DNA of 64,000 bases, taken from an uncultured Roseibium sp. GTDB lineage: Bacteria > Pseudomonadota > Alphaproteobacteria > Rhizobiales > Stappiaceae. Made by a program: the position numbers and the translations under genes. Below, one piece after another: positions 1 to 64,000 of the stretch. The notes below the pieces were generated by a model. The model searched no databases. It had not been told where the DNA came from and saw only the letters and a list, made by a program, of their open reading frames with translations. Position 1 is the stretch's first letter. The number at the start of each line of letters is the position of its first letter. The stretch covers positions 1 through 64,000 of the forward strand of contig NZ_CANLVF010000007.1 of NCBI RefSeq assembly GCF_947494555.1. Direction: 5' to 3'.

Positions 1-156
1 GCCATGGCCGTCGGAGACCGCTTCACCGTCCTCAACCGAGGAAAAACACTCGGAACAGCCGAACGCGGAAACATCAAAGCCGAAGAACTCCAGGAACTCA
101 TGGCAGGCGGACAGGAACTCGCTCAACTCGAAGGATCACTCGGAGGAACGGTATGA
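1..156 (+). CDS. sugar ABC transporter ATP-binding protein, C-terminal fragment (probably inositol importer)
   Basis: The open frame enters from the left edge and stops with TGA at 154-156, leaving the last 51 residues. The fragment reads AMAVGDRFTVLNRGKTLGTA and ends in an ELQELMAGGQEL stretch, which is typical of the C-terminus of RbsA/XylG-type sugar ATPases, where MAGGxEL is a recurring ending. Only 28 bases separate it from iolC on the same strand, so it is probably the ATPase of a myo-inositol importer at the head of the iol operon. The Walker motifs lie outside the window, so the substrate is inferred from context only. Confidence 0.75.
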   Translation, partial: AMAVGDRFTVLNRGKTLGTAERGNIKAEELQELMAGGQELAQLEGSLGGTV

Positions 157-184
157 GGGATCCTGACACAGACGGGACAAAGCC

Positions 185-2131
185 GTGAAAGAACTCGATG
201 TCATTACGATCGGCCGCTCCTCCGTCGATCTCTACGGCGCTCAGGTCGGCGGCCGCCTGGAGGATATGGCGTCCTTCAACAAATATATCGGCGGCTCACC
301 GACCAACATGGCGGCGGGCACGGCTCGGCTTGGACTGAAATCAGGCCTGATCACCCGTGTCGGTGATGAACATATGGGGCGCTACATCCGTGAAGAACTG
401 GTCCGGCACGGCGTCGAGACCCGCGGCGTCATAACCGATGCCACGCGGCTGACCGCGCTTGTCCTGCTCGGCATACGGGATCAGGAACAGTTTCCGCTGA
501 TCTTCTACCGTGAAAACTGCGCGGACATGGCGCTGTGCGAGGACGATATCGATCCGGAGTTCATCGCTTCCGCGAAAGCTGTCGTCGCCACCGGCACTCA
601 CCTGAGCCACCCGCAGACGGAAGCAGCCGTCCTCAAGGCCCTGCGTCTGGCCCGCGAAAACGGCGACCGCACCGCGCTCGATATCGACTACCGGCCCAAT
701 CTGTGGGGACTTTCGGGACACGGTGACGGTGAAAACCGCTTCATTGCGTCGGCCAAGGTCACGGAAAAACTTCAATCGACCCTGCATCTGTTCGACCTGA
801 TCGTCGGCACCGAGGAAGAGTTTCACATCGCAGGCGGTTCGACCGATACGGTCGAGGCCCTGAGAAACGTCCGCAAAGTCTCAAATGCAACGCTTGTCTG
901 CAAGCGGGGACCCATGGGCGCGGCAGCCTTTGAAGGCGACATACCCGGTAGTCTCGACGACGGTATCTCCGGACCCGGGTTCCCAATCGAAGTCTTCAAC
1001 GTTCTGGGTGCGGGCGACGGCTTCATGTCCGGCCTCTTGAAAGGCTGGATCACGGGAGAAGACTGGGTCACCAGCCTGACCTATGCCAACGCCTGCGGCG
1101 CTTTCGCCGTCTCCCGGCACGGCTGCACACCCGCCTATCCGAGTTGGGAGGAACTCCAGTTCTTTCTCAAACGCGGCGTGAAAACCAAGGCACTGCGCAA
1201 GGATCCGGAACTGGAACAGATCCACTGGTCGACCATCAGGCATTTTTCCCACGGTGGCGACTGGTCGACGATGCGCGTTTTTGCATTCGATCATCGAATT
1301 CAGATCGAGCAAATGGCGGATGAAGCGGGCGTGACCCACGAGCATATCGGTTTTTTCAAGAACCTTTGCCTCGATGCGGCGCTCAAGGTCGCTGATGGCA
1401 GACCCGGCTATGGCATTCTCAGCGACAGCCGCCTGGGCCGTGAGGCCCTCTACCGGGCTGCGGGAACCGGCCTTTGGATCGGCCACCCCGTGGAGTGGCC
1501 CGCTTCGCGGCCGCTCACGCTGGAACCGGAAATCGGACCGGACTTCGGCGGTCTCGCCGAATGGCCGGCGGAACATGTGGTCAAGGTACTGTGTTTTTAT
1601 CATCCCGACGATGATGAAGTGATGCGGACCGAGCAAGAGGATGTTCTGAAACGTCTGTTCGCCGCCTGCCGGCGAAACCGTCTTGAGATGCTGCTCGAGG
1701 TCATTCCGTCCAAAGTCGGCCCGATCGATGACGAAACCACCGCGGCAATCATCCGCCGCATGTACGAAATCGGCATATACCCCGACTGGTGGAAACTCGA
1801 ACCCATGACATCAACAAAGGCCTGGGCAAGTGCCTGCTCAGCGATAACCGACAACGATCCTTATACGCGGGGTATTGTGGTTTTGGGCCTCGACGCTCCG
1901 GAAGACCAGCTTGCCGCCAGCTTCGCGACGGCGGCTCAGTTTGACCTGGTCAAGGGCTTCGCGGTCGGACGGACGATTTTCGCCGATGCAGCGCGCAAAT
2001 GGCTTGCAGGCAAGATTACGAACGAAGAGGCCGTTGCCGATATGTCGGCCCGATTTGAGCGCCTGTGCCAGATCTGGGACGCTGCCCGCGATCAAGCGCG
2101 CCTCAATGCGCCGGATGGAGCGCTTGCATGA
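185..2131 (+). CDS. iolC: bifunctional 5-dehydro-2-deoxygluconokinase / DUF2090 aldolase-like protein
   Basis: The 648-residue protein joins two domains. Residues about 5-325 are a PfkB sugar kinase, with GGSPTNMA near the start and the catalytic VLGAGDGF motif (Asp278). Residues about 335-635 are a DUF2090 domain (RVFAFDHRIQ onward), thought to act as 5-dehydro-2-deoxyphosphogluconate aldolase. In myo-inositol catabolism the kinase phosphorylates 5-dehydro-2-deoxygluconate in the cytoplasm, and the aldolase splits the product into dihydroxyacetone phosphate and malonate semialdehyde. The fused form is common in alpha- and beta-proteobacteria, so no separate iolJ is expected. Translation starts at a GTG. 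The stop overlaps the iolD start as ATGA, which suggests translational coupling. Confidence 0.95.
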   Translation: MKELDVITIGRSSVDLYGAQVGGRLEDMASFNKYIGGSPTNMAAGTARLGLKSGLITRVGDEHMGRYIREELVRHGVETRGVITDATRLTALVLLGIRDQEQFPLIFYRENCADMALCEDDIDPEFIASAKAVVATGTHLSHPQTEAAVLKALRLARENGDRTALDIDYRPNLWGLSGHGDGENRFIASAKVTEKLQSTLHLFDLIVGTEEEFHIAGGSTDTVEALRNVRKVSNATLVCKRGPMGAAAFEGDIPGSLDDGISGPGFPIEVFNVLGAGDGFMSGLLKGWITGEDWVTSLTYANACGAFAVSRHGCTPAYPSWEELQFFLKRGVKTKALRKDPELEQIHWSTIRHFSHGGDWSTMRVFAFDHRIQIEQMADEAGVTHEHIGFFKNLCLDAALKVADGRPGYGILSDSRLGREALYRAAGTGLWIGHPVEWPASRPLTLEPEIGPDFGGLAEWPAEHVVKVLCFYHPDDDEVMRTEQEDVLKRLFAACRRNRLEMLLEVIPSKVGPIDDETTAAIIRRMYEIGIYPDWWKLEPMTSTKAWASACSAITDNDPYTRGIVVLGLDAPEDQLAASFATAAQFDLVKGFAVGRTIFADAARKWLAGKITNEEAVADMSARFERLCQIWDAARDQARLNAPDGALA

Positions 2132-3969
2132 GTACCATCCGTCTGACCGCCGCCCAGGCAATGGTTCGATACATCGCAGCACAAATGACCGAAGACGGCG
2201 AACGGTTCATCGACGGTATCTGGGCCATTTTCGGTCACGGCAACGTGGCCGGTCTCGGCGAGGCTCTGGAGCAGGCCGGCAATCAGCTGCCGACCTGGCG
2301 CGGCCAGAACGAGCAGACGATGGCCCATACGGCAATCGCCTATGCCAAGGCGAAGAAGCGAACGCGCGCCATGGCGGTCACATCATCGATCGGGCCTGGT
2401 GCCACAAATCTGGTCACAGCGGCAGCGCTTGCACACGTCAACCGCCTGCCGATTCTCCTCATTCCCGGAGACGTCTTTGCCAATCGGGCTCCCGATCCCG
2501 TCCTGCAGCAGATCGAAAACTTCGACGACGGCACCGTCTCGGCCAATGACTGCTTCCGCCCGGTGTCGCGCTATTTTGACCGGATCAGCCGCCCCGAACA
2601 TCTCTTGACCGCTTTGCCCCGCGCCTTCCAGGTCATGACCGACCCGGCCAATTGCGGCCCCGTCACCCTGTCCTTTTGCCAGGACACCCAGACAGAGGCC
2701 TTCGACTATCCGGAAAGTTTCTTTGAACCGACAGTCTGGCGTATTCGCCGACCGGAGCCCGACAGCCGGGATGTTGCGGACGTCGCGGCGTTGATCAGGT
2801 CCGCCGCGCGTCCCGTTCTTGTTTGCGGCGGCGGCGTTGTCTATTCGCAAGCGGAAGAAACGCTCGGTGACTTCGCGGCCCGCCACGGCATTCCTGTTAT
2901 CGAGACCCAGGCAGGCAAATCTGCCCTTGCTCAATCGCATCCAATGAATTTCGGGGCAGCCGGTGTCGACGGAGCGGAAAGTGCGAACTGGCTTGCTGAG
3001 TCCGCCGACCTCGTGATCGGTGCCGGCACCCGTTTCCAGGATTTCACCACCGGGTCCTGGGCCCTTTTCAAGGAACCAGGCCGGAAGCTCGTTGCCATCA
3101 ACGTGCAAACCTATGACGCCTCAAAACACGGAGCGGTTGGCGTCGTCGGCGATGCAAAGGTGTCACTTGAAGAGATCTCGGCAGCGCTCGGTGATCACCG
3201 GGCGAATGCATTTGACCCACACTCCCGACTGAACTGGCTGGCAAAGGTCGATGCGCATTGCAGCGCACGCACCGGTGTCCCGGATGATTATCTTCCGCTC
3301 GACGCCGAAGTCATCGGTGCCGTTCAGCGCACCGCGACGGACAGAACGATTGCCATGTGCGCGGCCGGGACCATGCCTGGTGCATTGAAGCTCCTGTGGC
3401 AGGCGCCGCAGGGCGGCTATCACATAGAATACGGCTATTCCTGCATGGGCTACGAGATAGCCGGTGCGATGGGTGTCAAGCTTGCCCAGCCGGACCGGGA
3501 TGTCATTTGTTTCATCGGAGACGGCTCCTACATGATGGCCAATTCCGAACTGGCCACCGCGGTCATGCGGCAGGTCCCCTTCACCGTGGTGCTCACCGAC
3601 AATCGCGGCTACGGCTGCATCAACCGGCTGCAGATGGGAACGGGAGGTCAGCAATTCAACAATCTCTACAAGGACTGCAACGTCGAGGTTCAGCCGGACA
3701 TCGACTTCGTTGCCCATGCAGCATCGATGGGCGCCCATGCGTTCAAGGCGAAGGACATCGCGGATCTCGAAGCCCAGATCCTCGCCTCACGCGATCATGC
3801 CATCCCGACGGTAATCGTCATCGAAACCGATCCGATGCACGGTCCGGGTGAGAATGGTGGCGGACACTGGTGGGACGTCGCCGTTCCCGAGGTCTCTGCG
3901 CAACAGGACGTCAACAAGGCGCGCGAAGACTATGTGGCAGCGCTGCAGCACCAGAGCCTCGTGGATTGA
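2128..3969 (+). CDS. iolD: 3D-(3,5/4)-trihydroxycyclohexane-1,2-dione hydrolase
   Basis: The 613-residue protein is a ThDP-dependent enzyme of the acetolactate-synthase fold. An N-terminal PYR domain carries the cofactor-activating Glu in RGQNEQTMAH. A central domain follows, then a C-terminal PP domain with the ThDP motif GDGSYMMANSELA...TDNRGYG. IolD opens the ring of trihydroxycyclohexane-1,2-dione to 5-deoxyglucuronate. The frame is open from 2065, but the ATG at 2128 is preferred: it overlaps the iolC stop by four bases and gives the usual family length. After the gene come a palindromic repeat and then iolE. Confidence 0.95.
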   Translation: MSTIRLTAAQAMVRYIAAQMTEDGERFIDGIWAIFGHGNVAGLGEALEQAGNQLPTWRGQNEQTMAHTAIAYAKAKKRTRAMAVTSSIGPGATNLVTAAALAHVNRLPILLIPGDVFANRAPDPVLQQIENFDDGTVSANDCFRPVSRYFDRISRPEHLLTALPRAFQVMTDPANCGPVTLSFCQDTQTEAFDYPESFFEPTVWRIRRPEPDSRDVADVAALIRSAARPVLVCGGGVVYSQAEETLGDFAARHGIPVIETQAGKSALAQSHPMNFGAAGVDGAESANWLAESADLVIGAGTRFQDFTTGSWALFKEPGRKLVAINVQTYDASKHGAVGVVGDAKVSLEEISAALGDHRANAFDPHSRLNWLAKVDAHCSARTGVPDDYLPLDAEVIGAVQRTATDRTIAMCAAGTMPGALKLLWQAPQGGYHIEYGYSCMGYEIAGAMGVKLAQPDRDVICFIGDGSYMMANSELATAVMRQVPFTVVLTDNRGYGCINRLQMGTGGQQFNNLYKDCNVEVQPDIDFVAHAASMGAHAFKAKDIADLEAQILASRDHAIPTVIVIETDPMHGPGENGGGHWWDVAVPEVSAQQDVNKAREDYVAALQHQSLVD

Positions 3970-4014
3970 GGGAGACAAGAAACACCCAAACGCTTCGGCG
4001 CCGCCTCCTCACCG

Positions 4015-4121
4015 CCTCATCCTGAGCAGGGTCACCAGACCCGTCTCGAAGGATGGCGGAACACTCTGAAACAGTTGGCCCATCCTTCGAGACAGCGCTG
4101 AAGCGCTTCCTCAGGATGAGG
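4015..4121. repeat. palindromic intergenic repeat (REP/RIME-like) between iolD and iolE
   Basis: A 42-base left arm (4015-4056), beginning CCTCATCCTGAG and ending CTCGAAGGATGG, is mirrored by a 43-base right arm (4079-4121) beginning CCATCCTTCGAGAC and ending CAGGATGAGG. The outer 12 and inner 12 bases of each arm match closely; the middles differ. The 22-base spacer allows one long hairpin in the mRNA. Extragenic palindromes of this style, with CTCGAAGGATG ends, are dispersed through many alphaproteobacterial genomes. Copy number here is not known from the window. It could protect or terminate the iolCD part of the message. Confidence 0.8.
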
Positions 4122-4164
4122 TCCTCGAGAAAACCGAACGATAGAACGTCACAGGACGAACAGC

Positions 4165-5061
4165 ATGATCCTATTCGGTGCCAACCCGATCGCCTGGGCC
4201 AATGACGACGACCAGAGCCTCGGTGCACATATTCCAACGGAACAGATCCTCTCCGAAGCTTCTGAGATCGGCTTCGATGGCATCGAGAACGGCCACCGCT
4301 GGCCGGATGATCCGGAAGACCTGAAGCAACTCCTCGGCACTCATGGTCTGAAGTTCATTTCCGGCTGGTATTCGCTTAACCTGCTGGCCCAGTCGGTCGA
4401 GGACGAAAAGACAGCGATCCAGCCGCACCTGGACAAACTGAAACACAACGGCTGCAAAGTCTGCATTGCCTGTGAGACGTCCAACACGATCCAGGGATCG
4501 GACGTCGATGTGTCGACAAGCCCTGTCCTGAGCGATGAGGAAATGAAGGCTTTTGGCGCAAAGGTCGAGGAACTCGCTGTCTTCTGCGCCGGCCAGGGCA
4601 TCGACCTCGTCTATCATCACCACATGGGCACGGTCGTGGAGACGCTTGCAGAAATCGACGCCTTCATGGCCGCAACAGGTCCTGCCACGAAACTGCTATT
4701 CGATGCCGGCCACTGCTACTTCGGCAGCAGGGGCGAAGACCCGGCACCGGTTCTTGAGAAGTACATCGGCAGGGTCGGGCATTTTCATGCCAAGAACGTA
4801 CGCCCGGCCGTTATGAAAGATATTCGGAACAACGGCAGGTCGTTCATGGACGGAGTCCGGGCCGGTGTCTTTACCGTTCCGGGTGACGAGGAAGGCGGAA
4901 TTGATTTCACGCCGCTTCTTCGGATCCTGAAGGAAGCCGGTTATCAGGGCTGGATCGTCATCGAAGCCGAGCAAGATCCCGAAGTCCACAATCCGTTCAA
5001 ATACCAGAGCCTTGGGCTCGGCACTCTCAAGGCAATTGCAAACGAGTTGGATCTGAAATGA
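4165..5061 (+). CDS. iolE: myo-inosose-2 dehydratase
   Basis: This 298-residue protein has the TIM-barrel xylose-isomerase/AP-endonuclease-2 fold. It starts [15 protein letters not shown], the usual IolE beginning. Metal-binding segments are recognisable: GIENGHRW, the HHH of VYHHHMGT, the FDAGHCYF aspartate, the GHFHAKN histidines, and a late Glu in IVIEAEQ. It dehydrates 2-keto-myo-inositol to the cyclohexane-dione substrate of IolD. It follows iolD after the palindromic repeat, and its TGA overlaps the iolB ATG. Confidence 0.95.
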
Positions 5062-5876
5062 GCGACCTTCTGCGCAAACCAACAGGGACCTCCGGCAAGG
5101 TTCACGACATCACGATCGATACCGCGAAAGGCCCGAAATCGCCGAACTGGGACTATGTCGGTTTTGGTCTCTACCGGTTGCGCGCCGGAGAAAGCGTATC
5201 GGAAACAACCGGCGATCTGGAAGTCATCCTGGTCATGGTGGAAGGCAAGGCGTCGATCTCTGCCGGCGGCGAGAACTTCGGCGAGCAGGGCGAGCGCATG
5301 AACGTGTTCGAACAGCTGCCACCGCACAGCGTCTATGTCCCCAATGGCACCGACTGGTCTGCAACGGCAACGACCGACTGCACCATCGGCGTCTGTACGG
5401 CCCCGGGAAAAGGCGGCCACAGGGCACGCGTTCTTCCGATCCCGGAAAAGGTTACGCGCGGCAAGGGGGCCAACACCCGTTATATTTTCCCGATTGCCAT
5501 GGAGGAATCCGACGTCGCCGACAGTCTTTTGGTTACAGAGGTCTTCACGCCCCAGGGCAACTGGTCATCCTATCCGCCACACCGCCATGACGAGGACAAC
5601 TTCCCCGACATGACCTACCTGGAGGAGACCTACTACCACCGGCTCAATCCGGATCAGGGCTATGGTCACCAGCGCGTCTTCACTGAAGACGATGCTCTTG
5701 ACGAGACGATTTCGATGAACAGCCACGATGTGGTGCTTGTTCCAAAGGGTCATCATCCCTGCGGCGCACCCTACGGCTACGAGATGTACTACCTCAACGT
5801 CATGGCCGGACCGATGCGCAAGTGGCGTTTCAAAAACCATCCGGACCACGACTGGATCGCGCAGAGGGATGCGTAG
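5058..5876 (+). CDS. iolB: 5-deoxy-glucuronate isomerase
   Basis: The 272-residue cupin-fold protein converts 5-deoxyglucuronate to 5-dehydro-2-deoxygluconate, the IolC substrate. Two cupin halves can be seen. The second carries the metal site motif [12 protein letters not shown] with a Glu (YLEETYYHR) and a later His (VLVPKGHHP). ATGA overlap with iolE implies translational coupling. It is the last iol gene here; iolG (inositol dehydrogenase) and iolA are not in the window and presumably lie upstream or elsewhere. Confidence 0.95.
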
Positions 5877-5899
5877 GTAGGACGTCTTTAATTAGCCAG

Positions 5900-5920
5900 C
5901 GCCGGAGCTAAACTCCGGCG
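5900..5920 (+). terminator. possible hairpin at the end of the iol operon
   Basis: CGCCGGAG (5900-5907) pairs with CTCCGGCG (5913-5920) around a five-base loop, 24 bases after the iolB stop. The stem is strong, but no T-run follows, so it may be a processing stem rather than a rho-independent terminator. Confidence 0.4.
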
Positions 5921-5987
5921 GGCACCGTTCGGGCAGACAGAGGATGACCACACCAAGGCGTGCGATCTTGAAGTTTGTACCGGCCGA

Positions 5988-8177
5988 TTAGGCTGCATCC
6001 GTATGCCGGTCATCAGTGTCCCTGGCCACGTCAAGCAGGAACTTTTCGACTTCCTCGGTCAGTTTTGCGCTCGCCTCGGAGACAAGATCGGAAGCAGAAT
6101 TCACTGATCCTGCTTCTTCAGACGTCTGCAGAACAACCCCTGAGACCGTGCTCATGCTGTTTTCCGCTTCGCCTGTGCTGTCGCTGGCGGATTTTGCGGA
6201 ACGGGCAATTTCCTCATTCGCTGCGCGCTGTTCCTCGATCGCATCTGCGACCGAATTCGTGAGATCCTTGATCTCCGAGACCTTGACGGAGATGTTGCCG
6301 ATCGCTCCCGCAGCGTCCTTCACCGATGTCTGGATACCGGAAATCTGACCGGAAATCTCATCAGTTGCCTTTGAGGTCTGTTCCGCCAACTGCTTGACTT
6401 CAGAAGCGACCACGGCAAAGCCCCGGCCTGCCTCTCCTGCCCGAGCCGCCTCGATGGTCGCATTGAGGGCAAGAAGGTTTGTTTGTTCGGCGATGTCCCG
6501 GATCAGGTTGACGACGCTGCCGATGTGCTCCGCAGCCTCCGAAAGCGTTTGAACATTCTGATTGGAGGCTTCCGCGGCATCAACAGTTTCGGCGACGATC
6601 CGTGTGGTCGCTTCCGTCTGATTGGCGATTTCCTGAACGGTTGCAGTCATTTCTTCCGTGGCGGCCGCCACAGCAGCGACGCTTTCAGAAGCGCTTTTTG
6701 AAGCACCGCCAGCGGCATTTGTTTCCGCGGTCGCATTGTTTGCCAAGCCGTCCAGTGTGGTTGCCGCCTGGCGCATCTGCACCATTTGTTCTGATACGGT
6801 CGCCATGCGATTTGACATCTTCGTTTTGAATTCGTCGATCAGTCCGTTCAAGAATGTCTGACGCTGCTGGTCCCGTTCCCGCTCACCGCGGGCATTTTCT
6901 TCCAGTTTTGCCCGCTGGATTGCATTTTCCCGGAAGACGGACACAGCCTTGCTCATGTCGCCGATCTCGTCACTCCGGTCGGCATCTTTGACATCCACTT
7001 CAAGATCGCCTGCAGCCAACCGGCTCATTGCATCGACGAGTCGGCTGACTGGTTGCGTGATGGTGCGAGCGGCAAATAAACCGGCAATAGCGACAATAGC
7101 GAGCAGCCCAAATCCGACGACCAGCATCTGATTCCGCATTGCAACCACCGGCGCTGTTGCTTCCGCGTGAGATTGCATGGCCAAAAGGACGTAGTTGTTG
7201 CCTTGGTACTCAAACTTGAGCGCTTCAATATCCATCAGCTCGCCGCGGTACAGCTCGGCAAAGCCGAATGCATTTCCGTTTGCCTTGGCTTCGTCGATCA
7301 CCGTCGATTCTATTTTTGTTGCTAGGATATCATTAACATCAGGCGTGTATTTGGTGTCGTTGCGCATCAGGCCGTCGGCGCCAATCATGGCCAGTTCGCC
7401 CGTCTCGCCAAGCCCTAGCTCGTGCCGCATCAGTTCGTTAATCTTGTCAACCGGCATCTGAAAAGCTAACACGCCAATCGTCTTTTGATTGCTGTCGACG
7501 ATCGGATGCGCCATGAAACTTGCCGGAGCATCGTTGCTCGGGCCGTAAGGCGCGAAATCTTCAAACGCCACGTCGCTGTGCTCTGTTATTTTCATCGCAT
7601 TGCGATAGACCTCACCAAGGTCCGAACCGGCCCATTCGCCGCCATCGGCGTTGAAGTTTGTCGCATAGTCAAGCTCCTTGAACACCGAGTAGACCAGATT
7701 GCCCTGGGTATCGAACAGGAACACATCGTAATAGCCTTCGTCCTGCTGAAGCTTGTGGAACCAGGGATGATACTTCGCATGCACGGCATCGTAGGCCGTA
7801 CCGGTGCTCGCTTCGTATAGCTTGTCTTTTTCGCCGGTCGGATGTGGATTTTCGGTGATGTAGGCCTCTTGGAGTGCAGCTTTTATGTCGACACCCTCAG
7901 CGGACATCTCATCCCAGACATTTGCGAATTCCTGGATCGCAGTCGCCGTGCCCGGATGTTCGGCGATCAGAACAAGCTGGTGTTCGATTGCCTCGAGATA
8001 CATATGTATTTCATCGGTCCCGATCTCGGCTGCAGCAAGAAGCCGCTGCTTGGTCAACTGCTCGAGACTGGAGACTGAGGCCATGTAGCTGGCTGCACCA
8101 ATACCGATGCCGACAATTGCTGCAGCACCGACTACTAGCGCCGGAATCTTTTTCGACAATCGCAACTTGGAGAACAT
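5988..8177 (-). CDS. methyl-accepting chemotaxis protein with periplasmic Cache-type sensor
   Basis: The 729-residue receptor has a membrane segment at about 11-32 and a periplasmic sensor at about 33-348. The sensor carries motifs typical of Cache domains, such as [21 protein letters not shown] second membrane segment lies at about 350-371, then HAMP to about 425 and a cytoplasmic signalling domain. The hairpin tip contains [18 protein letters not shown] and [18 protein letters not shown], the near-invariant CheA/CheW contact region. No pentapeptide tether for CheR/CheB is obvious at the C-terminus. An AGGAGG Shine-Dalgarno lies seven bases before the ATG. No other che gene is nearby, so it is probably an orphan receptor; its ligand is unknown. 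Confidence 0.95.
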
Positions 8178-8392
8178 CCAAACCTCCTAATTGCGCGAGC
8201 AAAGGCACTCACGCGAGTTACCAAACGATGAGTAGAAAATTCCAATGAATTCTTAACATGACCGTCTAAATTTAATTTTTTCGGTAATTTCGAAAGGATT
8301 TGTTAACGAACATGGACATTGGTTTCGCGAAACCGACCAAACGCGACAGGAATTGTGCAAAAGGCCCCGAAACTCCTTCGCCGGCTTGGGTC

Positions 8393-8705
8393 TTATGCGA
8401 TCTCGAGACAGGCCATGAGTGCACCCCGATGCCGAATCACTTCACCAGCAAAGCTTGCGTCAGCATCGACGCTCAACGCGAAGTCGCCGCTATTCAGACA
8501 CCCTGCCGAAAATGCCGCGTAAAAGCTGTCTCCCACCGCACTTGTGTCCGCGATAAACAGAATGAATTCGGCTGAAAGGCCTGCCTGTTTTCCGTAAGGA
8601 TTAAATGAACTCTACTGGCCTGCTCTTGACGAAAACCATTTCAGCGCCGGCGGCCTGACACGGTCAATGCTCACCCGGGCGCTTTGGGCTGCAAAAGGTA
8701 AGGAG
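8393..8705 (-). pseudogene. decayed PfkB sugar-kinase (KDG kinase) remnant
   Basis: Translated on the minus strand, this stretch aligns by eye with the last third of the intact kinase at 11527-12435. An uninterrupted 3' part ends at TAA 8393-8395 and reads DTSAVGDSFYAAF then GEVIRHRGALMACLE, against DTTAAGDSYNAAF and GTVIQHRGALVDCFE. Further upstream, EMVFVK (intact: GMVVVK) and RQAFQP (intact: KHAFQP) lie in different frames, with an in-frame TAA between them. At least two frameshifts and one stop have accumulated, and the N-terminal two thirds is not recognisable. It lies in the same orientation as the intact copy, about 3 kb away. The upper boundary is approximate. Confidence 0.8.
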
Positions 8706-8890
8706 CCGCCGTTTCCGTCCGTTGTCTTGACACCGGCACGAAACACCCGGGAATTTCTACATCAATGAGCGGGGGGCGCAGGCTTGGAGAGCCATAGCGG
8801 CAAATAGGGTGAACCAGCCCGAAGGCCGGGCTGGTTCTCTGGTCCAGCCTTTGCACGCTTTTGTTTTCTGCGTTCAAGGCCGGGGCGAAA

Positions 8891-10432
8891 TCAGGTGAAC
8901 TTCTTGATTTCGTTGCTCTTCAGCCGCGCCAGGTAGCTTTCCAACTCACGCTTGACGATTGGCATGAGCGCGTAAAGCGCTACGATGTTGACAACTGCCA
9001 TGGCAAAGATCGCCGCATCGGAGAAGTCTATCACCGGGCCAAGGCTGGCAGCCGCGCCGATCACGACGAAGATGCAGAAGATGACCTTGAAGACAAGTTC
9101 CTTGGTCTTGCCCTCGCCGAACAGGAAGGTCCAGGCCTTCAGACCGTAATAGGACCAGCTGATCATGGTCGAGAAGGCAAACAGCACAACGGCTACCGCC
9201 AGCACGTACTGGAACCATCCGAACGATGACGAGAAGGCCGCAGATGTCAGAGCGACACCTGTATTCCCGTCGACGGTCTGGATCGCGGAACCGCCCTCGT
9301 TAAGCAGGTAAAGACCGGTTTCCGGATCGGAAACGAGCTGCCCTGTGATGATGATGACCAGCGCGGTCATGGTGCAGATCACGACAGTGTCGATGAACGG
9401 CTCCAGAAGCGAAACGAAACCTTCGGTGATCGGTTCCTTGGTCCGTACCGCAGAGTGCGCGATGGCGGCAGAACCGACGCCGGCCTCGTTGGAGAATGCC
9501 GCCCGTTTGAAGCCCTGGATAAGCGCCCCCACAAAGCCGCCTGCAACGCCGAGACCGGTGAAGGCGCCTTCGAAGATCTGCCCGAATGCCCAACCGATCT
9601 TGTCTGCATTCATCAGCAGTATAACCAGAGCTGTCAGCACGTAGAGCACGCCCATGAACGGGACGACCTTTTCCGTGACCGATGCGATCGACTTGAGGCC
9701 ACCCACGATGACCGCAAATACGATCGCGGCAAAAATGACCCCGGTTATCCAGCCGGGGTAGTCGCCGACCACGTTGGCAATCTGCGCATGCGCCTGGTTG
9801 GCCTGGAACATGTTCCCGCCGCCGAACGCGCCCAAAATGCAGAAGATGGCGAACATCACGGCAAGGATCTTGCCGGCAGGCAGCCCGCGCTCTTCAAAGC
9901 CCTTGGTCATGTAGTACATCGGTCCGCCGGAAACCGTACCATCAGGGTATTCATTCCGGTATTTCACGCCGAGGGTACACTCGGTGAACTTTGAAGCCAT
10001 GCCCATGAGCCCGGCAAGGATCATCCAGAACGTCGCGCCCGGTCCGCCGATGCCCACGGCAACCGCGACACCCGCAATGTTGCCGAGCCCGACGGTGCCT
10101 GAAAGGGCTGTCGCCAGCGCCTGAAAGTGGCTGACCTCGCCGGCATCGTTAGGGTCCGAATAGTCCCCGCGCACCAGTGCGATCGAGTGCGGAAAAGCGC
10201 GGAACTGGATAAAGCCGAAATAGAGCGTAAAGACGGTTGCCGCTACGACGAGCCAGCCTACGATCCACGGAAAGGACGTTCCTGGAAACGGGCTGAAAAT
10301 GAAACTGACAAACCAGCCCGTTGAATTCGCGAACAGCGTATTGACCTGTTCGTCGATTGATTGCGCCATTGCCGGCAGCGTGCAGGCAAGGACAATGGTT
10401 GCGGCAAGAGCCGCAGCATAGGTTTTTTTCAT
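8891..10432 (-). CDS. AGCS-family sodium:alanine/glycine symporter
   Basis: The 513-residue inner-membrane protein has an N-terminal hydrophobic signal (ending PAMAQS near residue 25) and about ten or eleven membrane segments. Family signatures are clear: GTVGLGNIAGVAVAVGIGGPGA, the FTECTLGVKYR and GGPMYYM motifs, and FKRAAFSNEAGVGSA. AGCS carriers import alanine or glycine with Na+. The UspA-family gene lies immediately upstream on the same strand with a 20-base gap, and an Lrp/AsnC regulator is divergent, which fits amino-acid-responsive control. Which amino acid is carried cannot be read from the sequence. Confidence 0.93.
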   Translation of the reverse strand: MKKTYAAALAATIVLACTLPAMAQSIDEQVNTLFANSTGWFVSFIFSPFPGTSFPWIVGWLVVAATVFTLYFGFIQFRAFPHSIALVRGDYSDPNDAGEVSHFQALATALSGTVGLGNIAGVAVAVGIGGPGATFWMILAGLMGMASKFTECTLGVKYRNEYPDGTVSGGPMYYMTKGFEERGLPAGKILAVMFAIFCILGAFGGGNMFQANQAHAQIANVVGDYPGWITGVIFAAIVFAVIVGGLKSIASVTEKVVPFMGVLYVLTALVILLMNADKIGWAFGQIFEGAFTGLGVAGGFVGALIQGFKRAAFSNEAGVGSAAIAHSAVRTKEPITEGFVSLLEPFIDTVVICTMTALVIIITGQLVSDPETGLYLLNEGGSAIQTVDGNTGVALTSAAFSSSFGWFQYVLAVAVVLFAFSTMISWSYYGLKAWTFLFGEGKTKELVFKVIFCIFVVIGAAASLGPVIDFSDAAIFAMAVVNIVALYALMPIVKRELESYLARLKSNEIKKFT

Positions 10433-10452
10433 TTTTGTGAACCTCTGAAAGC

Positions 10453-10887
10453 TTAAGGAACGATGGTGACGGGCACTGGCGAAGCTTGTGCCAGGCTTCC
10501 GGCGACCGACCCGAATATGCGCGATGAAAGCTGCGAGTGGCCGGTCCGGCCGATCACCAGCTGTTCCACGTCATCTGCTTCGGCAACCTTGATCAAGGTC
10601 TCGGCAATGTGGCCGTAGCGAAGTTCTGACGCTGCTTCGATCCCGCTGTCAGAGAGTTTTTGCATGACCGGATCGAGCACGGCCGATTTCGCACGCTCGA
10701 GTTCCTCTGTCCGGCGTGCATGCCGTTCCTCAAGTTCGGTAGGTGTCAAAAAAGTGTATGGCGACCATTCCAGAATATGGGCCACCACGAGCCCCGATTG
10801 ACTGGCTTTCGCCAAGTTGACAGCAAAATCGAGTGCATTCCCCGATGCGCTGCTGCCATCGTACCCGACGACTATTTTCTTCTTCAT
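10453..10887 (-). CDS. universal stress protein, UspA family
   Basis: The 144-residue protein begins MKKKIVVGYDGSSASG and ends with an ATP-binding segment GRTGHSQLSSRIFGS followed by VAGSLAQASPVPVTIVP. This is the G-x2-G-x9-G(S/T) pattern of nucleotide-binding Usp proteins. It probably forms a cytoplasmic dimer. It is the first gene of a two-gene unit with the AGCS symporter. Pairings of a transporter with a UspA protein often mean ATP- or stress-linked modulation of transport; here that role is only inferred. Confidence 0.92.
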   Translation of the reverse strand: MKKKIVVGYDGSSASGNALDFAVNLAKASQSGLVVAHILEWSPYTFLTPTELEERHARRTEELERAKSAVLDPVMQKLSDSGIEAASELRYGHIAETLIKVAEADDVEQLVIGRTGHSQLSSRIFGSVAGSLAQASPVPVTIVP

Positions 10888-11027
10888 TTAGTTCCCCTTC
10901 TTAACGGCCCCATGCCGTAGAGGAAACCATATTCGAAGTCGTGGGGGAAAGGTTCTCATTTTTCAATTGAATTCAAAAATTTTCTCAATAATTATCGAAA
11001 AATCATAAAATTTTCGGAATTATTACG

Positions 11028-11519
11028 ATGGATAGCCTTGATAGAAAAATACTTTCGATTTTGCAGAAAAACAGTCGCATTTCGATGGCAAGACTGTCAG
11101 ATCAGGTCGGACTTTCCCTGTCGGCATGCCATCGGCGTGTCAAAATGCTGGAAGCGAGCGGGGTCATAGAGGCCTACACGGTCCGTCTGGACCGGGCGTC
11201 TCTCAATCTCGAAATGCAGGTTTTCATCGAAGTGAAACTGACCAGTCCGCGCAGGGAAGATGCGCTGGCCTTCGAGGACGAAATCGCTCGAATGCCAGAG
11301 GTTCTGGAATGCCACCTGATATCCGGTGAGTTCGACTATCTTATCCGGCTGATGACGAAAAACACGGCCGACTATGAGAGAATATACCGGGGACGCCTTT
11401 CGCAAATACCATCGGTCGCCCAGATGAAAACGCTCCTTAGCCTGAGCACGGTCAAGGAATTCGAAGGGTTAAACCTGGAAGACGCGACCGGAGGCAAGAA
11501 CGACAGTCTGACAGCCTGA
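11028..11519 (+). CDS. Lrp/AsnC family transcriptional regulator
   Basis: The 163-residue protein has an N-terminal helix-turn-helix (MDSLDRKILSILQKNSRISM, then SDQVGLSLSACHRRVKMLEASGVI) and a C-terminal RAM effector domain (about 70-150) with GEFDYLIRLMTKNTADYERIYR. It is transcribed divergently from the usp-AGCS unit across a 140-base AT-rich gap (10888-11027), the classic arrangement for an Lrp-type local regulator of amino-acid transport. Its stop is eight bases from the end of the convergent kinase gene. Confidence 0.95.
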   Translation: MDSLDRKILSILQKNSRISMARLSDQVGLSLSACHRRVKMLEASGVIEAYTVRLDRASLNLEMQVFIEVKLTSPRREDALAFEDEIARMPEVLECHLISGEFDYLIRLMTKNTADYERIYRGRLSQIPSVAQMKTLLSLSTVKEFEGLNLEDATGGKNDSLTA

Positions 11520-11526
11520 AAAGTGC

Positions 11527-12435
11527 TCAGGCCGGCTCGAAACAATCCACCAGGGCACCGCGGTGCTGAATGACGGTCCCGGCAAGCCGCGCGCCCGCAT
11601 CAACGCTGGCCTTGATGCTTCCGCTGGATAGATATTCTGCCAGGAATGCCGCGTTGTAGCTGTCACCAGCTGCCGTGGTATCGACAATATTTTGCACAGG
11701 TGAAGGCTGAAACGCGTGTTTTTCTTGCGCGGTCGCACAGATGACTTCTTCAGGTCCATTTTTGACGACGACCATGCCGGCGCCCGCCGACAGGTATCTA
11801 TCGGCGCTCACTTCGGCGGTCGCATCGCCGAAATGTGCCAGCTCATCCTCAAAGGACGGCATGACAAAGTCGCACAGCCCGGCAGCCTGCGTAACACTCT
11901 TGCGCATAACATCTTCGCTTTCCCAAAGACGCGGACGAAGATTTGGATCAAATGCCGTTTTCGCACCTGCTTTTCGCGCCGTCGCCAAGGCCTCAAAAAA
12001 GACCTGTCTGTCCTTCTCCGGAAGGATCGCCAGCGTGATGCCGCTGAAATAAATGAGATTGGCATTCGACAGGTAGGTACGAAGATGGCCAGCATCTGCG
12101 GCCAGTTGGCGCGCGGCGGACTGTGAACGCCAATAAGCAAAGCTGCGCTCCCCGTCCTTCAGCTGGATCATGTAAAGGCCAACGGTCCGATCGTCCAGTT
12201 TGCGTACTGCGCTGACATCCACGTCAGAAGAGCGCAGGAAGTCGAGCATTTCTTCGGACACCTGATCGCGGCCGACAGCGGTAAGATAGCCGACCGTCCA
12301 CCCGTCCGGCAGGCTCTTGCGCGCATACCAGGCTGTGTTCAGGGTGTCCCCGGCAAACCCCATCGCAAAAGTGCCCTGGCCGGTTGGAGCCATCTCCACC
12401 ATGCACTCGCCAACGGCCAAAAATGTCTTGGACAC
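11527..12435 (-). CDS. kdgK: 2-keto-3-deoxygluconate kinase-like PfkB sugar kinase
   Basis: The 302-residue PfkB/ribokinase-fold protein begins VSKTFLAVGECMVEM and carries the C-terminal signature VDTTAAGDSYNAAF with the catalytic Asp. Overall it resembles 2-dehydro-3-deoxygluconokinase, which makes KDPG for the Entner-Doudoroff route in the cytoplasm. The frame extends to 12471, but a GTG at 12435 is chosen: GGAGGAA sits just upstream and the protein then starts where KdgK proteins usually do. A DeoR-family gene lies upstream on the same strand, about 280 bases away, with palindromic sequence between. A decayed paralogue lies at 8393-8705. Confidence 0.85.
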   Translation of the reverse strand: MSKTFLAVGECMVEMAPTGQGTFAMGFAGDTLNTAWYARKSLPDGWTVGYLTAVGRDQVSEEMLDFLRSSDVDVSAVRKLDDRTVGLYMIQLKDGERSFAYWRSQSAARQLAADAGHLRTYLSNANLIYFSGITLAILPEKDRQVFFEALATARKAGAKTAFDPNLRPRLWESEDVMRKSVTQAAGLCDFVMPSFEDELAHFGDATAEVSADRYLSAGAGMVVVKNGPEEVICATAQEKHAFQPSPVQNIVDTTAAGDSYNAAFLAEYLSSGSIKASVDAGARLAGTVIQHRGALVDCFEPA

Positions 12436-12470
12436 ACGTTCCTCCCCAGGAATCATCTCAGAACTGACCA

Positions 12471-12511
12471 CGCAGAAATCGCTGTTTTCTGCGATTTAAA
12501 TCCATTTAAAT
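12471..12511. promoter_or_regulatory. candidate operator upstream of the kdgK-like gene
   Basis: CGCAGAAA (12471-12478) and TTTCTGCG (12486-12493) are perfect inverted arms around seven bases. They are followed directly by two copies of the self-complementary ATTTAAAT separated by CC (12494-12511). The site lies 36-76 bases upstream of the kinase GTG. It may bind the neighbouring DeoR-type regulator, but no footprint is implied by the sequence alone. Confidence 0.45.
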
Positions 12512-12715
12512 TCGGCTTAAGTTAATAACACGAATGGCGACGGCGTCAATCGTCTTCACCGTCAGACTTTAGAAAGGTGTCGTGATGAAGGTCTCCTCGA
12601 ATTCACATCCGGGTGCCGTCTGCCGGTTCCCATGAAATATTGAACGAGTTGCCCTAAGACACCAGTTACATTCGGGAACAATTGGTTTGCCGCAGTTTGA
12701 AGGGCAATGCCGCCG

Positions 12716-13504
12716 TCAGACGGAATTCTGGTCAAGCGCGGTATGGACCTCGGTCTTTGAACCTCGCAGACTTTCCAAAAACGCATCAGGGATGGCCCTG
12801 TCACAGAATACGGCATCAACATCTTTCAGTTGGCCGCCGCGCACATGAGCCGTCCGGCCAAACTTGCTGTGGTCCAGCACGAGATAGGATTTTCGGCAAT
12901 TGGCGAGAATCGATTGGCGTGCGGCGACTTCATCCTCGTGGAAATCCAGGAGCGTCCCGTCTTCATCAACGCCAGCGACGCCGAAGATGCCGACATCCAC
13001 CTTGTAGTTCGAAAAGAAAGCCTGTGCCGCCGAGCCGAGAATGTCCCGGTCGCCATGGCGAAGACGCCCGCCCGCGATCGTAACCTGGAAGGACGGATTG
13101 CTCGAGGCGGTGAAGGCAACGTTCAGATTGTTCGTGAAGACGGCGAGCTTTTCGTGACCGGTGAGTGCCTGCATGACGATTTCCGGCGTCGTTCCGATCG
13201 AAAAAGCAACGGATTGATTGTTCTCGATCTTCTCGCCCACCAGTTTTGCAATGAGCATCTTTTCAGGCAGGTTCAGAATTTGCCGTGTCGAATAATGAAT
13301 GTTGGAGGCCGGCGCTGGAGGCTCCACACCTCCGTGAGTACGGCGTAGGACACCCAGTTCGCACAACCCGTTCACATCCCTTCGGATTGTCTGAGTTGTC
13401 ACATCAAACCGTTCGGCAAGCTCTTCGACCGAGGCAAACCCTGCCTTTTGCACGAGATCGGCGATTTCGGCCTGTCGTTTCGAAATATCAACCTCACCAA
13501 GCAT
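12716..13504 (-). CDS. DeoR/GlpR-family transcriptional regulator
   Basis: The protein (262 residues from the chosen start) has an N-terminal DeoR helix-turn-helix (ASVEELAERFDVTTQTIRRD then LGVLRRTHGG) and a C-terminal DeoR sensor domain with a phosphosugar-binding GTTPEIV loop and DVGIFGVAGVDEDGTLLDF. The frame extends upstream to 13588; the ATG at 13504 is preferred because it places the HTH at the usual distance from the N-terminus, although its ribosome site is weak. It lies between the agl transporter genes and kdgK, all on the minus strand, so it probably controls sugar uptake or the kinase. Confidence 0.88.
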   Translation of the reverse strand: MLGEVDISKRQAEIADLVQKAGFASVEELAERFDVTTQTIRRDVNGLCELGVLRRTHGGVEPPAPASNIHYSTRQILNLPEKMLIAKLVGEKIENNQSVAFSIGTTPEIVMQALTGHEKLAVFTNNLNVAFTASSNPSFQVTIAGGRLRHGDRDILGSAAQAFFSNYKVDVGIFGVAGVDEDGTLLDFHEDEVAARQSILANCRKSYLVLDHSKFGRTAHVRGGQLKDVDAVFCDRAIPDAFLESLRGSKTEVHTALDQNSV

Positions 13505-13612
13505 TTGCTTCCGACCTGATACCTGTTTTTCCACGCCAGCGGCTTCGCTAAGCGGATTGGTTTGCAAGCGCTTTGACTTGAACTCCAATCGTTCAAATTC
13601 AAAGCATGAAAA

Positions 13613-13656
13613 ATCATTTTCATATGAACCTTATTCGACGTTCATATGAAAATGAT
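13613..13656. promoter_or_regulatory. palindromic operator pair upstream of the DeoR-type gene
   Basis: ATCATTTTCATATGAAC (13613-13629) and GTTCATATGAAAATGAT (13640-13656) form a perfect 17-base inverted repeat around 10 bases. Each arm also contains the self-palindrome TTCATATGAA, so the region may hold two tandem regulator sites one helical turn or so apart. It lies just upstream of the regulator, which suggests autoregulation. Confidence 0.55.
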
Positions 13657-13996
13657 ATGACACTTGCGCTGCCACGTGAACCTGCACACGGTCCAGACGG
13701 TGCTTTACAGCCGGTTCGGTGCCGGCCACTGACGAAACGGGAGGATGGGAAGGATAGACGTGCCACCAGGCCTGGCTGCTTGCGTCTCAGAAATTCGATC
13801 TGTGAAAGAGTGTGCTACGGCCAGACCACGTACGCCCGGCAGCGCCGGCAGGTCTTTCGTGAGACACCCGGCACAACACGGTGTGACCCGGGTGTTTCCG
13901 GCTGGGATCGGCCAGCACCCTGCCCCCCTTAACGGGGGAACAGGGGCTGGGAGGAACTTTCTATTGTTTTGTGGCCGTCACCTGAAGAACGCAGCC
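13657..13996. other. gene-free stretch between operator and aglK stop
   Basis: No convincing gene is seen in these 340 bases. The plus-strand frame that opens here runs antisense through aglK and is not credible. A short CCCCC/GGGGG stem at about 13924-13938 could form behind the agl operon, but it has no T-run in either direction. Confidence 0.5.
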
Positions 13997-15088
13997 CTAG
14001 CGATACAAAAAGGATCTGCCATCACTGTCGAACAGATGCAGTTTGTCCTGCACGGCAGTGAGCCGGATTGTTGTGCCCTTGTCGATCTTGTGAATTCCGG
14101 GGAGCTTTGCAATGAGGGACTCCCCCCCGTTCTGCGGCTTGAAATAAAGCACTGTCGTCTCTCCGAGTGCTTCGACAATTTCAACCTCCGCCGACACCAG
14201 GTAGTCATCGCTTTCGGTGACTGTCAGGTCTTCCGGCCGGACACCGAGCTTGACGACATTCCCCAGGTCACTGTCACGCGACGCAATGGGTGCATCAGCA
14301 TGCCCGCCATCGGACATTTGAACTGAAGTGGTGTCGCCGGTAGCGGTGACTTTTGCCTCGATGAGATTCATCGCGGGCGACCCGATAAACTGGGCGACAA
14401 ACGTGTTCGCAGGGCGCTCATAGAGGTCCAACGGCGCGCCGAACTGCTCCACGTCACCGCCATGCAACACCACGATCCGGCTTGCAAGTGTCATCGCTTC
14501 GACCTGATCATGCGTCACATAGATCATCGTGCTTTCCGGCATGCTTTCCTTCAGCTGGGCGATCTCGATCCTGGTCGCGACCCGCAGCGCGGCGTCCAGA
14601 TTGGAAAGAGGCTCATCGAAAAGGAACACTTTCGGATCACGCACAATCGACCTTCCGATGGCAACGCGCTGACGCTGCCCGCCTGAAAGCGCCTTCGGCA
14701 GGCGATCGAGGTATTGCGTGAGCTGAAGCGTCTCGGCGGCGCTTTTGACCGCCTGGTCGATCTCTTCCTTGGATTTGTGCGCAAGCTTCAGGGCAAACGC
14801 CATATTGTCGTAAACGGTCATGTGCGGATAAAGCGCATATGACTGGAACACCATCGCAATGCCGCGCTGCGCCGGGGGCACGTCGTTGACGACGACATCG
14901 TCGATTTCGAGCGTTCCCCCAGTGATTTTCTCAAGGCCGGCGATCATGCGGAGCAATGTCGATTTACCGCACCCCGAGGGGCCGACGAATACGATCAGTT
15001 CACCCTGTTCGATTTCCAGGTTGATATCCCGCAAAACTTCGACTTCGCCATAAGATTTGCTGACATCTTTCAAGGACAAGGAGGTCAT
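13997..15088 (-). CDS. aglK: alpha-glucoside-type ABC transporter ATP-binding protein
   Basis: The 363-residue ATPase belongs to the MalK/UgpC/MsmX group. It has Walker A GPSGCGKST near residue 36, signature LSGGQRQRVAIGR, Walker B VFLFDEPLSNLD, the switch His in YVTHDQ, and a C-terminal TOBE regulatory domain with GVRPEDL (about 235-360). It energises the membrane pair AglF/AglG. It is the last gene of the four-gene unit aglE-aglF-aglG-aglK. The aglA alpha-glucosidase found in rhizobial agl operons is missing here, so the true sugar could differ. Confidence 0.9.
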   Translation of the reverse strand: MTSLSLKDVSKSYGEVEVLRDINLEIEQGELIVFVGPSGCGKSTLLRMIAGLEKITGGTLEIDDVVVNDVPPAQRGIAMVFQSYALYPHMTVYDNMAFALKLAHKSKEEIDQAVKSAAETLQLTQYLDRLPKALSGGQRQRVAIGRSIVRDPKVFLFDEPLSNLDAALRVATRIEIAQLKESMPESTMIYVTHDQVEAMTLASRIVVLHGGDVEQFGAPLDLYERPANTFVAQFIGSPAMNLIEAKVTATGDTTSVQMSDGGHADAPIASRDSDLGNVVKLGVRPEDLTVTESDDYLVSAEVEIVEALGETTVLYFKPQNGGESLIAKLPGIHKIDKGTTIRLTAVQDKLHLFDSDGRSFLYR

Positions 15089-15121
15089 GCCGGCTGCTCC
15101 CCAATGTGTTTCTTGTTCATG

Positions 15122-16273
15122 TTACTTGACCGATCCTGCGAGCAGGCCGCGTACCAGATACCGTTGCATCGCAAAGAAAACCCCAAGCGGTACCGCAATG
15201 GACACGAAGGCAGCTGTTGCAAGGATCTCCCAGTTGCCGCCTCTGGTTCCGAGCAACTCGACGATCTGGTTCGTCATCACCGTTGTCGAACCCGTCGCGT
15301 CGATCAGGAACACCTTTGCCACCAGAAGATCGTTCCAGGTCCACAGGAACTGGAAGATCGCAAAGGACGCCAGTGCCGGAAAACTGAGTGGAAGGATGAT
15401 CCGGGTAAAGATCTGGAAATCGGTCGCACCATCCACCTTCGCATTCTCGATGATGTCCCGCGGCAGGCCAACCATGTAGTTTCGCAGCAGATAGACCGCG
15501 AGCGGCATGCCAAAGGCGGTATGCGCCAGCCAGACACCGAGATACCCTTTCCCGATCCCGATACCGAGATGCAGTCTCAACAGCGGAATGAGCGCCAGCT
15601 GAAGCGGGACGACCAGCATTCCAACCACTGCCGCGATCAGGATCGCGCGGCCCGGAAACTCCATCCAGGCAAGGGCATAGGCGGCAAAGGCCGCCACTAC
15701 GATCGGAATGATCGTTGCCGGTATCGTCACCGTGAGTGTGTTGAAGAACGCCTTGGCCATATTGTCCTGGCCCGACCCCGAAAAGAGGATCGTGGTGTAG
15801 TTGTCGAGCGTGAACTCAGGCGGCACCGTTGCCGTGATGAAAATCCGCTGCCCGCGGCCGGAGAGTTGCTTGTCATTACCGCGCCAGACATAGCTTCCGT
15901 CAGCCTGGAGGGTCACGCTTTCCCCGTCTTTCATTTCGGCGGTATCGCCGGGCTGATAGGCCGAGACATCGCGCGAGGAGACACCCCAGGACCGGATATC
16001 CCGCGGACTGCCTTCAAAAATATTGCCTTCAACGACGAACATGTCGCCGTCTGCCACCCTGTTGTCATCCGGATCGGCGGCCCGATAGACTTCGTTCTGT
16101 TCCGCTGGAAACAGCGCGGCCCACCATCCGGAGCTCGAAATCTGATCCGCGGTCCGGAATGACGATACGAACAGACCGATCGTCGGAAACAGCCAGAGCA
16201 GCACAAGCAAAGCGACGGAGATGTGGACTGCCCAAACCAGTCCGGATTTTTTACCGGCAATGCTGGCCATCAC
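15122..16273 (-). CDS. aglG: alpha-glucoside-type ABC transporter permease
   Basis: The 383-residue inner-membrane permease has six predicted membrane segments and the coupling EAA-like motif ENAKVDGATDFQIFTRIILP near residue 288. Between the first and second segments is an unusually long periplasmic insert of about 110 residues (about 45-155, including GNIFEGSPRDIRSWG). This resembles the AglG permeases of rhizobia rather than the short MalG type. The start overlaps the end of aglF by four bases (ATGA). Confidence 0.88.
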   Translation of the reverse strand: MMASIAGKKSGLVWAVHISVALLVLLWLFPTIGLFVSSFRTADQISSSGWWAALFPAEQNEVYRAADPDDNRVADGDMFVVEGNIFEGSPRDIRSWGVSSRDVSAYQPGDTAEMKDGESVTLQADGSYVWRGNDKQLSGRGQRIFITATVPPEFTLDNYTTILFSGSGQDNMAKAFFNTLTVTIPATIIPIVVAAFAAYALAWMEFPGRAILIAAVVGMLVVPLQLALIPLLRLHLGIGIGKGYLGVWLAHTAFGMPLAVYLLRNYMVGLPRDIIENAKVDGATDFQIFTRIILPLSFPALASFAIFQFLWTWNDLLVAKVFLIDATGSTTVMTNQIVELLGTRGGNWEILATAAFVSIAVPLGVFFAMQRYLVRGLLAGSVK

Positions 16274-17511
16274 TTCATCTCCTTCCGGGCGTTGTAGACG
16301 TTCCAGACCAGGATAGGCGTGACCAACAGCATGATAACGATCGCGCTCGCTGAACCGACGCCCCAGTCATTCGCACGAAACAGCTTGTCGTACATGTAGT
16401 TTGCCAGAACCTGGGTTTCCCACTGGCCATTGGTCATCGCAAAGACGATGTCGAAGACTTTCAAAACGGTCAGTGTGATCGTGGTCCAAACGACCACAAT
16501 GGTTCCCATAATCTGCGGAACCTTGATCTTGAAAAAGATCTGGAAAGGATTTGCCCCGTCGATGATAGCCGCTTCGATCGTCTCTTCCGGAATGCCCCGC
16601 AGGGCGGCAGACAGGATCACCATGGCGAAACCGGTCTGAATCCAGATCAGGACCACCATCAGGAAGAAATTGTTCCATAACGGAACCGTCAACCAGGTTT
16701 GAGCTTCGCCATAAGGTAGCCCACCGATCCAAATGCCCGCCAGCGAACTGAGCGACACCCAGATCAGCCACAGGGCACCAACCGCCACCAGAAGACGCAA
16801 TGGCAACAGCCAACCTGAATGATCTTCGCCCTTGGCAACGATTGCCCGGACAAAGGACCAGGCAACGGAAGCGACGATCACCACGAAACCAAGCAGCAGC
16901 ATGGACGGCAGTACCTGCAGGAGCAGTACCGACCCGATGCCGCCGTCAAACTTTAGCCAGACCGCATTCAAGATGCCGATCTGGTTCTGGTCTTCAGGAC
17001 GCGTGTCGTAAATCAGTTTGAAGATCACCGAAGCGCCGACAAACGAAATTGCCATCGGCATGAATATAAGAGACTTGGCCAGATTGCCCCACTTGATCCT
17101 GTCCGTCAGCTGGGCAACGAGCAGACCAAACGCTGTCGAAACGGCGGGAACGACGATCAGCCAGAGCATGTTGTTCCGGACCGCTTCCCAGAACTTCGGC
17201 TCCGCCATCATCTGGTTGTAGTTGGCGAACCCGACAAACGCGCCGCCCTGGTCCCTGTCCGTCAGCGAAAGACGCAAGGTTTCAAAGACGGGGTAGGCAA
17301 GATAGACGACCAGCGCGAACAGAGCGGGGAACAGGAACAGCCAGGGGCGGATCATGTTCGCACGATTGATGTTCCGTCCGGCATTCGGGCCAGAGGCTGG
17401 AAAAAGAACCTTGTCGATGAACAGGTTCGACAAAAAGAAGTATCCGAGGCAGCCGCCGACACCAATTACAATTACCGTCAGCCCGTAGAGCGCCGGGTTA
17501 TCCGAAAACAT
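16270..17511 (-). CDS. aglF: alpha-glucoside-type ABC transporter permease
   Basis: The 413-residue permease begins with a membrane segment (LTVIVIGVGGCLGYFFL) that is additional to the standard core. A MalF-like set of segments follows, and the cytoplasmic coupling motif EAAIIDGANPFQIFFKIKVP lies near residue 318. It forms the translocation pore with AglG. It lies between aglE (about 140 bases upstream) and aglG (four-base overlap). The extra N-terminal segment and linker are typical for this subfamily. Confidence 0.88.
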   Translation of the reverse strand: MFSDNPALYGLTVIVIGVGGCLGYFFLSNLFIDKVLFPASGPNAGRNINRANMIRPWLFLFPALFALVVYLAYPVFETLRLSLTDRDQGGAFVGFANYNQMMAEPKFWEAVRNNMLWLIVVPAVSTAFGLLVAQLTDRIKWGNLAKSLIFMPMAISFVGASVIFKLIYDTRPEDQNQIGILNAVWLKFDGGIGSVLLLQVLPSMLLLGFVVIVASVAWSFVRAIVAKGEDHSGWLLPLRLLVAVGALWLIWVSLSSLAGIWIGGLPYGEAQTWLTVPLWNNFFLMVVLIWIQTGFAMVILSAALRGIPEETIEAAIIDGANPFQIFFKIKVPQIMGTIVVVWTTITLTVLKVFDIVFAMTNGQWETQVLANYMYDKLFRANDWGVGSASAIVIMLLVTPILVWNVYNARKEMK

Positions 17512-17652
17512 GGCCGATCCATCCCTTTAGTCATTGCAGATCGCTCCCGGCATGTCCGGGCAAAACCTGTCTTGGGGAAAAAGGAGCGTTAAATGCGCTT
17601 TCGTATCAGTCGGCAGTGGCCGGACCTGTTGCAGGGTCCGGCCACTGCAAGA

Positions 17653-19020
17653 TCACTTGAGAGCGTCCCAGCTATTCTGGATTTCACCGGCGACCGCCTT
17701 GGCGTCCTTGCCACCGGTGTAGTCGACCATACCGGTCCAGAATGTTCCTGCACCGACACCGCCTGGCATCAGGTCGGATCCGTCAAAGCGGAAGGTTGTG
17801 GCGTTGACGAGGATTTCGCCCTGACCGCGCAACGTGTCGTTCAGATAGGCTTCCGGATTTACACCCTTGTGCGGTGTCAGAAAGCCGGTTTGAGCCATCA
17901 TCACTTCGTGCGACAGCGGCAGCTGGAAGAACTTCATCAGCTCCGTCGTCGCGTCGGACGGCTTGGTGACCGCCATCAGCGTGCCACCGCCCAGAACCGG
18001 ATTGCCGAGATCCTTGCCGGCATAGGCAGGCAAATAGAAGAAATCGACATCTGCGCCGAATTCGACGCCGTCTGGGAAGAAAGCCGGCACAAATGAGGCC
18101 TGCCGGTGCAGGTAGCATTGCGGCGGTGAGGAGAAGAGACCCTTGGGGCTGTCGCGGAAGTCGGTCGATGCGACCGCGTCAGCGCCTCCGGCAACCTTGT
18201 CGTCGTCGCGTGCGAACCAGCCGAACTCCTCGATGGCGGCAACGACCCGCTCGTCGTCGAACGGAATTTCATTGGTCACCCACTGGTCATAGACATCTGC
18301 CGGCTGGGTCCGCAGCATCATGTCTTCTACCCAGTCAGTGGCCGGCCACCCTGTGGCAGCGCCCGAACCCAGACCGATGCACCACGGTGTTTCACCATCG
18401 GCAACGATCTGTTCTGTCAGCGCCTTGAGATCTTCCATCGATTCCGGCACTTCGTATCCGGCATCTTCAAAGTTTTCCGGAACGTACCAGACGAGGCTTT
18501 TCACATTGACGTTGTAGAAGAAGCCGAAGAGCTGATCGTTGCCATCGGCATCCTTGTAGGTTCCAAGATTGACCCAGCTTTCACCGGCGCCATAGTTGTC
18601 GCCGACCCAGCTTGCCATACCCTCAGGCAGCGGCTGCAACAGGCCCCGCGAGGCCATATCGGAGGCAAGGCCGGGCTGCGGGAAGACAGCGATGTTCGGA
18701 GCCGCACCGGCTTCCGCGTCAATGACGATCTGCTGTTCGAAAGAGTCGGATCCGGTGTAGATGACCTCTGCCCCGGTCGCTTCCGCGAAATAGGCAAGAA
18801 CGTTTCGGAAGTAGCCGTCTTCAGGCTGCAGCCACGGACCGGCGATAGTAACGGTCTGACCTTTGAGATCAGGCGCACTTTCAGCCCAGGCATTGTAGCT
18901 GTCCCAATCGAAAGGCCCTTCGCCGGGGGCAAATTTCAGGTCAGCGGCGCTCGCAGCTCCAAAACCCAGCGAAACGCTTAGCGCCAAGCCTGCGGCGCAG
19001 GCCATCAAACGTGATTTCAT
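17653..19020 (-). CDS. aglE: alpha-glucoside-type ABC transporter periplasmic binding protein
   Basis: The 455-residue protein has a signal peptide (MKSRLMACAAGLALSVSLGF, cleavage after ASA near residue 26), then a family-1 solute-binding fold with an N-terminal KFAPGEGPFDW and a central GSDSFEQQIVIDAEAG. The frame runs to 19176, but the ATG at 19020 is chosen because GGGAGGA lies just upstream and the signal peptide then begins correctly. It is the promoter-proximal gene of the agl unit, divergent from a LacI regulator. A gap of about 140 bases follows before aglF. Confidence 0.9.
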   Translation of the reverse strand: MKSRLMACAAGLALSVSLGFGAASAADLKFAPGEGPFDWDSYNAWAESAPDLKGQTVTIAGPWLQPEDGYFRNVLAYFAEATGAEVIYTGSDSFEQQIVIDAEAGAAPNIAVFPQPGLASDMASRGLLQPLPEGMASWVGDNYGAGESWVNLGTYKDADGNDQLFGFFYNVNVKSLVWYVPENFEDAGYEVPESMEDLKALTEQIVADGETPWCIGLGSGAATGWPATDWVEDMMLRTQPADVYDQWVTNEIPFDDERVVAAIEEFGWFARDDDKVAGGADAVASTDFRDSPKGLFSSPPQCYLHRQASFVPAFFPDGVEFGADVDFFYLPAYAGKDLGNPVLGGGTLMAVTKPSDATTELMKFFQLPLSHEVMMAQTGFLTPHKGVNPEAYLNDTLRGQGEILVNATTFRFDGSDLMPGGVGAGTFWTGMVDYTGGKDAKAVAGEIQNSWDALK

Positions 19021-19137
19021 GTCAGTCCTCCCAGATTGTCCCTTTCGTGGGACATTCCCTTTAAAGTGGCACACCTCACCTACCGGCAGCAATACCGAGG
19101 CTCCTCCTCCGTGCCGTAAACCAACCGGAACCCGGCA

Positions 19138-19153
19138 TCCAAACCGCTTTGGA
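19138..19153. promoter_or_regulatory. LacI-type operator candidate 1 (agl intergenic region)
   Basis: TCCAAACCGCTTTGGA has perfect TCCAAA/TTTGGA arms and a central CpG, the standard layout of LacI/GalR-family operators. It lies in the divergent aglE-lacI gap, 118 bases upstream of the aglE start, and matches the arms of the second site at 19251. Confidence 0.55.
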
Positions 19154-19250
19154 TTTGATCCTAAAGATGTCTGCACACTTCGCTCTTGTCAAGCGAACAA
19201 CTCACGAATTAATGTTGCATTTCAATAACAGCCTGAAGGGAGGGCGCTTT

Positions 19251-19262
19251 CAAAGCGTTTTG
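19251..19262. promoter_or_regulatory. LacI-type operator candidate 2 (at the regulator start)
   Basis: CAAAGCGTTTTG repeats the CAAA-NCGN-TTTG architecture of the site at 19138-19153 and ends seven bases before the regulator ATG. A repressor bound here would block its own gene. The two sites are about 110 bases apart, which would permit looping. Confidence 0.5.
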
Positions 19263-19269
19263 GGCCAGA

Positions 19270-20307
19270 ATGAGCAAGGGTGTAAATCTCAAGGAATTAT
19301 CAAATCGGCTGAATCTTTCACAGACGACCGTCAGCCGTGCCTTGAACGGATATCCCGAGGTCAGCGCCGAGACCCGTCGCCGGGTCGCGGAAATGGCCGA
19401 CAAGCTTGGCTATGCTCCCAACAGTCAGGCACGGCGTCTGGCGACCGGACGCTCAATGGCGATCGGACACGTCATCCCCAGATCGATCCACGAAATGATG
19501 AACCCGATCTTTCTGGAATTCATTGCCGGAGCAGGAGAAACATACTCCAAACACGGCTACGACATGATCATTTCCGTGGTAGAAGACGATCACGAAGAGG
19601 ACGCCTACCGCCAGATAGCAACCCGAAAAAAAGCTGATGGCGTGATCATTCACGGCCCGGCGGCCAATGAAAGCCGCCATGAACTGCTGCAGGCAATCAA
19701 TCTGCCTTTTGTCGTGCATGGCCGGATACCCGGGGCAGAACAGGAGACTTCCTGGGTCGACATGAACAATCGCCGCGCTTTCGAGCGGGCAACCAATCTT
19801 CTTCTCGATCTCGGACATAAACGGATCGCGCTTCTCAACGGCCTGGAGCATATGGATTTCGCCCGGCGGCGGCGCAAGGGTTTTGAAGACGCACTTTCGG
19901 CCCGCGGCCTGGAACCCGACACATCCATCATGCGCAGTTCCGACATGACCGAGCCTTACGGCTGTGACAACGCGATGGAGATGCTGAAATCCGAGCATCC
20001 GCCGACCGCGTTTTTGGTGTCTTCGATGATTTCGGCGATCGGCGTTGCCCGCGCAATTGGTCAATGCGGGCTGGTGACAGGCAAGGACATATCTATCATC
20101 ACCCATGACGATGCCCTGTCGTTCCTGCCCAACAGTGGCGAAGTTCCGATCTTCACGTGTACCCGCTCTTCAGTGAGATATGCCGGTCAAAGGGCTGCTG
20201 AGCTGCTCCTCGACATTGTCGCTGATCCGAAGCGGCCTTCATCGTCGCTCCACCTCGATGCCGAACTCATCGTGGGTCAATCGACCGGACCCGCGCCGGG
20301 ACGGTAA
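19270..20307 (+). CDS. LacI-family transcriptional regulator of the agl operon
   Basis: The 345-residue repressor has an N-terminal LacI helix-turn-helix and hinge helix (MSKGVNLKELSNRLNLSQTT, then VSRALNGYPEVSAETRRRV) followed by a periplasmic-binding-protein-like sugar sensor (about 60-340) with WVDMNNRRAFERAT and ISIITHDDA. It is divergent from aglE. AglR holds this place in rhizobial agl loci, so it probably represses the importer until its sugar binds. It ends 48 bases from the convergent GntR gene. Confidence 0.92.
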   Translation: MSKGVNLKELSNRLNLSQTTVSRALNGYPEVSAETRRRVAEMADKLGYAPNSQARRLATGRSMAIGHVIPRSIHEMMNPIFLEFIAGAGETYSKHGYDMIISVVEDDHEEDAYRQIATRKKADGVIIHGPAANESRHELLQAINLPFVVHGRIPGAEQETSWVDMNNRRAFERATNLLLDLGHKRIALLNGLEHMDFARRRRKGFEDALSARGLEPDTSIMRSSDMTEPYGCDNAMEMLKSEHPPTAFLVSSMISAIGVARAIGQCGLVTGKDISIITHDDALSFLPNSGEVPIFTCTRSSVRYAGQRAAELLLDIVADPKRPSSSLHLDAELIVGQSTGPAPGR

Positions 20308-20355
20308 GAACGGGCCGGACGCCGCTGCGTTTCGCGAGCGGCAAAAGATCCCGGA

Positions 20356-21027
20356 CTAGACCTGCGAAAGACCGCTGGTCTGCAAAAGGACCTTCATGGT
20401 GTTCAGGCCACTTAAACGATGCTGACGGGCACGTTCGGACGCAGCTTCATCATCACCTCGTGCAATGGCTTCGACGATTTTCCGGTGATCATCCACGTTG
20501 GCAGCAGGTGCCTTGTTCAGACGCAGCAAGACCGTATTGGCACGGTAGACCTGGTCGAGGAACCCGGCGATTTCCGCTTCCAGCCTATCGTTGCCGCAAA
20601 GCCCTGCGATCAGCCTGTGAAACGCATCGTCCAGGTTTGCCCACGCTCCGATATCACTGGAAGCGAGGGCTGAGCCACTTTCCGATAGCACGCGGCCGAT
20701 ATCATCCAGCGGCAGTTGTTCTGCTTCAACACCAGCCGCCGCTCCAGCCGCAAGCGCTTCGAGCGCTGCAAGTATCTCAAAAATCTCGCAGATATCTTTT
20801 CTGGAAATAGCGACCACGCGCGCACCGCGCCGCGGTACAAGATCGACGAGACCTTCCGCTTCAAGACGGATCAGCGCTTCCCGAACCGGTGTTCTGCTCA
20901 TTCCCAGGCGATTTGCTATATCCGGTTCCGGTGCCTGATAGCCGGGCGGTAAAACACCCTGCAGAATCTCGTTTTTCAGCCGACCATAGGCGCTATCGAC
21001 CTGCGTAAATTTGATTTTCGCTAACAT
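20356..21027 (-). CDS. GntR-family regulator, FCD (FadR-type) subfamily
   Basis: The 223-residue protein has a GntR winged helix (YGRLKNEILQGVLPPGYQ, then RLGMSRTPVREALIRLEAEG) at about 10-75 and an FCD ligand domain at about 85-210. The metal-binding pattern can be seen as a DDAFHRLIAGLCGN Asp/His, a DDHRKIVEAI His and a late RQHRLSG His. Such proteins usually respond to organic or sugar acids. It is monocistronic and convergent with the LacI gene. Its target is not evident; the dehydrogenase and TIM-barrel genes further downstream are possible partners. Confidence 0.9.
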   Translation of the reverse strand: MLAKIKFTQVDSAYGRLKNEILQGVLPPGYQAPEPDIANRLGMSRTPVREALIRLEAEGLVDLVPRRGARVVAISRKDICEIFEILAALEALAAGAAAGVEAEQLPLDDIGRVLSESGSALASSDIGAWANLDDAFHRLIAGLCGNDRLEAEIAGFLDQVYRANTVLLRLNKAPAANVDDHRKIVEAIARGDDEAASERARQHRLSGLNTMKVLLQTSGLSQV

Positions 21028-21794
21028 TGCCTGAGGCTTTCAGTACCTAATGACAGAAATCACATAAGCATCGGCCGGACAGCGCGAGTGCATCGCCCGG
21101 GCCGGTATGTTTTGCAAAAAAATCAATTCAGCATTGATAATAATAACGATAAAATTTTAGGAAAACCTGAGCGGTTTCGAAAAAGTTTTCAATGACGCAC
21201 CTTCTCTTCAGGGCTTAGATATTGAAAAATAAGAGGAAACAGGTTTCTCCCTTTACAACTGCACCGTAAAAAATACTGATCTTTTCTCTGAAAAAATCGT
21301 CCATTCATGCCATTGCGCGCAGGTGCCTGAGGTCTCGCCTTTACACTTTTGCCGGCGCAGCCCACTTCCTGAAAATAGGCTTCGGAACCGGCGTTGCATT
21401 TTGCAATTTCCCACGGAAAGATCGAATACATTTAGGCTGCAATTCGATGAGTACTGAAATCCCCCAATGACAGGAGTTCAATCACTCATCGAGCCTGACC
21501 TCCTGATTTCATTGAATTAAACCGCTCAAAACCAGACCTCAAATAGAGCTGAAATTCTGATTCACATCGATTAATTCAGCAATACTTCTAGATTTTTATT
21601 TCACTTCAACTCAAAGATGAACAGATATACTATTTTCAAGGAAGAAAATCTGCAAATTTAGAATTTTATTCAATCGTGGGTATTTTTACTACGGATGAAT
21701 TTACATGAATTTCACCAGAAATTCTGGTGGCGCACTTACGATTGGTTAACCATGTAAATTTACTTTTGCGGCAGATAACAAAAATGGCGCTGCA
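21028..21794. other. 767-base AT-rich intergenic region upstream of tolC
   Basis: No gene is supported here. One minus-strand frame of 80 codons (21189-21431) has no ribosome site and no recognisable content. The region is much richer in A and T than its surroundings and holds a nested palindrome near its right end, listed separately. It probably contains the promoters of the divergent GntR and tolC genes. Confidence 0.6.
21698..21760. promoter_or_regulatory. nested palindrome upstream of tolC
   Basis: Outer arms AATTTACATG (21698-21707) and CATGTAAATT (21751-21760) enclose a perfect CACCAGAA-A-TTCTGGTG palindrome (21713-21729) and a TGGTTAACCA palindrome (21743-21752). The set lies 35-97 bases before the tolC ATG. 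It could be a cluster of regulator sites or a structured leader. Confidence 0.5.
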
Positions 21795-23399
21795 ATGACT
21801 TTCTTCTTCGACCCTCAGGAGCTCCTGCGAGGGATCAGGATCTGTCCGGCAATTACGATTGCAGGACTATCTCTGGTCATGCTGTCTCTCGCACCGGCGC
21901 TCGCTGTGGCTCAATCGCTTGAAGAGGCCATGTCCTCTGCTTACGCGGTCAATCCGCGTCTCAAAGCAGAAAGATCGCGTTATCAGGCAACCAATCAGGG
22001 TGTGTGGACAGCCCGTTCGGAGTTTTTGCCGACAGTCACGGGCTCCTACCTTGCAGAACACAATGCCTACAGCTTGGAGAGTACCAATAGCCGCGACCGC
22101 GAGTTCACCCACGAACTTAACCTGACGGTCTCTCAAACCTTGTTTCAGGGACTGGCTGGCGTGAACCGGCTGAACCAGGCATATGAACAAGCGGCCTCGG
22201 GTCGCAGCCAACTGATCGGCGTTGAACAGACACTAATGCTCAACACGGCGGACGCTTATCTTCGCGTCGTTCGGGACCGGGAAATCCTGAGCCGCCTCAA
22301 GGCGTACACCGCCGTCGTCCAGCGGGAAGTGAATGCGGCCCGTGTGCGCTACAAGTCGGGTGATGCGACCAGAACCGATATCGAGCAGGCTCTTGCCCGG
22401 CTGGCTGAGGCACAGGGTAACAGCGACCAGGCCGTTGGCGATCTTGAGGCATCCGAAGCCCTGTTCGAGCGGCTGACCGGTCAAAAGCCCGCCAAACTCG
22501 GATGGCCAGCCGTTCCGAAGTCAATTCTTCCTGCAGGCGAAGACGACGCCGTTTCGATCGCGCTGCAGAACAACCCTTCCATCCGCGCTGCAACCGCAGA
22601 CGCCCGTGCCGCCAGGTATGCTGCCAGAGCGTCAGTCGGGGATATGTTGCCGCGGGTTGCAGTCGAAAGCGCATGGGAGAACGGTTATCAGGACGACCTG
22701 TCCGACCAGAACGATGAAGAGTTTCGGCTCGGTCTGCGTGTGACGGCACCCTTGTTCACCGGCGGTCGCAACGTCGCCGCCGTCCGGCGCGCGAAATTCA
22801 CCGCCGCACAGGAAGAGTACGAACTGGACGACACACAACAGATCATCCGGGAAAATGTCATTAGGGCCATCAGACAACGCGCCGCATCGCAGCGACGGGC
22901 AGCGGCGGAAAAACGCGCGATCGCGGCCAACAAACGGGCCGTCAAAGGTCTCCAGGTGGAGTTCGACAGCGGTCAGCGGTCCCTCCTCGATGTCCTGGAT
23001 GGGGAGCGCGAGCTGCTGTTGAGCCAGGTGGACTTTGTCCGTGCCCGTTATGAAGCCCGGGTCGCCGATTTCTTTCTGCTGGCCAACATAGGTCGCCTGG
23101 CACCACGGCACTTTTCGATCATCGAGGACCGACCTGAACCGGTTGCCCGGATCGTCCCCGAGTTCAACTCCTGGGACCTCCGACTGGCGCCAACGGAAAA
23201 CGACACGGTTCAGCTGGACGTCGCAAACCCGAAAGAGACGGCCTCGCTCGGCTATCTAGCAAAACCATCCCCTTCCATCAACTGGGTCGAATGGCCCTAT
23301 CGGACCGGTGGCCAAGACAATCCGGACGCGGCTGAACCAGATAACAGAACGCGAAAACTCTGGGGCGCACTTGCAACCCTTGGCCTGCACCAGTTCTGA
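21795..23399 (+). CDS. TolC-family outer-membrane channel protein
   Basis: The 534-residue protein has a signal peptide ending near LAVAQS (residue 40), then two outer-membrane-efflux repeats (about 45-235 and 250-435), with long helices such as ARVRYKSGDATRTDIEQALA and the second-repeat equivalent LQVEFDSGQRSLLDVLDGER. It would trimerise into a channel for type I secretion or RND export. The C-terminal 90 residues are poorly conserved. No adaptor or inner-membrane pump gene is adjacent, so its partner is unknown. No clear Shine-Dalgarno precedes the ATG, and a slightly later start is possible. Confidence 0.9.
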   Translation: MTFFFDPQELLRGIRICPAITIAGLSLVMLSLAPALAVAQSLEEAMSSAYAVNPRLKAERSRYQATNQGVWTARSEFLPTVTGSYLAEHNAYSLESTNSRDREFTHELNLTVSQTLFQGLAGVNRLNQAYEQAASGRSQLIGVEQTLMLNTADAYLRVVRDREILSRLKAYTAVVQREVNAARVRYKSGDATRTDIEQALARLAEAQGNSDQAVGDLEASEALFERLTGQKPAKLGWPAVPKSILPAGEDDAVSIALQNNPSIRAATADARAARYAARASVGDMLPRVAVESAWENGYQDDLSDQNDEEFRLGLRVTAPLFTGGRNVAAVRRAKFTAAQEEYELDDTQQIIRENVIRAIRQRAASQRRAAAEKRAIAANKRAVKGLQVEFDSGQRSLLDVLDGERELLLSQVDFVRARYEARVADFFLLANIGRLAPRHFSIIEDRPEPVARIVPEFNSWDLRLAPTENDTVQLDVANPKETASLGYLAKPSPSINWVEWPYRTGGQDNPDAAEPDNRTRKLWGALATLGLHQF

Positions 23400-23519
23400 G
23401 GGCACCGCGCCGCCTTGCTTGTGCGTGCTGCAATTCATGCCATAAGTCTTTCCGGACACTTTTCCACCAATGACCGGCAGGCAGGCTAAGGCTGCCGATC
23501 TTTCAGGAGACACATCAGA

Positions 23520-24467
23520 ATGAAGCCGGTCATTCCTTTCGTGCCCGAAGCGAACTCCCACGAACAGGAAGTCTGGCAGCGTGACCTCGCCAAAGCGCTG
23601 GAAGCATTCGCACATGTCAAACATGTCAGCGACCTGACTGACGAAGATCGCCTCAATGCCAAAGTTGCCATCGTGGCCAATCCGAACCCGGCGGATGTCG
23701 CCGCACTTCCCAATCTGGTCTGGGTCCAGAGCTTGTGGGCCGGTGTCGAACGGCTCATGACTGAATTGCCGGCCGGTGGACCGCTTATCGTTCGCCTTGC
23801 CGATCCGCAAATGGCCGAAACGATGTCAGAGGCAGTGGTGGCCTGGACGCTTTATCTCCATCGGGATATGCCGCGTTACATGATGCAGCAGCGGCAGGCG
23901 GTTTGGCAGGAGCATTTCCTGAAGACCCCGGCCGAACGCACCATTGGCGTGCTGGGTCTTGGAAATCTCGGAAGCGCGTCGGCCCAGCGCCTTGTCGCGA
24001 ACGGGTTCAAGGTCCTTGGCTGGAGCCGCAGCGAAAAAAATCTGGATGGCATCGAGTGCTTCGGCGGGCCGGAAGGGCTGACCCGCGTGCTTGAGCAGTC
24101 AGACATCCTTGTTGTTTTAACCCCGCTGACCACAGAAACCCGCGGCATGCTGGGGGCGGCGGCATTTCAAAAGTGCAAGCGCGGCGCAGCACTCATCAAT
24201 TTTGCACGCGGTCCCATCGTCGATACGGGCGCGCTGCTGGCAGCGCTCGATCAGGGTCACCTGTCGCATGCTGTTCTGGACGTTTTCGATGAAGAACCGC
24301 TCCCTACGCAGAGCCCCCTCTGGCACCATGACAAGATCACGGTACTGCCGCACATTTCCGCGCCGACAATTACAAGCACGGCCTCGAAAATCGTTGCCGA
24401 CCACATTCACCAATACCTCACCGAAGGCGCGATACCGCACCATGTCGACCGAAATCGTGGATACTGA
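23520..24467 (+). CDS. D-2-hydroxyacid dehydrogenase (glyoxylate/hydroxypyruvate reductase A-like)
   Basis: The 315-residue protein has the two-domain D-2-hydroxyacid dehydrogenase layout. The NAD(P)-binding motif is VLGLGNLGSASA (about 142-153). The catalytic set is Arg in NFARGPIVD, Glu in FDEEPL and His in LPHISAPT. The overall length and the MQQRQAVWQ segment resemble GhrA. It would reduce glyoxylate or hydroxypyruvate in the cytoplasm. An AGGAG Shine-Dalgarno precedes the ATG. The TIM-barrel gene follows after 82 bases and may be co-transcribed. Confidence 0.88.
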   Translation: MKPVIPFVPEANSHEQEVWQRDLAKALEAFAHVKHVSDLTDEDRLNAKVAIVANPNPADVAALPNLVWVQSLWAGVERLMTELPAGGPLIVRLADPQMAETMSEAVVAWTLYLHRDMPRYMMQQRQAVWQEHFLKTPAERTIGVLGLGNLGSASAQRLVANGFKVLGWSRSEKNLDGIECFGGPEGLTRVLEQSDILVVLTPLTTETRGMLGAAAFQKCKRGAALINFARGPIVDTGALLAALDQGHLSHAVLDVFDEEPLPTQSPLWHHDKITVLPHISAPTITSTASKIVADHIHQYLTEGAIPHHVDRNRGY

Positions 24468-24549
24468 TTGCTCGTGCGGCCTGCGTCGCAATAGTGTTAA
24501 GGAAACCGCCTTATCAAGCACTGGCATTTTCTAATTCAGCAGGTATCTC

Positions 24550-25368
24550 ATGTCAGACCTCCCGATCCTTGGCGCGGCACTCAACGTCAACGCACTTGAA
24601 ACCCATCGCAAGCTGATGCTCGACAAGCCGCGCGACCTGGAACTGCAGGACTTTTGCCTGAGCGAAACCTTGAACGGCGACTGGATGCCGCTCGTTGAGC
24701 GCGCAAAAACCCTTTTGGACGGGCATGAAGGCCGCGTCGGAATCCATGGCCCCTTCTGGGGCTTCACAATCGACACGGTCGATGTGGATGTCCGCGAAGT
24801 CGTCAGAAAACGCCTGCTTCAGGGGCTTGAAGTCTGCGAGGCGCTTGGCGGCACCCATATGGTGGTTCACAGCCCCTACTCGACCTGGGATCACAACAAT
24901 CTCGACAATTACGAAAACGCCCGTGCGCAAAAGATCGAGCTCTGCCATCTGACCATGAAGGATGCGGTCAAGCGCGCTGAGGATATCGGCTGCGAGCTGG
25001 TGCTTGAGAATATCGAAGACAAGGACCCCCACGCACGTATTGAGCTGGCGGAAAGCTTCGCCTCAAAGTCGGTAAAGGTTTCAGTCGATACCGGGCATGC
25101 GCATTATGCCCATGGCTCCACCGGCGCGCCACCGGTAGACTATTATGTCAAGGCTGCCGGTAATGCTTTGCGCCACATTCACCTGCAGGATGCGGACGGC
25201 TATGCCGACCGCCACTGGGTTCTAGGCGAAGGTACGATCAACTGGCACTCGGTCTTCGGTGCACTGTCAAAACTCGAGAGTGACCCGCGTCTTATTGTCG
25301 AACTCCGGGACCACGACGGCCTCCCGGCATCCATCTCCAACATGGCGGCGCTCGGTCTCGCTCAGTAG
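24550..25368 (+). CDS. sugar phosphate isomerase/epimerase-like TIM-barrel protein
   Basis: The 272-residue protein has the xylose-isomerase-like TIM barrel (AP_endonuc_2). Likely metal or active-site segments are MVVHSPYSTWDHNN, LVLENIEDKDP (Glu), VSVDTGHAHYAHG (Asp/His), LRHIHLQDADGYADRHWVLGE and the late Glu of IVELRDHD. The substrate cannot be read from sequence. Its position directly after a 2-hydroxyacid dehydrogenase suggests a shared sugar-acid or hydroxypyruvate pathway, which is inference. Confidence 0.82.
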   Translation: MSDLPILGAALNVNALETHRKLMLDKPRDLELQDFCLSETLNGDWMPLVERAKTLLDGHEGRVGIHGPFWGFTIDTVDVDVREVVRKRLLQGLEVCEALGGTHMVVHSPYSTWDHNNLDNYENARAQKIELCHLTMKDAVKRAEDIGCELVLENIEDKDPHARIELAESFASKSVKVSVDTGHAHYAHGSTGAPPVDYYVKAAGNALRHIHLQDADGYADRHWVLGEGTINWHSVFGALSKLESDPRLIVELRDHDGLPASISNMAALGLAQ

Positions 25369-25516
25369 GACAAACACTGGCTCAGCGAAAGCGACCCACA
25401 AATTTGTGATGAGGGTTTAGAGGACAGTTAAGATCCCTTTGCCTAACTAATGCGCCAGTGTTCTGCAACTCTCGGCAAGACCCTGGTTTCGGTCCCGGCA
25501 AAGGTAAATTGACGAC

Positions 25517-26233
25517 ATGCTCGAACTTCCGCTGGCGTATCTTGCCGGCCTGTTGACGCTGATAAACCCCTGCGTGCTGCCGGTCCTGCCGATTGTGCTT
25601 GCCTCGGCGCTCAATGCGGACAGGCGCGCGCCGCTCGCCCTTGCCGCAGGCATGAGCTTTTCCTTCGTGACATTCGGCATGCTGGTATCGACTTTTGGAT
25701 ACGCAATCGGACTGACCGAAGACGTCATGGCAAAGGCCGGTGCTACGCTGATGATTGTGTTCGGCCTTGTGCTGCTGGTCCCTGCGTTTAGTCAGAGGTT
25801 TGAGCTTGCCGCCGCCGGTCTGGCCGGTTCTGCGGACCAGAAACTGCACAACACGGATACCAGTGGCCTGCGAGGCCAGTTCCTGGGTGGTGTACTGCTA
25901 GGGGCTGTGTGGTCTCCCTGTATCGGCCCGACATTGGGCGGTGCAATCGCACTCGCCTCGCAAGGTGAAAGCCTGCTATGGGCCGCACTGATCATGTGCT
26001 TTTTTGCACTCGGCGTTTCGACGCTGATTGTCGGGCTCGGTTTTGGTGCGGGAGAAACCCTGCGCCGGAGAACAGACAAACTTCGCGGTATCGCGGAGAA
26101 ATCCAAACCCATCATGGGATTCGTATTCATCACGGTAGGCGTGTTGCTCCTCATGAACGTGCACCACATCATTGATGCATGGGCCATGAGTGTCATGCCG
26201 ATCTGGCTTCAGGATCTATCAGTCCGGTTTTGA
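25517..26233 (+). CDS. ccdA: CcdA-type cytochrome c biogenesis / disulfide-reduction membrane protein
   Basis: The 238-residue inner-membrane protein has six predicted segments and the redox Cys pair in LINPCVLPVLP and WSPCIGPTLGG. CcdA/DsbD-beta proteins move electrons from cytoplasmic thioredoxin to periplasmic thiol proteins. A thioredoxin-fold gene with an export signal follows after 21 bases, so the two probably form a redox relay. No cytochrome c maturation genes are near. Confidence 0.92.
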   Translation: MLELPLAYLAGLLTLINPCVLPVLPIVLASALNADRRAPLALAAGMSFSFVTFGMLVSTFGYAIGLTEDVMAKAGATLMIVFGLVLLVPAFSQRFELAAAGLAGSADQKLHNTDTSGLRGQFLGGVLLGAVWSPCIGPTLGGAIALASQGESLLWAALIMCFFALGVSTLIVGLGFGAGETLRRRTDKLRGIAEKSKPIMGFVFITVGVLLLMNVHHIIDAWAMSVMPIWLQDLSVRF

Positions 26234-26254
26234 TCGTATCGGGAAAGGAAAACT

Positions 26255-26677
26255 ATGAACCGCCGTCACTTTCTCCTAACAACCGCGAGCGCAGCGCTCG
26301 CTACAGCCACTCTCTCGGCCCCGGCATTCGCAGGTTCGATGGTCGACTACTCGCCAGGCCTCATTCAAAAGCACCTTGCCAGCGGCAAGATCGTTTTCGT
26401 GGACTATTCCGCGTCGTGGTGCGGAACCTGCGCCCGCCAGGAGCGCGTTATCTCCGCTCTCAGGCAGGCCAACCCGGCCTATGACGACGCAATCGTCTTC
26501 GTGCGCGTAGACTGGGACAATTACAGGCGCCATGAAGTCACCACGTCACGCAAGATCCCCCGGCGGTCCACTTTGCTTGTCTTGAAAGGCAACCAGGAAC
26601 TCGGCCGCCTTGTTGCGGGCACGAGCGAACAGCAGATCAAGGCACTGATGGACGCAGGATTGCAGGCTGCCAGCTGA
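26255..26677 (+). CDS. exported thioredoxin-fold protein
   Basis: The 140-residue protein starts MNRRHFLLTTASAALA, a twin-arginine-like signal ending near APAFAG. The body has a thioredoxin fold with the active site SASWCGTCARQE. IPRRSTLLVLKG supplies the position usually held by the cis-Pro, here preceded by RR-S. It probably receives electrons from the CcdA protein encoded just upstream and reduces periplasmic thiols. A Tat route for a small thioredoxin is unusual, and the RRHFL motif is not a perfect Tat consensus. Confidence 0.88.
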   Translation: MNRRHFLLTTASAALATATLSAPAFAGSMVDYSPGLIQKHLASGKIVFVDYSASWCGTCARQERVISALRQANPAYDDAIVFVRVDWDNYRRHEVTTSRKIPRRSTLLVLKGNQELGRLVAGTSEQQIKALMDAGLQAAS

Positions 26678-26702
26678 CGAAACCCATGCGTTTCGCCAAA
26701 AG

Positions 26703-26734
26703 AAAGGCCTCCGCAGCACGCTGCGGAGGCCTTT
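26703..26734. terminator. bidirectional rho-independent terminator
   Basis: A perfect 14-base stem, AAAGGCCTCCGCAG (26703-26716) with CTGCGGAGGCCTTT (26721-26734), closes a four-base CACG loop. T-rich tails occur on both strands (CTTTTGTG on plus, CTTTCTTTTGG on minus). It lies between the thioredoxin-fold gene and the convergent gnd gene and should stop both. Confidence 0.9.
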
Positions 26735-26738
26735 TGTG

Positions 26739-28163
26739 TCAGCCCATTGCCCAGGGGCCGTGAAAACCGCCACCGTCCTTGTCGGTTCTTTCAAACCCGT
26801 GCGCTCCGAAGAAATCGCGCTGCCCCTGAAGCATATTCGCGGTCGAGCGCGCCGTGCGCATGATGTCAAAATAGGAAAGCGCTGCCGACAAGGCCGGCAC
26901 CGGCAGTCCATGAAGCGCTGCCTGGGCAACGACCTGACGCAGGCTGCTTTCGGTCTCTTTCAGTTTTGCTGAGAAGAATGGCGCCAGCATCAGATTACGT
27001 GCGTCATCATCGGTAAGCGCTGCCGACATATCGTTGAGCATTGCCGACCGGATGATGCAGCCGTTTCTCCAGATCTTTGCAATCTTCGGCAGCGGCATTG
27101 CCCAACCATATTGTTTTGCAGCTTCCAGAATAAGATCGAAACCCTGCGCATAGCAGACGATCTTTCCCGCAACCAGCGCAGCTTCAAGAGCGTCTATGCC
27201 GACCAAACTGCGGTCCATGACCTGCGGAGCCGCACCGAAGGCCGCCTGACCCGTCTTACGTTCGTCGAGCCTGGACGACATATTGCGCACGGCGACGGCA
27301 GCTTCAATTGTGCTCGCCGGCGTTCCAAGCATCAGGGCTTCGATCGCCGTCCAGCGGCCGGTCCCCTTCTGCCCTGCGCGATCCAGAATGATGTCGAGCA
27401 TTGGCGCGCCGCTCTCCGGATCGGCGGTCTTGGCGACCTTGCCCGATATTTCGATCAGGTAGGACTGGAGGATCCCGCCATTCCAGTCTTCGAATACGGC
27501 GCCGATCTCTTGTGCGGACATCCCGAAGCCGTCCCGCATGACGCCGTAAACTTCCGCGATCATCTGCATGTCGGCATATTCAATGCCGTTGTGAACGGTC
27601 TTCACAAGGTGCCCTGCCCCCGCCTCTCCCAGATGGGCTGCGCAGGGTTCGCCTTCATATTTTGCGGAGATGGCTTCCAGAATGTGACCGACCTGGTCCC
27701 AGGCGTCATTCGCGCCGCCGCCCATGATCGATGGGCCAAAACGTGCGCCTTCTTCGCCGCCGGATACGCCAATTCCCAGGAATCGCGGACCTTTTTCATC
27801 GGCCTCCTTGGCGCGGCGGTTGGTGTCGTGGTAGTTGGCGTTGCCCGCATCGATGATCAGGTCCTGCGGATCGAGCAGAGGACGCAGCGCTTCAATCTGC
27901 GCATCGACCGCCTCACCGGCCGGCACCATCAGGATGACCGCACGCGGTGTCTTGATAGACGCTACGAAGTCTTCAAGCGTTTTAGACGGCACCAGTTTCG
28001 CGGCAAGATCTCCGGCTTTTGTTATGAACTGATCGGTCTTTTCCGTCGTCCGGTTGTAGACCGCAATTTGAAATCCGTTTTCAGCAATGTTGAGAGCAAG
28101 GTTCCCGCCCATTGTGCCCAGGCCGATCAGGCCGATTTCCGCTACAGCACCGTGTGAACTCAT
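26739..28163 (-). CDS. gnd: 6-phosphogluconate dehydrogenase, decarboxylating
   Basis: The 474-residue enzyme has an N-terminal NADP-binding domain (EIGLIGLGTMGGNLALNIAE), the signature GVSGGEEGARFGPSIMGGG, and a helical C-terminal domain with KTVHNGIEYADMQMIAEVYG and the RDFFGAHGFERTD end. It oxidises 6-phosphogluconate to ribulose-5-phosphate, CO2 and NADPH. The full family length is present. A TTG would extend the frame to 28181, but the ATG at 28163 fits the known N-terminus. The gene is transcribed alone and divergent from the ABC binding-protein gene at 28423. Confidence 0.97.
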   Translation of the reverse strand: MSSHGAVAEIGLIGLGTMGGNLALNIAENGFQIAVYNRTTEKTDQFITKAGDLAAKLVPSKTLEDFVASIKTPRAVILMVPAGEAVDAQIEALRPLLDPQDLIIDAGNANYHDTNRRAKEADEKGPRFLGIGVSGGEEGARFGPSIMGGGANDAWDQVGHILEAISAKYEGEPCAAHLGEAGAGHLVKTVHNGIEYADMQMIAEVYGVMRDGFGMSAQEIGAVFEDWNGGILQSYLIEISGKVAKTADPESGAPMLDIILDRAGQKGTGRWTAIEALMLGTPASTIEAAVAVRNMSSRLDERKTGQAAFGAAPQVMDRSLVGIDALEAALVAGKIVCYAQGFDLILEAAKQYGWAMPLPKIAKIWRNGCIIRSAMLNDMSAALTDDDARNLMLAPFFSAKLKETESSLRQVVAQAALHGLPVPALSAALSYFDIMRTARSTANMLQGQRDFFGAHGFERTDKDGGGFHGPWAMG

Positions 28164-28422
28164 AAAGGGAGCCTTTCTCAAATCGATTTATTGTCCGGTC
28201 CCGCGGTGATAGCCGACCTGTCACGCATCGGCAATGCCCTGAGGCTTCCAGACACCGAACCGGCAGCATTTGGTTGCCGGCCACGGACTATGCCTGAGCT
28301 TTCAATTCAGAAGTTTCTGTGCGGCGGCAATAATACCAAGTGTTCGAAAAATACTGTCACATAAGCCTGCTAACCACATTCCATCCGCACTCTCCCGCGG
28401 CTTCGCTCAAAGGATTTGTCTG

Positions 28423-29403
28423 ATGAAGAATGTACTGATTGCAGCCGGCCTTCTGGTTGCGGCTTCCGCTGCCGCTTATGCCGAAGATATTACCGGCAAG
28501 CTCGTGCTCTATACCTCCCAGCCGAACGCAGATGCCCAGGCAACTGTTGATGCCTTCACTGCAAAACACCCTGGTGTGGACGTCGAGTGGGTGCGTGACG
28601 GCACCACCAAGATGATGGCGAAACTGCGCGCTGAATTCGAGGCGGGTGCTCCCAAGCCGGACGTTCTTCTGATCGCCGACATGGTGACCATGGAAGGACT
28701 GAAGCAGGAAGGTCGTCTTATGGCACACGAAGGTGCCGACATCTCCGCCTACGACCCTGCGATCATGGATGACGACAAGACTTACTTTTCCACCAAACTG
28801 ATCACCAGCGGCATCGTCTACAACACGAACGCTTCTATGAAGCCGTCTTCCTACAAGGATCTCCTGAAAGACGAGGCCAAGGACAAGCTGGCCATGCCCT
28901 CTCCGCTGACATCGGGTGCGGCAACGATCCACATGGCGGCACTGACATCAAATCCGGATCTGGGTTGGGCCTTTTACGAAGGTCTGGCGGACCAGGGAGC
29001 GAACCCGAAGGGCGGCAATGGCGGCACCTACAAGGCGATCGCCGGTGGTGAAAAACTCTACGGCTTCGTCGTCGATTTCCTGCCGATCCGTGAAAAACTC
29101 AAAGGTGCGCCAGTCGAGTTTGTATTCCCGGAAGAAGGTGTCTCGGCCGTGACCGAACCGGTCGCAATCCTGTCCACGGCTCAAAACCCCGATGCCGCCA
29201 AGGCGTTTGTGGACTTCCTGATTTCCGAAGAAGGCCAAAAGCTTGCCTCCTCGCAGGGCTACCTGCCGGCCCACCCCACCGTGGCAGCTCCTGAAGGGTT
29301 TCCGGCACGCGACGCAATCAAGCTGATGGATTTCGATCCCGCCAAGGCGCTTGAGCAAGACCAGGCCAACAAGATCAAGTTTACCGAGATCTTCGGCGGA
29401 TAA
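28423..29403 (+). CDS. periplasmic binding protein of an Fbp/Afu-type ABC importer
   Basis: The 326-residue protein has a signal peptide (cleavage after AAYA, residue 20) and a family-1/6 solute-binding fold beginning KLVLYTSQPNADAQ. The ATG at 28423 is preferred over the longer frame from 28270 because it starts the signal peptide. The paired tyrosines that bind ferric iron in FbpA (the YY of its C-terminal lobe) are absent around VVDFLPIREKL, so iron is not the likely ligand. Related proteins bind 2-aminoethylphosphonate, polyamines or thiamine; the ligand is undecided. The permease gene follows 78 bases later after a hairpin. Confidence 0.88.
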   Translation: MKNVLIAAGLLVAASAAAYAEDITGKLVLYTSQPNADAQATVDAFTAKHPGVDVEWVRDGTTKMMAKLRAEFEAGAPKPDVLLIADMVTMEGLKQEGRLMAHEGADISAYDPAIMDDDKTYFSTKLITSGIVYNTNASMKPSSYKDLLKDEAKDKLAMPSPLTSGAATIHMAALTSNPDLGWAFYEGLADQGANPKGGNGGTYKAIAGGEKLYGFVVDFLPIREKLKGAPVEFVFPEEGVSAVTEPVAILSTAQNPDAAKAFVDFLISEEGQKLASSQGYLPAHPTVAAPEGFPARDAIKLMDFDPAKALEQDQANKIKFTEIFGG

Positions 29404-29421
29404 CGGCTGAACCCGCTTGGA

Positions 29422-29450
29422 CGGTGTCAGTTCATCTTGTGCTGACACCG
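29422..29450 (+). terminator. intra-operon hairpin after the binding-protein gene
   Basis: CGGTGTCAG (29422-29430) pairs with CTGACACCG (29442-29450) around 11 bases, followed by the pyrimidine run CTTTCCCTTT. Placed between binding-protein and permease genes, it probably protects or partly terminates the message so that binding protein exceeds permease. Confidence 0.6.
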
Positions 29451-29481
29451 CTTTCCCTTTCATTCAAACCTTTCCGGCTAC

Positions 29482-31182
29482 GTGCATACGTCCTCAACTT
29501 CAGAAAAGACAACACTGATCGCACTGGTTATCGGTGCAACGGCTATTTGCGGACTGCCGCTTCTGTTGCTTTTCAAGACGGGCCTGACAACCGTTGCGGG
29601 GTTTGACCTCGGCCCATTGATTGAAGCCGTCCAAAGCCGCTCCGTTCAGCGCGCGCTCTGGAATTCGGTCGAAAGCAGCCTTTGCTCGGCGCTCGCCGCA
29701 ACACTGCTTGGAACGGCGCTCGCATTGCTTGTCGGCCTGACCGATATCCGCGCAAAGGGCATTCTCGTTTTCCTGCTGCTCTTGCCAATGATGATCCCAC
29801 CTCATGTGACTGCGATCGCCTGGATCCAGGCACTCGGACCGGCAAGCCCCGTCCTGCGATGGCTCGGGATCGCGCCGGAACTGGGCTCAACCCATCCGCT
29901 TTATTCGCGCGAAGGGCTCGTCCTCCTCCTGACGTTGCAACACAGTCCACTCGTCTTTTTGCTGGTGCGCGCAGCGCTCAGGTCATTCCCGCGCGAGCTT
30001 TCGGATGCAGCCAGAATATCCGGCGCGGGAACCTGGACCCTGTTGCGCAGGATCACGCTGCCGCTTCTGGGCCCCTCGCTCCTGGCAGGCTTCGCGCTCG
30101 CCTTTGTGGCGGCGCTCGGCAATTTCGGCATCAATGCCCTGATCGGGATCCCTGCACGCTACACCACGTTGCCTGTTCTGGTCTGGCGGCGGCTCGCAAG
30201 CTTCGGACCGGATATTCTACCGAATGTTGCCGTGATTTCCGTCATTCTCGCTTTTGTCGCCCTGGCTGCAATCCTCCTTCAAAGCCTTCTTCAGCGACGC
30301 ATGCGCTCCAGCCTGATCGGCCTTCCTCAGGATCCGCTGGCGATTTCACTCGGCCGCAAGCGGCCATTTGTTGAAGCGGTGGTGTGGGTGTTTGTCGCCG
30401 GAGTTCTCCTTTTGCCGGCCGCATCCCTGCTGGCGACATCGCTCGTTAAAACCTATGGATTGCCGCTGTCGGGCGAGACGCTGACATTGGATAACTTCAC
30501 CGAAGTTTTGTGGCGTCAAAGCGTAACCTTGAGAGCATTCGCAAACTCGACGGTCATCGCCGGCATCGCCGCTTTGGTCATCGCGGCAGTAAGCCTGCTG
30601 CTGGGATACTTTCTGGCACACAGACACAAGACCCACAGAAGGATAGCAAGCTTTGCCTTGAGCCAGTCAGAGATCGCATTCGCCGTTCCGGGGCTCGTTA
30701 TGTCAATTGCATTCATCCTGGCCTTCATCCGGCCTTTGCCGATCGTCAACGTCTCGCTTTACGGCACCTTGTGGATCATCCTGATCGCTTATGTCTCTGT
30801 TTTCCTGGCGGTCGGCCTGAAGCCGGTCACCGCCGCATTTCTTCAGATGGATGGCTCCCTCGAAGACGCCGCACGCGTATCCGGCGCTGGGTTTTTCCGC
30901 CGCATGTGCCGCATCTTTGCGCCGCTCGCGGCACCTTCTGCAGCCTCCGGCGCGATCCTTGTTTTCCTGACGGCCTATAACGAAGTCACGGTCTCCGCGC
31001 TGTTGTGGTCGACCGGCAACGAGACGATCGGAACAACGATCTTCAACTACGAGGACGGCGGCTACACAACCCTTGCCGCTGCAATGTCCGTCGTCGTCGT
31101 GGCCGCGACAATGGTGATCATGCTTGCCATGAATTTTCTTGCCCGGCGCGTCCCGTCCGGGACGATCCCCTGGCGGGATTGA
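29482..31182 (+). CDS. fused two-domain ABC importer permease (FbpB-like)
   Basis: The 566-residue inner-membrane protein joins two permease domains with about twelve segments. The two cytoplasmic coupling loops are ELSDAARISGAGTWTLLRRI (about 172-191) and SLEDAARVSGAGFFRRMCRI (about 455-474). This tandem form occurs in ferric-iron, thiamine and aminoethylphosphonate importers. The likely start is the GTG at 29482. Its ATPase is not downstream on the same strand but convergent on the other (31229-32275). Confidence 0.9.
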   Translation: MHTSSTSEKTTLIALVIGATAICGLPLLLLFKTGLTTVAGFDLGPLIEAVQSRSVQRALWNSVESSLCSALAATLLGTALALLVGLTDIRAKGILVFLLLLPMMIPPHVTAIAWIQALGPASPVLRWLGIAPELGSTHPLYSREGLVLLLTLQHSPLVFLLVRAALRSFPRELSDAARISGAGTWTLLRRITLPLLGPSLLAGFALAFVAALGNFGINALIGIPARYTTLPVLVWRRLASFGPDILPNVAVISVILAFVALAAILLQSLLQRRMRSSLIGLPQDPLAISLGRKRPFVEAVVWVFVAGVLLLPAASLLATSLVKTYGLPLSGETLTLDNFTEVLWRQSVTLRAFANSTVIAGIAALVIAAVSLLLGYFLAHRHKTHRRIASFALSQSEIAFAVPGLVMSIAFILAFIRPLPIVNVSLYGTLWIILIAYVSVFLAVGLKPVTAAFLQMDGSLEDAARVSGAGFFRRMCRIFAPLAAPSAASGAILVFLTAYNEVTVSALLWSTGNETIGTTIFNYEDGGYTTLAAAMSVVVVAATMVIMLAMNFLARRVPSGTIPWRD

Positions 31183-31228
31183 AGAAAGAGAAACAAGGAG
31201 GCCCAAGAGGCGCAATCCTGCGTTTTGC

Positions 31229-32275
31229 CTAATCCGGTAAGACCCAGCCGCGCAGAATGTCCAACTGCAAGGTCTCTCCGGGATCCGCCTTTCGGTACAG
31301 CGTCATCATCAATGGATCGTCGGCACAGTCGGCTTTCACAAAGACGTCCCAATAGCCGCCCCGATAGACTGTCCGAACCACCGTCGCCGCAAAGCCTCGA
31401 CCACCCGTAGACAGGACCAGATGTTCAGGACGCAACAGCAGCGTCGACGGACCGCCTCTGGTGCCTGCCGGACACTCCGCATCGAAAGCAAACGCGCCGA
31501 TCGAGACACGTGCCTCCTCCCCTTCGACCTGCTCCACGTGCACAGGGACAAGACTGCTGCGCCCGATAAAGCCGGCCACGCGCCTTGAGTTGGGCTGGCG
31601 ATAGATTACGTCCGGTTCATCTACCTGCAGTATTTCACCGTCCCACATGACTGCGACCTTATCGGCCAGAGCCATCGCTTCACGCTGGTCATGCGTAATG
31701 AACATCGAAGTCGCGCCGCTGGTCTTGTGGAAAGCTGCCAGTTCTTCCTCCATGACGCCGCGCAAGTGCGGATCGAGATTGGCAAGCGGTTCGTCCATCA
31801 GGACCGTTTGCGCTCCCTGCGCCAGGCACCTTGCCAGCGCAACCCTTTGCCGCTGGCCGCCGGACAGTTCAGCAGGTTTGCGCCGCGCGAACGAAGTCAA
31901 CGCAACTGTTTCCAGGCATTCGGCAACACGCGCATTGGTTTCAGAGCGGCTCTTGCCAGTCGTCTCTAGGGGAAATGCGACGTTTCCCGAAACGCTCATA
32001 TGCGGCCACAGCGCGTAGGACTGAAAAACGACACCGGCGCGACGTTCTTCCGGCGCCATATGAAAACCGTCCCGAGCGACCAATCGAGAACCCAGTGAAA
32101 TTTCGCCCGTATCTATAGGCTCCAGACCGGCTATCGCGCGAAGCAATGTCGATTTCCCGCACCCTGAAGGCCCCAGGACAACAAAGAAAGATCCTTCTTC
32201 GATTGCAAGGGAAACGGTGTTCAGGGCTTTGTGCGTTCCGAAAGACTTTGAGACGCCGGATAGGGTGATGGACAT
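31229..32275 (-). CDS. ABC importer ATP-binding protein (FbpC/PotA-like)
   Basis: The 348-residue ATPase has Walker A GPSGCGKST (about 34-42), signature LSGGQRQRVALAR, Walker B TVLMDEPLANLD, the His switch in FITHDQ, and a C-terminal TOBE domain (about 240-345) with LLLRPEHLVLS. It almost certainly serves the permease at 29482-31182, although the two genes converge 47 bases apart. It is the second gene of a minus-strand pair with a kinase-fold gene 57 bases upstream. Confidence 0.9.
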   Translation of the reverse strand: MSITLSGVSKSFGTHKALNTVSLAIEEGSFFVVLGPSGCGKSTLLRAIAGLEPIDTGEISLGSRLVARDGFHMAPEERRAGVVFQSYALWPHMSVSGNVAFPLETTGKSRSETNARVAECLETVALTSFARRKPAELSGGQRQRVALARCLAQGAQTVLMDEPLANLDPHLRGVMEEELAAFHKTSGATSMFITHDQREAMALADKVAVMWDGEILQVDEPDVIYRQPNSRRVAGFIGRSSLVPVHVEQVEGEEARVSIGAFAFDAECPAGTRGGPSTLLLRPEHLVLSTGGRGFAATVVRTVYRGGYWDVFVKADCADDPLMMTLYRKADPGETLQLDILRGWVLPD

Positions 32276-32291
32276 GGCTCCGGTTAACTTC

Positions 32292-32306
32292 TCTCTGTGA
32301 CAGAGA
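32292..32306. promoter_or_regulatory. perfect 15-base palindrome before the ABC ATPase gene
   Basis: TCTCTGTGACAGAGA has 7-base arms and a single central base. It lies 17-31 bases upstream of the ATPase ATG, in the gap after the kinase-fold gene. It could be an operator or a small RNA stem affecting ATPase translation. Confidence 0.4.
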
Positions 32307-32332
32307 AATTACACGGGGTAGAACACCAACCG

Positions 32333-33265
32333 CTATTTGGACCGAAGCCTGAGCAACAGATCCACTTCTTCTTCCAAAGCACGTCCATAAGCACGCGCTG
32401 CGGGAGCGTTGGTTGTTCCGAGCGTTTCGTGCCGATAGAGGCAATAGGCGGCAAGCCGCCAGTGATAAGCGCGGCGTTCCTCCTGAAAGCGTTCGACAAT
32501 CTGCTGGTTCGGGTAGTGCTTCAAAAACATTTCTTCGGCATAAGCGACCAGCGGATGAAGCCCGTAAAGCTTTAACAGCCCGGGGGAAACGAAACCGGCA
32601 ATGTCTTCCACAGGGTCGCCGTAACCGGCGAACTGCCAGTCGATCATTCGCGCTCCGTCCGCTGTGGACTGAATGGTCCCAAGGCAAAAGCTTCGATGGA
32701 CAAGAGTTCGTTCGACGGTCCGCTTCTTGACGGCATCGTCATTCGGCCGCAGCCGTTTCAGGTTAACCGCCTTCCGGCTCTCCGGAATGGCGGCCAGCAT
32801 GGCGTCACCCCGCTCGAGCACTTCATGAAAGCCTGCCGGAACCGTCTGGTGGCCAGGAACCGGTTCCATCAGATTTGCGATACGGCCGATCAGATCAGCT
32901 GCTTCACCGACATCGATTTCATCGGTCTTCGGCGGCCCGTATCCGTAAACCAGCAAAGGGGTTCCTACAGGGCTGAGCGAATAAATTTCCAGTTCCGGCG
33001 CAAGATCATATTGCGCAAGAAACGTCAGCGCCTCGGCTTCCTGGTCCGGCAATGTCGGATAGAGCGGATTGTCTTCCGCGCCGGGAAAGAACTCCTTTAC
33101 GACATAGATACGATCCGGCGTGTCGAGGCGCCAGAAACGGCTGGTATAGTTGACGGGCAGTGGCCGCAGGCGCGCGGTGCTCCAGTCCCTTGCCGGCAGG
33201 AGATCCCTCAGGAAAGTCAGAAGATCTGAATCGGACAGCCGTTCACGCACGCCACAAGGGTCCAT
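32333..33265 (-). CDS. aminoglycoside/choline-kinase-fold protein lacking the catalytic Asp
   Basis: The 310-residue protein has the APH/choline-kinase layout. A nucleotide-binding N-lobe carries Lys57 in IYVVKEFF, and the C-lobe includes MIDWQFAGYGDPVEDIAGF, where Asp209 fills the second metal position. The catalytic loop, normally HxDxxxxN, reads HRSFCLGT (190-197): the base Asp is Ser192 and the Asn is Thr197. It may therefore be a pseudokinase or use another mechanism. It is co-oriented with and upstream of the importer ATPase, which suggests a role with the imported compound, possibly an amino alcohol. Confidence 0.8.
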   Translation of the reverse strand: MDPCGVRERLSDSDLLTFLRDLLPARDWSTARLRPLPVNYTSRFWRLDTPDRIYVVKEFFPGAEDNPLYPTLPDQEAEALTFLAQYDLAPELEIYSLSPVGTPLLVYGYGPPKTDEIDVGEAADLIGRIANLMEPVPGHQTVPAGFHEVLERGDAMLAAIPESRKAVNLKRLRPNDDAVKKRTVERTLVHRSFCLGTIQSTADGARMIDWQFAGYGDPVEDIAGFVSPGLLKLYGLHPLVAYAEEMFLKHYPNQQIVERFQEERRAYHWRLAAYCLYRHETLGTTNAPAARAYGRALEEEVDLLLRLRSK

Positions 33266-33510
33266 AGCTATTTCAATAATCCTCTGATCGCTGCGCAGGT
33301 CCGTTTCGTCAAGTCGAACTTTTAAAGACGCGGGTCCGTGACACGCATTGCCTTAGCGTCATGTCGGAGTTGAAGCACAGACCGTCGCTCTCAGACTGCA
33401 CGGAAAATCGTCCCTCTCAGCTACAGTCTTCATGCTGAGACCGCCCGAGGCGCGGCAGCTGACGGTGGCCATTCTGCGCGCCACCTTCTTGAAAACCATG
33501 GCGGATCATA

Positions 33511-35091
33511 ATGACAGAGGAAACCGGATCAGCTTCCGTGAGTGAAACGGCACCCGCACGACGTGGACGACGCCGCAGAGGCGGCGGAGAAAAAGCCGGT
33601 CCGGACCTGTTTCCGCAAAAGCCCTTCAAGCAGCCGCAGCACATATTCAAGCCGATCGAGGCGATCTCGGCCGACGAACTGGAAGCCATCCATGATGCCT
33701 CAATGCGCGTTCTGGAGGAGATCGGCATGGACTTCCTCCACGAGGAAGCCAAGGCGATGCTGAAGGCGGCGGGCGCTGACGTGTCACCTGGCGAAGATCG
33801 TGTGCGCATGGACCGCGCCATGGTCGAAGAGCTTATCGCAAAGGCACCGCCTGAATTTATGTTGAGGGCGCGCAACCGCAACCACGACCTCAGGATCGGC
33901 GGCGACGCCATTGTCTTTTCCTGTGTCGCCAGCACGCCGAATGTGGTTGACCGCGACGGCGGCCGCCGTCCGGGCAACCGTGAAGATTTCCAGAAGCTTC
34001 TGAAACTCGGCCAGTTCTTCAACATCATTCATGCCCCGCTCGGCTATCCGGTCGAACCGGTCGACTTGCACGCATCGATCCGCCACCTGGATTGCATCGC
34101 AGACGCCATCCGTCTGACAGACAAGACGCTGCATCTTTATTCGCTCGGCAAGGAACGCAATCACGATGGCATCGAGCTTGCCCGCATTGCCAATGGGCTG
34201 ACGGCTGAAGAGCTCGTTGATACGCCTTGTACGCTGACGGTGATCAACACATCTTCGCCGCTGCGCCTCGACACACCGATGCTGCAAGGCTTGATCGAGA
34301 TGGCTAAGGCCGGACAGGTCTCGGTCGTCACCCCGTTCACACTTGCAGGGGCGATGGCTCCGGTCACCATGGCCGGCGCACTGACCTTGCAGAATGCCGA
34401 AGCACTTGCCGGGATCGCCTTCGCGCAGCTCGTCCGGCCGGGCGCACCGGTGGTCTATGGCGGTTTCACCTCGAACGTCGACATGAAGTCCGGCGCGCCT
34501 GCCTTCGGCACGCCTGAATACATGAAAGCCGCTCTGGTCAGTGGCCAGCTGGCAAGACGATACAACTTGCCGTTCAGATCCTCCGGTGTCTGCGCGGCCA
34601 ACACCGTGGACTACCAGGCCGCCCTTGAAACGACCTTGTCCGAGTGGGGCGCGATCAACGGCGGCGGCAATCTGATCAAACATGCCGCCGGCTGGCTGGA
34701 AGGCGGGCTGAGTGCAGGATTTGAGAAATTCATCGCCGATATCGATCTCCTTCAGAAAATCGCCGAGTACCTGACACCGCTCGACGTGTCCGAAGCATCG
34801 CTTGCCATTGACGCAATCCGCGATGTCGGACCGGCCGGGCACTTCTTCGGCACGGAGCACACGCAAGCACGCTACAAGGACGCGTTCTATCCGCCCATCG
34901 TCTCCGACTGGCGCAATTACGAGACCTGGGCGGAGGCCGGAAGTCCAACCGCCTATGACAAGGCCAACATGCTCTACAAAAAGGCGCTCGAAGCCTACGA
35001 GCAACCGGCACTCGATCCGGCTATCGACGAGGAAATCACAGCCTTTGTCGACAGGCGCAAAGCCGAAGGCGGGGTTCCGACCGACTTCTGA
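33511..35091 (+). CDS. trimethylamine/betaine methyltransferase family protein (MttB superfamily, non-pyrrolysine)
   Basis: The 526-residue protein belongs to the MttB family. Visible are an Arg-rich N-terminus (RRGRRRRGGG), a TIM-barrel core with EEIGMDFLHEEAKAMLKAAG, FSCVASTPNVVDRDGGRRPG, the VVYGGFTSNVDMKSGAPAFG segment and the C-terminal GPAGHFFGTEHTQARY. There is no in-frame amber codon, so it is not a pyrrolysine enzyme. It more resembles the glycine-betaine-type MtgB group. These enzymes transfer a methyl group from a quaternary amine to a corrinoid protein. No corrinoid protein or activase gene is near. It heads a three-gene unit with a DMGDH-like and a DddP-like gene. Confidence 0.88.
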   Translation: MTEETGSASVSETAPARRGRRRRGGGEKAGPDLFPQKPFKQPQHIFKPIEAISADELEAIHDASMRVLEEIGMDFLHEEAKAMLKAAGADVSPGEDRVRMDRAMVEELIAKAPPEFMLRARNRNHDLRIGGDAIVFSCVASTPNVVDRDGGRRPGNREDFQKLLKLGQFFNIIHAPLGYPVEPVDLHASIRHLDCIADAIRLTDKTLHLYSLGKERNHDGIELARIANGLTAEELVDTPCTLTVINTSSPLRLDTPMLQGLIEMAKAGQVSVVTPFTLAGAMAPVTMAGALTLQNAEALAGIAFAQLVRPGAPVVYGGFTSNVDMKSGAPAFGTPEYMKAALVSGQLARRYNLPFRSSGVCAANTVDYQAALETTLSEWGAINGGGNLIKHAAGWLEGGLSAGFEKFIADIDLLQKIAEYLTPLDVSEASLAIDAIRDVGPAGHFFGTEHTQARYKDAFYPPIVSDWRNYETWAEAGSPTAYDKANMLYKKALEAYEQPALDPAIDEEITAFVDRRKAEGGVPTDF

Positions 35092-35142
35092 TCAACGCAT
35101 TAATTCCTCGCCAAAACCAAGCTGGCATTCCGGAGCATACGC

Positions 35143-37578
35143 ATGAAAACTCACACTCAGGTCGTAGTCATTGGTGGTGGCGTCGTCGGCTGCAGTGTTC
35201 TTTATCACCTGACCAAACTCGGCTGGAAGGATGTCGTTCTCGTTGAGCGGGACGAGTTGACTTCCGGCTCTTCATGGCACGCTGCCGGCGGCTTTCACAC
35301 TTTGAACGGCGACCCGAACGTTGCCCAGCTGCAGAGTTACACCGTCGACCTCTACAAAGAGCTTGAGGAAATATCCGGTCAATCCTGCAGCCTTCACCTG
35401 ACGGGTGGTGTCATGCTCGCAGACACACCTGAACGCATGGACTTTCTGCGCCTTGCACAGGCAAAAGGCCGTTATCTCGGCATGGAACTGGAACTGATCT
35501 CCGTCGCCGAAGCCAAGACCATGTTCCCGATGCTCGACGAAAAGCACTTCATCGGCGCGCTCTGGGATCCGATCGAAGGGCACCTGGATCCTTCCGGCAC
35601 CACACATGCCTATGCAAAGGCAGCGCGTTTGAACGGTGCCACGGTCTATCGTCACACCAAGGTTGAGGAGCTGGTTCAAACGCCTGACGGGACCTGGGAT
35701 GTGATCACCAACGAGGGCACGATCCGGGCAGAGCATGTCGTCAATGCAGGTGGGCTCTGGGCCAGGGAATGCGGCCGCATGGTCGGCCTCGAACTTCCCA
35801 TACTTGCCATGGAGCACATGTATCTGCTCACGGACGAAATGCCGGAGGTGGTTGCCCACAACGAGGCAACGGGCAAGGAACTGATCGGCATTCTCGACTT
35901 CGGCGGCGAGATCTATACGCGGCAGGAAGGCAAGGGCATGCTGCTCGGGACCTACGAGCAGAATTGCCGCCCGTGGAGCCCGCGCGAGACCCCATGGGAT
36001 TTCGGCCATGAGCTTCTGGCGCCCGATCTCGACCGGATTGCACCGGAACTGGAGGTTGGTTTCGAGCACTTCCCGGCGCTTCAGACGGCAGGCATCAAGC
36101 AGATCATCAACGGACCCTTCACGTTTGCACCGGACGGCAATCCGCTGGTCGGTCCGGTCAGAGGCCTTCAGAACTACTGGGTCGCCTGCGGCGTCATGGC
36201 CGGGTTCAGCCAGGGTGGCGGCGTCGGCCTGACGCTTGCCAACTGGATGATCAACGGGGATCCTGGCTATGACATCTGGGGGATGGATGTTGCCCGATAC
36301 GGTGACTGGGCTACGCTCTCCTACACCAATGCAAAGGTGCAGGAAAACTATCGCCGCAGGTTCCGGATACGGTTCCCGAACGAGGAACTTCCGGCCGGCC
36401 GGCCGCATCAGACCACGCCGTTATACGACCGGATGCTCGCCAAGGGTGCTGTGATGGGCGACAGCTGGGGCCTGGAAACACCGCTCTGGTTTGCGCACGA
36501 AGGTGTTGAGGCGAAGGACATAGTCTCGTTCCGCCGGTCCAACGATTTCGATCACATCGGCGCTGAATGCCGGGCTGTGCGCGAGAGCGTCGGCGTCACG
36601 GAAATCGCGAACTTTGCGAAATACGAGATCAGCGGACCCGGTGCGGAAGACTATCTGTCCTTGCTGATGACGAACACGATGCCGAGGACAGGCCGCATCG
36701 TCCTGACCCCGATGCTGAATGAAAACGGCAAACTGATCGGCGACTTCACGATCGCGCGCGTATATGACGAAAAATTCTACATGTTCGGTTCGTCGCAGGC
36801 CGAAATCTATCACATGCGCTGGTTCGAAAAGCACCTGCCGGAAGATGGCTCCGTGAGCTTGAAGGCGATCAACCTCGGCTGGGTCGGGCTTTCGATTGCC
36901 GGGCCGAATTCGCGCAAGGTATTGCAGAAAATCACGGGCGATGACGTCTCGAACGAAGCTTTCCGCTTCATGGATTTCCGCGAGATGGACGTTGCCAATG
37001 CTCCGTGCAAGGTCAATCGCATCACCTATTCCGGCGACCTTGGCTACGAGATCTGGATGACGCCGGAATACGAGCGCCAGGTTTATGACGCCATCCTGGA
37101 GGCCGGCGCTGAGTTCGGCATCCGCGACTTCGGCATGCGCGCCCTCTTGTCCCTGCGCCTTGAGAAAAACTTCGGCACCTGGTTTCGGGAGTTCCGGCCG
37201 ATCTATGGGCCCTACGAGGCCGATCTCGGGCGTTTCGTGAAATTGTCGAAAAACCGCTTCATCGGCCAAGACGCGGCCCGGAAAGAATTCGAGGACGGGC
37301 CGAAGCGCCTGCGCGTCAGTTTCGAGGTCGAAGCGTCCGACGCCGACGTCATGGGCGATGAACCGGTCTGGCATGACGGCAAGGTCATCGGCTGGATCAC
37401 GTCGGGTGGCTATGCCCATTGGGTGCAAAAGTCGCTAGCTCAGGGATACATCCCCGCCGACCTCGCCAGCGCCACCGACAAGGGCGCGTTTGAAGTCGAA
37501 ATTCTGGGTGAAATGTGCAAGGCGACCATCCTGCCCGATCCACCCTTCGACCCAAAAGCAGAGCGCATGCGCATGTAA
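35143..37578 (+). CDS. dimethylglycine/sarcosine dehydrogenase-like flavoprotein with GcvT domain
   Basis: The 811-residue protein has an N-terminal FAD domain (VVVIGGGVVGCSVLYHL) and the segment TSGSSWHAAGGFHTL, in which His46 matches the covalent flavin His of dimethylglycine dehydrogenase. A GcvT/aminomethyltransferase fold and C-terminal barrel follow from about residue 430 (FRRSNDFDHIGAECRAVRES onward). This class oxidatively demethylates N-methylated glycines and passes the one-carbon unit to tetrahydrofolate. It lies 51 bases after the MttB gene and 46 before the DddP-like gene, all on plus. The exact substrate is not fixed. Confidence 0.9.
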   Translation: MKTHTQVVVIGGGVVGCSVLYHLTKLGWKDVVLVERDELTSGSSWHAAGGFHTLNGDPNVAQLQSYTVDLYKELEEISGQSCSLHLTGGVMLADTPERMDFLRLAQAKGRYLGMELELISVAEAKTMFPMLDEKHFIGALWDPIEGHLDPSGTTHAYAKAARLNGATVYRHTKVEELVQTPDGTWDVITNEGTIRAEHVVNAGGLWARECGRMVGLELPILAMEHMYLLTDEMPEVVAHNEATGKELIGILDFGGEIYTRQEGKGMLLGTYEQNCRPWSPRETPWDFGHELLAPDLDRIAPELEVGFEHFPALQTAGIKQIINGPFTFAPDGNPLVGPVRGLQNYWVACGVMAGFSQGGGVGLTLANWMINGDPGYDIWGMDVARYGDWATLSYTNAKVQENYRRRFRIRFPNEELPAGRPHQTTPLYDRMLAKGAVMGDSWGLETPLWFAHEGVEAKDIVSFRRSNDFDHIGAECRAVRESVGVTEIANFAKYEISGPGAEDYLSLLMTNTMPRTGRIVLTPMLNENGKLIGDFTIARVYDEKFYMFGSSQAEIYHMRWFEKHLPEDGSVSLKAINLGWVGLSIAGPNSRKVLQKITGDDVSNEAFRFMDFREMDVANAPCKVNRITYSGDLGYEIWMTPEYERQVYDAILEAGAEFGIRDFGMRALLSLRLEKNFGTWFREFRPIYGPYEADLGRFVKLSKNRFIGQDAARKEFEDGPKRLRVSFEVEASDADVMGDEPVWHDGKVIGWITSGGYAHWVQKSLAQGYIPADLASATDKGAFEVEILGEMCKATILPDPPFDPKAERMRM

Positions 37579-37624
37579 CGCTGCAGAATAGATCAGGCCA
37601 ACGCGGGAGGAGGCGTAGCCATAT

Positions 37625-39001
37625 ATGAATACGGAACATTTTGGCCGTCACCGGCGGAAAATACTGCCGGAAAGCCCGCTGATGCATCCGGGAGATCAGG
37701 CAGGTTATGAAGCGCTTTCGGCCTATGCCTTCGAAAAGGCGACGCTCCTGAACCGTCACATGCTCGGTTACGGCGCTTTCGTGGAAAACGAGTGGGCGGT
37801 GCTCGGACTGGACGCCCCCGATCTTGAAGTTGTTCGCAAATACCGGCTTGACCGCATTCGCCAGCAGCTCGAAAGATTCGACTTGAGCGCCGCGATCCTG
37901 TGCGATCCGCTGAACGTTCGCTATGCGACCGACGCAACCAACATGCAAATCTGGTCGGCTCACAACGCTGTCCGCTATACCTTTGTCGCCCTGGAAGGCC
38001 CAGTCGTCGCTTTCGACTTCCACAATTGCGAACACTTGTCTGCGCATAACTCCCAGGTCGATGAAATGCGGCATGGAATCCCCTGGTTCTATTTTGAAGC
38101 CGGCCCCCGCTCGCAGGAGCTCGCGCTGAAATGGGCTGACGAACTGGCGGACCTAGTCAAGACGTATGGCGGCGGCAACCACCGCATTGCCCTGGACAAG
38201 GCACGCCGCGAAGGCGTTGCTGTGCTGGAAGCGCACGGCTTGTCATTTCATGATGGTGAGGAAGTCATGGAACTTGCACGAGCCATCAAGTGCCCCGACG
38301 AAATCAGGGCGATGCGCAGATCGATTGCCTCGTGCGAAGCTGCCATGCAGGAAATGGAAACCGCACTCGTACCGGGCATGACGGAGTGGGAGCTATGGTC
38401 CCTCCTGCACGCAGGCAACATCAGACGGGGTGGCGAATGGGTCGAAACCCAGTTGCTCGCCTCCGGCCCGCGCACAAACCCCTGGTTCCAGGAGGCATCG
38501 GCCCGTGTGATCGAAGCCGGTGATCTTGTCGCATTCGATACTGATCTGGTCGGCCCCTACGGCATGTGCTGTGACATCTCGCGGACCTGGCTCTGCGGGA
38601 ACGATGCACCGACGCGAGAACAGCAGTCACTTTACCGGATGGCGTTCGATCAGATCGAAGCGAACATCGAAATGCTCGCACCCGGACGAACTTTCCGCGA
38701 ACTCTCTCATGATGCAAGCAGCCTGCCGGAGGAATATCTCGCAAACCGCTACTCCGTACTCTTTCACGGCGTGGGCCTGTGCGACGAATACCCGGCCGTT
38801 CCCTATCCGTCAGATTGGGAAAGCGGTGGCTACGATGGTGTCCTGGAGCCAGGAATGGTGGTTTGCGTGGAAAGCTACGTTGGCCGGCATGGCGGCCATG
38901 AAGGAGTAAAACTGGAAGAACAGCTGCTGATCACCGGGCAAGGGTATGAGCGTCTCAGCACATACCCCTACGACGAACGCTTGCTGGGCCGTCAGATGTG
39001 A
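37625..39001 (+). CDS. dddP: DddP-like DMSP lyase (M24 metallopeptidase fold)
   Basis: The 458-residue protein has the M24 creatinase/prolidase pita-bread fold and shares long stretches with DddP (GGEWVETQLLASGPRTNPWF, AFDTDLVGPYG, LFHGVGLCDE). All metal ligands known for DddP can be placed: Asp305, Asp307, Asp317, His381, Glu416 and Glu431. So can the catalytic Asp387, six residues after the His. Every one of these sits exactly ten residues later than the numbering I recall for Ruegeria DddP. DddP splits dimethylsulfoniopropionate into DMS and acrylate. The third gene of an operon on methylated amines, it might instead act on a related betaine. No acrylate genes (acuI, acuK) are nearby. Creatinases lack these metal ligands, so that role is unlikely. 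Confidence 0.78.
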   Translation: MNTEHFGRHRRKILPESPLMHPGDQAGYEALSAYAFEKATLLNRHMLGYGAFVENEWAVLGLDAPDLEVVRKYRLDRIRQQLERFDLSAAILCDPLNVRYATDATNMQIWSAHNAVRYTFVALEGPVVAFDFHNCEHLSAHNSQVDEMRHGIPWFYFEAGPRSQELALKWADELADLVKTYGGGNHRIALDKARREGVAVLEAHGLSFHDGEEVMELARAIKCPDEIRAMRRSIASCEAAMQEMETALVPGMTEWELWSLLHAGNIRRGGEWVETQLLASGPRTNPWFQEASARVIEAGDLVAFDTDLVGPYGMCCDISRTWLCGNDAPTREQQSLYRMAFDQIEANIEMLAPGRTFRELSHDASSLPEEYLANRYSVLFHGVGLCDEYPAVPYPSDWESGGYDGVLEPGMVVCVESYVGRHGGHEGVKLEEQLLITGQGYERLSTYPYDERLLGRQM

Positions 39002-39020
39002 CGGCCCGATATCAAGCGGC

Positions 39021-39326
39021 TTATCTTACGCGCAGGATCTTGGATCCGAGACCACGAATGTAGTCGTCTTGCGTGAAGACAACGACATTGGTCTCGCGAA
39101 CCTCGGTCATCTTCAGGTCAAGCGGTGTTTTTCCTTCCGGGTTGACAATGACCCTGCGTGTCGGCGGAAGCCCGCGGAACACCAGGACACCGGCTTCCTT
39201 GGTCACGATCGCACCATAGGGCTCATCATGAACGATGCGGGTCGTTCCGCTTTCAGCGTTTGCGGCGGTGGCGATAACCGCAAGCAATCCTGCGGTGGCG
39301 AGGGCTGATTTTAGTATCGTTTTCAT
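39021..39326 (-). CDS. small exported protein of unknown function
   Basis: The 101-residue protein has a clear signal peptide (MKTILKSALATAGLLAVIAT, cleavage after ANA near residue 23). The mature part is about 78 residues, basic and without cysteines, containing VLVFRGLPPTRRVIVNPEGK. I do not recognise the family. It converges on the dddP-like gene with 19 bases between the stops. Its upstream region carries three copies of a GTTAAC-type box. Confidence 0.7.
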   Translation of the reverse strand: MKTILKSALATAGLLAVIATAANAESGTTRIVHDEPYGAIVTKEAGVLVFRGLPPTRRVIVNPEGKTPLDLKMTEVRETNVVVFTQDDYIRGLGSKILRVR

Positions 39327-39337
39327 AACGCGCTCAC

Positions 39338-39450
39338 TGTTAACGAATGATTTACCGAGAATCGTAACCCTTCGTTAACATTTGCGCCAGCATTTCCGCC
39401 GAATTCACCAGGAATGTGCGTCACCAAGCAAGAACATCGTTAACGAATGT
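39338..39450. promoter_or_regulatory. three GTTAACGAA boxes upstream of the small exported protein
   Basis: TGTTAACGAA (39338-39347) and its perfect inverse TTCGTTAACA (39371-39380) are followed by a third copy, TCGTTAACGAATG, at about 39438-39450. Repetition in this 147-base gap suggests a regulator-binding array. The nearest genes are the small exported protein (start 39326) and the SRPBCC gene end (39474). Confidence 0.5.
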
Positions 39451-39473
39451 CTTAAAATGACACACATCAATTC

Positions 39474-39950
39474 TTACGCAGCCACCTTGGGGTGCGTCTC
39501 AACTCCCTTTTCCACGAAGTTGGCATTTGCGATCAGCAGATCCGACAGGCCTTTGCGGAATTGCGTTTTCATGATCGGCGTCATCAACCACCCAAGCGGG
39601 CCGAACTTCGGCGTGAAACTTATCCGCATTGTTACGCGGCTCTGCGTTTGCGCAAGGGACACAAAATCAAGTGTCACAATTGCCTTCTTGAGCGGCAGAT
39701 TGGCATCGAAAATATCGACGACAATATGCTCCTGCGGCTGATAGCCGATGATGCGTTCCTTAAGATAGGTCTTGCCATCGACATGTCTGCAGATCCGCTC
39801 CGCGCCCAATCCTGTCGGCGCACTTTCGGGCAGGAGCGGCGACTGGTTTATCACCGGATTGAACCTGTAGATTTCGTCATAGCTGTCCCAGCTGTGCCAC
39901 AGGTCGGCCAACGGGGCATTTACAAGCTGCGTAACAACAACTTCCGCCAT
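39474..39950 (-). CDS. SRPBCC / polyketide-cyclase-like protein
   Basis: The 158-residue protein has the START-like helix-grip fold: an opening strand VVVTQLVNAPLADLWHSW, a central set of strands with LKERIIGYQPQEHIVVDI, and a long C-terminal helix TPIMKTQFRKGLSDLLIAN. Such proteins bind hydrophobic ligands in a cavity; no catalytic residues can be assigned. It follows the haloalkane dehalogenase gene by 25 bases on the same strand and so is probably co-transcribed with it. Confidence 0.85.
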   Translation of the reverse strand: MAEVVVTQLVNAPLADLWHSWDSYDEIYRFNPVINQSPLLPESAPTGLGAERICRHVDGKTYLKERIIGYQPQEHIVVDIFDANLPLKKAIVTLDFVSLAQTQSRVTMRISFTPKFGPLGWLMTPIMKTQFRKGLSDLLIANANFVEKGVETHPKVAA

Positions 39951-39975
39951 CTTGATCTCCTTCGTTACGGCTCAC

Positions 39976-41013
39976 TCAGATACGGCGCAGCCAGTCGGCA
40001 ACGCCCTGGCCGATGACGTGTGGATGATCCTCCTGGAGAAAATGCGATCCGGCCCCGACGAAACGCGCTTCGATGTTGGGCACGTTCGCGGTCAGGTAGT
40101 CCGCAACTGGCTTGGGCATCAGCGCGCCCGGCTCCGCATAGAACATCAGCTTGGGAATCTGGCTCGACAGCAGCCATTCGCCGTTCAGCCGGACCTCTTC
40201 GACAACGTCGGCAGGCTTGCCCTCGATAGGCACTTCGCGCGGCCATGCCAGCACCGGTTTGCGGCTGTCAGGCGTCGGAAAGGGTCTGCGATAGTGATCC
40301 ATTTCCGCTTCGGACATGGCGCGCACGACACCCATTTGCGGCAGCACGAATTCCACGAAGAAGTTCTGGTTGAGCACCATGTCGGCGCCCTTTTCGCTGT
40401 GCATCAGACGGAAGAAATCGGCAAGCGGCCCGGGCATGTCGTCAAATGACGCGACCGGGAGCACAGGCGGCACGATGGCTTCCAGGAAGACCAGCCCGGA
40501 CACGCGGTCCGGGTTCAAGCGCGCATAGCGCATGCCGAGCGCAGAACCCCAGTCGTGGACCACCAGGATCGCGTTGTTCAGGTCCAGTTGATCGAGAAAA
40601 GTGTCCAGATATCGCGCATGATCGGCAAAGCGGTAGTCACCGTCAGGTTTGCCGCTATCGCCCATGCCGATCAGGTCGGGCGCAATGGCACGGTGGCTCT
40701 CCGATACATGCGGTATGATATTGCGCCACAGATAGGACGAAGTCGGGTTGCCATGCAAAAACACAACGGGCTGCCCTTCTCCCTCATCAACATAGGCAAG
40801 GGAGGAATCCAGCACGGACATTTCCTTCTTTTTGAATGGAAACTCCGCGCTGATCGGGATCCCATAAGGAGCGGCCGGATCCGAACCAAGCGTTTTGCTC
40901 CCTTCCTGCGCTATTGCATTGCCGGCTACTGGCAGAGCAAGCGCTGCACCTCCCGCGGCCGCCCCGGCCAACAACCTTCGCCGGGTTGTCTCAAATCTCA
41001 ACTTGCCACTCAT
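39976..41013 (-). CDS. Tat-exported haloalkane dehalogenase
   Basis: The 345-residue alpha/beta hydrolase carries a twin-arginine-like signal (TTRRRLLAGAAAGGAALALP, ending near AIAQ) and then the haloalkane dehalogenase set: nucleophile Asp154 with halide-binding Trp155 in VVHDWGSALG, Asn89 in LHGNPTSSYLW, acid Glu178 in FLEAIV and His324 in GSHFLQED. Asp-His-Glu with Asn/Trp matches subfamily II (LinB/DhaA type). It would hydrolyse carbon-halogen bonds, here in the periplasm if the signal is used. ATG 41013 is preferred over the GTG at 41025 because GGAGGA lies eight bases ahead. A LysR gene is divergent. Confidence 0.85.
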   Translation of the reverse strand: MSGKLRFETTRRRLLAGAAAGGAALALPVAGNAIAQEGSKTLGSDPAAPYGIPISAEFPFKKKEMSVLDSSLAYVDEGEGQPVVFLHGNPTSSYLWRNIIPHVSESHRAIAPDLIGMGDSGKPDGDYRFADHARYLDTFLDQLDLNNAILVVHDWGSALGMRYARLNPDRVSGLVFLEAIVPPVLPVASFDDMPGPLADFFRLMHSEKGADMVLNQNFFVEFVLPQMGVVRAMSEAEMDHYRRPFPTPDSRKPVLAWPREVPIEGKPADVVEEVRLNGEWLLSSQIPKLMFYAEPGALMPKPVADYLTANVPNIEARFVGAGSHFLQEDHPHVIGQGVADWLRRI

Positions 41014-41163
41014 AAAGTCCTCCACGTTCTTTCAAGGCCGAACTCGCGTTGAACGCGAGATGAGCTGAAATCTGGTGGATTGATTTTTGAAATGAATATG
41101 CCCAAATTGACCAATGTGGATAAAAAACGATCCACAAGCGAGAAACGAACGTGTAGGAATCAA

Positions 41164-42045
41164 GTGAAGCGGGAGCTGGACTGGGATCATCTGCGCACCT
41201 TTTTGGTGGCGGTACGCACGGGCAGCTTCCGCCAGGCGGCGGAAAAGCTGGGCGTGAACCACGGCACGGTGCACCGGGCGATTTCAGCCCTTGAAAGAGA
41301 CCTTGGCACGCGTGTCTTCGACCGCACGACCAGCGGGCTGCAACTGACCCAGTCGGGCGAAGCACTGGTTGAGCCGGCAGAGGAAATGGAGTCCCAGGCA
41401 AGCGCGATTACCCGCAGGATTTCCGGACTGGATCTCGCACCGTCGGGCTCGATTCGCCTCAGTCTGCCGCCGGCCTTGTCCCACGGGCTTTTAGCGGACA
41501 TGCTCTTTGAGTTTACGGAGCTTTACCCGGATATTTCGGTGCACACGATATCGACCAACCGTGTGTCGGACTTGCAGAAGCTCGAAACGGATATTTCGCT
41601 GCGCGTCGCGCGCAACGTCGACGAGGACGTGCTTGGGCGCAAACTGGTTACCTTCGTTCAGGCCGTTTATGCCTCTCCCGACTATCTGAAGATGTACCCT
41701 CAACTGCTTGAGAATGAGGGTGAAGGAGCAAACTGGATCGCTTGGAGCAGTCTCCAGGATTGGGTCGCAGGCAGTCCGTTCCCCAAGGCTCAGGTCCGCC
41801 ATGTTCTGCCGGAAGTCTCCATGCAGATCGAGGCGGCCGCGAAACATCTCGGCCTCATCAAGATCCCGGCCTTTATCGGCGATGTGGATCCGCGTATTGT
41901 TCGCGTGCCCGCTGTCCCGATCCAATCCGGCTATCCGGTCTGGCTGCTCTACCACCGCGATTTGCGGCGCGTAGCAAGGGTCCGGGCTTTCGTTGATTTT
42001 ACAACAAGCTTCTTTGCCCGCAACGAGCGGCGGTTCACGCACTAA
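41164..42045 (+). CDS. LysR-family transcriptional regulator
   Basis: The 293-residue protein has the LysR winged HTH (LRTFLVAVRTGSFRQAAEKL, then GVNHGTVHRAISALERDLG) and an effector-binding domain. The frame is open from 41080, with ATG codons at 41092 and 41098. The GTG at 41164 is preferred because AGGAA precedes it and it yields the normal LysR length. It is divergent from the haloalkane dehalogenase-SRPBCC pair with a short shared gap, so it probably regulates them. It converges on the PhnD-like gene. Confidence 0.9.
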   Translation: MKRELDWDHLRTFLVAVRTGSFRQAAEKLGVNHGTVHRAISALERDLGTRVFDRTTSGLQLTQSGEALVEPAEEMESQASAITRRISGLDLAPSGSIRLSLPPALSHGLLADMLFEFTELYPDISVHTISTNRVSDLQKLETDISLRVARNVDEDVLGRKLVTFVQAVYASPDYLKMYPQLLENEGEGANWIAWSSLQDWVAGSPFPKAQVRHVLPEVSMQIEAAAKHLGLIKIPAFIGDVDPRIVRVPAVPIQSGYPVWLLYHRDLRRVARVRAFVDFTTSFFARNERRFTH

Positions 42046-42059
42046 GGCAGCGACGAAGT

Positions 42060-42887
42060 CTATAAAAGTTCCGGGTAGCCTTTTTCAGCGGCGCTCCGTT
42101 CCATCTTCAGGAGCGGCTCATAGTCACTCTCCGAAAGTACGGAAAAGCCGTCGATCAGAAGGCGCTCGCGGGAAACCGATATTGCTGCGTCTGACAGAAC
42201 CGATTGGACAGTCCGGCAAATGATATCAGTGTCCGTGGGCGACCACGCGGCACTTGTGATGTAAGGCAGCCCCGGCGCTTTGATCGTGTGTCCGATGGAT
42301 CGCAGCTTTCCGGTCAGGTCAGGCAACTCCCTGAGCGCGAGTGACCAGCACACGGCATCGATGCTTGCAATATCGGCTTGACCGTCCGCCACCGACACCA
42401 TCGACTGCAAGTGGCTCCCGCTTTGTGCCACGCCTGAAAAAAACGGGGCGCCATCGGCGAGTTGTGCGACTTCGTGGCGGAAGGCGTTCATGCCTGACTG
42501 GCTGTCGCTCGCGTTGAAAACGGCGCGTAGCCCGCGCAGATCCGAAAGCGTTTCGTGTGCACTCTCCTTTGAAACGATCAGATGCGAACAGTAGTGTGGC
42601 CCGCTACAGCCGTCTGCCCTGTAATGCGGAGCCCCCACCACATGGACCTTGCCGCTGAGCGCATGCGTCAAAGGATAGCCGCAGGTTTGACCAAGCAGCA
42701 GACCCGGATGTTCCCAGCGATGGTGCAGGCCCATATCGGCCGGCCATTCGGCAGAATTGGTTGGATCAAGACCCAGCGCTTCAAGAAGGGCCGATTGCAG
42801 CGCGGTTTCAAGTTCCCTTGTTGCCGATCGGAATTCGGGCCAGTCGTACATCGGCAGGTTCACAGGATGACAGAGACGACCGATCAA
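42060..42887 (-). CDS. PhnD-like binding-protein-fold protein without signal peptide
   Basis: The protein (275 residues from TTG 42887) has the two-lobed PhnD/phosphonate-binding fold, with HYCSHLIVSKES, FNASDSQSGMNAFRHEV, SGSHLQSMVSVADGQADIAS and IDAVCW. The TTG overlaps the desaturase TGA (TTGA); an ATG at 42851 is the alternative. Either way the protein begins directly at the first strand (NLPMYDWPE) and has no export signal, and no ABC permease is adjacent. It may therefore be a cytoplasmic sensor or enzyme-like relative rather than a transport component. Coupling to the desaturase suggests a shared function. Confidence 0.75.
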   Translation of the reverse strand: MIGRLCHPVNLPMYDWPEFRSATRELETALQSALLEALGLDPTNSAEWPADMGLHHRWEHPGLLLGQTCGYPLTHALSGKVHVVGAPHYRADGCSGPHYCSHLIVSKESAHETLSDLRGLRAVFNASDSQSGMNAFRHEVAQLADGAPFFSGVAQSGSHLQSMVSVADGQADIASIDAVCWSLALRELPDLTGKLRSIGHTIKAPGLPYITSAAWSPTDTDIICRTVQSVLSDAAISVSRERLLIDGFSVLSESDYEPLLKMERSAAEKGYPELL

Positions 42888-43801
42888 GAGGCGCGTCCAT
42901 CGTGCGAACGGCGCCTGATCGGATGCGCAACCGGCTCTTTCACCCTGAAGAGATAGCTTCTGGCAAGGTGCACATAGCTTTTGAAAACGTAACCGGCGTT
43001 CCTGCGCTGCCAGTCGCTTTTTGCGGCTTGGTACATTGCCGGCAGCTCGTACCATGCTGCCCTCGGATGAGCGTGGTGCACGACATGAAGGTTGTTGTTC
43101 AGGAAAAGCAGCGAGAAAATCGGACAGAACTCGACGATGATCGACCGGGCTTCAGCGCTTTCATGTGCGCGGTGTTCGGCATAAGTGCGCAACATCAGCA
43201 AGCTCATGGCAGGATAAGAAACACACAGTGCATATAGCCACAAGGGCATGCCGCCTACGAGAGTTATGAAAAGGACGACGGGAGCGGCACCGGCAAAATG
43301 ATGCATCCATGCGCGCAGGACAGCCATGTCCCCGGCCAGGACCATTCTGATTTCAGAACCGAGAAAGCCGATCATCGAAACGAGCGGGCCAATCAGCAAT
43401 CTGCCGAAGAGCGTGTTGTTGATCGTCAGAACAAACTGCAGGAATTTGGGCAGCTTCTGCCAGTCCGCCCAAGCAAGATAGAATGTTTCCGGATCGTCAT
43501 AGGGATCCGTCAGACGGTCGTTGTTATGGTGGCGCAGGTGGAGGGACTTGAACCGCCGATACGGAACGAACAGACCAAGCGAGCAATAGACCAGTGCCTC
43601 GTTGACGCCGGGATGCCGGGTCGGGTGTCCGTGCAGGACTTCATGTTGAAGGGAGGATTGCAAAGTGACGACAACAACAGCAAGCGGGCAGACCAGCCAT
43701 CCTCCAAGCGAGGCATAATTTCCGACCAAAAGCATCCAGATTGCCGCTGCAGCCATTATCAAGGCAAGCGTCGGCCATTCGCGTAAATCAATGCGCGTCA
43801 C
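42884..43801 (-). CDS. membrane fatty-acid-desaturase-like di-iron enzyme
   Basis: The 305-residue membrane protein has the three histidine boxes of membrane desaturases and hydroxylases: HEVLHGH (about 53-59), HLRHH (about 88-92) and HVVHH (about 239-243). Extra conserved residues are NNNLHVVHHAHPRAAWYELP. Four or more hydrophobic segments can be seen. It would use O2 and two irons to desaturate or hydroxylate a lipid or small substrate. Translational coupling to the PhnD-like gene and the nearby divergent DAO-type oxidoreductase suggest a pathway, but its substrate is unknown. Confidence 0.85.
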   Translation of the reverse strand: MTRIDLREWPTLALIMAAAAIWMLLVGNYASLGGWLVCPLAVVVVTLQSSLQHEVLHGHPTRHPGVNEALVYCSLGLFVPYRRFKSLHLRHHNNDRLTDPYDDPETFYLAWADWQKLPKFLQFVLTINNTLFGRLLIGPLVSMIGFLGSEIRMVLAGDMAVLRAWMHHFAGAAPVVLFITLVGGMPLWLYALCVSYPAMSLLMLRTYAEHRAHESAEARSIIVEFCPIFSLLFLNNNLHVVHHAHPRAAWYELPAMYQAAKSDWQRRNAGYVFKSYVHLARSYLFRVKEPVAHPIRRRSHDGRAS

Positions 43802-44180
43802 ACTTTACTCCAAATTGTTGAAAGAACCGGGAAATCCGGCAACCCCAAAATCAGGATGCATTCAGATCGCCAAGATTTCAATTTGAGAGTATAGGACAAA
43901 ATCAGCAAAATTTAGCAAAATCATCATATTGTTGATTTTTAAGAACTTTGTTTCATTTTATCATAAAAAAGCTGGATTTTCTCACCACTCTTGGCCGTTT
44001 CAGGACACAGGATGGCGGATTTATTTCTGTACAATTTGAGTCCGCTCGCCTGATCTGGACAGAACACTCGCTAGGATCTGGTATCCGGACGGAAACGGCC
44101 GGCTTTTGGGAAGCTGATCATACAGACTGTGGGAAGACGCTCGCATTCCCGACCCGAAAGGCTTCAAAGGAAGAATCGAC
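43802..44180. other. 379-base divergent intergenic region
   Basis: No gene is seen. The left half is AT-rich and includes AAATCAGCAA (43898-43907) and its near-perfect inverse TTGTTGATTT (43929-43938), separated by A/T-rich direct TTTAGCAAAA-like sequence. This is a plausible operator for the divergent desaturase and oxidoreductase genes. A small plus-strand frame at 43948-44184 lacks a ribosome site and recognisable content. Confidence 0.5.
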
Positions 44181-45512
44181 ATGAACACCACGCCATCGCA
44201 TCAGAAAGGCGCTCCAACCGACTACGACGTGATCATCATCGGCGCAGGCGTCATCGGCTGCGCGATTGCCTATAATCTTGCCAAAAACGGGTTGAAAACA
44301 CTCAATGTCGATGCCTTGCCGGCGGCCGGGTATGGATCGACTTCCAGTTCCGCAGCTGTGATCCGAACCTATTATTCCACGCTGGACGGCACCGCCATGG
44401 CCTATGAAGGTTATCACGACTGGAAGAACTGGCCGGAAACCCTGGGCGCAGAAACGGACGACGGGCTTGCGCAATTTATCGAAACCGGCACGCTTGTGAT
44501 GAAGACCGCCACCGACACACTTGAACGGGTTCAGGAACATTCCGACACGTTGGGCATTGTTTATGAACACTGGTCCGCAGAGCAAATCATGGAGCGATTG
44601 CCGGGGTACAATCTTGAATGTTTCGCCCCTGTCAAGACGATGGATGACGACGCTTTCGGTACGCCGACCGGAGGACATCTGGACGGTGGAATATATTTTC
44701 ATGCGGGCGGATATGTCGACGATCCCCAGATTGCGGCGAGAAACCTGAAGGATGCAGCAAGTCGACTTGGAGCCGAATTCCGATTCAACACCAAGGTCGT
44801 ATCGATACCGGTCGAGAAAAATCGGGTAACAGGCGTGACCTGCGATGACGGAAGCATCATTCAGTCGAATGTCGTTCTCAACGCTGCCGGTCCTCATTCG
44901 GGCAAGGTCAACGCTCTCCTGGAAAGGGATGCGGGCGTCCGGATCCGCCATCGTCCGCTGCGTCAGGAAGTCGTGCAGGTTAAACCACCGGAAACGCTAG
45001 GATATTCGCGCAAGGGACTGCTTGTTGCCGACAACGATGTGGGTGTCTATGTCAAGCCAGGAAGCGGTGGGCAGCTAATGATCGGCAGTCTGAACCCGGC
45101 TTGCGACAAGCATATCGAAGAAGATCCCGATACATTTCACCGCGACCTGACCGACAGGTCTCTTGCCTATGCATACCGTTATTCCCAGCGTTTGCCGGAA
45201 CTGGGTGTTTCACAGCATCCCGTCGGCATCGCCGATCTTTACGATGCAACAGACGACTGGCTGCCGATCTATGATCGCAGCGATGTCGATGGTTATTATC
45301 TCGCCATCGGCACCAGCGGAAATCAGTTCAAGAATGCGCCTGTCGCAGGACGCCTGATGTGCCAGCTGATCGAATATTGCGAGAGCGGCAAGGATCATGA
45401 CAACGAGCCACTGCAATTCAATCTGAACCATGTTGACCACACGCTCAATACGGCAACCTTTTCCCGAAAGCGGGATCTGACGCAGGAAAGTTCCTTCTCG
45501 GTGCTCGGCTAA
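44181..45512 (+). CDS. FAD-dependent oxidoreductase, DAO / sarcosine-oxidase-beta-like
   Basis: The 443-residue protein has an N-terminal Rossmann FAD motif (YDVIIIGAGVIGCAIAYNLA) and the DAO fold: a substrate domain with STSSSAAVIRTYYST, and a C-terminal return GYYLAIGTSGNQFKNAPVAG. No GcvT domain is present, in contrast to the flavoprotein at 35143. Likely activity is oxidation of a secondary or tertiary amino acid such as an N-methylated glycine. A GGAAGAA ribosome site precedes the ATG. It stands alone and is divergent from the desaturase pair. Confidence 0.87.
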   Translation: MNTTPSHQKGAPTDYDVIIIGAGVIGCAIAYNLAKNGLKTLNVDALPAAGYGSTSSSAAVIRTYYSTLDGTAMAYEGYHDWKNWPETLGAETDDGLAQFIETGTLVMKTATDTLERVQEHSDTLGIVYEHWSAEQIMERLPGYNLECFAPVKTMDDDAFGTPTGGHLDGGIYFHAGGYVDDPQIAARNLKDAASRLGAEFRFNTKVVSIPVEKNRVTGVTCDDGSIIQSNVVLNAAGPHSGKVNALLERDAGVRIRHRPLRQEVVQVKPPETLGYSRKGLLVADNDVGVYVKPGSGGQLMIGSLNPACDKHIEEDPDTFHRDLTDRSLAYAYRYSQRLPELGVSQHPVGIADLYDATDDWLPIYDRSDVDGYYLAIGTSGNQFKNAPVAGRLMCQLIEYCESGKDHDNEPLQFNLNHVDHTLNTATFSRKRDLTQESSFSVLG

Positions 45513-45774
45513 TACCAAGCTTAAGAAATAAGGACCCATCTGATGGCGCTGTTCGGGTTTGCCGGCAAGGCGCTTTGTGCAGGACGGCCTGGTTGGCCGT
45601 TCAAACAAGGCAACGCCGTCCGGAGAGCCGGAACAGGCCACCAAAGGCCAATTTTGAAGGCTGTTCTGCCGCGTCGCAGGTTTTGGACGATAAACCATAT
45701 CGCCCTGCAACCTGCTTCTTGCCGAACAGCCTTCAAACCCGGTCAGATCGGTTCTTATTTCTTAAGCTTGGTAT
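45512..45774. repeat. 263-bp palindromic element with 32-bp inverted termini (MITE/REP-like)
   Basis: The left end (45512-45543) starts ATACCAAGCTTAAGAAATAA and the right end (45743-45774) is its inverse with about three mismatches in 32. Inside are further inverted arms (45653-45682 with 45709-45737, both built on TTGAAGGCTGTTC) and small stems such as CGGCC-TGGTT-GGCCG (45585-45599). The whole could fold into a branched hairpin. It begins within the stop codon of the preceding oxidoreductase. It encodes no transposase. Terminal repeats plus no coding capacity suggest a non-autonomous element. An AT target duplication cannot be confirmed. Confidence 0.8.
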
Positions 45775-45873
45775 AAGACGTGGTCGCACCAGGGGCCTGC
45801 AGAATTCGCCCTTGGCGGAATCAGGCAAATCAGGGTAAGCAACCGGGTCCCCTCAACTCTCGGGAGCTATCCG

Positions 45874-46995
45874 GTGGCCTGGTCTCCACAACAAGATGAC
45901 GCCTTGAAGGAGGCTGCCGCCTGGCTCAAACGCGGCGACCGGCAGGTTTTCCGTCTGTTCGGATATGCCGGCACAGGAAAGACCACGCTGGCGCGTCACC
46001 TTGCAGAAGATATCGACGGCGATGTGTGTTTTGGCGCGTTTACGGGCAAGGCCGCCCATGTGCTGCGCCAGAAAGGGTGCGAAGACGCAGGCACAATCCA
46101 CTCCCTGATTTACCGGCCGCGATCGGCCAAGGAAGAAGAGGACCTTGATGACGACGAAGAGGACACGGGTCCTCAATTCGCGATCAAACGGGACAGTGCA
46201 GCTGCAACGGCAAAGCTGATCGTCATTGACGAATGCTCCATGGTGGACGAGGAGTTGGGAAAGGATCTTCTTTCTTTCGGTACGCCGGTGCTGGTCCTCG
46301 GCGACCCGGCTCAACTTCCCCCCGTCAAGGGCGGTGGTTACTTCACCGAATCCGAGCCGGATGTGATGCTGACAGAGGTGCATCGTCAGGCACAGGACAA
46401 TCCGATCGTGCGCATGTCCATGACGATCCGGGACGGCGGGCAGTTGGAACACGGAATATTCGGCGAAAGCAAGGTGATCCGGCGCCGCGAAATCGACAAG
46501 GAGCAGATCCTGTCGACCGATCAGGTGCTCGTCGGCACCAACAAGACGCGGCGTCTCTACAATGGGCGCATTCGTGAACTCAAGGATTTTTCGACACCGA
46601 TGCCGGCCGTCGGCGACAAGCTGGTCTGTCTGCGCAACGACAAGACCAAAGGCCTCTTGAACGGCGGTCTTTGGACCGTGAAGCGCCTTCGTCGACCACG
46701 CGGCAATACTCTCCGTTTCGATGTGGTATCGGAAGAGGACATCGCGCGAACCACGGTGAAGGTGAAGGTGTTGCCGGCGATGTTCGAGGACGGAGCGGAG
46801 AGCATCCCTTACGCAATCCGGCGCAAGGCCGATGAATTCGACTACGGTTACGCCCTGACTGTGCACAAGGCACAGGGCTCGCAATGGGATGACGTCATTC
46901 TCTTCGACGAAAGCTGGGCTTTCCGGGAGCACAAGAGCCGCTGGCTATACACCGCTGTCACACGCGCAGCGGAACGCATCACTGTCGTAAAGTAG
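45874..46995 (+). CDS. RecD-like ATP-dependent DNA helicase (short form)
   Basis: The 373-residue protein has a P-loop helicase core. Walker A is FGYAGTGKTTLARHL (about 29-43), Walker B is LIVIDECSMVD, motif III is VLVLGDPAQLPPV, and a C-terminal UvrD_C_2 motif is YALTVHKAQGSQWDDV, followed by the arginine-finger region YTAVTRAAERI. An acidic linker KEEEDLDDDEED is present. It lacks the N-terminal domains of RecD2, so it is a compact SF1B helicase. Start is GTG with GGGAG upstream. Its last 17 bases overlap the convergent TetR gene. Confidence 0.88.
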   Translation: MAWSPQQDDALKEAAAWLKRGDRQVFRLFGYAGTGKTTLARHLAEDIDGDVCFGAFTGKAAHVLRQKGCEDAGTIHSLIYRPRSAKEEEDLDDDEEDTGPQFAIKRDSAAATAKLIVIDECSMVDEELGKDLLSFGTPVLVLGDPAQLPPVKGGGYFTESEPDVMLTEVHRQAQDNPIVRMSMTIRDGGQLEHGIFGESKVIRRREIDKEQILSTDQVLVGTNKTRRLYNGRIRELKDFSTPMPAVGDKLVCLRNDKTKGLLNGGLWTVKRLRRPRGNTLRFDVVSEEDIARTTVKVKVLPAMFEDGAESIPYAIRRKADEFDYGYALTVHKAQGSQWDDVILFDESWAFREHKSRWLYTAVTRAAERITVVK

Positions 46996-47629
46996 GCGTT
47001 CTCACGACATTGCTTTCAAAGAAACTGTCGCGGTCGCTGACCGGCAGGGCCCGAAGACCGGTTTCAATAAATGTCTTCAAATCAGGTTCGCTGATACCGC
47101 TGCGGCCAAGCATGGCGATGGCGGAAAACTGGCCATCCAGGAATGTGGCCGCGCTGCCGATATCCGCGTCGTCCGGCATCTCGCCTGCAGCAGCGGCTTT
47201 GATCAGTCTTTCCTTGATCGCGGCGTACCGGGATTCGCGTAGTCCGGCCACCACTTCCTGATGACGCTCGGCGCCATAGGTACAGTCAACGATCGCATTG
47301 ACGAGAAAACAACCCGACGGCGTGTTTTGGTCGAGCGTCAGGTCGGCTACGGCACCCAGGAAATCCCGGAAGTCCACTATGAAATGTTTCTGGGCTTCCT
47401 GCAGCCTGGAAAACACGGGCCCGCCATAGGTTTCGAAATAATGCAGCAAGGCCTTCTCAAATAGCGCTTCTTTGTCGCCGAACGCGGCATAGAGACCCGG
47501 CTTTGCCATGCCGGATGCCTCGGAAAGATCGTTCATCGACGTGCCGGAATATCCGTTTTGCCAAAACGCGACCATGACAGACTGCAGTGCGTCTTTAGCT
47601 TCCACTTTCCTTGGCCGTCCGCGTGCCAT
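46979..47629 (-). CDS. TetR/AcrR-family transcriptional regulator
   Basis: The 216-residue protein begins MARGRPRKVEAKDALQSVMV with the TetR HTH (NGYSGTSMNDLSEASGMAKP, then GLYAAFGDKEALFEKAL). The C-terminal domain carries a TPSGCFLVNAIVD segment typical of TetR_C-type regulators that control detoxification genes. Its 3' end overlaps the helicase gene by 17 bases on the opposite strand. No obvious target gene adjoins it; it may act on distant genes. Confidence 0.9.
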   Translation of the reverse strand: MARGRPRKVEAKDALQSVMVAFWQNGYSGTSMNDLSEASGMAKPGLYAAFGDKEALFEKALLHYFETYGGPVFSRLQEAQKHFIVDFRDFLGAVADLTLDQNTPSGCFLVNAIVDCTYGAERHQEVVAGLRESRYAAIKERLIKAAAAGEMPDDADIGSAATFLDGQFSAIAMLGRSGISEPDLKTFIETGLRALPVSDRDSFFESNVVRTPTLRQ

Positions 47630-48196
47630 CGGTGCGCTCTCCCTTTAACAAGCCCGGCGCAGGCCGTCATCACAGCACTTCCATACCGCGTCCTGCATCC
47701 ATTGCACGCTTATACGTCGCGTTCCACGCAACTCGATCATGACAATTTGGCAAAAGGATAGCGTCAACGATCTAATATAGAATACGTAAAACTTTGCAGT
47801 CCGTTCAAGATATGACCAAATATCAATCATGAAGTGTATAATGATTGCCGCTTTTTCTACATCATTTCGCAAACGAAACAGAATTGCCCGCATAGCTACT
47901 TGCCCATCGGTGACTTAACCCCTGCGAATGCTATCAATGGCAACCATTTAAGTCCACTCAATCAATACCGCTTTCATATCGCCACCAGGTACACTGTCAA
48001 TGAGATATGAAATCGTTTCGGGATGAAACCGCTCGCGCGAATTCGTGGGATCATGCTGAGTTCAACTTGACCGGATAATCGCACCGAATTAGCAGATGAA
48101 GGTCGCACAACGGACATTCGGCAAGTGATGACTGACGCCACAACTGATAAACGTCACCGGTAGCCGGCCCTTTTAACCCCGAGAGTTCAATTTCTT
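47630..48196. other. 567-base gene-free region between tetR and tex
   Basis: No convincing gene is present; the small frames here lack ribosome sites and family features. The sequence is AT-rich with a short TTTCG-CAAA-CGAAA palindrome (47865-47878). It should contain the divergent promoters of tetR and tex. Confidence 0.55.
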
Positions 48197-50656
48197 ATGA
48201 CCAGCCCTTCCGCTCCAGACATGACGAGTTCGACGCCCAAGGCCGCCCCGTCAGGGGAAATCGCGTTACGGATTGCGAACAGGATCGCAGATGAAATCGG
48301 CTGCAAGGCAGGTCAGGTGAATGCCACCGTCCAAATGCTCGATGAAGGATCGACAGTCCCGTTTATCGCCCGCTACCGGAAGGAAGCCACCGGTGGCCTG
48401 GATGACGGCCAGCTGCGCAAGCTGGAGGAACGTCTGATCTACCTGCGCGAACTGGAAGACCGCCGCGCTACGATCACAAAGTCCATCGAGGAACAGGGCA
48501 AGCTCACCGAGCAGTTGAGCGCCGGCATACAGGCTGCCGAAACCAAATCGCAGCTGGAAGACATCTACCTTCCGTTCAAGAAAAAACGGCGGACGAAGGC
48601 ACAGATTGCGCGCGAGGCGGGCCTGGAACCACTTGCAGATCTCCTTCTGAACGACCCGGCCAAGACACCGGAAACGGAGGCGGCCGCATTCGTGGACGAA
48701 GGCAAGGGCATCGCCGACACCAAGGCGGCACTTGATGGTGCACGGCAGATTCTGATGGAGCGGTTTGCTGAAAATGCCCAACTTGTCGGCCGGCTGCGGC
48801 GCCATGTCGAAGAGCGCGGCGTTGTGCAATCGAAGCTGATCGACGGCATGGCTGAGAAAGGCGCGAAGTTCGCCGACTATTTCGACTATTTTGAAAAGTG
48901 GTCCAAGATCCCGAGCCACCGCGCGCTGGCCCTTTTCCGGGGCCGGAATGAAGGTGTGCTTTCCGTCGATCTGACTGTTGACGCAGACGACGTTTCTCCC
49001 GTTTTGCCTGCAGTCAAAATGGTGGCAGATACGTATGCCATCGCCGATCAGGGCCGCCCCGCGGACAAGTGGCTGATGGATGTGGCGCGCTTTGCCTGGA
49101 AGGTGAAACTGGCGCTGCATCTGGAGCTCGACCTGATGGGGGTCTTGCGGGAAAAGGCGGAAGAAGAGGCGATCCAGGTCTTTGCGAAAAACCTGAAGGA
49201 CCTGTTGCTGGCGGCTCCTGCCGGTGCGAGATCGACGCTTGGTCTTGATCCCGGCATTCGCACCGGCGTGAAGGTCGCCGTGGTCGACGATACCGGCAAA
49301 CTGGTTGACACCGCGACCATCTATCCCTTTCAGCCGCGCAACGATATCTCCGGCAGCCGCGCGGCCCTTTTGGCACTGATCGCAAAACACAAGGTCGGCC
49401 TGATCGCCATCGGCAACGGCACAGCAAGCCGCGAAACGGACAAGCTGGCCGGTGACGTGCTTTCCGACATTCCCTCATCACAACGCCCGGTCAAGGTGAT
49501 CGTCAACGAAGCCGGCGCTTCGGTCTACTCCGCCTCGGAGCTGGCTGCGAAGGAAATGCCGGACGTGGATGTTTCCCTGCGCGGCGCTGCTTCCATCGCG
49601 CGCCGCCTGCAGGACCCGCTGGCCGAACTCGTCAAGATCGAACCGAAATCCATCGGCGTCGGCCAGTATCAGCACGACGTCAACCAGACCCGGCTCGCGC
49701 GTGCGCTTGACGCCGTCGTGGAAGATGCCGTGAACGCCGTTGGCGTCGATCTCAACACCGCGTCCCCTGCCCTCCTTTCCAGGATCTCAGGCCTGTCCGA
49801 CAGTCTGGCGAAGGCCGTTGTCGAACACCGCGATTCGATCGGCCGTTTCGAGAAACGAACCCAGTTGAAGGACGTACCAAGACTGGGGGCAAAGGCGTTC
49901 GAACTTTGTGCCGGTTTCCTGCGTATCAATGACGGCAAGGAGCCATTGGATGCCTCCTCCGTCCACCCGGAAGCTTACCCGCTTGCCAAGCGCATCGTGA
50001 AAGCCTGTGGCCGCGATGTGCGTCAGCTGATGGGCGACGGATCGGTTCTGAAGGCCCTCGACCCGGCCGAATTCACCGACGAGAAATTCGGGCTGCCGAC
50101 GGTCAGGGATATCTTGTCGGAACTCGAAAAACCCGGCCGCGATCCGCGTCCGGAGTTCAAGACCGCTTCGCTTCAGGACGGTGTCGAAGAAATTTCGGAC
50201 CTGAAACCCGGCATGAAGCTGGAAGGCACGGTGACCAACGTCACCAACTTTGGTGCCTTCGTCGATGTCGGTGTGCACCAGGACGGTCTCGTCCACGTCT
50301 CCCAGCTCGCTGACCGTTTCGTCGACGACCCGCACCAGGTGGTGAAAGCGGGCGACATCGTCAAAGTCACCATTCTGGACGTTGACGTGCCGCGCAAACG
50401 CATCTCCATGACCATGAAGTCCCAGGCCGACTATCAGGGTCAGCGCGAAAGGTCAGACAAAGACCGCTCTGGACCTAGTGGCAGGAACCAGGGCCAGCGT
50501 GGCCCGGGTGGTCGTGGACCCGGCGGCAATGCTCCGCGCGGAGGTGGGAAAGGCGGCGCACCGAAAGGGTCAGGTGATGGTGGCGGTGGCGGTGGCGGTG
50601 GCAACAATGCCATGGCAGCGGCCCTGGCCGCCGCCATGAACAAGAAACGCAAATAA
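48197..50656 (+). CDS. tex: Tex-family RNA-binding transcription accessory protein
   Basis: The 819-residue protein has the Tex order: N-terminal helical domain (about 20-230, [17 protein letters not shown]), a YqgF-like domain ([19 protein letters not shown], near 345), a HhH pair ([19 protein letters not shown], near 515), and an S1 domain (about 675-745, [23 protein letters not shown]). An unusual C-terminal tail (about 755-819) is Arg/Gly-rich with a run of Gly and ends [15 protein letters not shown]. Tex binds nucleic acid and affects transcription and stress responses. The gene has its own promoter region. Confidence 0.96.
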
Positions 50657-50660
50657 ACGC

Positions 50661-51422
50661 CTAGGCGAAGACGTCCGCCTCGGCGACAGGCAGTTCGCCG
50701 CGCTCTTCCAGATCTTTGAGATAAGCGCGGCAAACGACAACTGAAAACACCGCAAAGCTGTAGCCGGCCACCAGCTTGACGATCAGCAGGACAATTCCGC
50801 CGGCTATGTTGGGCGTTCCCTGAGGTGTGATCGGATCGGATCCGATACCGGTGTTTTCGAAAAGGATCAGCAGCACAAACGCCAGCGCGGCGAAGGAACC
50901 GGCGCCGAGCAGGATCCGGGGGAGTAGGTACCCTGCCTGCCGGAACGATCTGCTGACCGCTGCACCGATACCGGTGCTGACCCCGATCAGGTGTGCGGGA
51001 AAAGCGGTCCCGAACAGGAACATGGCGACAAATGCGACGACGCCACTGGAGAGCAGTGTCACGCCAAGGAATATGTCCTGACTTTGCGAACTGTTCGGGA
51101 CTGCAGACATGGCTCCGAATACGACGACCATCGCGACGATAAAGACCGGCAGGTAAAGAAGCAGGATATACCGCAGCATGAAGCCGGTGTATTTCTTGCC
51201 CGTGTCTTTCGATTTAAGATCCAGGCCCAGCAAGGTCGCGCAAATGTAAAAGACGATTGCGGACTCCACAAAAGCACGTGCAACCGTCAATCCGCTTCCG
51301 AGATCGTAAACAACGCTGGCAGCTTCAAGAACGTAGATCGCAGCAATCATTCCGAAAAAATACTTCCAGCACGCAACAATTGCCGCGAAAGCTTGTGAGA
51401 AAATGTTCAGCTCAGAATTCAA
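50661..51422 (-). CDS. multi-pass membrane protein of unknown function, paralogue A
   Basis: The 253-residue protein has about six hydrophobic segments (for example YFFGMIAAIYVLEAASVVY and ILLLYLPVFIVAMVVVFGAM) and a soluble C-terminus. It starts at a TTG with GAGG upstream. Two motifs recur in the next gene: SFRQAGYLLPRILLG (there VFRQTRYLLPRFFG) and the end AYLKDLEERGELPVAEADVFA (there AYLRDLQEYGDHPEHDAEVFA). No family name can be given. It ends four bases after tex, on the opposite strand. Confidence 0.72.
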   Translation of the reverse strand: MNSELNIFSQAFAAIVACWKYFFGMIAAIYVLEAASVVYDLGSGLTVARAFVESAIVFYICATLLGLDLKSKDTGKKYTGFMLRYILLLYLPVFIVAMVVVFGAMSAVPNSSQSQDIFLGVTLLSSGVVAFVAMFLFGTAFPAHLIGVSTGIGAAVSRSFRQAGYLLPRILLGAGSFAALAFVLLILFENTGIGSDPITPQGTPNIAGGIVLLIVKLVAGYSFAVFSVVVCRAYLKDLEERGELPVAEADVFA

Positions 51423-51587
51423 GACACACCTCTAAATTGCAAGACGAAACTGTGTTAGCCACAGATCGCGCTTACTTTCAACACTGGCGCGGGATAGGCA
51501 CAATTCAGCAAGCTCGAAGGTTGGTTCGGCACAACCTGTTGCAGCACAACGCTGCCCGCAGTCAGCAGACGCATTGGTCAAAGCGAG

Positions 51588-52355
51588 TTACGCAAATACT
51601 TCGGCATCGTGTTCTGGATGGTCTCCATATTCCTGTAGGTCCCGCAGGTAAGCGTTTTTTGAAATGACCATGAAAACCGCTTCGCCCAAAACATACAAAG
51701 CGCCGGAAGTCACCATCAGCAACATACTGAATGAGTCAGGCTCCCCGGAATAAGTGATCTGCGGGATGTAAGATCCAGATATTTGCGCGTCCGTATACAA
51801 GGAAGTGCTCAAAAACGATATGGGCAAAAAAACTCCAAAAAATCTGGGCAGCAGATATCGGGTTTGCCGAAACACTCTCTGCAATGTCCTTCGAAGACTA
51901 TCGGATCTACCTAAAAGCTTTGCCGGAAACAGCGTGGCAAATAAATAATAGGGAAAATAGAATACGAACATCGCGGACATGTCGTAACCGATCCACCAAT
52001 AACTTTGATCCTGCGTTTCGGAAGACGCCGTCTCAAAGAGGATCGCAACAAGCTCCGACCCGCCGACTGGGATCAGATGGATCAACAAAAATACCCAGAA
52101 TGCGAACCATGCAAACTCTATTAATCCTCTATGCGGCTTATGCGCTTCCAACAGTTTGAAATAGAAAAAATACCAGAAAACCATGCCGCCGGGCGCGAAC
52201 AACAACATAAAATACCAGGTGTCTTCAAACCTCATATCCAAAATCGAAAGGGCGTAATCCATCACAAGAAACGCCAGCACGAGCCAAAGCAGCGAAAACA
52301 ACGTTTCGTAGGTTTCTGAGAAAAAATCTCTTTTCTGAATCTCGTCCATCGTCAC
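51588..52355 (-). CDS. multi-pass membrane protein of unknown function, paralogue B
   Basis: The 255-residue protein has about six hydrophobic segments rich in aromatic residues (FSLLWLVLAFLVMDYALSIL, FMLLFAPGGMVFWYFFYF). It shares with paralogue A the FRQxxYLLPR helix and the C-terminal AYLRDLQEYG...DAEVFA motif at equivalent positions; the rest has diverged. It starts with GTG at 52355 or ATG six bases later. The two genes are co-oriented, 165 bases apart, and probably arose by tandem duplication. A link to the next gene upstream is unclear. Confidence 0.72.
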   Translation of the reverse strand: MTMDEIQKRDFFSETYETLFSLLWLVLAFLVMDYALSILDMRFEDTWYFMLLFAPGGMVFWYFFYFKLLEAHKPHRGLIEFAWFAFWVFLLIHLIPVGGSELVAILFETASSETQDQSYWWIGYDMSAMFVFYFPYYLFATLFPAKLLGRSDSLRRTLQRVFRQTRYLLPRFFGVFLPISFLSTSLYTDAQISGSYIPQITYSGEPDSFSMLLMVTSGALYVLGEAVFMVISKNAYLRDLQEYGDHPEHDAEVFA

Positions 52356-52454
52356 GCACCGTCGTCTTTACACTTAGTTGAAAAGTTCACTGGAATTGAA
52401 ATCTGAAACAAGCCAGCGACGATGCACGTTGAAACAAGGCCCGGCAGTTCAAGG

Positions 52455-53117
52455 TCAGTCGGTCTTTGTCACCTCAAATCCGTCCAGCAGATCCGCGACC
52501 TCGACCATGAAAGCCGAAATGTCGGACGGAAAGCGCTCCGGGATCGTGCTCACCATGTAGACGAACTCGCCGCGTTTCCATTCGCACGTGGTGTAGGTCT
52601 GGTGCTCCGTACAAATCTCTTTGGGCGCGGCACCACCCTTGCCGCTGTTGAAATCCACGGCCTTGCCAACTGTGATCAAGCGGTCTCGGGTTTTGTGCCG
52701 CGGCTCAAGACCCGGAAACGAAACGCTCACCCAGAAATACTTGCCGCCGGGCTCAGGACTGCCGCTGTAAGGTGCGTATTGCCAGGGGATTTCATGCTGC
52801 GTTTCAGCCAGCCAATAAGTCTCCCGATAATTGCCCTCAATACGCGGAAGCAACGGCAGAAGCGTTGCGAAACCGATCAGAACAAGACCAACGATATACG
52901 GCCTGTTGTTGAGCGGCCTGCGCCACAGCCAAAATAGAAACATCACCAGCGCGATCGGGATCGGCGCGAGGAGCGCGGCCTCCTTGACCAGACGCAGCGC
53001 ATCGCCTTTTGCAACCATTGGGAAATAGGCGGCATTCAGGCTGTAATTGAAAAACATCCAGCCATTCCAGATGGCTGACAACAAGGCTGCTAACCAGAAG
53101 AAATTCGAAAAACGCAT
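52455..53117 (-). CDS. membrane-anchored protein of unknown function
   Basis: From the ATG at 53117 the protein is 220 residues with three hydrophobic segments in the first half (FFWLAALLSAIWNGWMFFNY, APIPIALVMFLFWLWR, YIVGLVLIGFATLLPLL) and a soluble C-terminal half with two Cys (EICTEHQTYTTCEW). The longer frame from 53318 adds an uncharacteristic basic leader and is not preferred. I do not recognise the family. It is divergent from the DUF2270 gene. Confidence 0.65.
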   Translation of the reverse strand: MRFSNFFWLAALLSAIWNGWMFFNYSLNAAYFPMVAKGDALRLVKEAALLAPIPIALVMFLFWLWRRPLNNRPYIVGLVLIGFATLLPLLPRIEGNYRETYWLAETQHEIPWQYAPYSGSPEPGGKYFWVSVSFPGLEPRHKTRDRLITVGKAVDFNSGKGGAAPKEICTEHQTYTTCEWKRGEFVYMVSTIPERFPSDISAFMVEVADLLDGFEVTKTD

Positions 53118-53376
53118 AATAGCATTCAAGTAGAGAGGCAGCCTTAGAAGCGCAAGCAGGGCAGTACCTGTAAAAACGCAGTTGCCTGCTGCAAAAGAGC
53201 AAGTTTGGCGAGCCGTGCGAGGCAAGACATGATCCTCGCTGCGTTTTCCGTTCCCGCTTCTTCGGAACTGGCCCGGCTCTATCTCTCTTCTGCAAGGCCG
53301 GACTGTAAGGAAACGCAAACTCGACCGCGTAACCTTTTCGCCCTAAGCTGGTCTTGAGTGACGCGAGGTCTGGTAA

Positions 53377-54063
53377 ATGGCGGAGGAAAAGTCCGACGAG
53401 GAGTGGCCGAAGCAGGACATTGAGTCCGGCACCATTGGCGCGCTCGCTCACCTTTACCGGGCCGAAGTCTTCCGCAGCACCCATTGGCGCACCCGGCTCG
53501 ACAACACGACCAACTGGGCGGTCGTGACGACGGGCATTGCTCTTTCCGCGACATTCGCCAACACGGAAGCTTCTCCCCTGCCGATGGTGCTTGTCGGCCT
53601 GCTGGTCACGGTGTTCCTGATTTTCGAGGCAAGGCGCTATCGCTACTACAACATGTTCCGGGCCCGGGCGCGGTTGATGGAGTCTGATTTCTACGCGCCG
53701 ATCCTCTACGGAAAAAAGGTTCCGTGGGACGGCAGATGGGCCAAGATGCTCGCAGACGACTACGAAACGCCGCACTATCACATCAGCCTCGTCCGGGCCG
53801 CCGGGCGCAGGCTGCGCAGCAACTACTCCTGGATCCTGGCAATCCAGGCGGTTGCCTATTTCGGCAAGTTGGCCATTCACCCTGTTCCGCTCACGGAGCT
53901 CTCAGAAGCGTTCGAGCGCGCTGCCATCGGACCGGTGCCGGGGTACCTTGTATTTCTGGCCGGTGTTGTTTTTCACACCAGCTGGATTGTCTTCGCTGTC
54001 GTCACGCTGCGCCTCGACAAAAGCTACCGCAAGAAACGCAAGTCACCGATGCAGGCGATTTGA
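53377..54063 (+). CDS. DUF2270 family membrane protein
   Basis: The 228-residue protein matches the DUF2270 pattern. The N-terminus has GALAHLYRAEVFRSTHWRTR followed by LDNTTNWAVVTTGIALS, then two membrane segments (about 47-82), EARRYRYYNMFRARARLMES, and two further segments near the C-terminus (SWILAIQAVAYFGKLAIH and YLVFLAGVVFHTSWIVFAVV). Function is unknown. It stands alone on plus within a set of minus-strand membrane genes. Confidence 0.88.
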   Translation: MAEEKSDEEWPKQDIESGTIGALAHLYRAEVFRSTHWRTRLDNTTNWAVVTTGIALSATFANTEASPLPMVLVGLLVTVFLIFEARRYRYYNMFRARARLMESDFYAPILYGKKVPWDGRWAKMLADDYETPHYHISLVRAAGRRLRSNYSWILAIQAVAYFGKLAIHPVPLTELSEAFERAAIGPVPGYLVFLAGVVFHTSWIVFAVVTLRLDKSYRKKRKSPMQAI

Positions 54064-54140
54064 GCGTTTGATTTTTGATGGTCTCTTGTCGCGACAAAAG
54101 TACGCGAAGTCTGCTTTCAATCGCCAAACCGAAATCCAAA

Positions 54141-54581
54141 TCAGCTGCAGCTTTGCTTTAGTTGGCTGAGCTGTCCCCGACCCTTATCAAGCACAAACGG
54201 GACATTCCCCCCCGCAAGCTTGAATGGATCACCTGCACAAGTGAACTGGACGCCGAGACTGTTCCTGTTTGCCGACTTGCAATCCCATTCACCCAGGTAC
54301 CTGTTTGCAACAGGATTGTAGACGTTGGAAGCGTACTTGAAGCAAATCTCGGCTCCATCCTTTTCTGTTTTCCATCGCCCTGGAACGGACCGGGAATTTC
54401 CTGGATACCAAAGATGAGAACGGCCGCTGCGAGCGTAATACTCAACCTGGATGCCGTGGCCACCGCCAAAGTAGGCGACTGTTTGACCGGCAAAGGAAAG
54501 CGGTTCACTCGATGTTTGACAGGAACCAAGACAGATTGCGGCAAGCACACCCAAAGCGCGAGTTTTCAAGATTTTCCCCAC
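54141..54581 (-). CDS. small lipoprotein of unknown function
   Basis: The 146-residue protein begins MGKILKTRALGVLAAICLGS with a lipobox LGSC at about residues 18-21, so it is probably a lipid-anchored periplasmic or outer-membrane protein. The mature part is rich in Gly, Tyr and Trp (SHLWYPGNSRSVPGRWKTE) with further Cys in EICFKY, EWDCKS and FTCAGD. A DUF995-like pattern is possible but not certain. It converges on the DUF2270 gene. Confidence 0.68.
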   Translation of the reverse strand: MGKILKTRALGVLAAICLGSCQTSSEPLSFAGQTVAYFGGGHGIQVEYYARSGRSHLWYPGNSRSVPGRWKTEKDGAEICFKYASNVYNPVANRYLGEWDCKSANRNSLGVQFTCAGDPFKLAGGNVPFVLDKGRGQLSQLKQSCS

Positions 54582-54824
54582 AACACAAAATTGAATGCGA
54601 CCAGCTCTAATGCAATTAGACTACACTCACAAGATGCATTCTATGGTGTACTGGAAGCTCGTCGCTCTGGTGCTTATGCAAAGAGATTGAAAAGACCGAA
54701 ATCAGCGCAGACAGGCGACGGCGCTCTTGAGCGGTCCGAGGTAACAAGCGTTCCCGCAATGGTCTTGACGCGGCTTTGCCGACGGGTTGATGCTGCAGCA
54801 ACCCGGTTAGCATGCGGAACAGAG

Positions 54825-55262
54825 ATGGCTTACGTTGAAATCTCGTTTGTCGAAGAGGCGGACGCCAAGGCTGTCACCGCAACCATCGAGGACCGTCTGC
54901 TTCACGCGCTTGCGGAAGAAAACGAGCAGTCGAACAATGAAAGCTTCGTGCTGAAGGCGACTGACGAGACGGGTAAAATTCTCGGCGGGTTGAGCGCAAG
55001 CACGTCCTATGACTGGCTCTTGATCAAACTCTTGTGGGTGGACGACAAGGTACGTGGCGCGGGCCTGGGGCGCAGGCTGGTTCAACTCGCCGAGCACGAA
55101 GCACAGCGGCTCGGGTGCAACGCCGCCTGGCTGGATACCTCCAACGAAGCGGCGCACAGGTTCTATCTTGGCCTTGGCTACGAAGACTTCGGTGTTTTGG
55201 CCAACCCGCCGAACCGGCGCCTGTCTTCCCACCGGCGCTGGTTCATGAAAAAGGATCTGTGA
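54825..55262 (+). CDS. GNAT-family N-acetyltransferase
   Basis: From the ATG at 54825 the protein is 145 residues and fits one GNAT domain. Motif A is WVDDKVRGAGLGRRLVQLAE, with the acetyl-CoA pyrophosphate loop RGAGLG. Motif B is AWLDTSNEAAHRFYLGLGYEDFG. The open frame extends to 54162, but that part is antisense to the lipoprotein gene and has no family content. The substrate is unknown. It converges on the aquaporin gene, 18 bases apart. Confidence 0.82.
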   Translation: MAYVEISFVEEADAKAVTATIEDRLLHALAEENEQSNNESFVLKATDETGKILGGLSASTSYDWLLIKLLWVDDKVRGAGLGRRLVQLAEHEAQRLGCNAAWLDTSNEAAHRFYLGLGYEDFGVLANPPNRRLSSHRRWFMKKDL

Positions 55263-55280
55263 CCAGACGGCAGTACCCCC

Positions 55281-55955
55281 TCAATCTGTCGATTTTTCAG
55301 ATGTTAGCAGCCAGGAAAAGAGGGCGAGTGCCAAGGCAGCGCCGATGAACTCGGCGAAGATAAAGCCAGGAAGATCAATCGGCCGGATGCCGGCAAACGT
55401 GTCCGTAAAGGCGCGCGAAATCGCAACCGCCGGATTAGCGAAGGATGTCGACGCGGTAAACCAGTAGGCGGCGGTGATATAGAGCCCGACCAGCCAGGGA
55501 ACCGCTGCTTCGCGAAAGCGGATACCGGCCAGGATGCTTGCAAGCAGTCCGAACGTCGCAACCACTTCAGCCACCCATTGACCGCCGCCGGTGCGCACGG
55601 TTGTCGAGGCCTGCAGGATCGGCAATTCGAACATGACGTGGGCGATCAGGGAGCCGCAAATGCCTCCAAGGATCTGAGCGACGATGTAGCTGATCCCCTC
55701 GGATACGCTCAACTGCCGTTTCATCCAGAACACGAACGTCACCGCCGGATTGAAATGTGCGCCCGAGATTGGTCCAAGGATGGTGATCAGAACCACCAGG
55801 ATCGCGCCGGTGGGGATCGTGTTTCCGAGCAATGAAACGGCGACATCATCCGAAAGTTTATCGGCCATGATACCGGAACCAACGACGGTTCCCACAAGCA
55901 TGGCGGTTCCAAGCGCTTCGGCGGTCAAGCGCCTCGACAGGCTGAATTCTGACAT
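55281..55955 (-). CDS. aqpS: aquaglyceroporin of the arsenic operon (AqpS-like)
   Basis: The 224-residue MIP channel has six membrane segments and two NPA loops: GAHFNPAVTFVFW (about 65-77) and TSFANPAVAISRAFTD (about 169-184). It follows arsC by 14 bases and arsR on the same strand. In Sinorhizobium meliloti, AqpS lets arsenite formed by ArsC flow out of the cell in place of an ArsB pump. The same layout here, with no arsB or acr3, points to that role. Substrate selectivity is inferred from context. Confidence 0.88.
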   Translation of the reverse strand: MSEFSLSRRLTAEALGTAMLVGTVVGSGIMADKLSDDVAVSLLGNTIPTGAILVVLITILGPISGAHFNPAVTFVFWMKRQLSVSEGISYIVAQILGGICGSLIAHVMFELPILQASTTVRTGGGQWVAEVVATFGLLASILAGIRFREAAVPWLVGLYITAAYWFTASTSFANPAVAISRAFTDTFAGIRPIDLPGFIFAEFIGAALALALFSWLLTSEKSTD

Positions 55956-55969
55956 GAAAATTTTCCTGA

Positions 55970-56458
55970 TTAGTCGGCGCTAGCGCCAATGGCCGCCAGC
56001 CGTGTTCTTCCGTTTTCGGCACCGAATACATCGTCACCGAGTGCGAGCATGTCGTTGATCCGCCTCTCCAGCCGCTTGTAGGCCAGATCAAAGGCCGCAC
56101 CGCGTGCCGCTTCGTCACCTTCGACGGAAGCAGGGTCCGGTATGCCCCAGTGCACGACCATCGGGTGCCCGGGCCAGACGGGGCAGGCCTCGCCGGCGGC
56201 GTTGTCGCAAACTGTGATGATGAGATCCATTTTCGGGGCGTCAGAGCCTGCAAACTCTTCCCAGCTCTTGGACCGGAAACCGTCGGACGGCAGCCCGTGG
56301 CGTTCCAGACACGTCAGCGCGTCCGGATTGACGGTTCCCCGGGGTGTCGACCCGGCGGAAAAGGTGGAGAATTTGCCCTGTCCCAGATGACGAAGCAATG
56401 CTTCACCCAGAACCGAGCGCGCGGAGTTTGCGGTGCATAAAATCAAAGCGTTACGCAT
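55970..56458 (-). CDS. arsC: arsenate reductase, low-molecular-weight phosphatase type
   Basis: The 162-residue protein has the anion loop C-x5-R as LILCTANSARSVLGE (Cys8, Arg14) and the later Cys pair VCDNAAGEACPVWPG, matching thioredoxin-linked ArsC. It reduces arsenate to arsenite. The frame runs to 56548, but the ATG at 56458 begins the protein at the conserved first strand, 29 bases after the arsR stop. The Cys pair is separated by one residue more than in the Staphylococcus enzyme. Confidence 0.92.
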   Translation of the reverse strand: MRNALILCTANSARSVLGEALLRHLGQGKFSTFSAGSTPRGTVNPDALTCLERHGLPSDGFRSKSWEEFAGSDAPKMDLIITVCDNAAGEACPVWPGHPMVVHWGIPDPASVEGDEAARGAAFDLAYKRLERRINDMLALGDDVFGAENGRTRLAAIGASAD

Positions 56459-56487
56459 TATCGGATTGCCCCACCTAGATGGTGTGA

Positions 56488-56841
56488 TCAGAGCTTCTCG
56501 GGCTCTGAGCAGGTGTTTGAAACGGCGAGACTGGCGATCGGTGCGCAAAGCTCCGGGTTACCCCCACAACAGTCCTGCAGAAGGTAGGTGACCAGATATT
56601 GCATCGTCGTCAGATCCGCACGGTAATGAATGGAGCGCCCGTCACGTTCGGCCTGCACAAGTCCGGACCGCGACAGAGCGCCCAAGTGGGTCGACAGGGT
56701 GTTCGGGCGCACATTGAGAGCATCTGCGATGGCACCGGCACTCATACCTTCTTTTCCCGCTTTCACCAGCAAGCGAAAGACGTCGAGGCGTGTTTCCTGA
56801 CCCAAGGCTGCCAAAGCGTTCAAGGCGTCTTCTTTTTCCAT
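56488..56841 (-). CDS. arsR: ArsR-family arsenite-responsive repressor
   Basis: The 117-residue winged-helix protein (ADALNVRPNTLSTHLGALSR, then SGLVQAERDGRSIHYRADL) carries Cys91, Cys92 and Cys99 in QDCCGGNPELCA near the C-terminus. This resembles the three-Cys arsenite site of the Acidithiobacillus-type ArsR rather than the ELCVCD site in the DNA-binding helix of the E. coli type. It heads arsR-arsC-aqpS on minus and probably represses the unit until As(III) binds. Confidence 0.92.
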   Translation of the reverse strand: MEKEDALNALAALGQETRLDVFRLLVKAGKEGMSAGAIADALNVRPNTLSTHLGALSRSGLVQAERDGRSIHYRADLTTMQYLVTYLLQDCCGGNPELCAPIASLAVSNTCSEPEKL

Positions 56842-56890
56842 AATTCGAGAATACTCGAATTAACGAATAATGCAAGGCTGAGCCGACCCG

Positions 56891-58231
56891 CTATTTGCCG
56901 CGAAACGCGAAAAACGCGTGAACAAAAACCAGCGCGATGATCAGGGCCGTGACGCCGAATACCAGTTCATAGCCACCGACCGCAAAGGCGGCGCTGGACG
57001 CCGCCAGACCCAATGTACCCCCGATCATTTGCGACGACATGGCAATGCCGCCTCCCTGACCGTGTTTGTGCTCCGGCAGGGCTTCCGATATGGCCGCTCG
57101 TGTGGGTGTAAACAGGAATGGAAAGGACAAACCCACAAAGAGCAGCCCGGGCGCGATCCAGACGACGCTGTTCAGGGGCGCCGTCAGCACGAGCCAGACA
57201 TATCCGATGAAGATGCTCGCCAGGCCGAACAGGACCATTTGCCGTTTTGGCGTCTTGTCAGCAAGGCGCCCGCACAATGCTGCCGTAGCGGGCTGCACGG
57301 CAGGTCCGATCATGACGACCAGCCCGGCCAGAAACGCGCTCAGTTTCAGGTCGGTCTGAGCGTAGAGCGCAACAAAAACGAATACCGGCATCTTTGCATA
57401 TTGGGCCAGGAATATCGTCAAAGCGCTGCCGGCAAAAACCGGTTCCTTGAATAGATCGACTTCAATGAGCGGCGTCTCGACTGTTGTTTCGAACCAGCTG
57501 AACAGCGCGAGCAAGAGCAATCCGACCGCAATCAGTGCCCAGATCAACAGACTGCTCCAACCCAGACTGTCGGCTTCCATCAGCGCGAAAATCGCACTGA
57601 ACATGCCGGCCGCAAGAAGCACCAGACCGAGCCAGTCGATCCTGCCGGCCGGCGGCCGTTTCACGTCGCGCCATGTCATCGTCACGATGACGCCGACGGC
57701 AAGCGCAACAAAAGGGTTGATCCAGAAAATCCAGCGCCACGAAATAAAGTCGGTGAAAAGACCTCCGACAAGTGGCCCGAGCGCCAGGAATGTCGTCCCT
57801 ACAGCACCGCTGGTGGCAAGCGCGGCACCGCGCACTTCCTTCGGAAAGGTCATCGTGATCATGGCGAGAAACAGCGGAAAAATGATTGCCGCTCCGAGCC
57901 CCTGCAGCGCGCGAAACAGGATCAGGGCGCTGCCGCTCGGTGCAAAACCGCACGCAATGGAGAAAACCGTAAAGACGGTCAGACCGAGCAGGAAGACCCG
58001 CAAGGTGCCGAAGAGATCCGCCAGCTTGCCACCGACAGCGACAAAACAGGCAAACGTCACCAGATAGGCGTTCACCACCCAATGCGCGTCATTATCGTCC
58101 AGACCGAAGTCTTTCTGGATGGTCGGCAAAGCAATCCCGACAACGGTTTCATCCAGCAGAACAAGACCCAGAACGCAACTGACCGACCACAACAGCCACG
58201 TCTTTCGGTTTGATTCCGTGATGAAATGCAT
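56891..58231 (-). CDS. MFS drug/metabolite exporter, DHA2 (EmrB-like) type
   Basis: The 446-residue membrane protein has 14 predicted segments and DHA2 motifs: LDETVVGIALPTIQKDFG in the first helix region, GGKLADLFGTLRVFLLG (motif A) and LFRALQGLGAAIIFP (motif B). It would export drugs or metabolites by proton antiport. The ATG at 58231 is chosen over the GTG at 58249 because GGGGAA lies just upstream. It sits 49 bases upstream of arsR on the same strand, but no arsenic role is evident. Confidence 0.9.
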   Translation of the reverse strand: MHFITESNRKTWLLWSVSCVLGLVLLDETVVGIALPTIQKDFGLDDNDAHWVVNAYLVTFACFVAVGGKLADLFGTLRVFLLGLTVFTVFSIACGFAPSGSALILFRALQGLGAAIIFPLFLAMITMTFPKEVRGAALATSGAVGTTFLALGPLVGGLFTDFISWRWIFWINPFVALAVGVIVTMTWRDVKRPPAGRIDWLGLVLLAAGMFSAIFALMEADSLGWSSLLIWALIAVGLLLLALFSWFETTVETPLIEVDLFKEPVFAGSALTIFLAQYAKMPVFVFVALYAQTDLKLSAFLAGLVVMIGPAVQPATAALCGRLADKTPKRQMVLFGLASIFIGYVWLVLTAPLNSVVWIAPGLLFVGLSFPFLFTPTRAAISEALPEHKHGQGGGIAMSSQMIGGTLGLAASSAAFAVGGYELVFGVTALIIALVFVHAFFAFRGK

Positions 58232-58306
58232 CGGGTTCCCCAGGTCCACCCGGGGAGCCTATCCGACTTTGCCAGTGTCGTGAATGCGTCGCTCCAGGAT
58301 GCTGCG

Positions 58307-59137
58307 TCAGGCAGCCTTGGCCGCCAAGCGCTTGCGGATGCTGTCGACATCTGCGCGCGGCGTCGCCGCAAACAGGGTCTTGGTGTAGTCATGCTGCGGA
58401 TTGTTGAACACCTCGTCGCGTGTCCCGTATTCCACGACCTCACCAAAATACATCACCATGACCTTGTCCGCGATGTAGCGCACAACCGAAAGGTCGTGTG
58501 AGATAAACACATAGGTCAGCCCCATCTCGTCCTGCAGATCTGCCAGAAGATTGAGGATCTGCGCCTGGACGGACAAATCGAGCGCCGAAACCGGTTCGTC
58601 GAGCACCAGCAGCCTCGGCTTCATCATGATCGCCCGAGCAATCGCAATGCGCTGTCGCTGGCCACCGGAAAACATATGCGGGTAGCGGCCATAATGCTCC
58701 GGTTGCAGCCCGACCTTCTGAAGCATCTGCAAGGCAAGATCCTGACGCTCAGCCGGTGCCATATCGGTGTTCAAGAGGAGCGGTTCTTCCAGAACGTGCC
58801 CGATCTTCTGCCTCGGATTCAGAGAGCCATAGGGGTTCTGGAAGACGATCTGAACCTTCTGCCGCATTTCCTTGGAGATGCCGGTCTTCGAAATGTCGAT
58901 CGGCAAGCCGTCGATTTCGATCGAGCCGGAGGTCTGCGCGTCGATCATGGTAAGCATGCGCGCAAGTGTCGACTTGCCGCAACCGCTTTCACCCACCACG
59001 GCAAGCGTCGTCCCGCGTTCCACGTCGAGGCTCACTCCCTTGACTGCGGTCAGCGTCGAAGCCTTCTTGAAAAGGCCTCCCTTGATGTCGTAGGTCCTGT
59101 AGACATCGCGCACTTTGAGGATCACATCTTCGGACAT
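58307..59137 (-). CDS. dppF: dipeptide ABC transporter ATP-binding protein DppF
   Basis: The 276-residue ATPase has Walker A GESGCGKSTLARM, signature FSGGQRQRIAIARA, Walker B LLVLDEPVSALDLSVQ, and the C-terminal oligopeptide-type region ending YTKTLFAATPRAD. The additional GGLFKKASTLTAVKGV segment is typical of DppF/OppF. It lies one base from dppD. It is the last gene of the operon. Confidence 0.92.
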   Translation of the reverse strand: MSEDVILKVRDVYRTYDIKGGLFKKASTLTAVKGVSLDVERGTTLAVVGESGCGKSTLARMLTMIDAQTSGSIEIDGLPIDISKTGISKEMRQKVQIVFQNPYGSLNPRQKIGHVLEEPLLLNTDMAPAERQDLALQMLQKVGLQPEHYGRYPHMFSGGQRQRIAIARAIMMKPRLLVLDEPVSALDLSVQAQILNLLADLQDEMGLTYVFISHDLSVVRYIADKVMVMYFGEVVEYGTRDEVFNNPQHDYTKTLFAATPRADVDSIRKRLAAKAA

Positions 59138-59138
59138 A

Positions 59139-59975
59139 TCAGAACCCTCCTGCTTCGGCGAAATCGCTCACGGTCGGCAGCCGATCTCCGGTCGCGTTTT
59201 CCGGCAACGCTGACAGCAAAGCCTTCGTGTAAGGATTTTGCGGGCTTTCAAAGAGGGACAGCACGCCCGCTTCCTCCATCTTGCGCCCCTTGTATTGAAC
59301 GATCACCCGGTCGGCGGTTTCGGCCACCACACCCATGTCGTGGGTGATCATGATAAGCCCCATTCCGCTGTCCTGCTGCAGCTTGACCAGAAGATCGAGG
59401 ATCTGCTTCTGGATGGTCACATCGAGCGCTGTCGTCGGCTCATCGGCGATCAGGAGCTTCGGCGCGCAGGCAATCGCCATCGCGATCATCACGCGCTGGC
59501 ACTGGCCGCCCGACATCTGGTGCGGGAACGCATTGAGCCGGCCGGCGGGATCCGGAATACCAACAGAGGTCATCAATTCGACCACGCGTTCCTTGATCTG
59601 CCGTCCCTTCAGCTCCGTGTGCGCTTTCAGCGTTTCACCGAGCTGGAAGCCAACCGTGAAACAGGGATTGAGGCTGGCGATCGGTTCCTGGAAGATCATG
59701 GAAATGTCTTTGCCGATGACCTTGCGCTTTTCTTTCTGCGAAAGCGTCCTCAGGTCCAGCCCTTCAAAGTCCATCTTGTCGGCCGTGATTGTTGCACTGC
59801 TCGGCAACAGACCCATCGTGGCCAGCATTGCGACGGACTTGCCCGATCCCGACTCGCCGACGATTGCCAGCACTTCGCCCGGATCAACGGTGTAATCGAC
59901 CCCGTCGAGGGCCTTGAACGGACCCTTGGCCGTATCGAATTCTACCTTCAGGTTTCTGATTTCAAGAAGAGACAT
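59139..59975 (-). CDS. dppD: dipeptide ABC transporter ATP-binding protein DppD
   Basis: The 278-residue ATPase has Walker A GESGSGKSVAMLA, QEPIASLNPCFTVG (Q-loop), signature MSGGQCQRVMIAMA, and Walker B LLIADEPTTALDVTIQ. The C-terminus carries the oligopeptide-ATPase region LFESPQNPYTKALLSALPE, but it lacks the extended Cys-rich cluster seen in some DppD proteins. It pairs with DppF to drive dipeptide uptake. It lies three bases from dppC. Confidence 0.92.
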   Translation of the reverse strand: MSLLEIRNLKVEFDTAKGPFKALDGVDYTVDPGEVLAIVGESGSGKSVAMLATMGLLPSSATITADKMDFEGLDLRTLSQKEKRKVIGKDISMIFQEPIASLNPCFTVGFQLGETLKAHTELKGRQIKERVVELMTSVGIPDPAGRLNAFPHQMSGGQCQRVMIAMAIACAPKLLIADEPTTALDVTIQKQILDLLVKLQQDSGMGLIMITHDMGVVAETADRVIVQYKGRKMEEAGVLSLFESPQNPYTKALLSALPENATGDRLPTVSDFAEAGGF

Positions 59976-59978
59976 GGG

Positions 59979-60908
59979 TCAGCTCCTCTTCAGTTTCGGA
60001 TCGAGTGCATCGCGCAATCCGTCGCCGACCAGGTTGATGGCCAGAACAGTGATCAGGATAGCCAGTCCCGGGAACGTGACGACCCACCAGGCCCTCAGAA
60101 TGAATTCACGTGCTTCCGCCAGCATCGTGCCCCATTCAGGTGTCGGTGGCTGCGCGCCCATGCCGAGAAAGCCGAGCGCGGCCGCATCCAGAATGGCATT
60201 GGAAAAAGAGAGCGTCGCCTGAACGATCAAAGGTGCCAGACAGTTCGGAAGGATCGTCTTGAACATCAGCCGGATGTGACCGGCACCTGCAACGCGCGCA
60301 GCAACGACATAGTCGCGCGAGCGTTCCGCGAGCACGGCAGCACGGGTCAGGCGCACGAAATGGGGTTGCAGGACGATGGCAATCGCGATCATGGCGTTGA
60401 TCAGGCCCGGCCCCAGAATAGCAACGAGGACCAGCGCGAGCAGCAGCGAGGGAAAGGCAAGGATAATGTCCATCACACGCATGATGAACGTATCAACCGC
60501 ACCACGCATATACCCGGCAACCAATCCGATGGTGATGCCGCCGACAAGCGCGATGGTGACGACAACGACGCCGATAAAGAGGGAAAACTGCGCCCCGTAG
60601 ATCAGGCGCGAGAGGATGTCCCGGCCGACCGCATCGGTACCAAGAAGGAACTCCGCCTTGCCGCCTTCCTGCCAGACCGGTGGAACCAGAAAACTGTCAC
60701 GATACTGGAAATCGGGGTTATGCGGCGCGATGAACGCGGCAAATACCGCCATCAGCACAAGCAGAACAAAGACGACAAGCCCTGCAACGGCGCCCTTGTT
60801 TTGTGAGAAATAGTACCAGAATTCGGCAAGCTGAGCCTTGGTTGCGCTGCGGCTTTCAGCTTCCAGTTTGGTGGTATCGGCCTTGGCGGCCGGGGAGGTC
60901 TCTGACAT
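59979..60908 (-). CDS. dppC: dipeptide ABC transporter permease DppC
   Basis: The 309-residue permease has six membrane segments preceded by a 30-residue cytoplasmic leader. It contains FLLGTDAVGRDILSRLIYGA and the coupling loop RSRDYVVAARVAGAGHIRLM, typical of DppC/OppC. It lies between dppB (17 bases) and dppD (three bases) on the minus strand. Confidence 0.92.
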   Translation of the reverse strand: MSETSPAAKADTTKLEAESRSATKAQLAEFWYYFSQNKGAVAGLVVFVLLVLMAVFAAFIAPHNPDFQYRDSFLVPPVWQEGGKAEFLLGTDAVGRDILSRLIYGAQFSLFIGVVVVTIALVGGITIGLVAGYMRGAVDTFIMRVMDIILAFPSLLLALVLVAILGPGLINAMIAIAIVLQPHFVRLTRAAVLAERSRDYVVAARVAGAGHIRLMFKTILPNCLAPLIVQATLSFSNAILDAAALGFLGMGAQPPTPEWGTMLAEAREFILRAWWVVTFPGLAILITVLAINLVGDGLRDALDPKLKRS

Positions 60909-60925
60909 TTTCTTGGTCCCTCGGC

Positions 60926-61933
60926 TCAGTGGTGTCGGATACGCGGATTGATCAGGCCGTAAAGCACGTCCACGATCAGGTTGACCAGCATGATGATCCC
61001 GGCGATCAGGAGAAGGCCGCCCTGCACCACGAAGTAATCACGGCGCGCAATGCTGTCGACAAGCCACTTGCCGATACCCGGCCAGGAAAAGATTGTCTCG
61101 GTCAGGATCGCGCCGGCGAGTAGCACGCCGACCTGCAAGCCGATGGTGGTGACCACGGGAATGAGCGCATTGCGCAACGCGTGCAAACCGATAACCGAAC
61201 TTGGAGTTAGACCTTTTGCCCGCGCGGTCCTGACATAGTCTTCTCCCAGCACCTCCAGCATTGCCGACCGGGTCTGCCGTGCGATGACCGCAAGCGGAAT
61301 GGTCGCAAGCACGATGGATGGCAGGATCAGGTGCCGGACCGCGGATATGAAAGCGCCTTTTTCTCCTGAGAGCAGGCTGTCGATCAGCATGAAGCCGGTC
61401 ACCTGCGGAAAGAAGTAAAGCAATGAGATCCTGCCGGATACAGGCGTCCATTGAAGGATGCCAGAGAAAAAGATGATCAGAAGCAGGCCCCACCAGAAAA
61501 TGGGCATGGAATAACCGACAAGCGCCGTTCCCATGATGGCCTGGTCCGCGATCGTTCCGCGTTTGACCGCCGCGAAAATACCGGCGGGAATTCCCAGGCA
61601 GACCGCGAGGATGATGGCACAGAGCGCAAGTTCCGCGGTTGCGGGAAAGAGCGTCAGGAATTCATCGAGGACGGGTTTTTTCGAGGCAAAGGATGTGCCG
61701 AGATCACCGTGAAAGATGCCGATAACGTAGTCGATATATTGCTGCCAGAGCGGCTTGTCGAAGCCCATCTGAGCCATGAGCTCTGCCTTGCGTTCCGGAT
61801 CGATGCCGCGCTCACCGGCCAGAAGATCCAGTGGATCGCCAGGCAGAAGGCGTATGAACGAGAAGGCGACGAGCGTGACACCGAAGAATGTCGGGATCAA
61901 CAGGCCGAGACGGCCTAGAAGAAAGCGGAGCAT
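60926..61933 (-). CDS. dppB: dipeptide ABC transporter permease DppB
   Basis: The 335-residue permease begins MLRFLLGRLGLLIPTFFGVT and has the DppB/OppB pattern, with RLLPGDPLDLLAGERG after the first segment and the coupling loop LGEDYVRTARAKGLTPSSVI. A strong stem-loop lies between it and dppA, 117 bases upstream in all, so its expression is probably lower than that of dppA. Confidence 0.92.
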   Translation of the reverse strand: MLRFLLGRLGLLIPTFFGVTLVAFSFIRLLPGDPLDLLAGERGIDPERKAELMAQMGFDKPLWQQYIDYVIGIFHGDLGTSFASKKPVLDEFLTLFPATAELALCAIILAVCLGIPAGIFAAVKRGTIADQAIMGTALVGYSMPIFWWGLLLIIFFSGILQWTPVSGRISLLYFFPQVTGFMLIDSLLSGEKGAFISAVRHLILPSIVLATIPLAVIARQTRSAMLEVLGEDYVRTARAKGLTPSSVIGLHALRNALIPVVTTIGLQVGVLLAGAILTETIFSWPGIGKWLVDSIARRDYFVVQGGLLLIAGIIMLVNLIVDVLYGLINPRIRHH

Positions 61934-62005
61934 GTCAGGTTCCAGATACGAAGGACCTGCGGGAGCTGACGCAAGTCATGCAAATCTCCGCCGGTCAAAA
62001 AACCA

Positions 62006-62035
62006 GAAGGCGCCGGCATTCCTGCCGGCGCCTTC
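62006..62035 (-). terminator. intra-operon terminator/attenuator between dppA and dppB
   Basis: Read on minus, a perfect 13-base stem (GAAGGCGCCGGCA with TGCCGGCGCCTTC) closes a four-base loop and is followed by CTGGTTTTTTG. It lies 16-45 bases after the dppA stop. This is a textbook rho-independent terminator, probably leaky, which would make binding protein in excess over the membrane complex. Confidence 0.88.
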
Positions 62036-62050
62036 CAGAGTCAAGCGGAT

Positions 62051-63655
62051 TTACTCCGCAATGTCCACGCCGTCAAACCAATGACCGCCGAGCGGATCCA
62101 TGACGTAGCCGGTCACTTTGGAGGACATCGGCATGAAGACGACGGAGTGCGCGATGGTTGCCCACGGAGCTTCGTCCTTGAAGACGGCCTGTGCCTCTTC
62201 ATAAAGCTTGGTCCGCTCTGCCTTGTCGGTCACGGTCTTGGCTTTTTGAATGAGAGCCTCGAAGTCGTCGTTGCACCACTGTGCACGGTTCGAACCACCG
62301 ACACCGTCGCAGCCGAGCAGAACGGCCAGGAAGTTGTCCGGATCGCCGTTGTCGCCAGTCCAGCCGAGCAGCACAGCACCGTCACGGTCGACATCCTTGG
62401 AACGGGACAGATACTCACCCCATTCGTAGGAAACGATCTCGACATTGACACCGACTTTTGCAAAGTCCGCCTGAATGACTTCCGCCATGCGGCGCGCATT
62501 CGGGTTGTACGGACGCTGTACCGGCATCGCCCAGACTTTCATGGACAGGTTTTCAACGCCGGCGGCCGCCAGCATTTCCTTGGCCAGGTCAGGGTTGTAG
62601 TCGTCGTCCTCAGTCGCCTCGTTATAGGACCACATGGTCGGCGGGATCGGGTTCTTGGCAGCCTGTCCGGAGCCCTGGAAGACGGCGTCGAGGATTGCCT
62701 GCTTGTTGACCGCGTGGTTCAGCGCCTTGCGGACTTCCTTCTTGTCGAACGGAGCCACTTTGGTGTTGTAGGCAAGGTACCCGACGTTCAGGCCCTGCTG
62801 TTCCATCAGCGTGAGGTTGCTGTCAGCGCGGATATCGGCAATGTCGGCCGGTGCCGGATAAGGCATGACGTGACATTCGCCTGCTTTCAGCTTCTGCAGA
62901 CGTACGGCAGCGTCCGGCGTGATGGCGAATATCAGGTTGTCGATCTTTTCCTTGCCGTTCCAGTAGTCCGCATGAGCCCCATAGCGGATCACGGCGTCTT
63001 TCTGGTAACCGACGAAAGCAAACGGGCCGGTGCCGACCGGCTGCTGGTTGAACTGTTCCTTGGTTCCGGCGGACGCCAGCGAATCTGCGTATTCAGCCGA
63101 GACGATGGAGGCGAAGTCCATCGCAAGGTTCGCAATCATTGGCGCTTCCGGACGGTTCAGCACGAACTTGACCGTGTGATCGTCAACCTTGACGATTTCC
63201 TTGATCAGGTCCGGCATGGACATGCCGTTGAAATATTCCCAGGCTGTGCCCGGTGTATATTCATGCCACGGATGGTCCTTCTTCAGCTGACGCTCAAAGG
63301 AAAAGACCACATCGTCGGCATTAAAGTCGCGCGACGGCGTGAAGAAGCTGGTGGTGTGGAACTTTACGCCTTTGCGAAGGTTAAAGGTGTATTCCAAACC
63401 GTCTTCGGAGACTTCCCAGCTTTCTGCGAGACCCGGAAGCACTTCCGTCGTGCCGCGCTTGAATTCAACAAGCCGATTATAGAGAGGCTTGGAAGAAGCG
63501 TCGAACGTGGTGCCTGCGGTGTAGAGCGCCGTATCGAAGCCTTCAGGAGACCCCTCGGAGCAATAAACCAGGGTCTTTGCGGATGCGCCCGTTGCCGCGA
63601 TCACGGCAAGGCTGGCGCCAAGAAGGGTTGCCTTCAAGGTTTTTTGGAAATTCAT
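62051..63655 (-). CDS. dppA: periplasmic dipeptide-binding protein DppA
   Basis: The 534-residue protein has a signal peptide (cleavage after GASA near residue 26) and closely resembles E. coli DppA: KTLVYCSEGSPEGFD at the mature start, then PLYNRLVEF, MPVQRPYNPNARRMAE, GWTGDNGDPDNF and VDPLGGHWF variants at expected places. The Cys near LLGCDG and WCNDDF correspond to the DppA disulfide. The ATG at 63655 is chosen over the TTG at 63658; AGGGGAG lies upstream. It heads dppA-dppB-dppC-dppD-dppF. Confidence 0.95.
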   Translation of the reverse strand: MNFQKTLKATLLGASLAVIAATGASAKTLVYCSEGSPEGFDTALYTAGTTFDASSKPLYNRLVEFKRGTTEVLPGLAESWEVSEDGLEYTFNLRKGVKFHTTSFFTPSRDFNADDVVFSFERQLKKDHPWHEYTPGTAWEYFNGMSMPDLIKEIVKVDDHTVKFVLNRPEAPMIANLAMDFASIVSAEYADSLASAGTKEQFNQQPVGTGPFAFVGYQKDAVIRYGAHADYWNGKEKIDNLIFAITPDAAVRLQKLKAGECHVMPYPAPADIADIRADSNLTLMEQQGLNVGYLAYNTKVAPFDKKEVRKALNHAVNKQAILDAVFQGSGQAAKNPIPPTMWSYNEATEDDDYNPDLAKEMLAAAGVENLSMKVWAMPVQRPYNPNARRMAEVIQADFAKVGVNVEIVSYEWGEYLSRSKDVDRDGAVLLGWTGDNGDPDNFLAVLLGCDGVGGSNRAQWCNDDFEALIQKAKTVTDKAERTKLYEEAQAVFKDEAPWATIAHSVVFMPMSSKVTGYVMDPLGGHWFDGVDIAE

Positions 63656-63916
63656 CAATCTGTTCTCCCCTTGATGAAGAGCAAGGGCCTTGCATCATTG
63701 ACGTGTGCAAAGGAGTTAAGCCCAAGCCAGCGCAAACTAAGGCTTTTTTTCGGCAGGAAATCAACTGCCAACATATTTCTAATTTTGCCCCTGTTTTGAA
63801 ATTTTTTTGCTAGGTAAGCCTTGCTGCCGTAATTTTTAACGCATCCACCCCCGCACACGGAAATGTGATACCGCAACGTAAGCACCCGAACCGGACTACG
63901 AACGCGCAAAAAGAAA

Positions 63917-63938
63917 GGCTCTCGAAAATACAAGAGCC
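63917..63938 (-). terminator. rho-independent terminator of the edge gene
   Basis: Read on minus, GGCTCT pairs with AGAGCC around ten bases, followed by TTTCTTTTTG. It lies 11 bases after the stop of the partial gene at the right edge and should end its transcript before the dpp promoter region. Confidence 0.65.
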
Positions 63939-63948
63939 CTGGAAATGT

Positions 63949-64000
63949 TCAATCCTGACGGGTGCGTGTTCGTTTGACCGCATCCTGCCAGCCGGCAAGC
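63949..64000 (-). CDS. FGGY-family carbohydrate kinase, probably glycerol kinase, C-terminal fragment
   Basis: The minus-strand frame entering from the right edge reads LAGWQDAVKRTRTRQD and stops with TGA at 63949-63951. An AGW-x-x-AV-x-R ending is typical of glycerol kinases, whose C-terminus commonly reads YAGWKKAV. Only sixteen residues are visible, so the assignment is tentative. A terminator follows. Confidence 0.55.
   Translation of the reverse strand, partial: LAGWQDAVKRTRTRQD

What the first reader, a model, noticed from the sequence alone, without database searches (positions are those of the whole stretch)
33511..39001. Three-gene operon MttB-like / DMGDH-like / DddP-like: possible combined betaine-sulfonium catabolic module
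Seen: three co-oriented genes, gaps of 51 and 46 bases, encoding a non-pyrrolysine MttB-family methyltransferase, a covalent-flavin GcvT-fused dehydrogenase and a DddP-like M24 protein. Known: these families act on quaternary amines, tertiary/secondary N-methyl glycines and DMSP respectively. Inference: one operon may handle a set of methylated osmolytes, or the M24 protein may cut an unrecognised betaine whose product feeds the flavoprotein. I do not know of a described pathway with this gene trio.
Basis: partly seen in the sequence, partly recalled or inferred. Interest (0 to 1): 0.78.

Follow-up and report, generated by a model that had tools for sequence, protein, structure and literature searches.

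The report
Betaine-demethylation operon with DMSP-lyase-like enzyme
A conserved bacterial gene set for stripping methyl groups from nitrogen osmolytes carries a close cousin of a well-known sulfur-osmolyte-cutting enzyme, which suggests that many genes counted as that enzyme may do a different, still unknown job.

Summary
At 33511-39001 of a Roseibium/Labrenzia genome an MttB-type methyltransferase, a DMGDH-like flavoprotein and a DddP-like M24 protein lie in a row. The genome also encodes the corrinoid partners that aerobic MttB enzymes use.

The M24 protein keeps ten of ten checked DddP active-site positions but scores below the DddP cut-off (482 against 600 bits) and falls in a sister clade (moderate support). 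There, 38 of 39 rows with full flanks have MttB nearby; in the true DddP clade 0 of 12. In 385 alphaproteobacterial genomes, DddP relatives under 500 bits start within 3 kb of MttB in 13 of 80 cases (0.6 expected); those over the cut-off in 0 of 12.

Best reading: an aerobic cobalamin-dependent betaine-demethylation module with an M24 enzyme feeding it, not a DMSP-lyase operon. Against a strict trio: 10 Roseibium genomes keep the first two genes without M24. Substrate unknown.

The parts
33511..35091 (+). MttB-superfamily (MtgB-like), non-pyrrolysine quaternary-amine:corrinoid methyltransferase
   Evidence: PF06253 657.9 bits; PDB relatives 4yyc, 2qne/9yce glycine betaine methyltransferase
35143..37578 (+). 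DMGDH-like flavoprotein: FAD amine dehydrogenase fused to a GcvT folate domain
   Evidence: DAO + FAO_M + GCV_T + GCV_T_C; human/rat DMGDH E 7e-181; SSWHAAG aligned with STWHAAG of DMGDH; that this His carries the FAD is recalled
37625..39001 (+). DddP-like M24 metalloenzyme of a sister clade to the DMSP lyase DddP
42884..43801 (-). FA_desaturase-like membrane di-iron protein, recurrent neighbour of the trio (role unknown)
   Evidence: PF00487 121 bits; in 41 of 56 loci examined
42060..42851 (-). PhnD-like substrate-binding domain protein, no signal peptide by eye; follows the desaturase-like gene. ORF as listed is 42060-43055; the start at 42851 is inferred from the length of relatives
   Evidence: PF12974 57.9 bits; in 47 of 56 loci examined
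44181..45512 (+). Second DAO-family flavoprotein (sarcosine/N-methyl-amino-acid oxidase-like), candidate for the last demethylation
   Evidence: homologues in Kiloniella L092, L098 and Rhodobiaceae L151 trio loci
31229..33265 (-). Divergent pair: ABC ATPase (31229-32275) and APH-fold kinase (32333-33265); kept beside the trio in most of the fetched Roseibium loci, not seen outside the genus

Best explanation
The row is the core of an aerobic, cobalamin-dependent betaine-demethylation module. MttB (an MtgB paralogue) moves one methyl group from a quaternary amine to the genome's corrinoid protein, from which an MtgD-like protein passes it to tetrahydrofolate. The DMGDH-like flavoprotein takes the next methyl groups as methylene-tetrahydrofolate, and a second flavin oxidase (44181-45512, or sarcosine oxidase elsewhere) may finish. 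The DddP-like M24 protein is not the DMSP lyase of this host. It is an iron-type M24 enzyme of a sister clade that most likely cuts a C-N (or other C-onium) bond of a carboxylate-bearing betaine or conjugate, by the DddP chemistry (carboxylate on the metal pair, alpha-proton taken by Asp387, cationic head at Trp110/Tyr376), so that the product enters the demethylation steps. Shown: families, conservation, linkage, active-site residues, corrinoid partners in the genome. Inferred: metal, reaction, order of steps, substrate.
For: Conserved trio and tight spacing. Recurrence in several families with changed gene order. MttB beside M24 in 38 of 39 trio-clade rows with at least 6 kb on both sides, 0 of 12 in the DddP clade, 0 of 5 for Roseibium M24 paralogues. 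Even survey of 385 genomes: 13 of 80 low-scoring relatives start within 3 kb of MttB, 0.6 expected, 0 of 12 over the DddP cut-off. Ten of ten checked active-site positions identical in 46 of 46 trio-clade rows. Model closest to 4s01/4rzy. Corrinoid-binding protein, pterin-binding protein and RACo activase in the genome. In Roseibium the 16 complete M24 genes all occur with MttB and the flavoprotein, but not the reverse, as expected of a feeder step. Aerobic MtgBCD precedent: PMC12478193 (abstract, results part 1, discussion read).
Against: 10 of 27 Roseibium genomes with the flavoprotein have a clean gap where M24 stands. Only 21 of 80 low-scoring relatives have MttB within 20 kb, so most have some other context. 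Identical active-site residues are equally compatible with DMSP cleavage. Trio-clade support is moderate (93/86; sister branch 91/78). Corrinoid partners are not beside the trio but on another contig. No substrate evidence.
Confidence: 0.55

Rival explanations
1. The M24 protein is a working DMSP/DMSOP lyase, and the operon simply gathers enzymes for several methylated osmolytes.
For: All checked DddP active-site positions conserved; nearest solved structures are DddP, 44-45% identity, rmsd about 2 A; Labrenzia isolates cleave DMSP (PMC6309047, passages).
Against: Under the DddP equivalog cut-off and outside the DddP clade; six positions separate the two clades; the trio is common in Mesorhizobium and Aminobacter, many from soil or nodules, where DMSP is an unlikely main substrate (inference); DMSP cleavage in Labrenzia LZB033 and L. 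aggregata is assigned to DddL in the passages seen.
Confidence: 0.2
2. The M24 protein hydrolyses a C-N bond as creatinase or ectoine hydrolase do, releasing an N-methylated amino acid from a conjugate; no beta-elimination.
For: Same fold superfamily: creatinase and EutD are found by the model (TMq 0.64-0.65); ureohydrolase- or agmatine-deiminase-like genes next to three deep-branching relatives; glycine cleavage genes beside four loci and sarcosine oxidase genes in two others.
Against: Asp387 and Phe288 stand where M24 peptidases have histidines, as in DddP (the peptidase positions rest on passages and on recall); sequence is far from creatinase (16-19% identity).
Confidence: 0.15
3. M24 is a loosely attached passenger: the functional unit is the MttB-flavoprotein pair, and M24 acts elsewhere.
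For: Loss of M24 alone in 10 Roseibium genomes; MttB-flavoprotein pairing without M24 in 4 of the 5 other MttB loci of this genome.
Against: Linkage in several families with different gene orders, far above expectation; no complete M24 gene of this clade without the pair in Roseibium.
Confidence: 0.1

Closest known systems
DddP DMSP lyase (Ruegeria lacuscaerulensis 4rzy, Roseobacter denitrificans 4b28)
   Same: Fold (TMq 0.86), all ten checked active-site positions
   Different: 44-45% identity, 482 against 600 bits, sister clade, six clade-separating positions, MttB/DMGDH context
Aerobic glycine betaine demethylase MtgBCD with DMG and sarcosine steps (Ruegeria pomeroyi, PMC12478193)
   Same: PF06253 methyltransferase, corrinoid protein, pterin-binding protein and RACo activase in the genome, DMGDH-type follow-up
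   Different: An orphan MtgB paralogue with its own M24 partner; that paper notes up to seven PF06253 paralogues per genome of open substrate; corrinoid genes not adjacent here
Mitochondrial dimethylglycine dehydrogenase
   Same: Domain architecture, FAD-site motif
   Different: Substrate untested; it is 50-51% identical to another flavoprotein of this genome beside MttB (L058) and 25% to the one beside a BHMT/MtgE-like gene (L057)
Creatinase and ectoine hydrolase (M24)
   Same: Pita-bread fold
   Different: 16-19% identity; DddP-type residues

Membership tests
DddP (DMSP lyase) | Curated equivalog score (NF043017, 600 bits) | tested here: not met
   481.9 bits; other trio-context members tested 437.7-515.7, Oceanimonas and Loktanella DddP 629.5 and 870.4
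DddP (DMSP lyase) | Metal ligands, Tyr366 and Asp377 | tested here: met
   D305 D307 D317 H381 E416 E431 Y376 D387, identical in 46 of 46 trio-clade rows. Tyr366, Asp377, Asp295 and Asp297 are named in passages of PMC4108388; the other ligand numbers are recalled
DddP (DMSP lyase) | Falls inside the clade that holds the solved DddPs | tested here: not met
   DddP clade of 15 rows 100/100, trio clade 34 rows 93/86, sister branch 91/78
DddP (DMSP lyase) | DMSP to DMS + acrylate | not testable with these tools
   needs an assay
MttB superfamily, non-pyrrolysine | PF06253 and no pyrrolysine stop | tested here: met
   657.9 bits; TIGR02369 297.7 of 525; uninterrupted ORF
Aerobic MtgBCD system | Corrinoid protein, pterin-binding methyltransferase, reductive activase | tested here: met
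   PF02607 63.2 bits in a 245-aa frame; PF00809 101.5, RACo_C_ter 299.6 bits; MTHFR-like neighbour only 19.9 of 24 bits; located on another contig, not beside the trio
Aerobic MtgBCD system | Acts on glycine betaine | not testable with these tools
   needs growth or enzyme assays
DMGDH/DMGO family | FAD domain + GcvT folate domain + flavin-linking His motif | tested here: met
M24 peptidase (prolidase/aminopeptidase P) | Catalytic histidines | tested here: not met
   Phe288 and Asp387 at those columns; that two His are exchanged in DddP is from a passage, the column for Phe is my assignment

The most novel reading that the evidence does not exclude
The sister clade of DddP is a family of nitrogen-betaine lyases: it removes an amine from a beta-onium carboxylate (beta-alanine betaine, the nitrogen isostere of DMSP, is the simplest candidate; alternatively a conjugate that releases an N-methylated glycine) and feeds cobalamin-dependent demethylation. 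DMSP lyase DddP would then be a derived offshoot of betaine catabolism: its active site is already complete in the MttB-linked enzymes, and at five of the six clade-separating positions the other relatives mostly share the trio state.
Probability: 0.3. Interest if true: 0.82.

Novelty: new variant of a known kind. Interest (0 to 1): 0.6.

Why it matters
DddP is counted as the most abundant bacterial DMSP lyase (about 65% of ddd genes in a Tara survey, PMC10686828, passage), and one metagenome study assigns sediment dddP, predicted in 37.8% of bacteria, largely to Pseudomonas and Mesorhizobium (PMC7039863, passages). In 385 alphaproteobacterial genomes, 74 hold a strong DddP-family match but only 12 pass the curated cut-off. 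If the MttB-linked relatives do another reaction, DMSP-cleavage potential is overestimated (whether those surveys' thresholds admitted this clade was not checked). The finding also gives orphan MtgB paralogues a testable context and a possible origin for DddP.

Tried and rejected
Literature: 0 papers hold DddP, MttB and dimethylglycine dehydrogenase together; 3 papers hold at least 3 of 5 related terms, of which I saw passages of one, which lists dddP and mttB as separate genes of Shimia; DddP + Mesorhizobium gives 3 papers. The library holds only openly licensed PubMed Central papers.

Homarine as substrate: searches gave no gene cluster to compare. Beta-alanine betaine catabolism: 18 papers hold the terms, 12 listed, no pathway seen in titles or abstract starts.

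Rejected: the 951/122/356-aa neighbours in L094 first looked to me like sarcosine oxidase; they are glycine cleavage P, H and T. The desaturase-PhnD pair as strict partner of the trio: rejected in Roseibium, where G009, G015 and G027 keep it without MttB; the pair also occurs on plasmids in other contexts. Creatinase-type identity: no close match. dN/dS for the PhnD-like gene failed (frame error). No Rfam family at gathering level in 26000-46000. Mesorhizobium synteny is weak evidence alone: unrelated genes (VWA protein, ECF sigma) are conserved there too. Parsimony needs 7 changes of MttB linkage on the tree, so 'ancestral' is not proven.

Full report
What is there. The host is Roseibium/Labrenzia: the window's genus group in the genome search holds contigs that the named collection lists under those names.

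Conservation in the genus. Of 37 Roseibium genomes (own included), 16 have a full-length M24 orthologue at 79-100% identity; two more are cut by contig ends or fragmented (G023, G001). All 16 have MttB and the flavoprotein next to it in the same order: 15 fetched and the window. MttB orthologues occur in 29 of 37 and the flavoprotein in 27 of 37. In 10 genomes MttB and the flavoprotein stand at the same locus without any trace of M24 at E 1e-3; G014 keeps MttB alone; three (G009, G015, G027) keep only the desaturase and PhnD-like genes; five (G016, G018, G022, G025, G030) have none of the four. M24 is thus nested inside the pair and dispensable.

Beyond the genus. A scan of named genomes (586 relatives confirmed in a capped list, best 80 kept) shows MttB and the flavoprotein near M24 in Mesorhizobium, Aminobacter, Ahrensia and an Afifellaceae MAG in the same order, sometimes with genes between; in Kiloniella on the opposite strand with the second oxidase, PhnD-like and desaturase-like genes; in a Rhodobiaceae MAG as MttB-M24-flavoprotein-oxidase. 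Annotated plasmids add Parasedimentitalea marina, Terrarubrum flagellatum, with sox, flavoprotein, bmt, MttB, M24 and, across the origin, PhnD-like, desaturase and a B12-binding gene, and Sinorhizobium meliloti, whose M24 is more distant and lies by a glycine betaine ABC transporter. Among 56 loci compared, MttB families occur in 50, flavoprotein in 50, PhnD-like in 47, a BHMT/MtgE-like gene in 43 and desaturase-like in 41; Mesorhizobium dominates this set.

Controls for linkage. On a tree set of 46 trio-clade rows (23 near-identical Mesorhizobium-group loci, all with MttB, were dropped first), 38 of the 39 rows with at least 6 kb on both sides have MttB; the exception, L098, ends 8 kb downstream of M24. 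The DddP clade has 0 of 12, other relatives 5 of 18, and five Roseibium paralogues of M24 have 0 of 5. A less biased test took 385 alphaproteobacterial genomes drawn evenly: 102 matches to the DddP model at E 1e-90 in 74 genomes, 12 over the cut-off (the first look scores at most four candidates a genome, so counts are lower bounds). PF06253 positions in the other 73 genomes came (list truncated), for the own genome. Start-to-start within 3 kb: 0 of 12 over the cut-off, 0 of 10 at 500-600 bits, 13 of 80 under 500 (0.6 expected from MttB counts and genome sizes; reached in none of 100,000 simulations). Within 20 kb: 0 of 12, 0 of 10, 21 of 80 (3.9 expected). So linkage is real, but three quarters of low-scoring relatives lack it: the wider family is mixed.

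The M24 protein. It is 44-45% identical to solved DddPs; the AlphaFold2 model (mean pLDDT 84) matches 4s01/4rzy/4b28 at TMq 0.86, peptidases, creatinase and EutD at 0.57-0.67. Ten positions (W95, F278, D295, D297, D307, Y366, H371, D377, E406, E421 in 4rzy numbering) are identical in 46 of 46 trio rows; Roseibium M24 paralogues have Gly at 377 and Phe at 95. Passages of PMC4108388 and PMC5395565 name the metal set in kind, Tyr366 and Asp377; W95 and F278 are my assignments. Six positions separate DddP from the trio clade; at five of them most other relatives share the trio state. Tree: DddP clade 100/100, trio clade 93/86, sister 91/78, so the sister relation is likely, not certain.

The rest of the pathway. 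Six PF06253 genes are in the genome; four of the five others also lie near a DMGDH-like gene. A corrinoid-binding protein, a pterin-binding protein and a RACo activase stand together on contig C2. This matches the aerobic MtgBCD system of Ruegeria (PMC12478193; abstract, first part of results and discussion read), whose authors note up to seven PF06253 genes per genome and suggest other methylated substrates. Secondary-amine oxidation is provided by a DAO-family oxidase (Roseibium, Kiloniella, Rhodobiaceae) or sarcosine oxidase, and glycine cleavage genes flank four loci. A GbdR-like regulator (287.9 of 480 bits) precedes one rearranged trio (L055).

Mechanism. MttB and the flavoprotein demethylate (inferred from families). 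For M24 I commit to C-N or C-onium bond cleavage upstream of them: the DddP residues fit a carboxylate on the metals and a cationic head in an aromatic site; the nesting in Roseibium fits a feeder; and the MttB linkage argues against DMSP as the main substrate. The reaction itself is not shown. Desaturase-like and PhnD-like roles stay open.

Verdict. Observation confirmed; interpretation partly supported; a new variant of a known kind, with an open enzymatic question that a single assay could settle.

Noticed in passing
window 39976-41025 (-): Haloalkane dehalogenase (NF002938, 392 bits against cut-off 241) with what looks by eye like a twin-arginine signal (TTRRRLLAG), beside a SRPBCC-like and a LysR gene; kept in many but not all Roseibium trio loci.
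   Followed up: no
L167/L168 (Terrarubrum flagellatum plasmid): A plasmid region across the record's start carries sarcosine oxidase, DMGDH-like, bmt, MttB, M24, peptide-type ABC transporter, Ldh, ornithine cyclodeaminase, PhnD-like, desaturase, B12-binding, DUF1638 and a gene annotated as virulence factor: a nearly complete betaine-catabolic set.
   Followed up: partly
L141, L054, L158: Agmatinase-like (two) and agmatine-deiminase-like (one) genes lie near deep-branching M24 relatives; L141 also has threonine dehydrogenase and glycine C-acetyltransferase next to MttB and M24.
   Followed up: partly
L058/L059 (own genome, contig C3): Two further MttB genes about 17 kb apart, with a DMGDH-like gene, an aldehyde dehydrogenase-like and a DapA-like gene (by eye) and a cis-3-hydroxyproline-dehydratase-like protein (255 of 500 bits), which looks like a hydroxyproline-betaine cluster.
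   Followed up: partly
window 42060-43801 (-) and L169, L172: A desaturase-like plus PhnD-like pair recurs on Pantoea and Rhizobium plasmids near flavin monooxygenases and peptide-type transporters, so the pair seems a reusable unit of unknown function.
   Followed up: partly
L070, L073, L154, L160, L173: Other DddP-like or DddP genes lie near Rieske oxygenase genes (annotated, or by eye), in L070 and L154 also BCCT-type transporters: oxygenase-type betaine demethylation may be a second common context.
   Followed up: no
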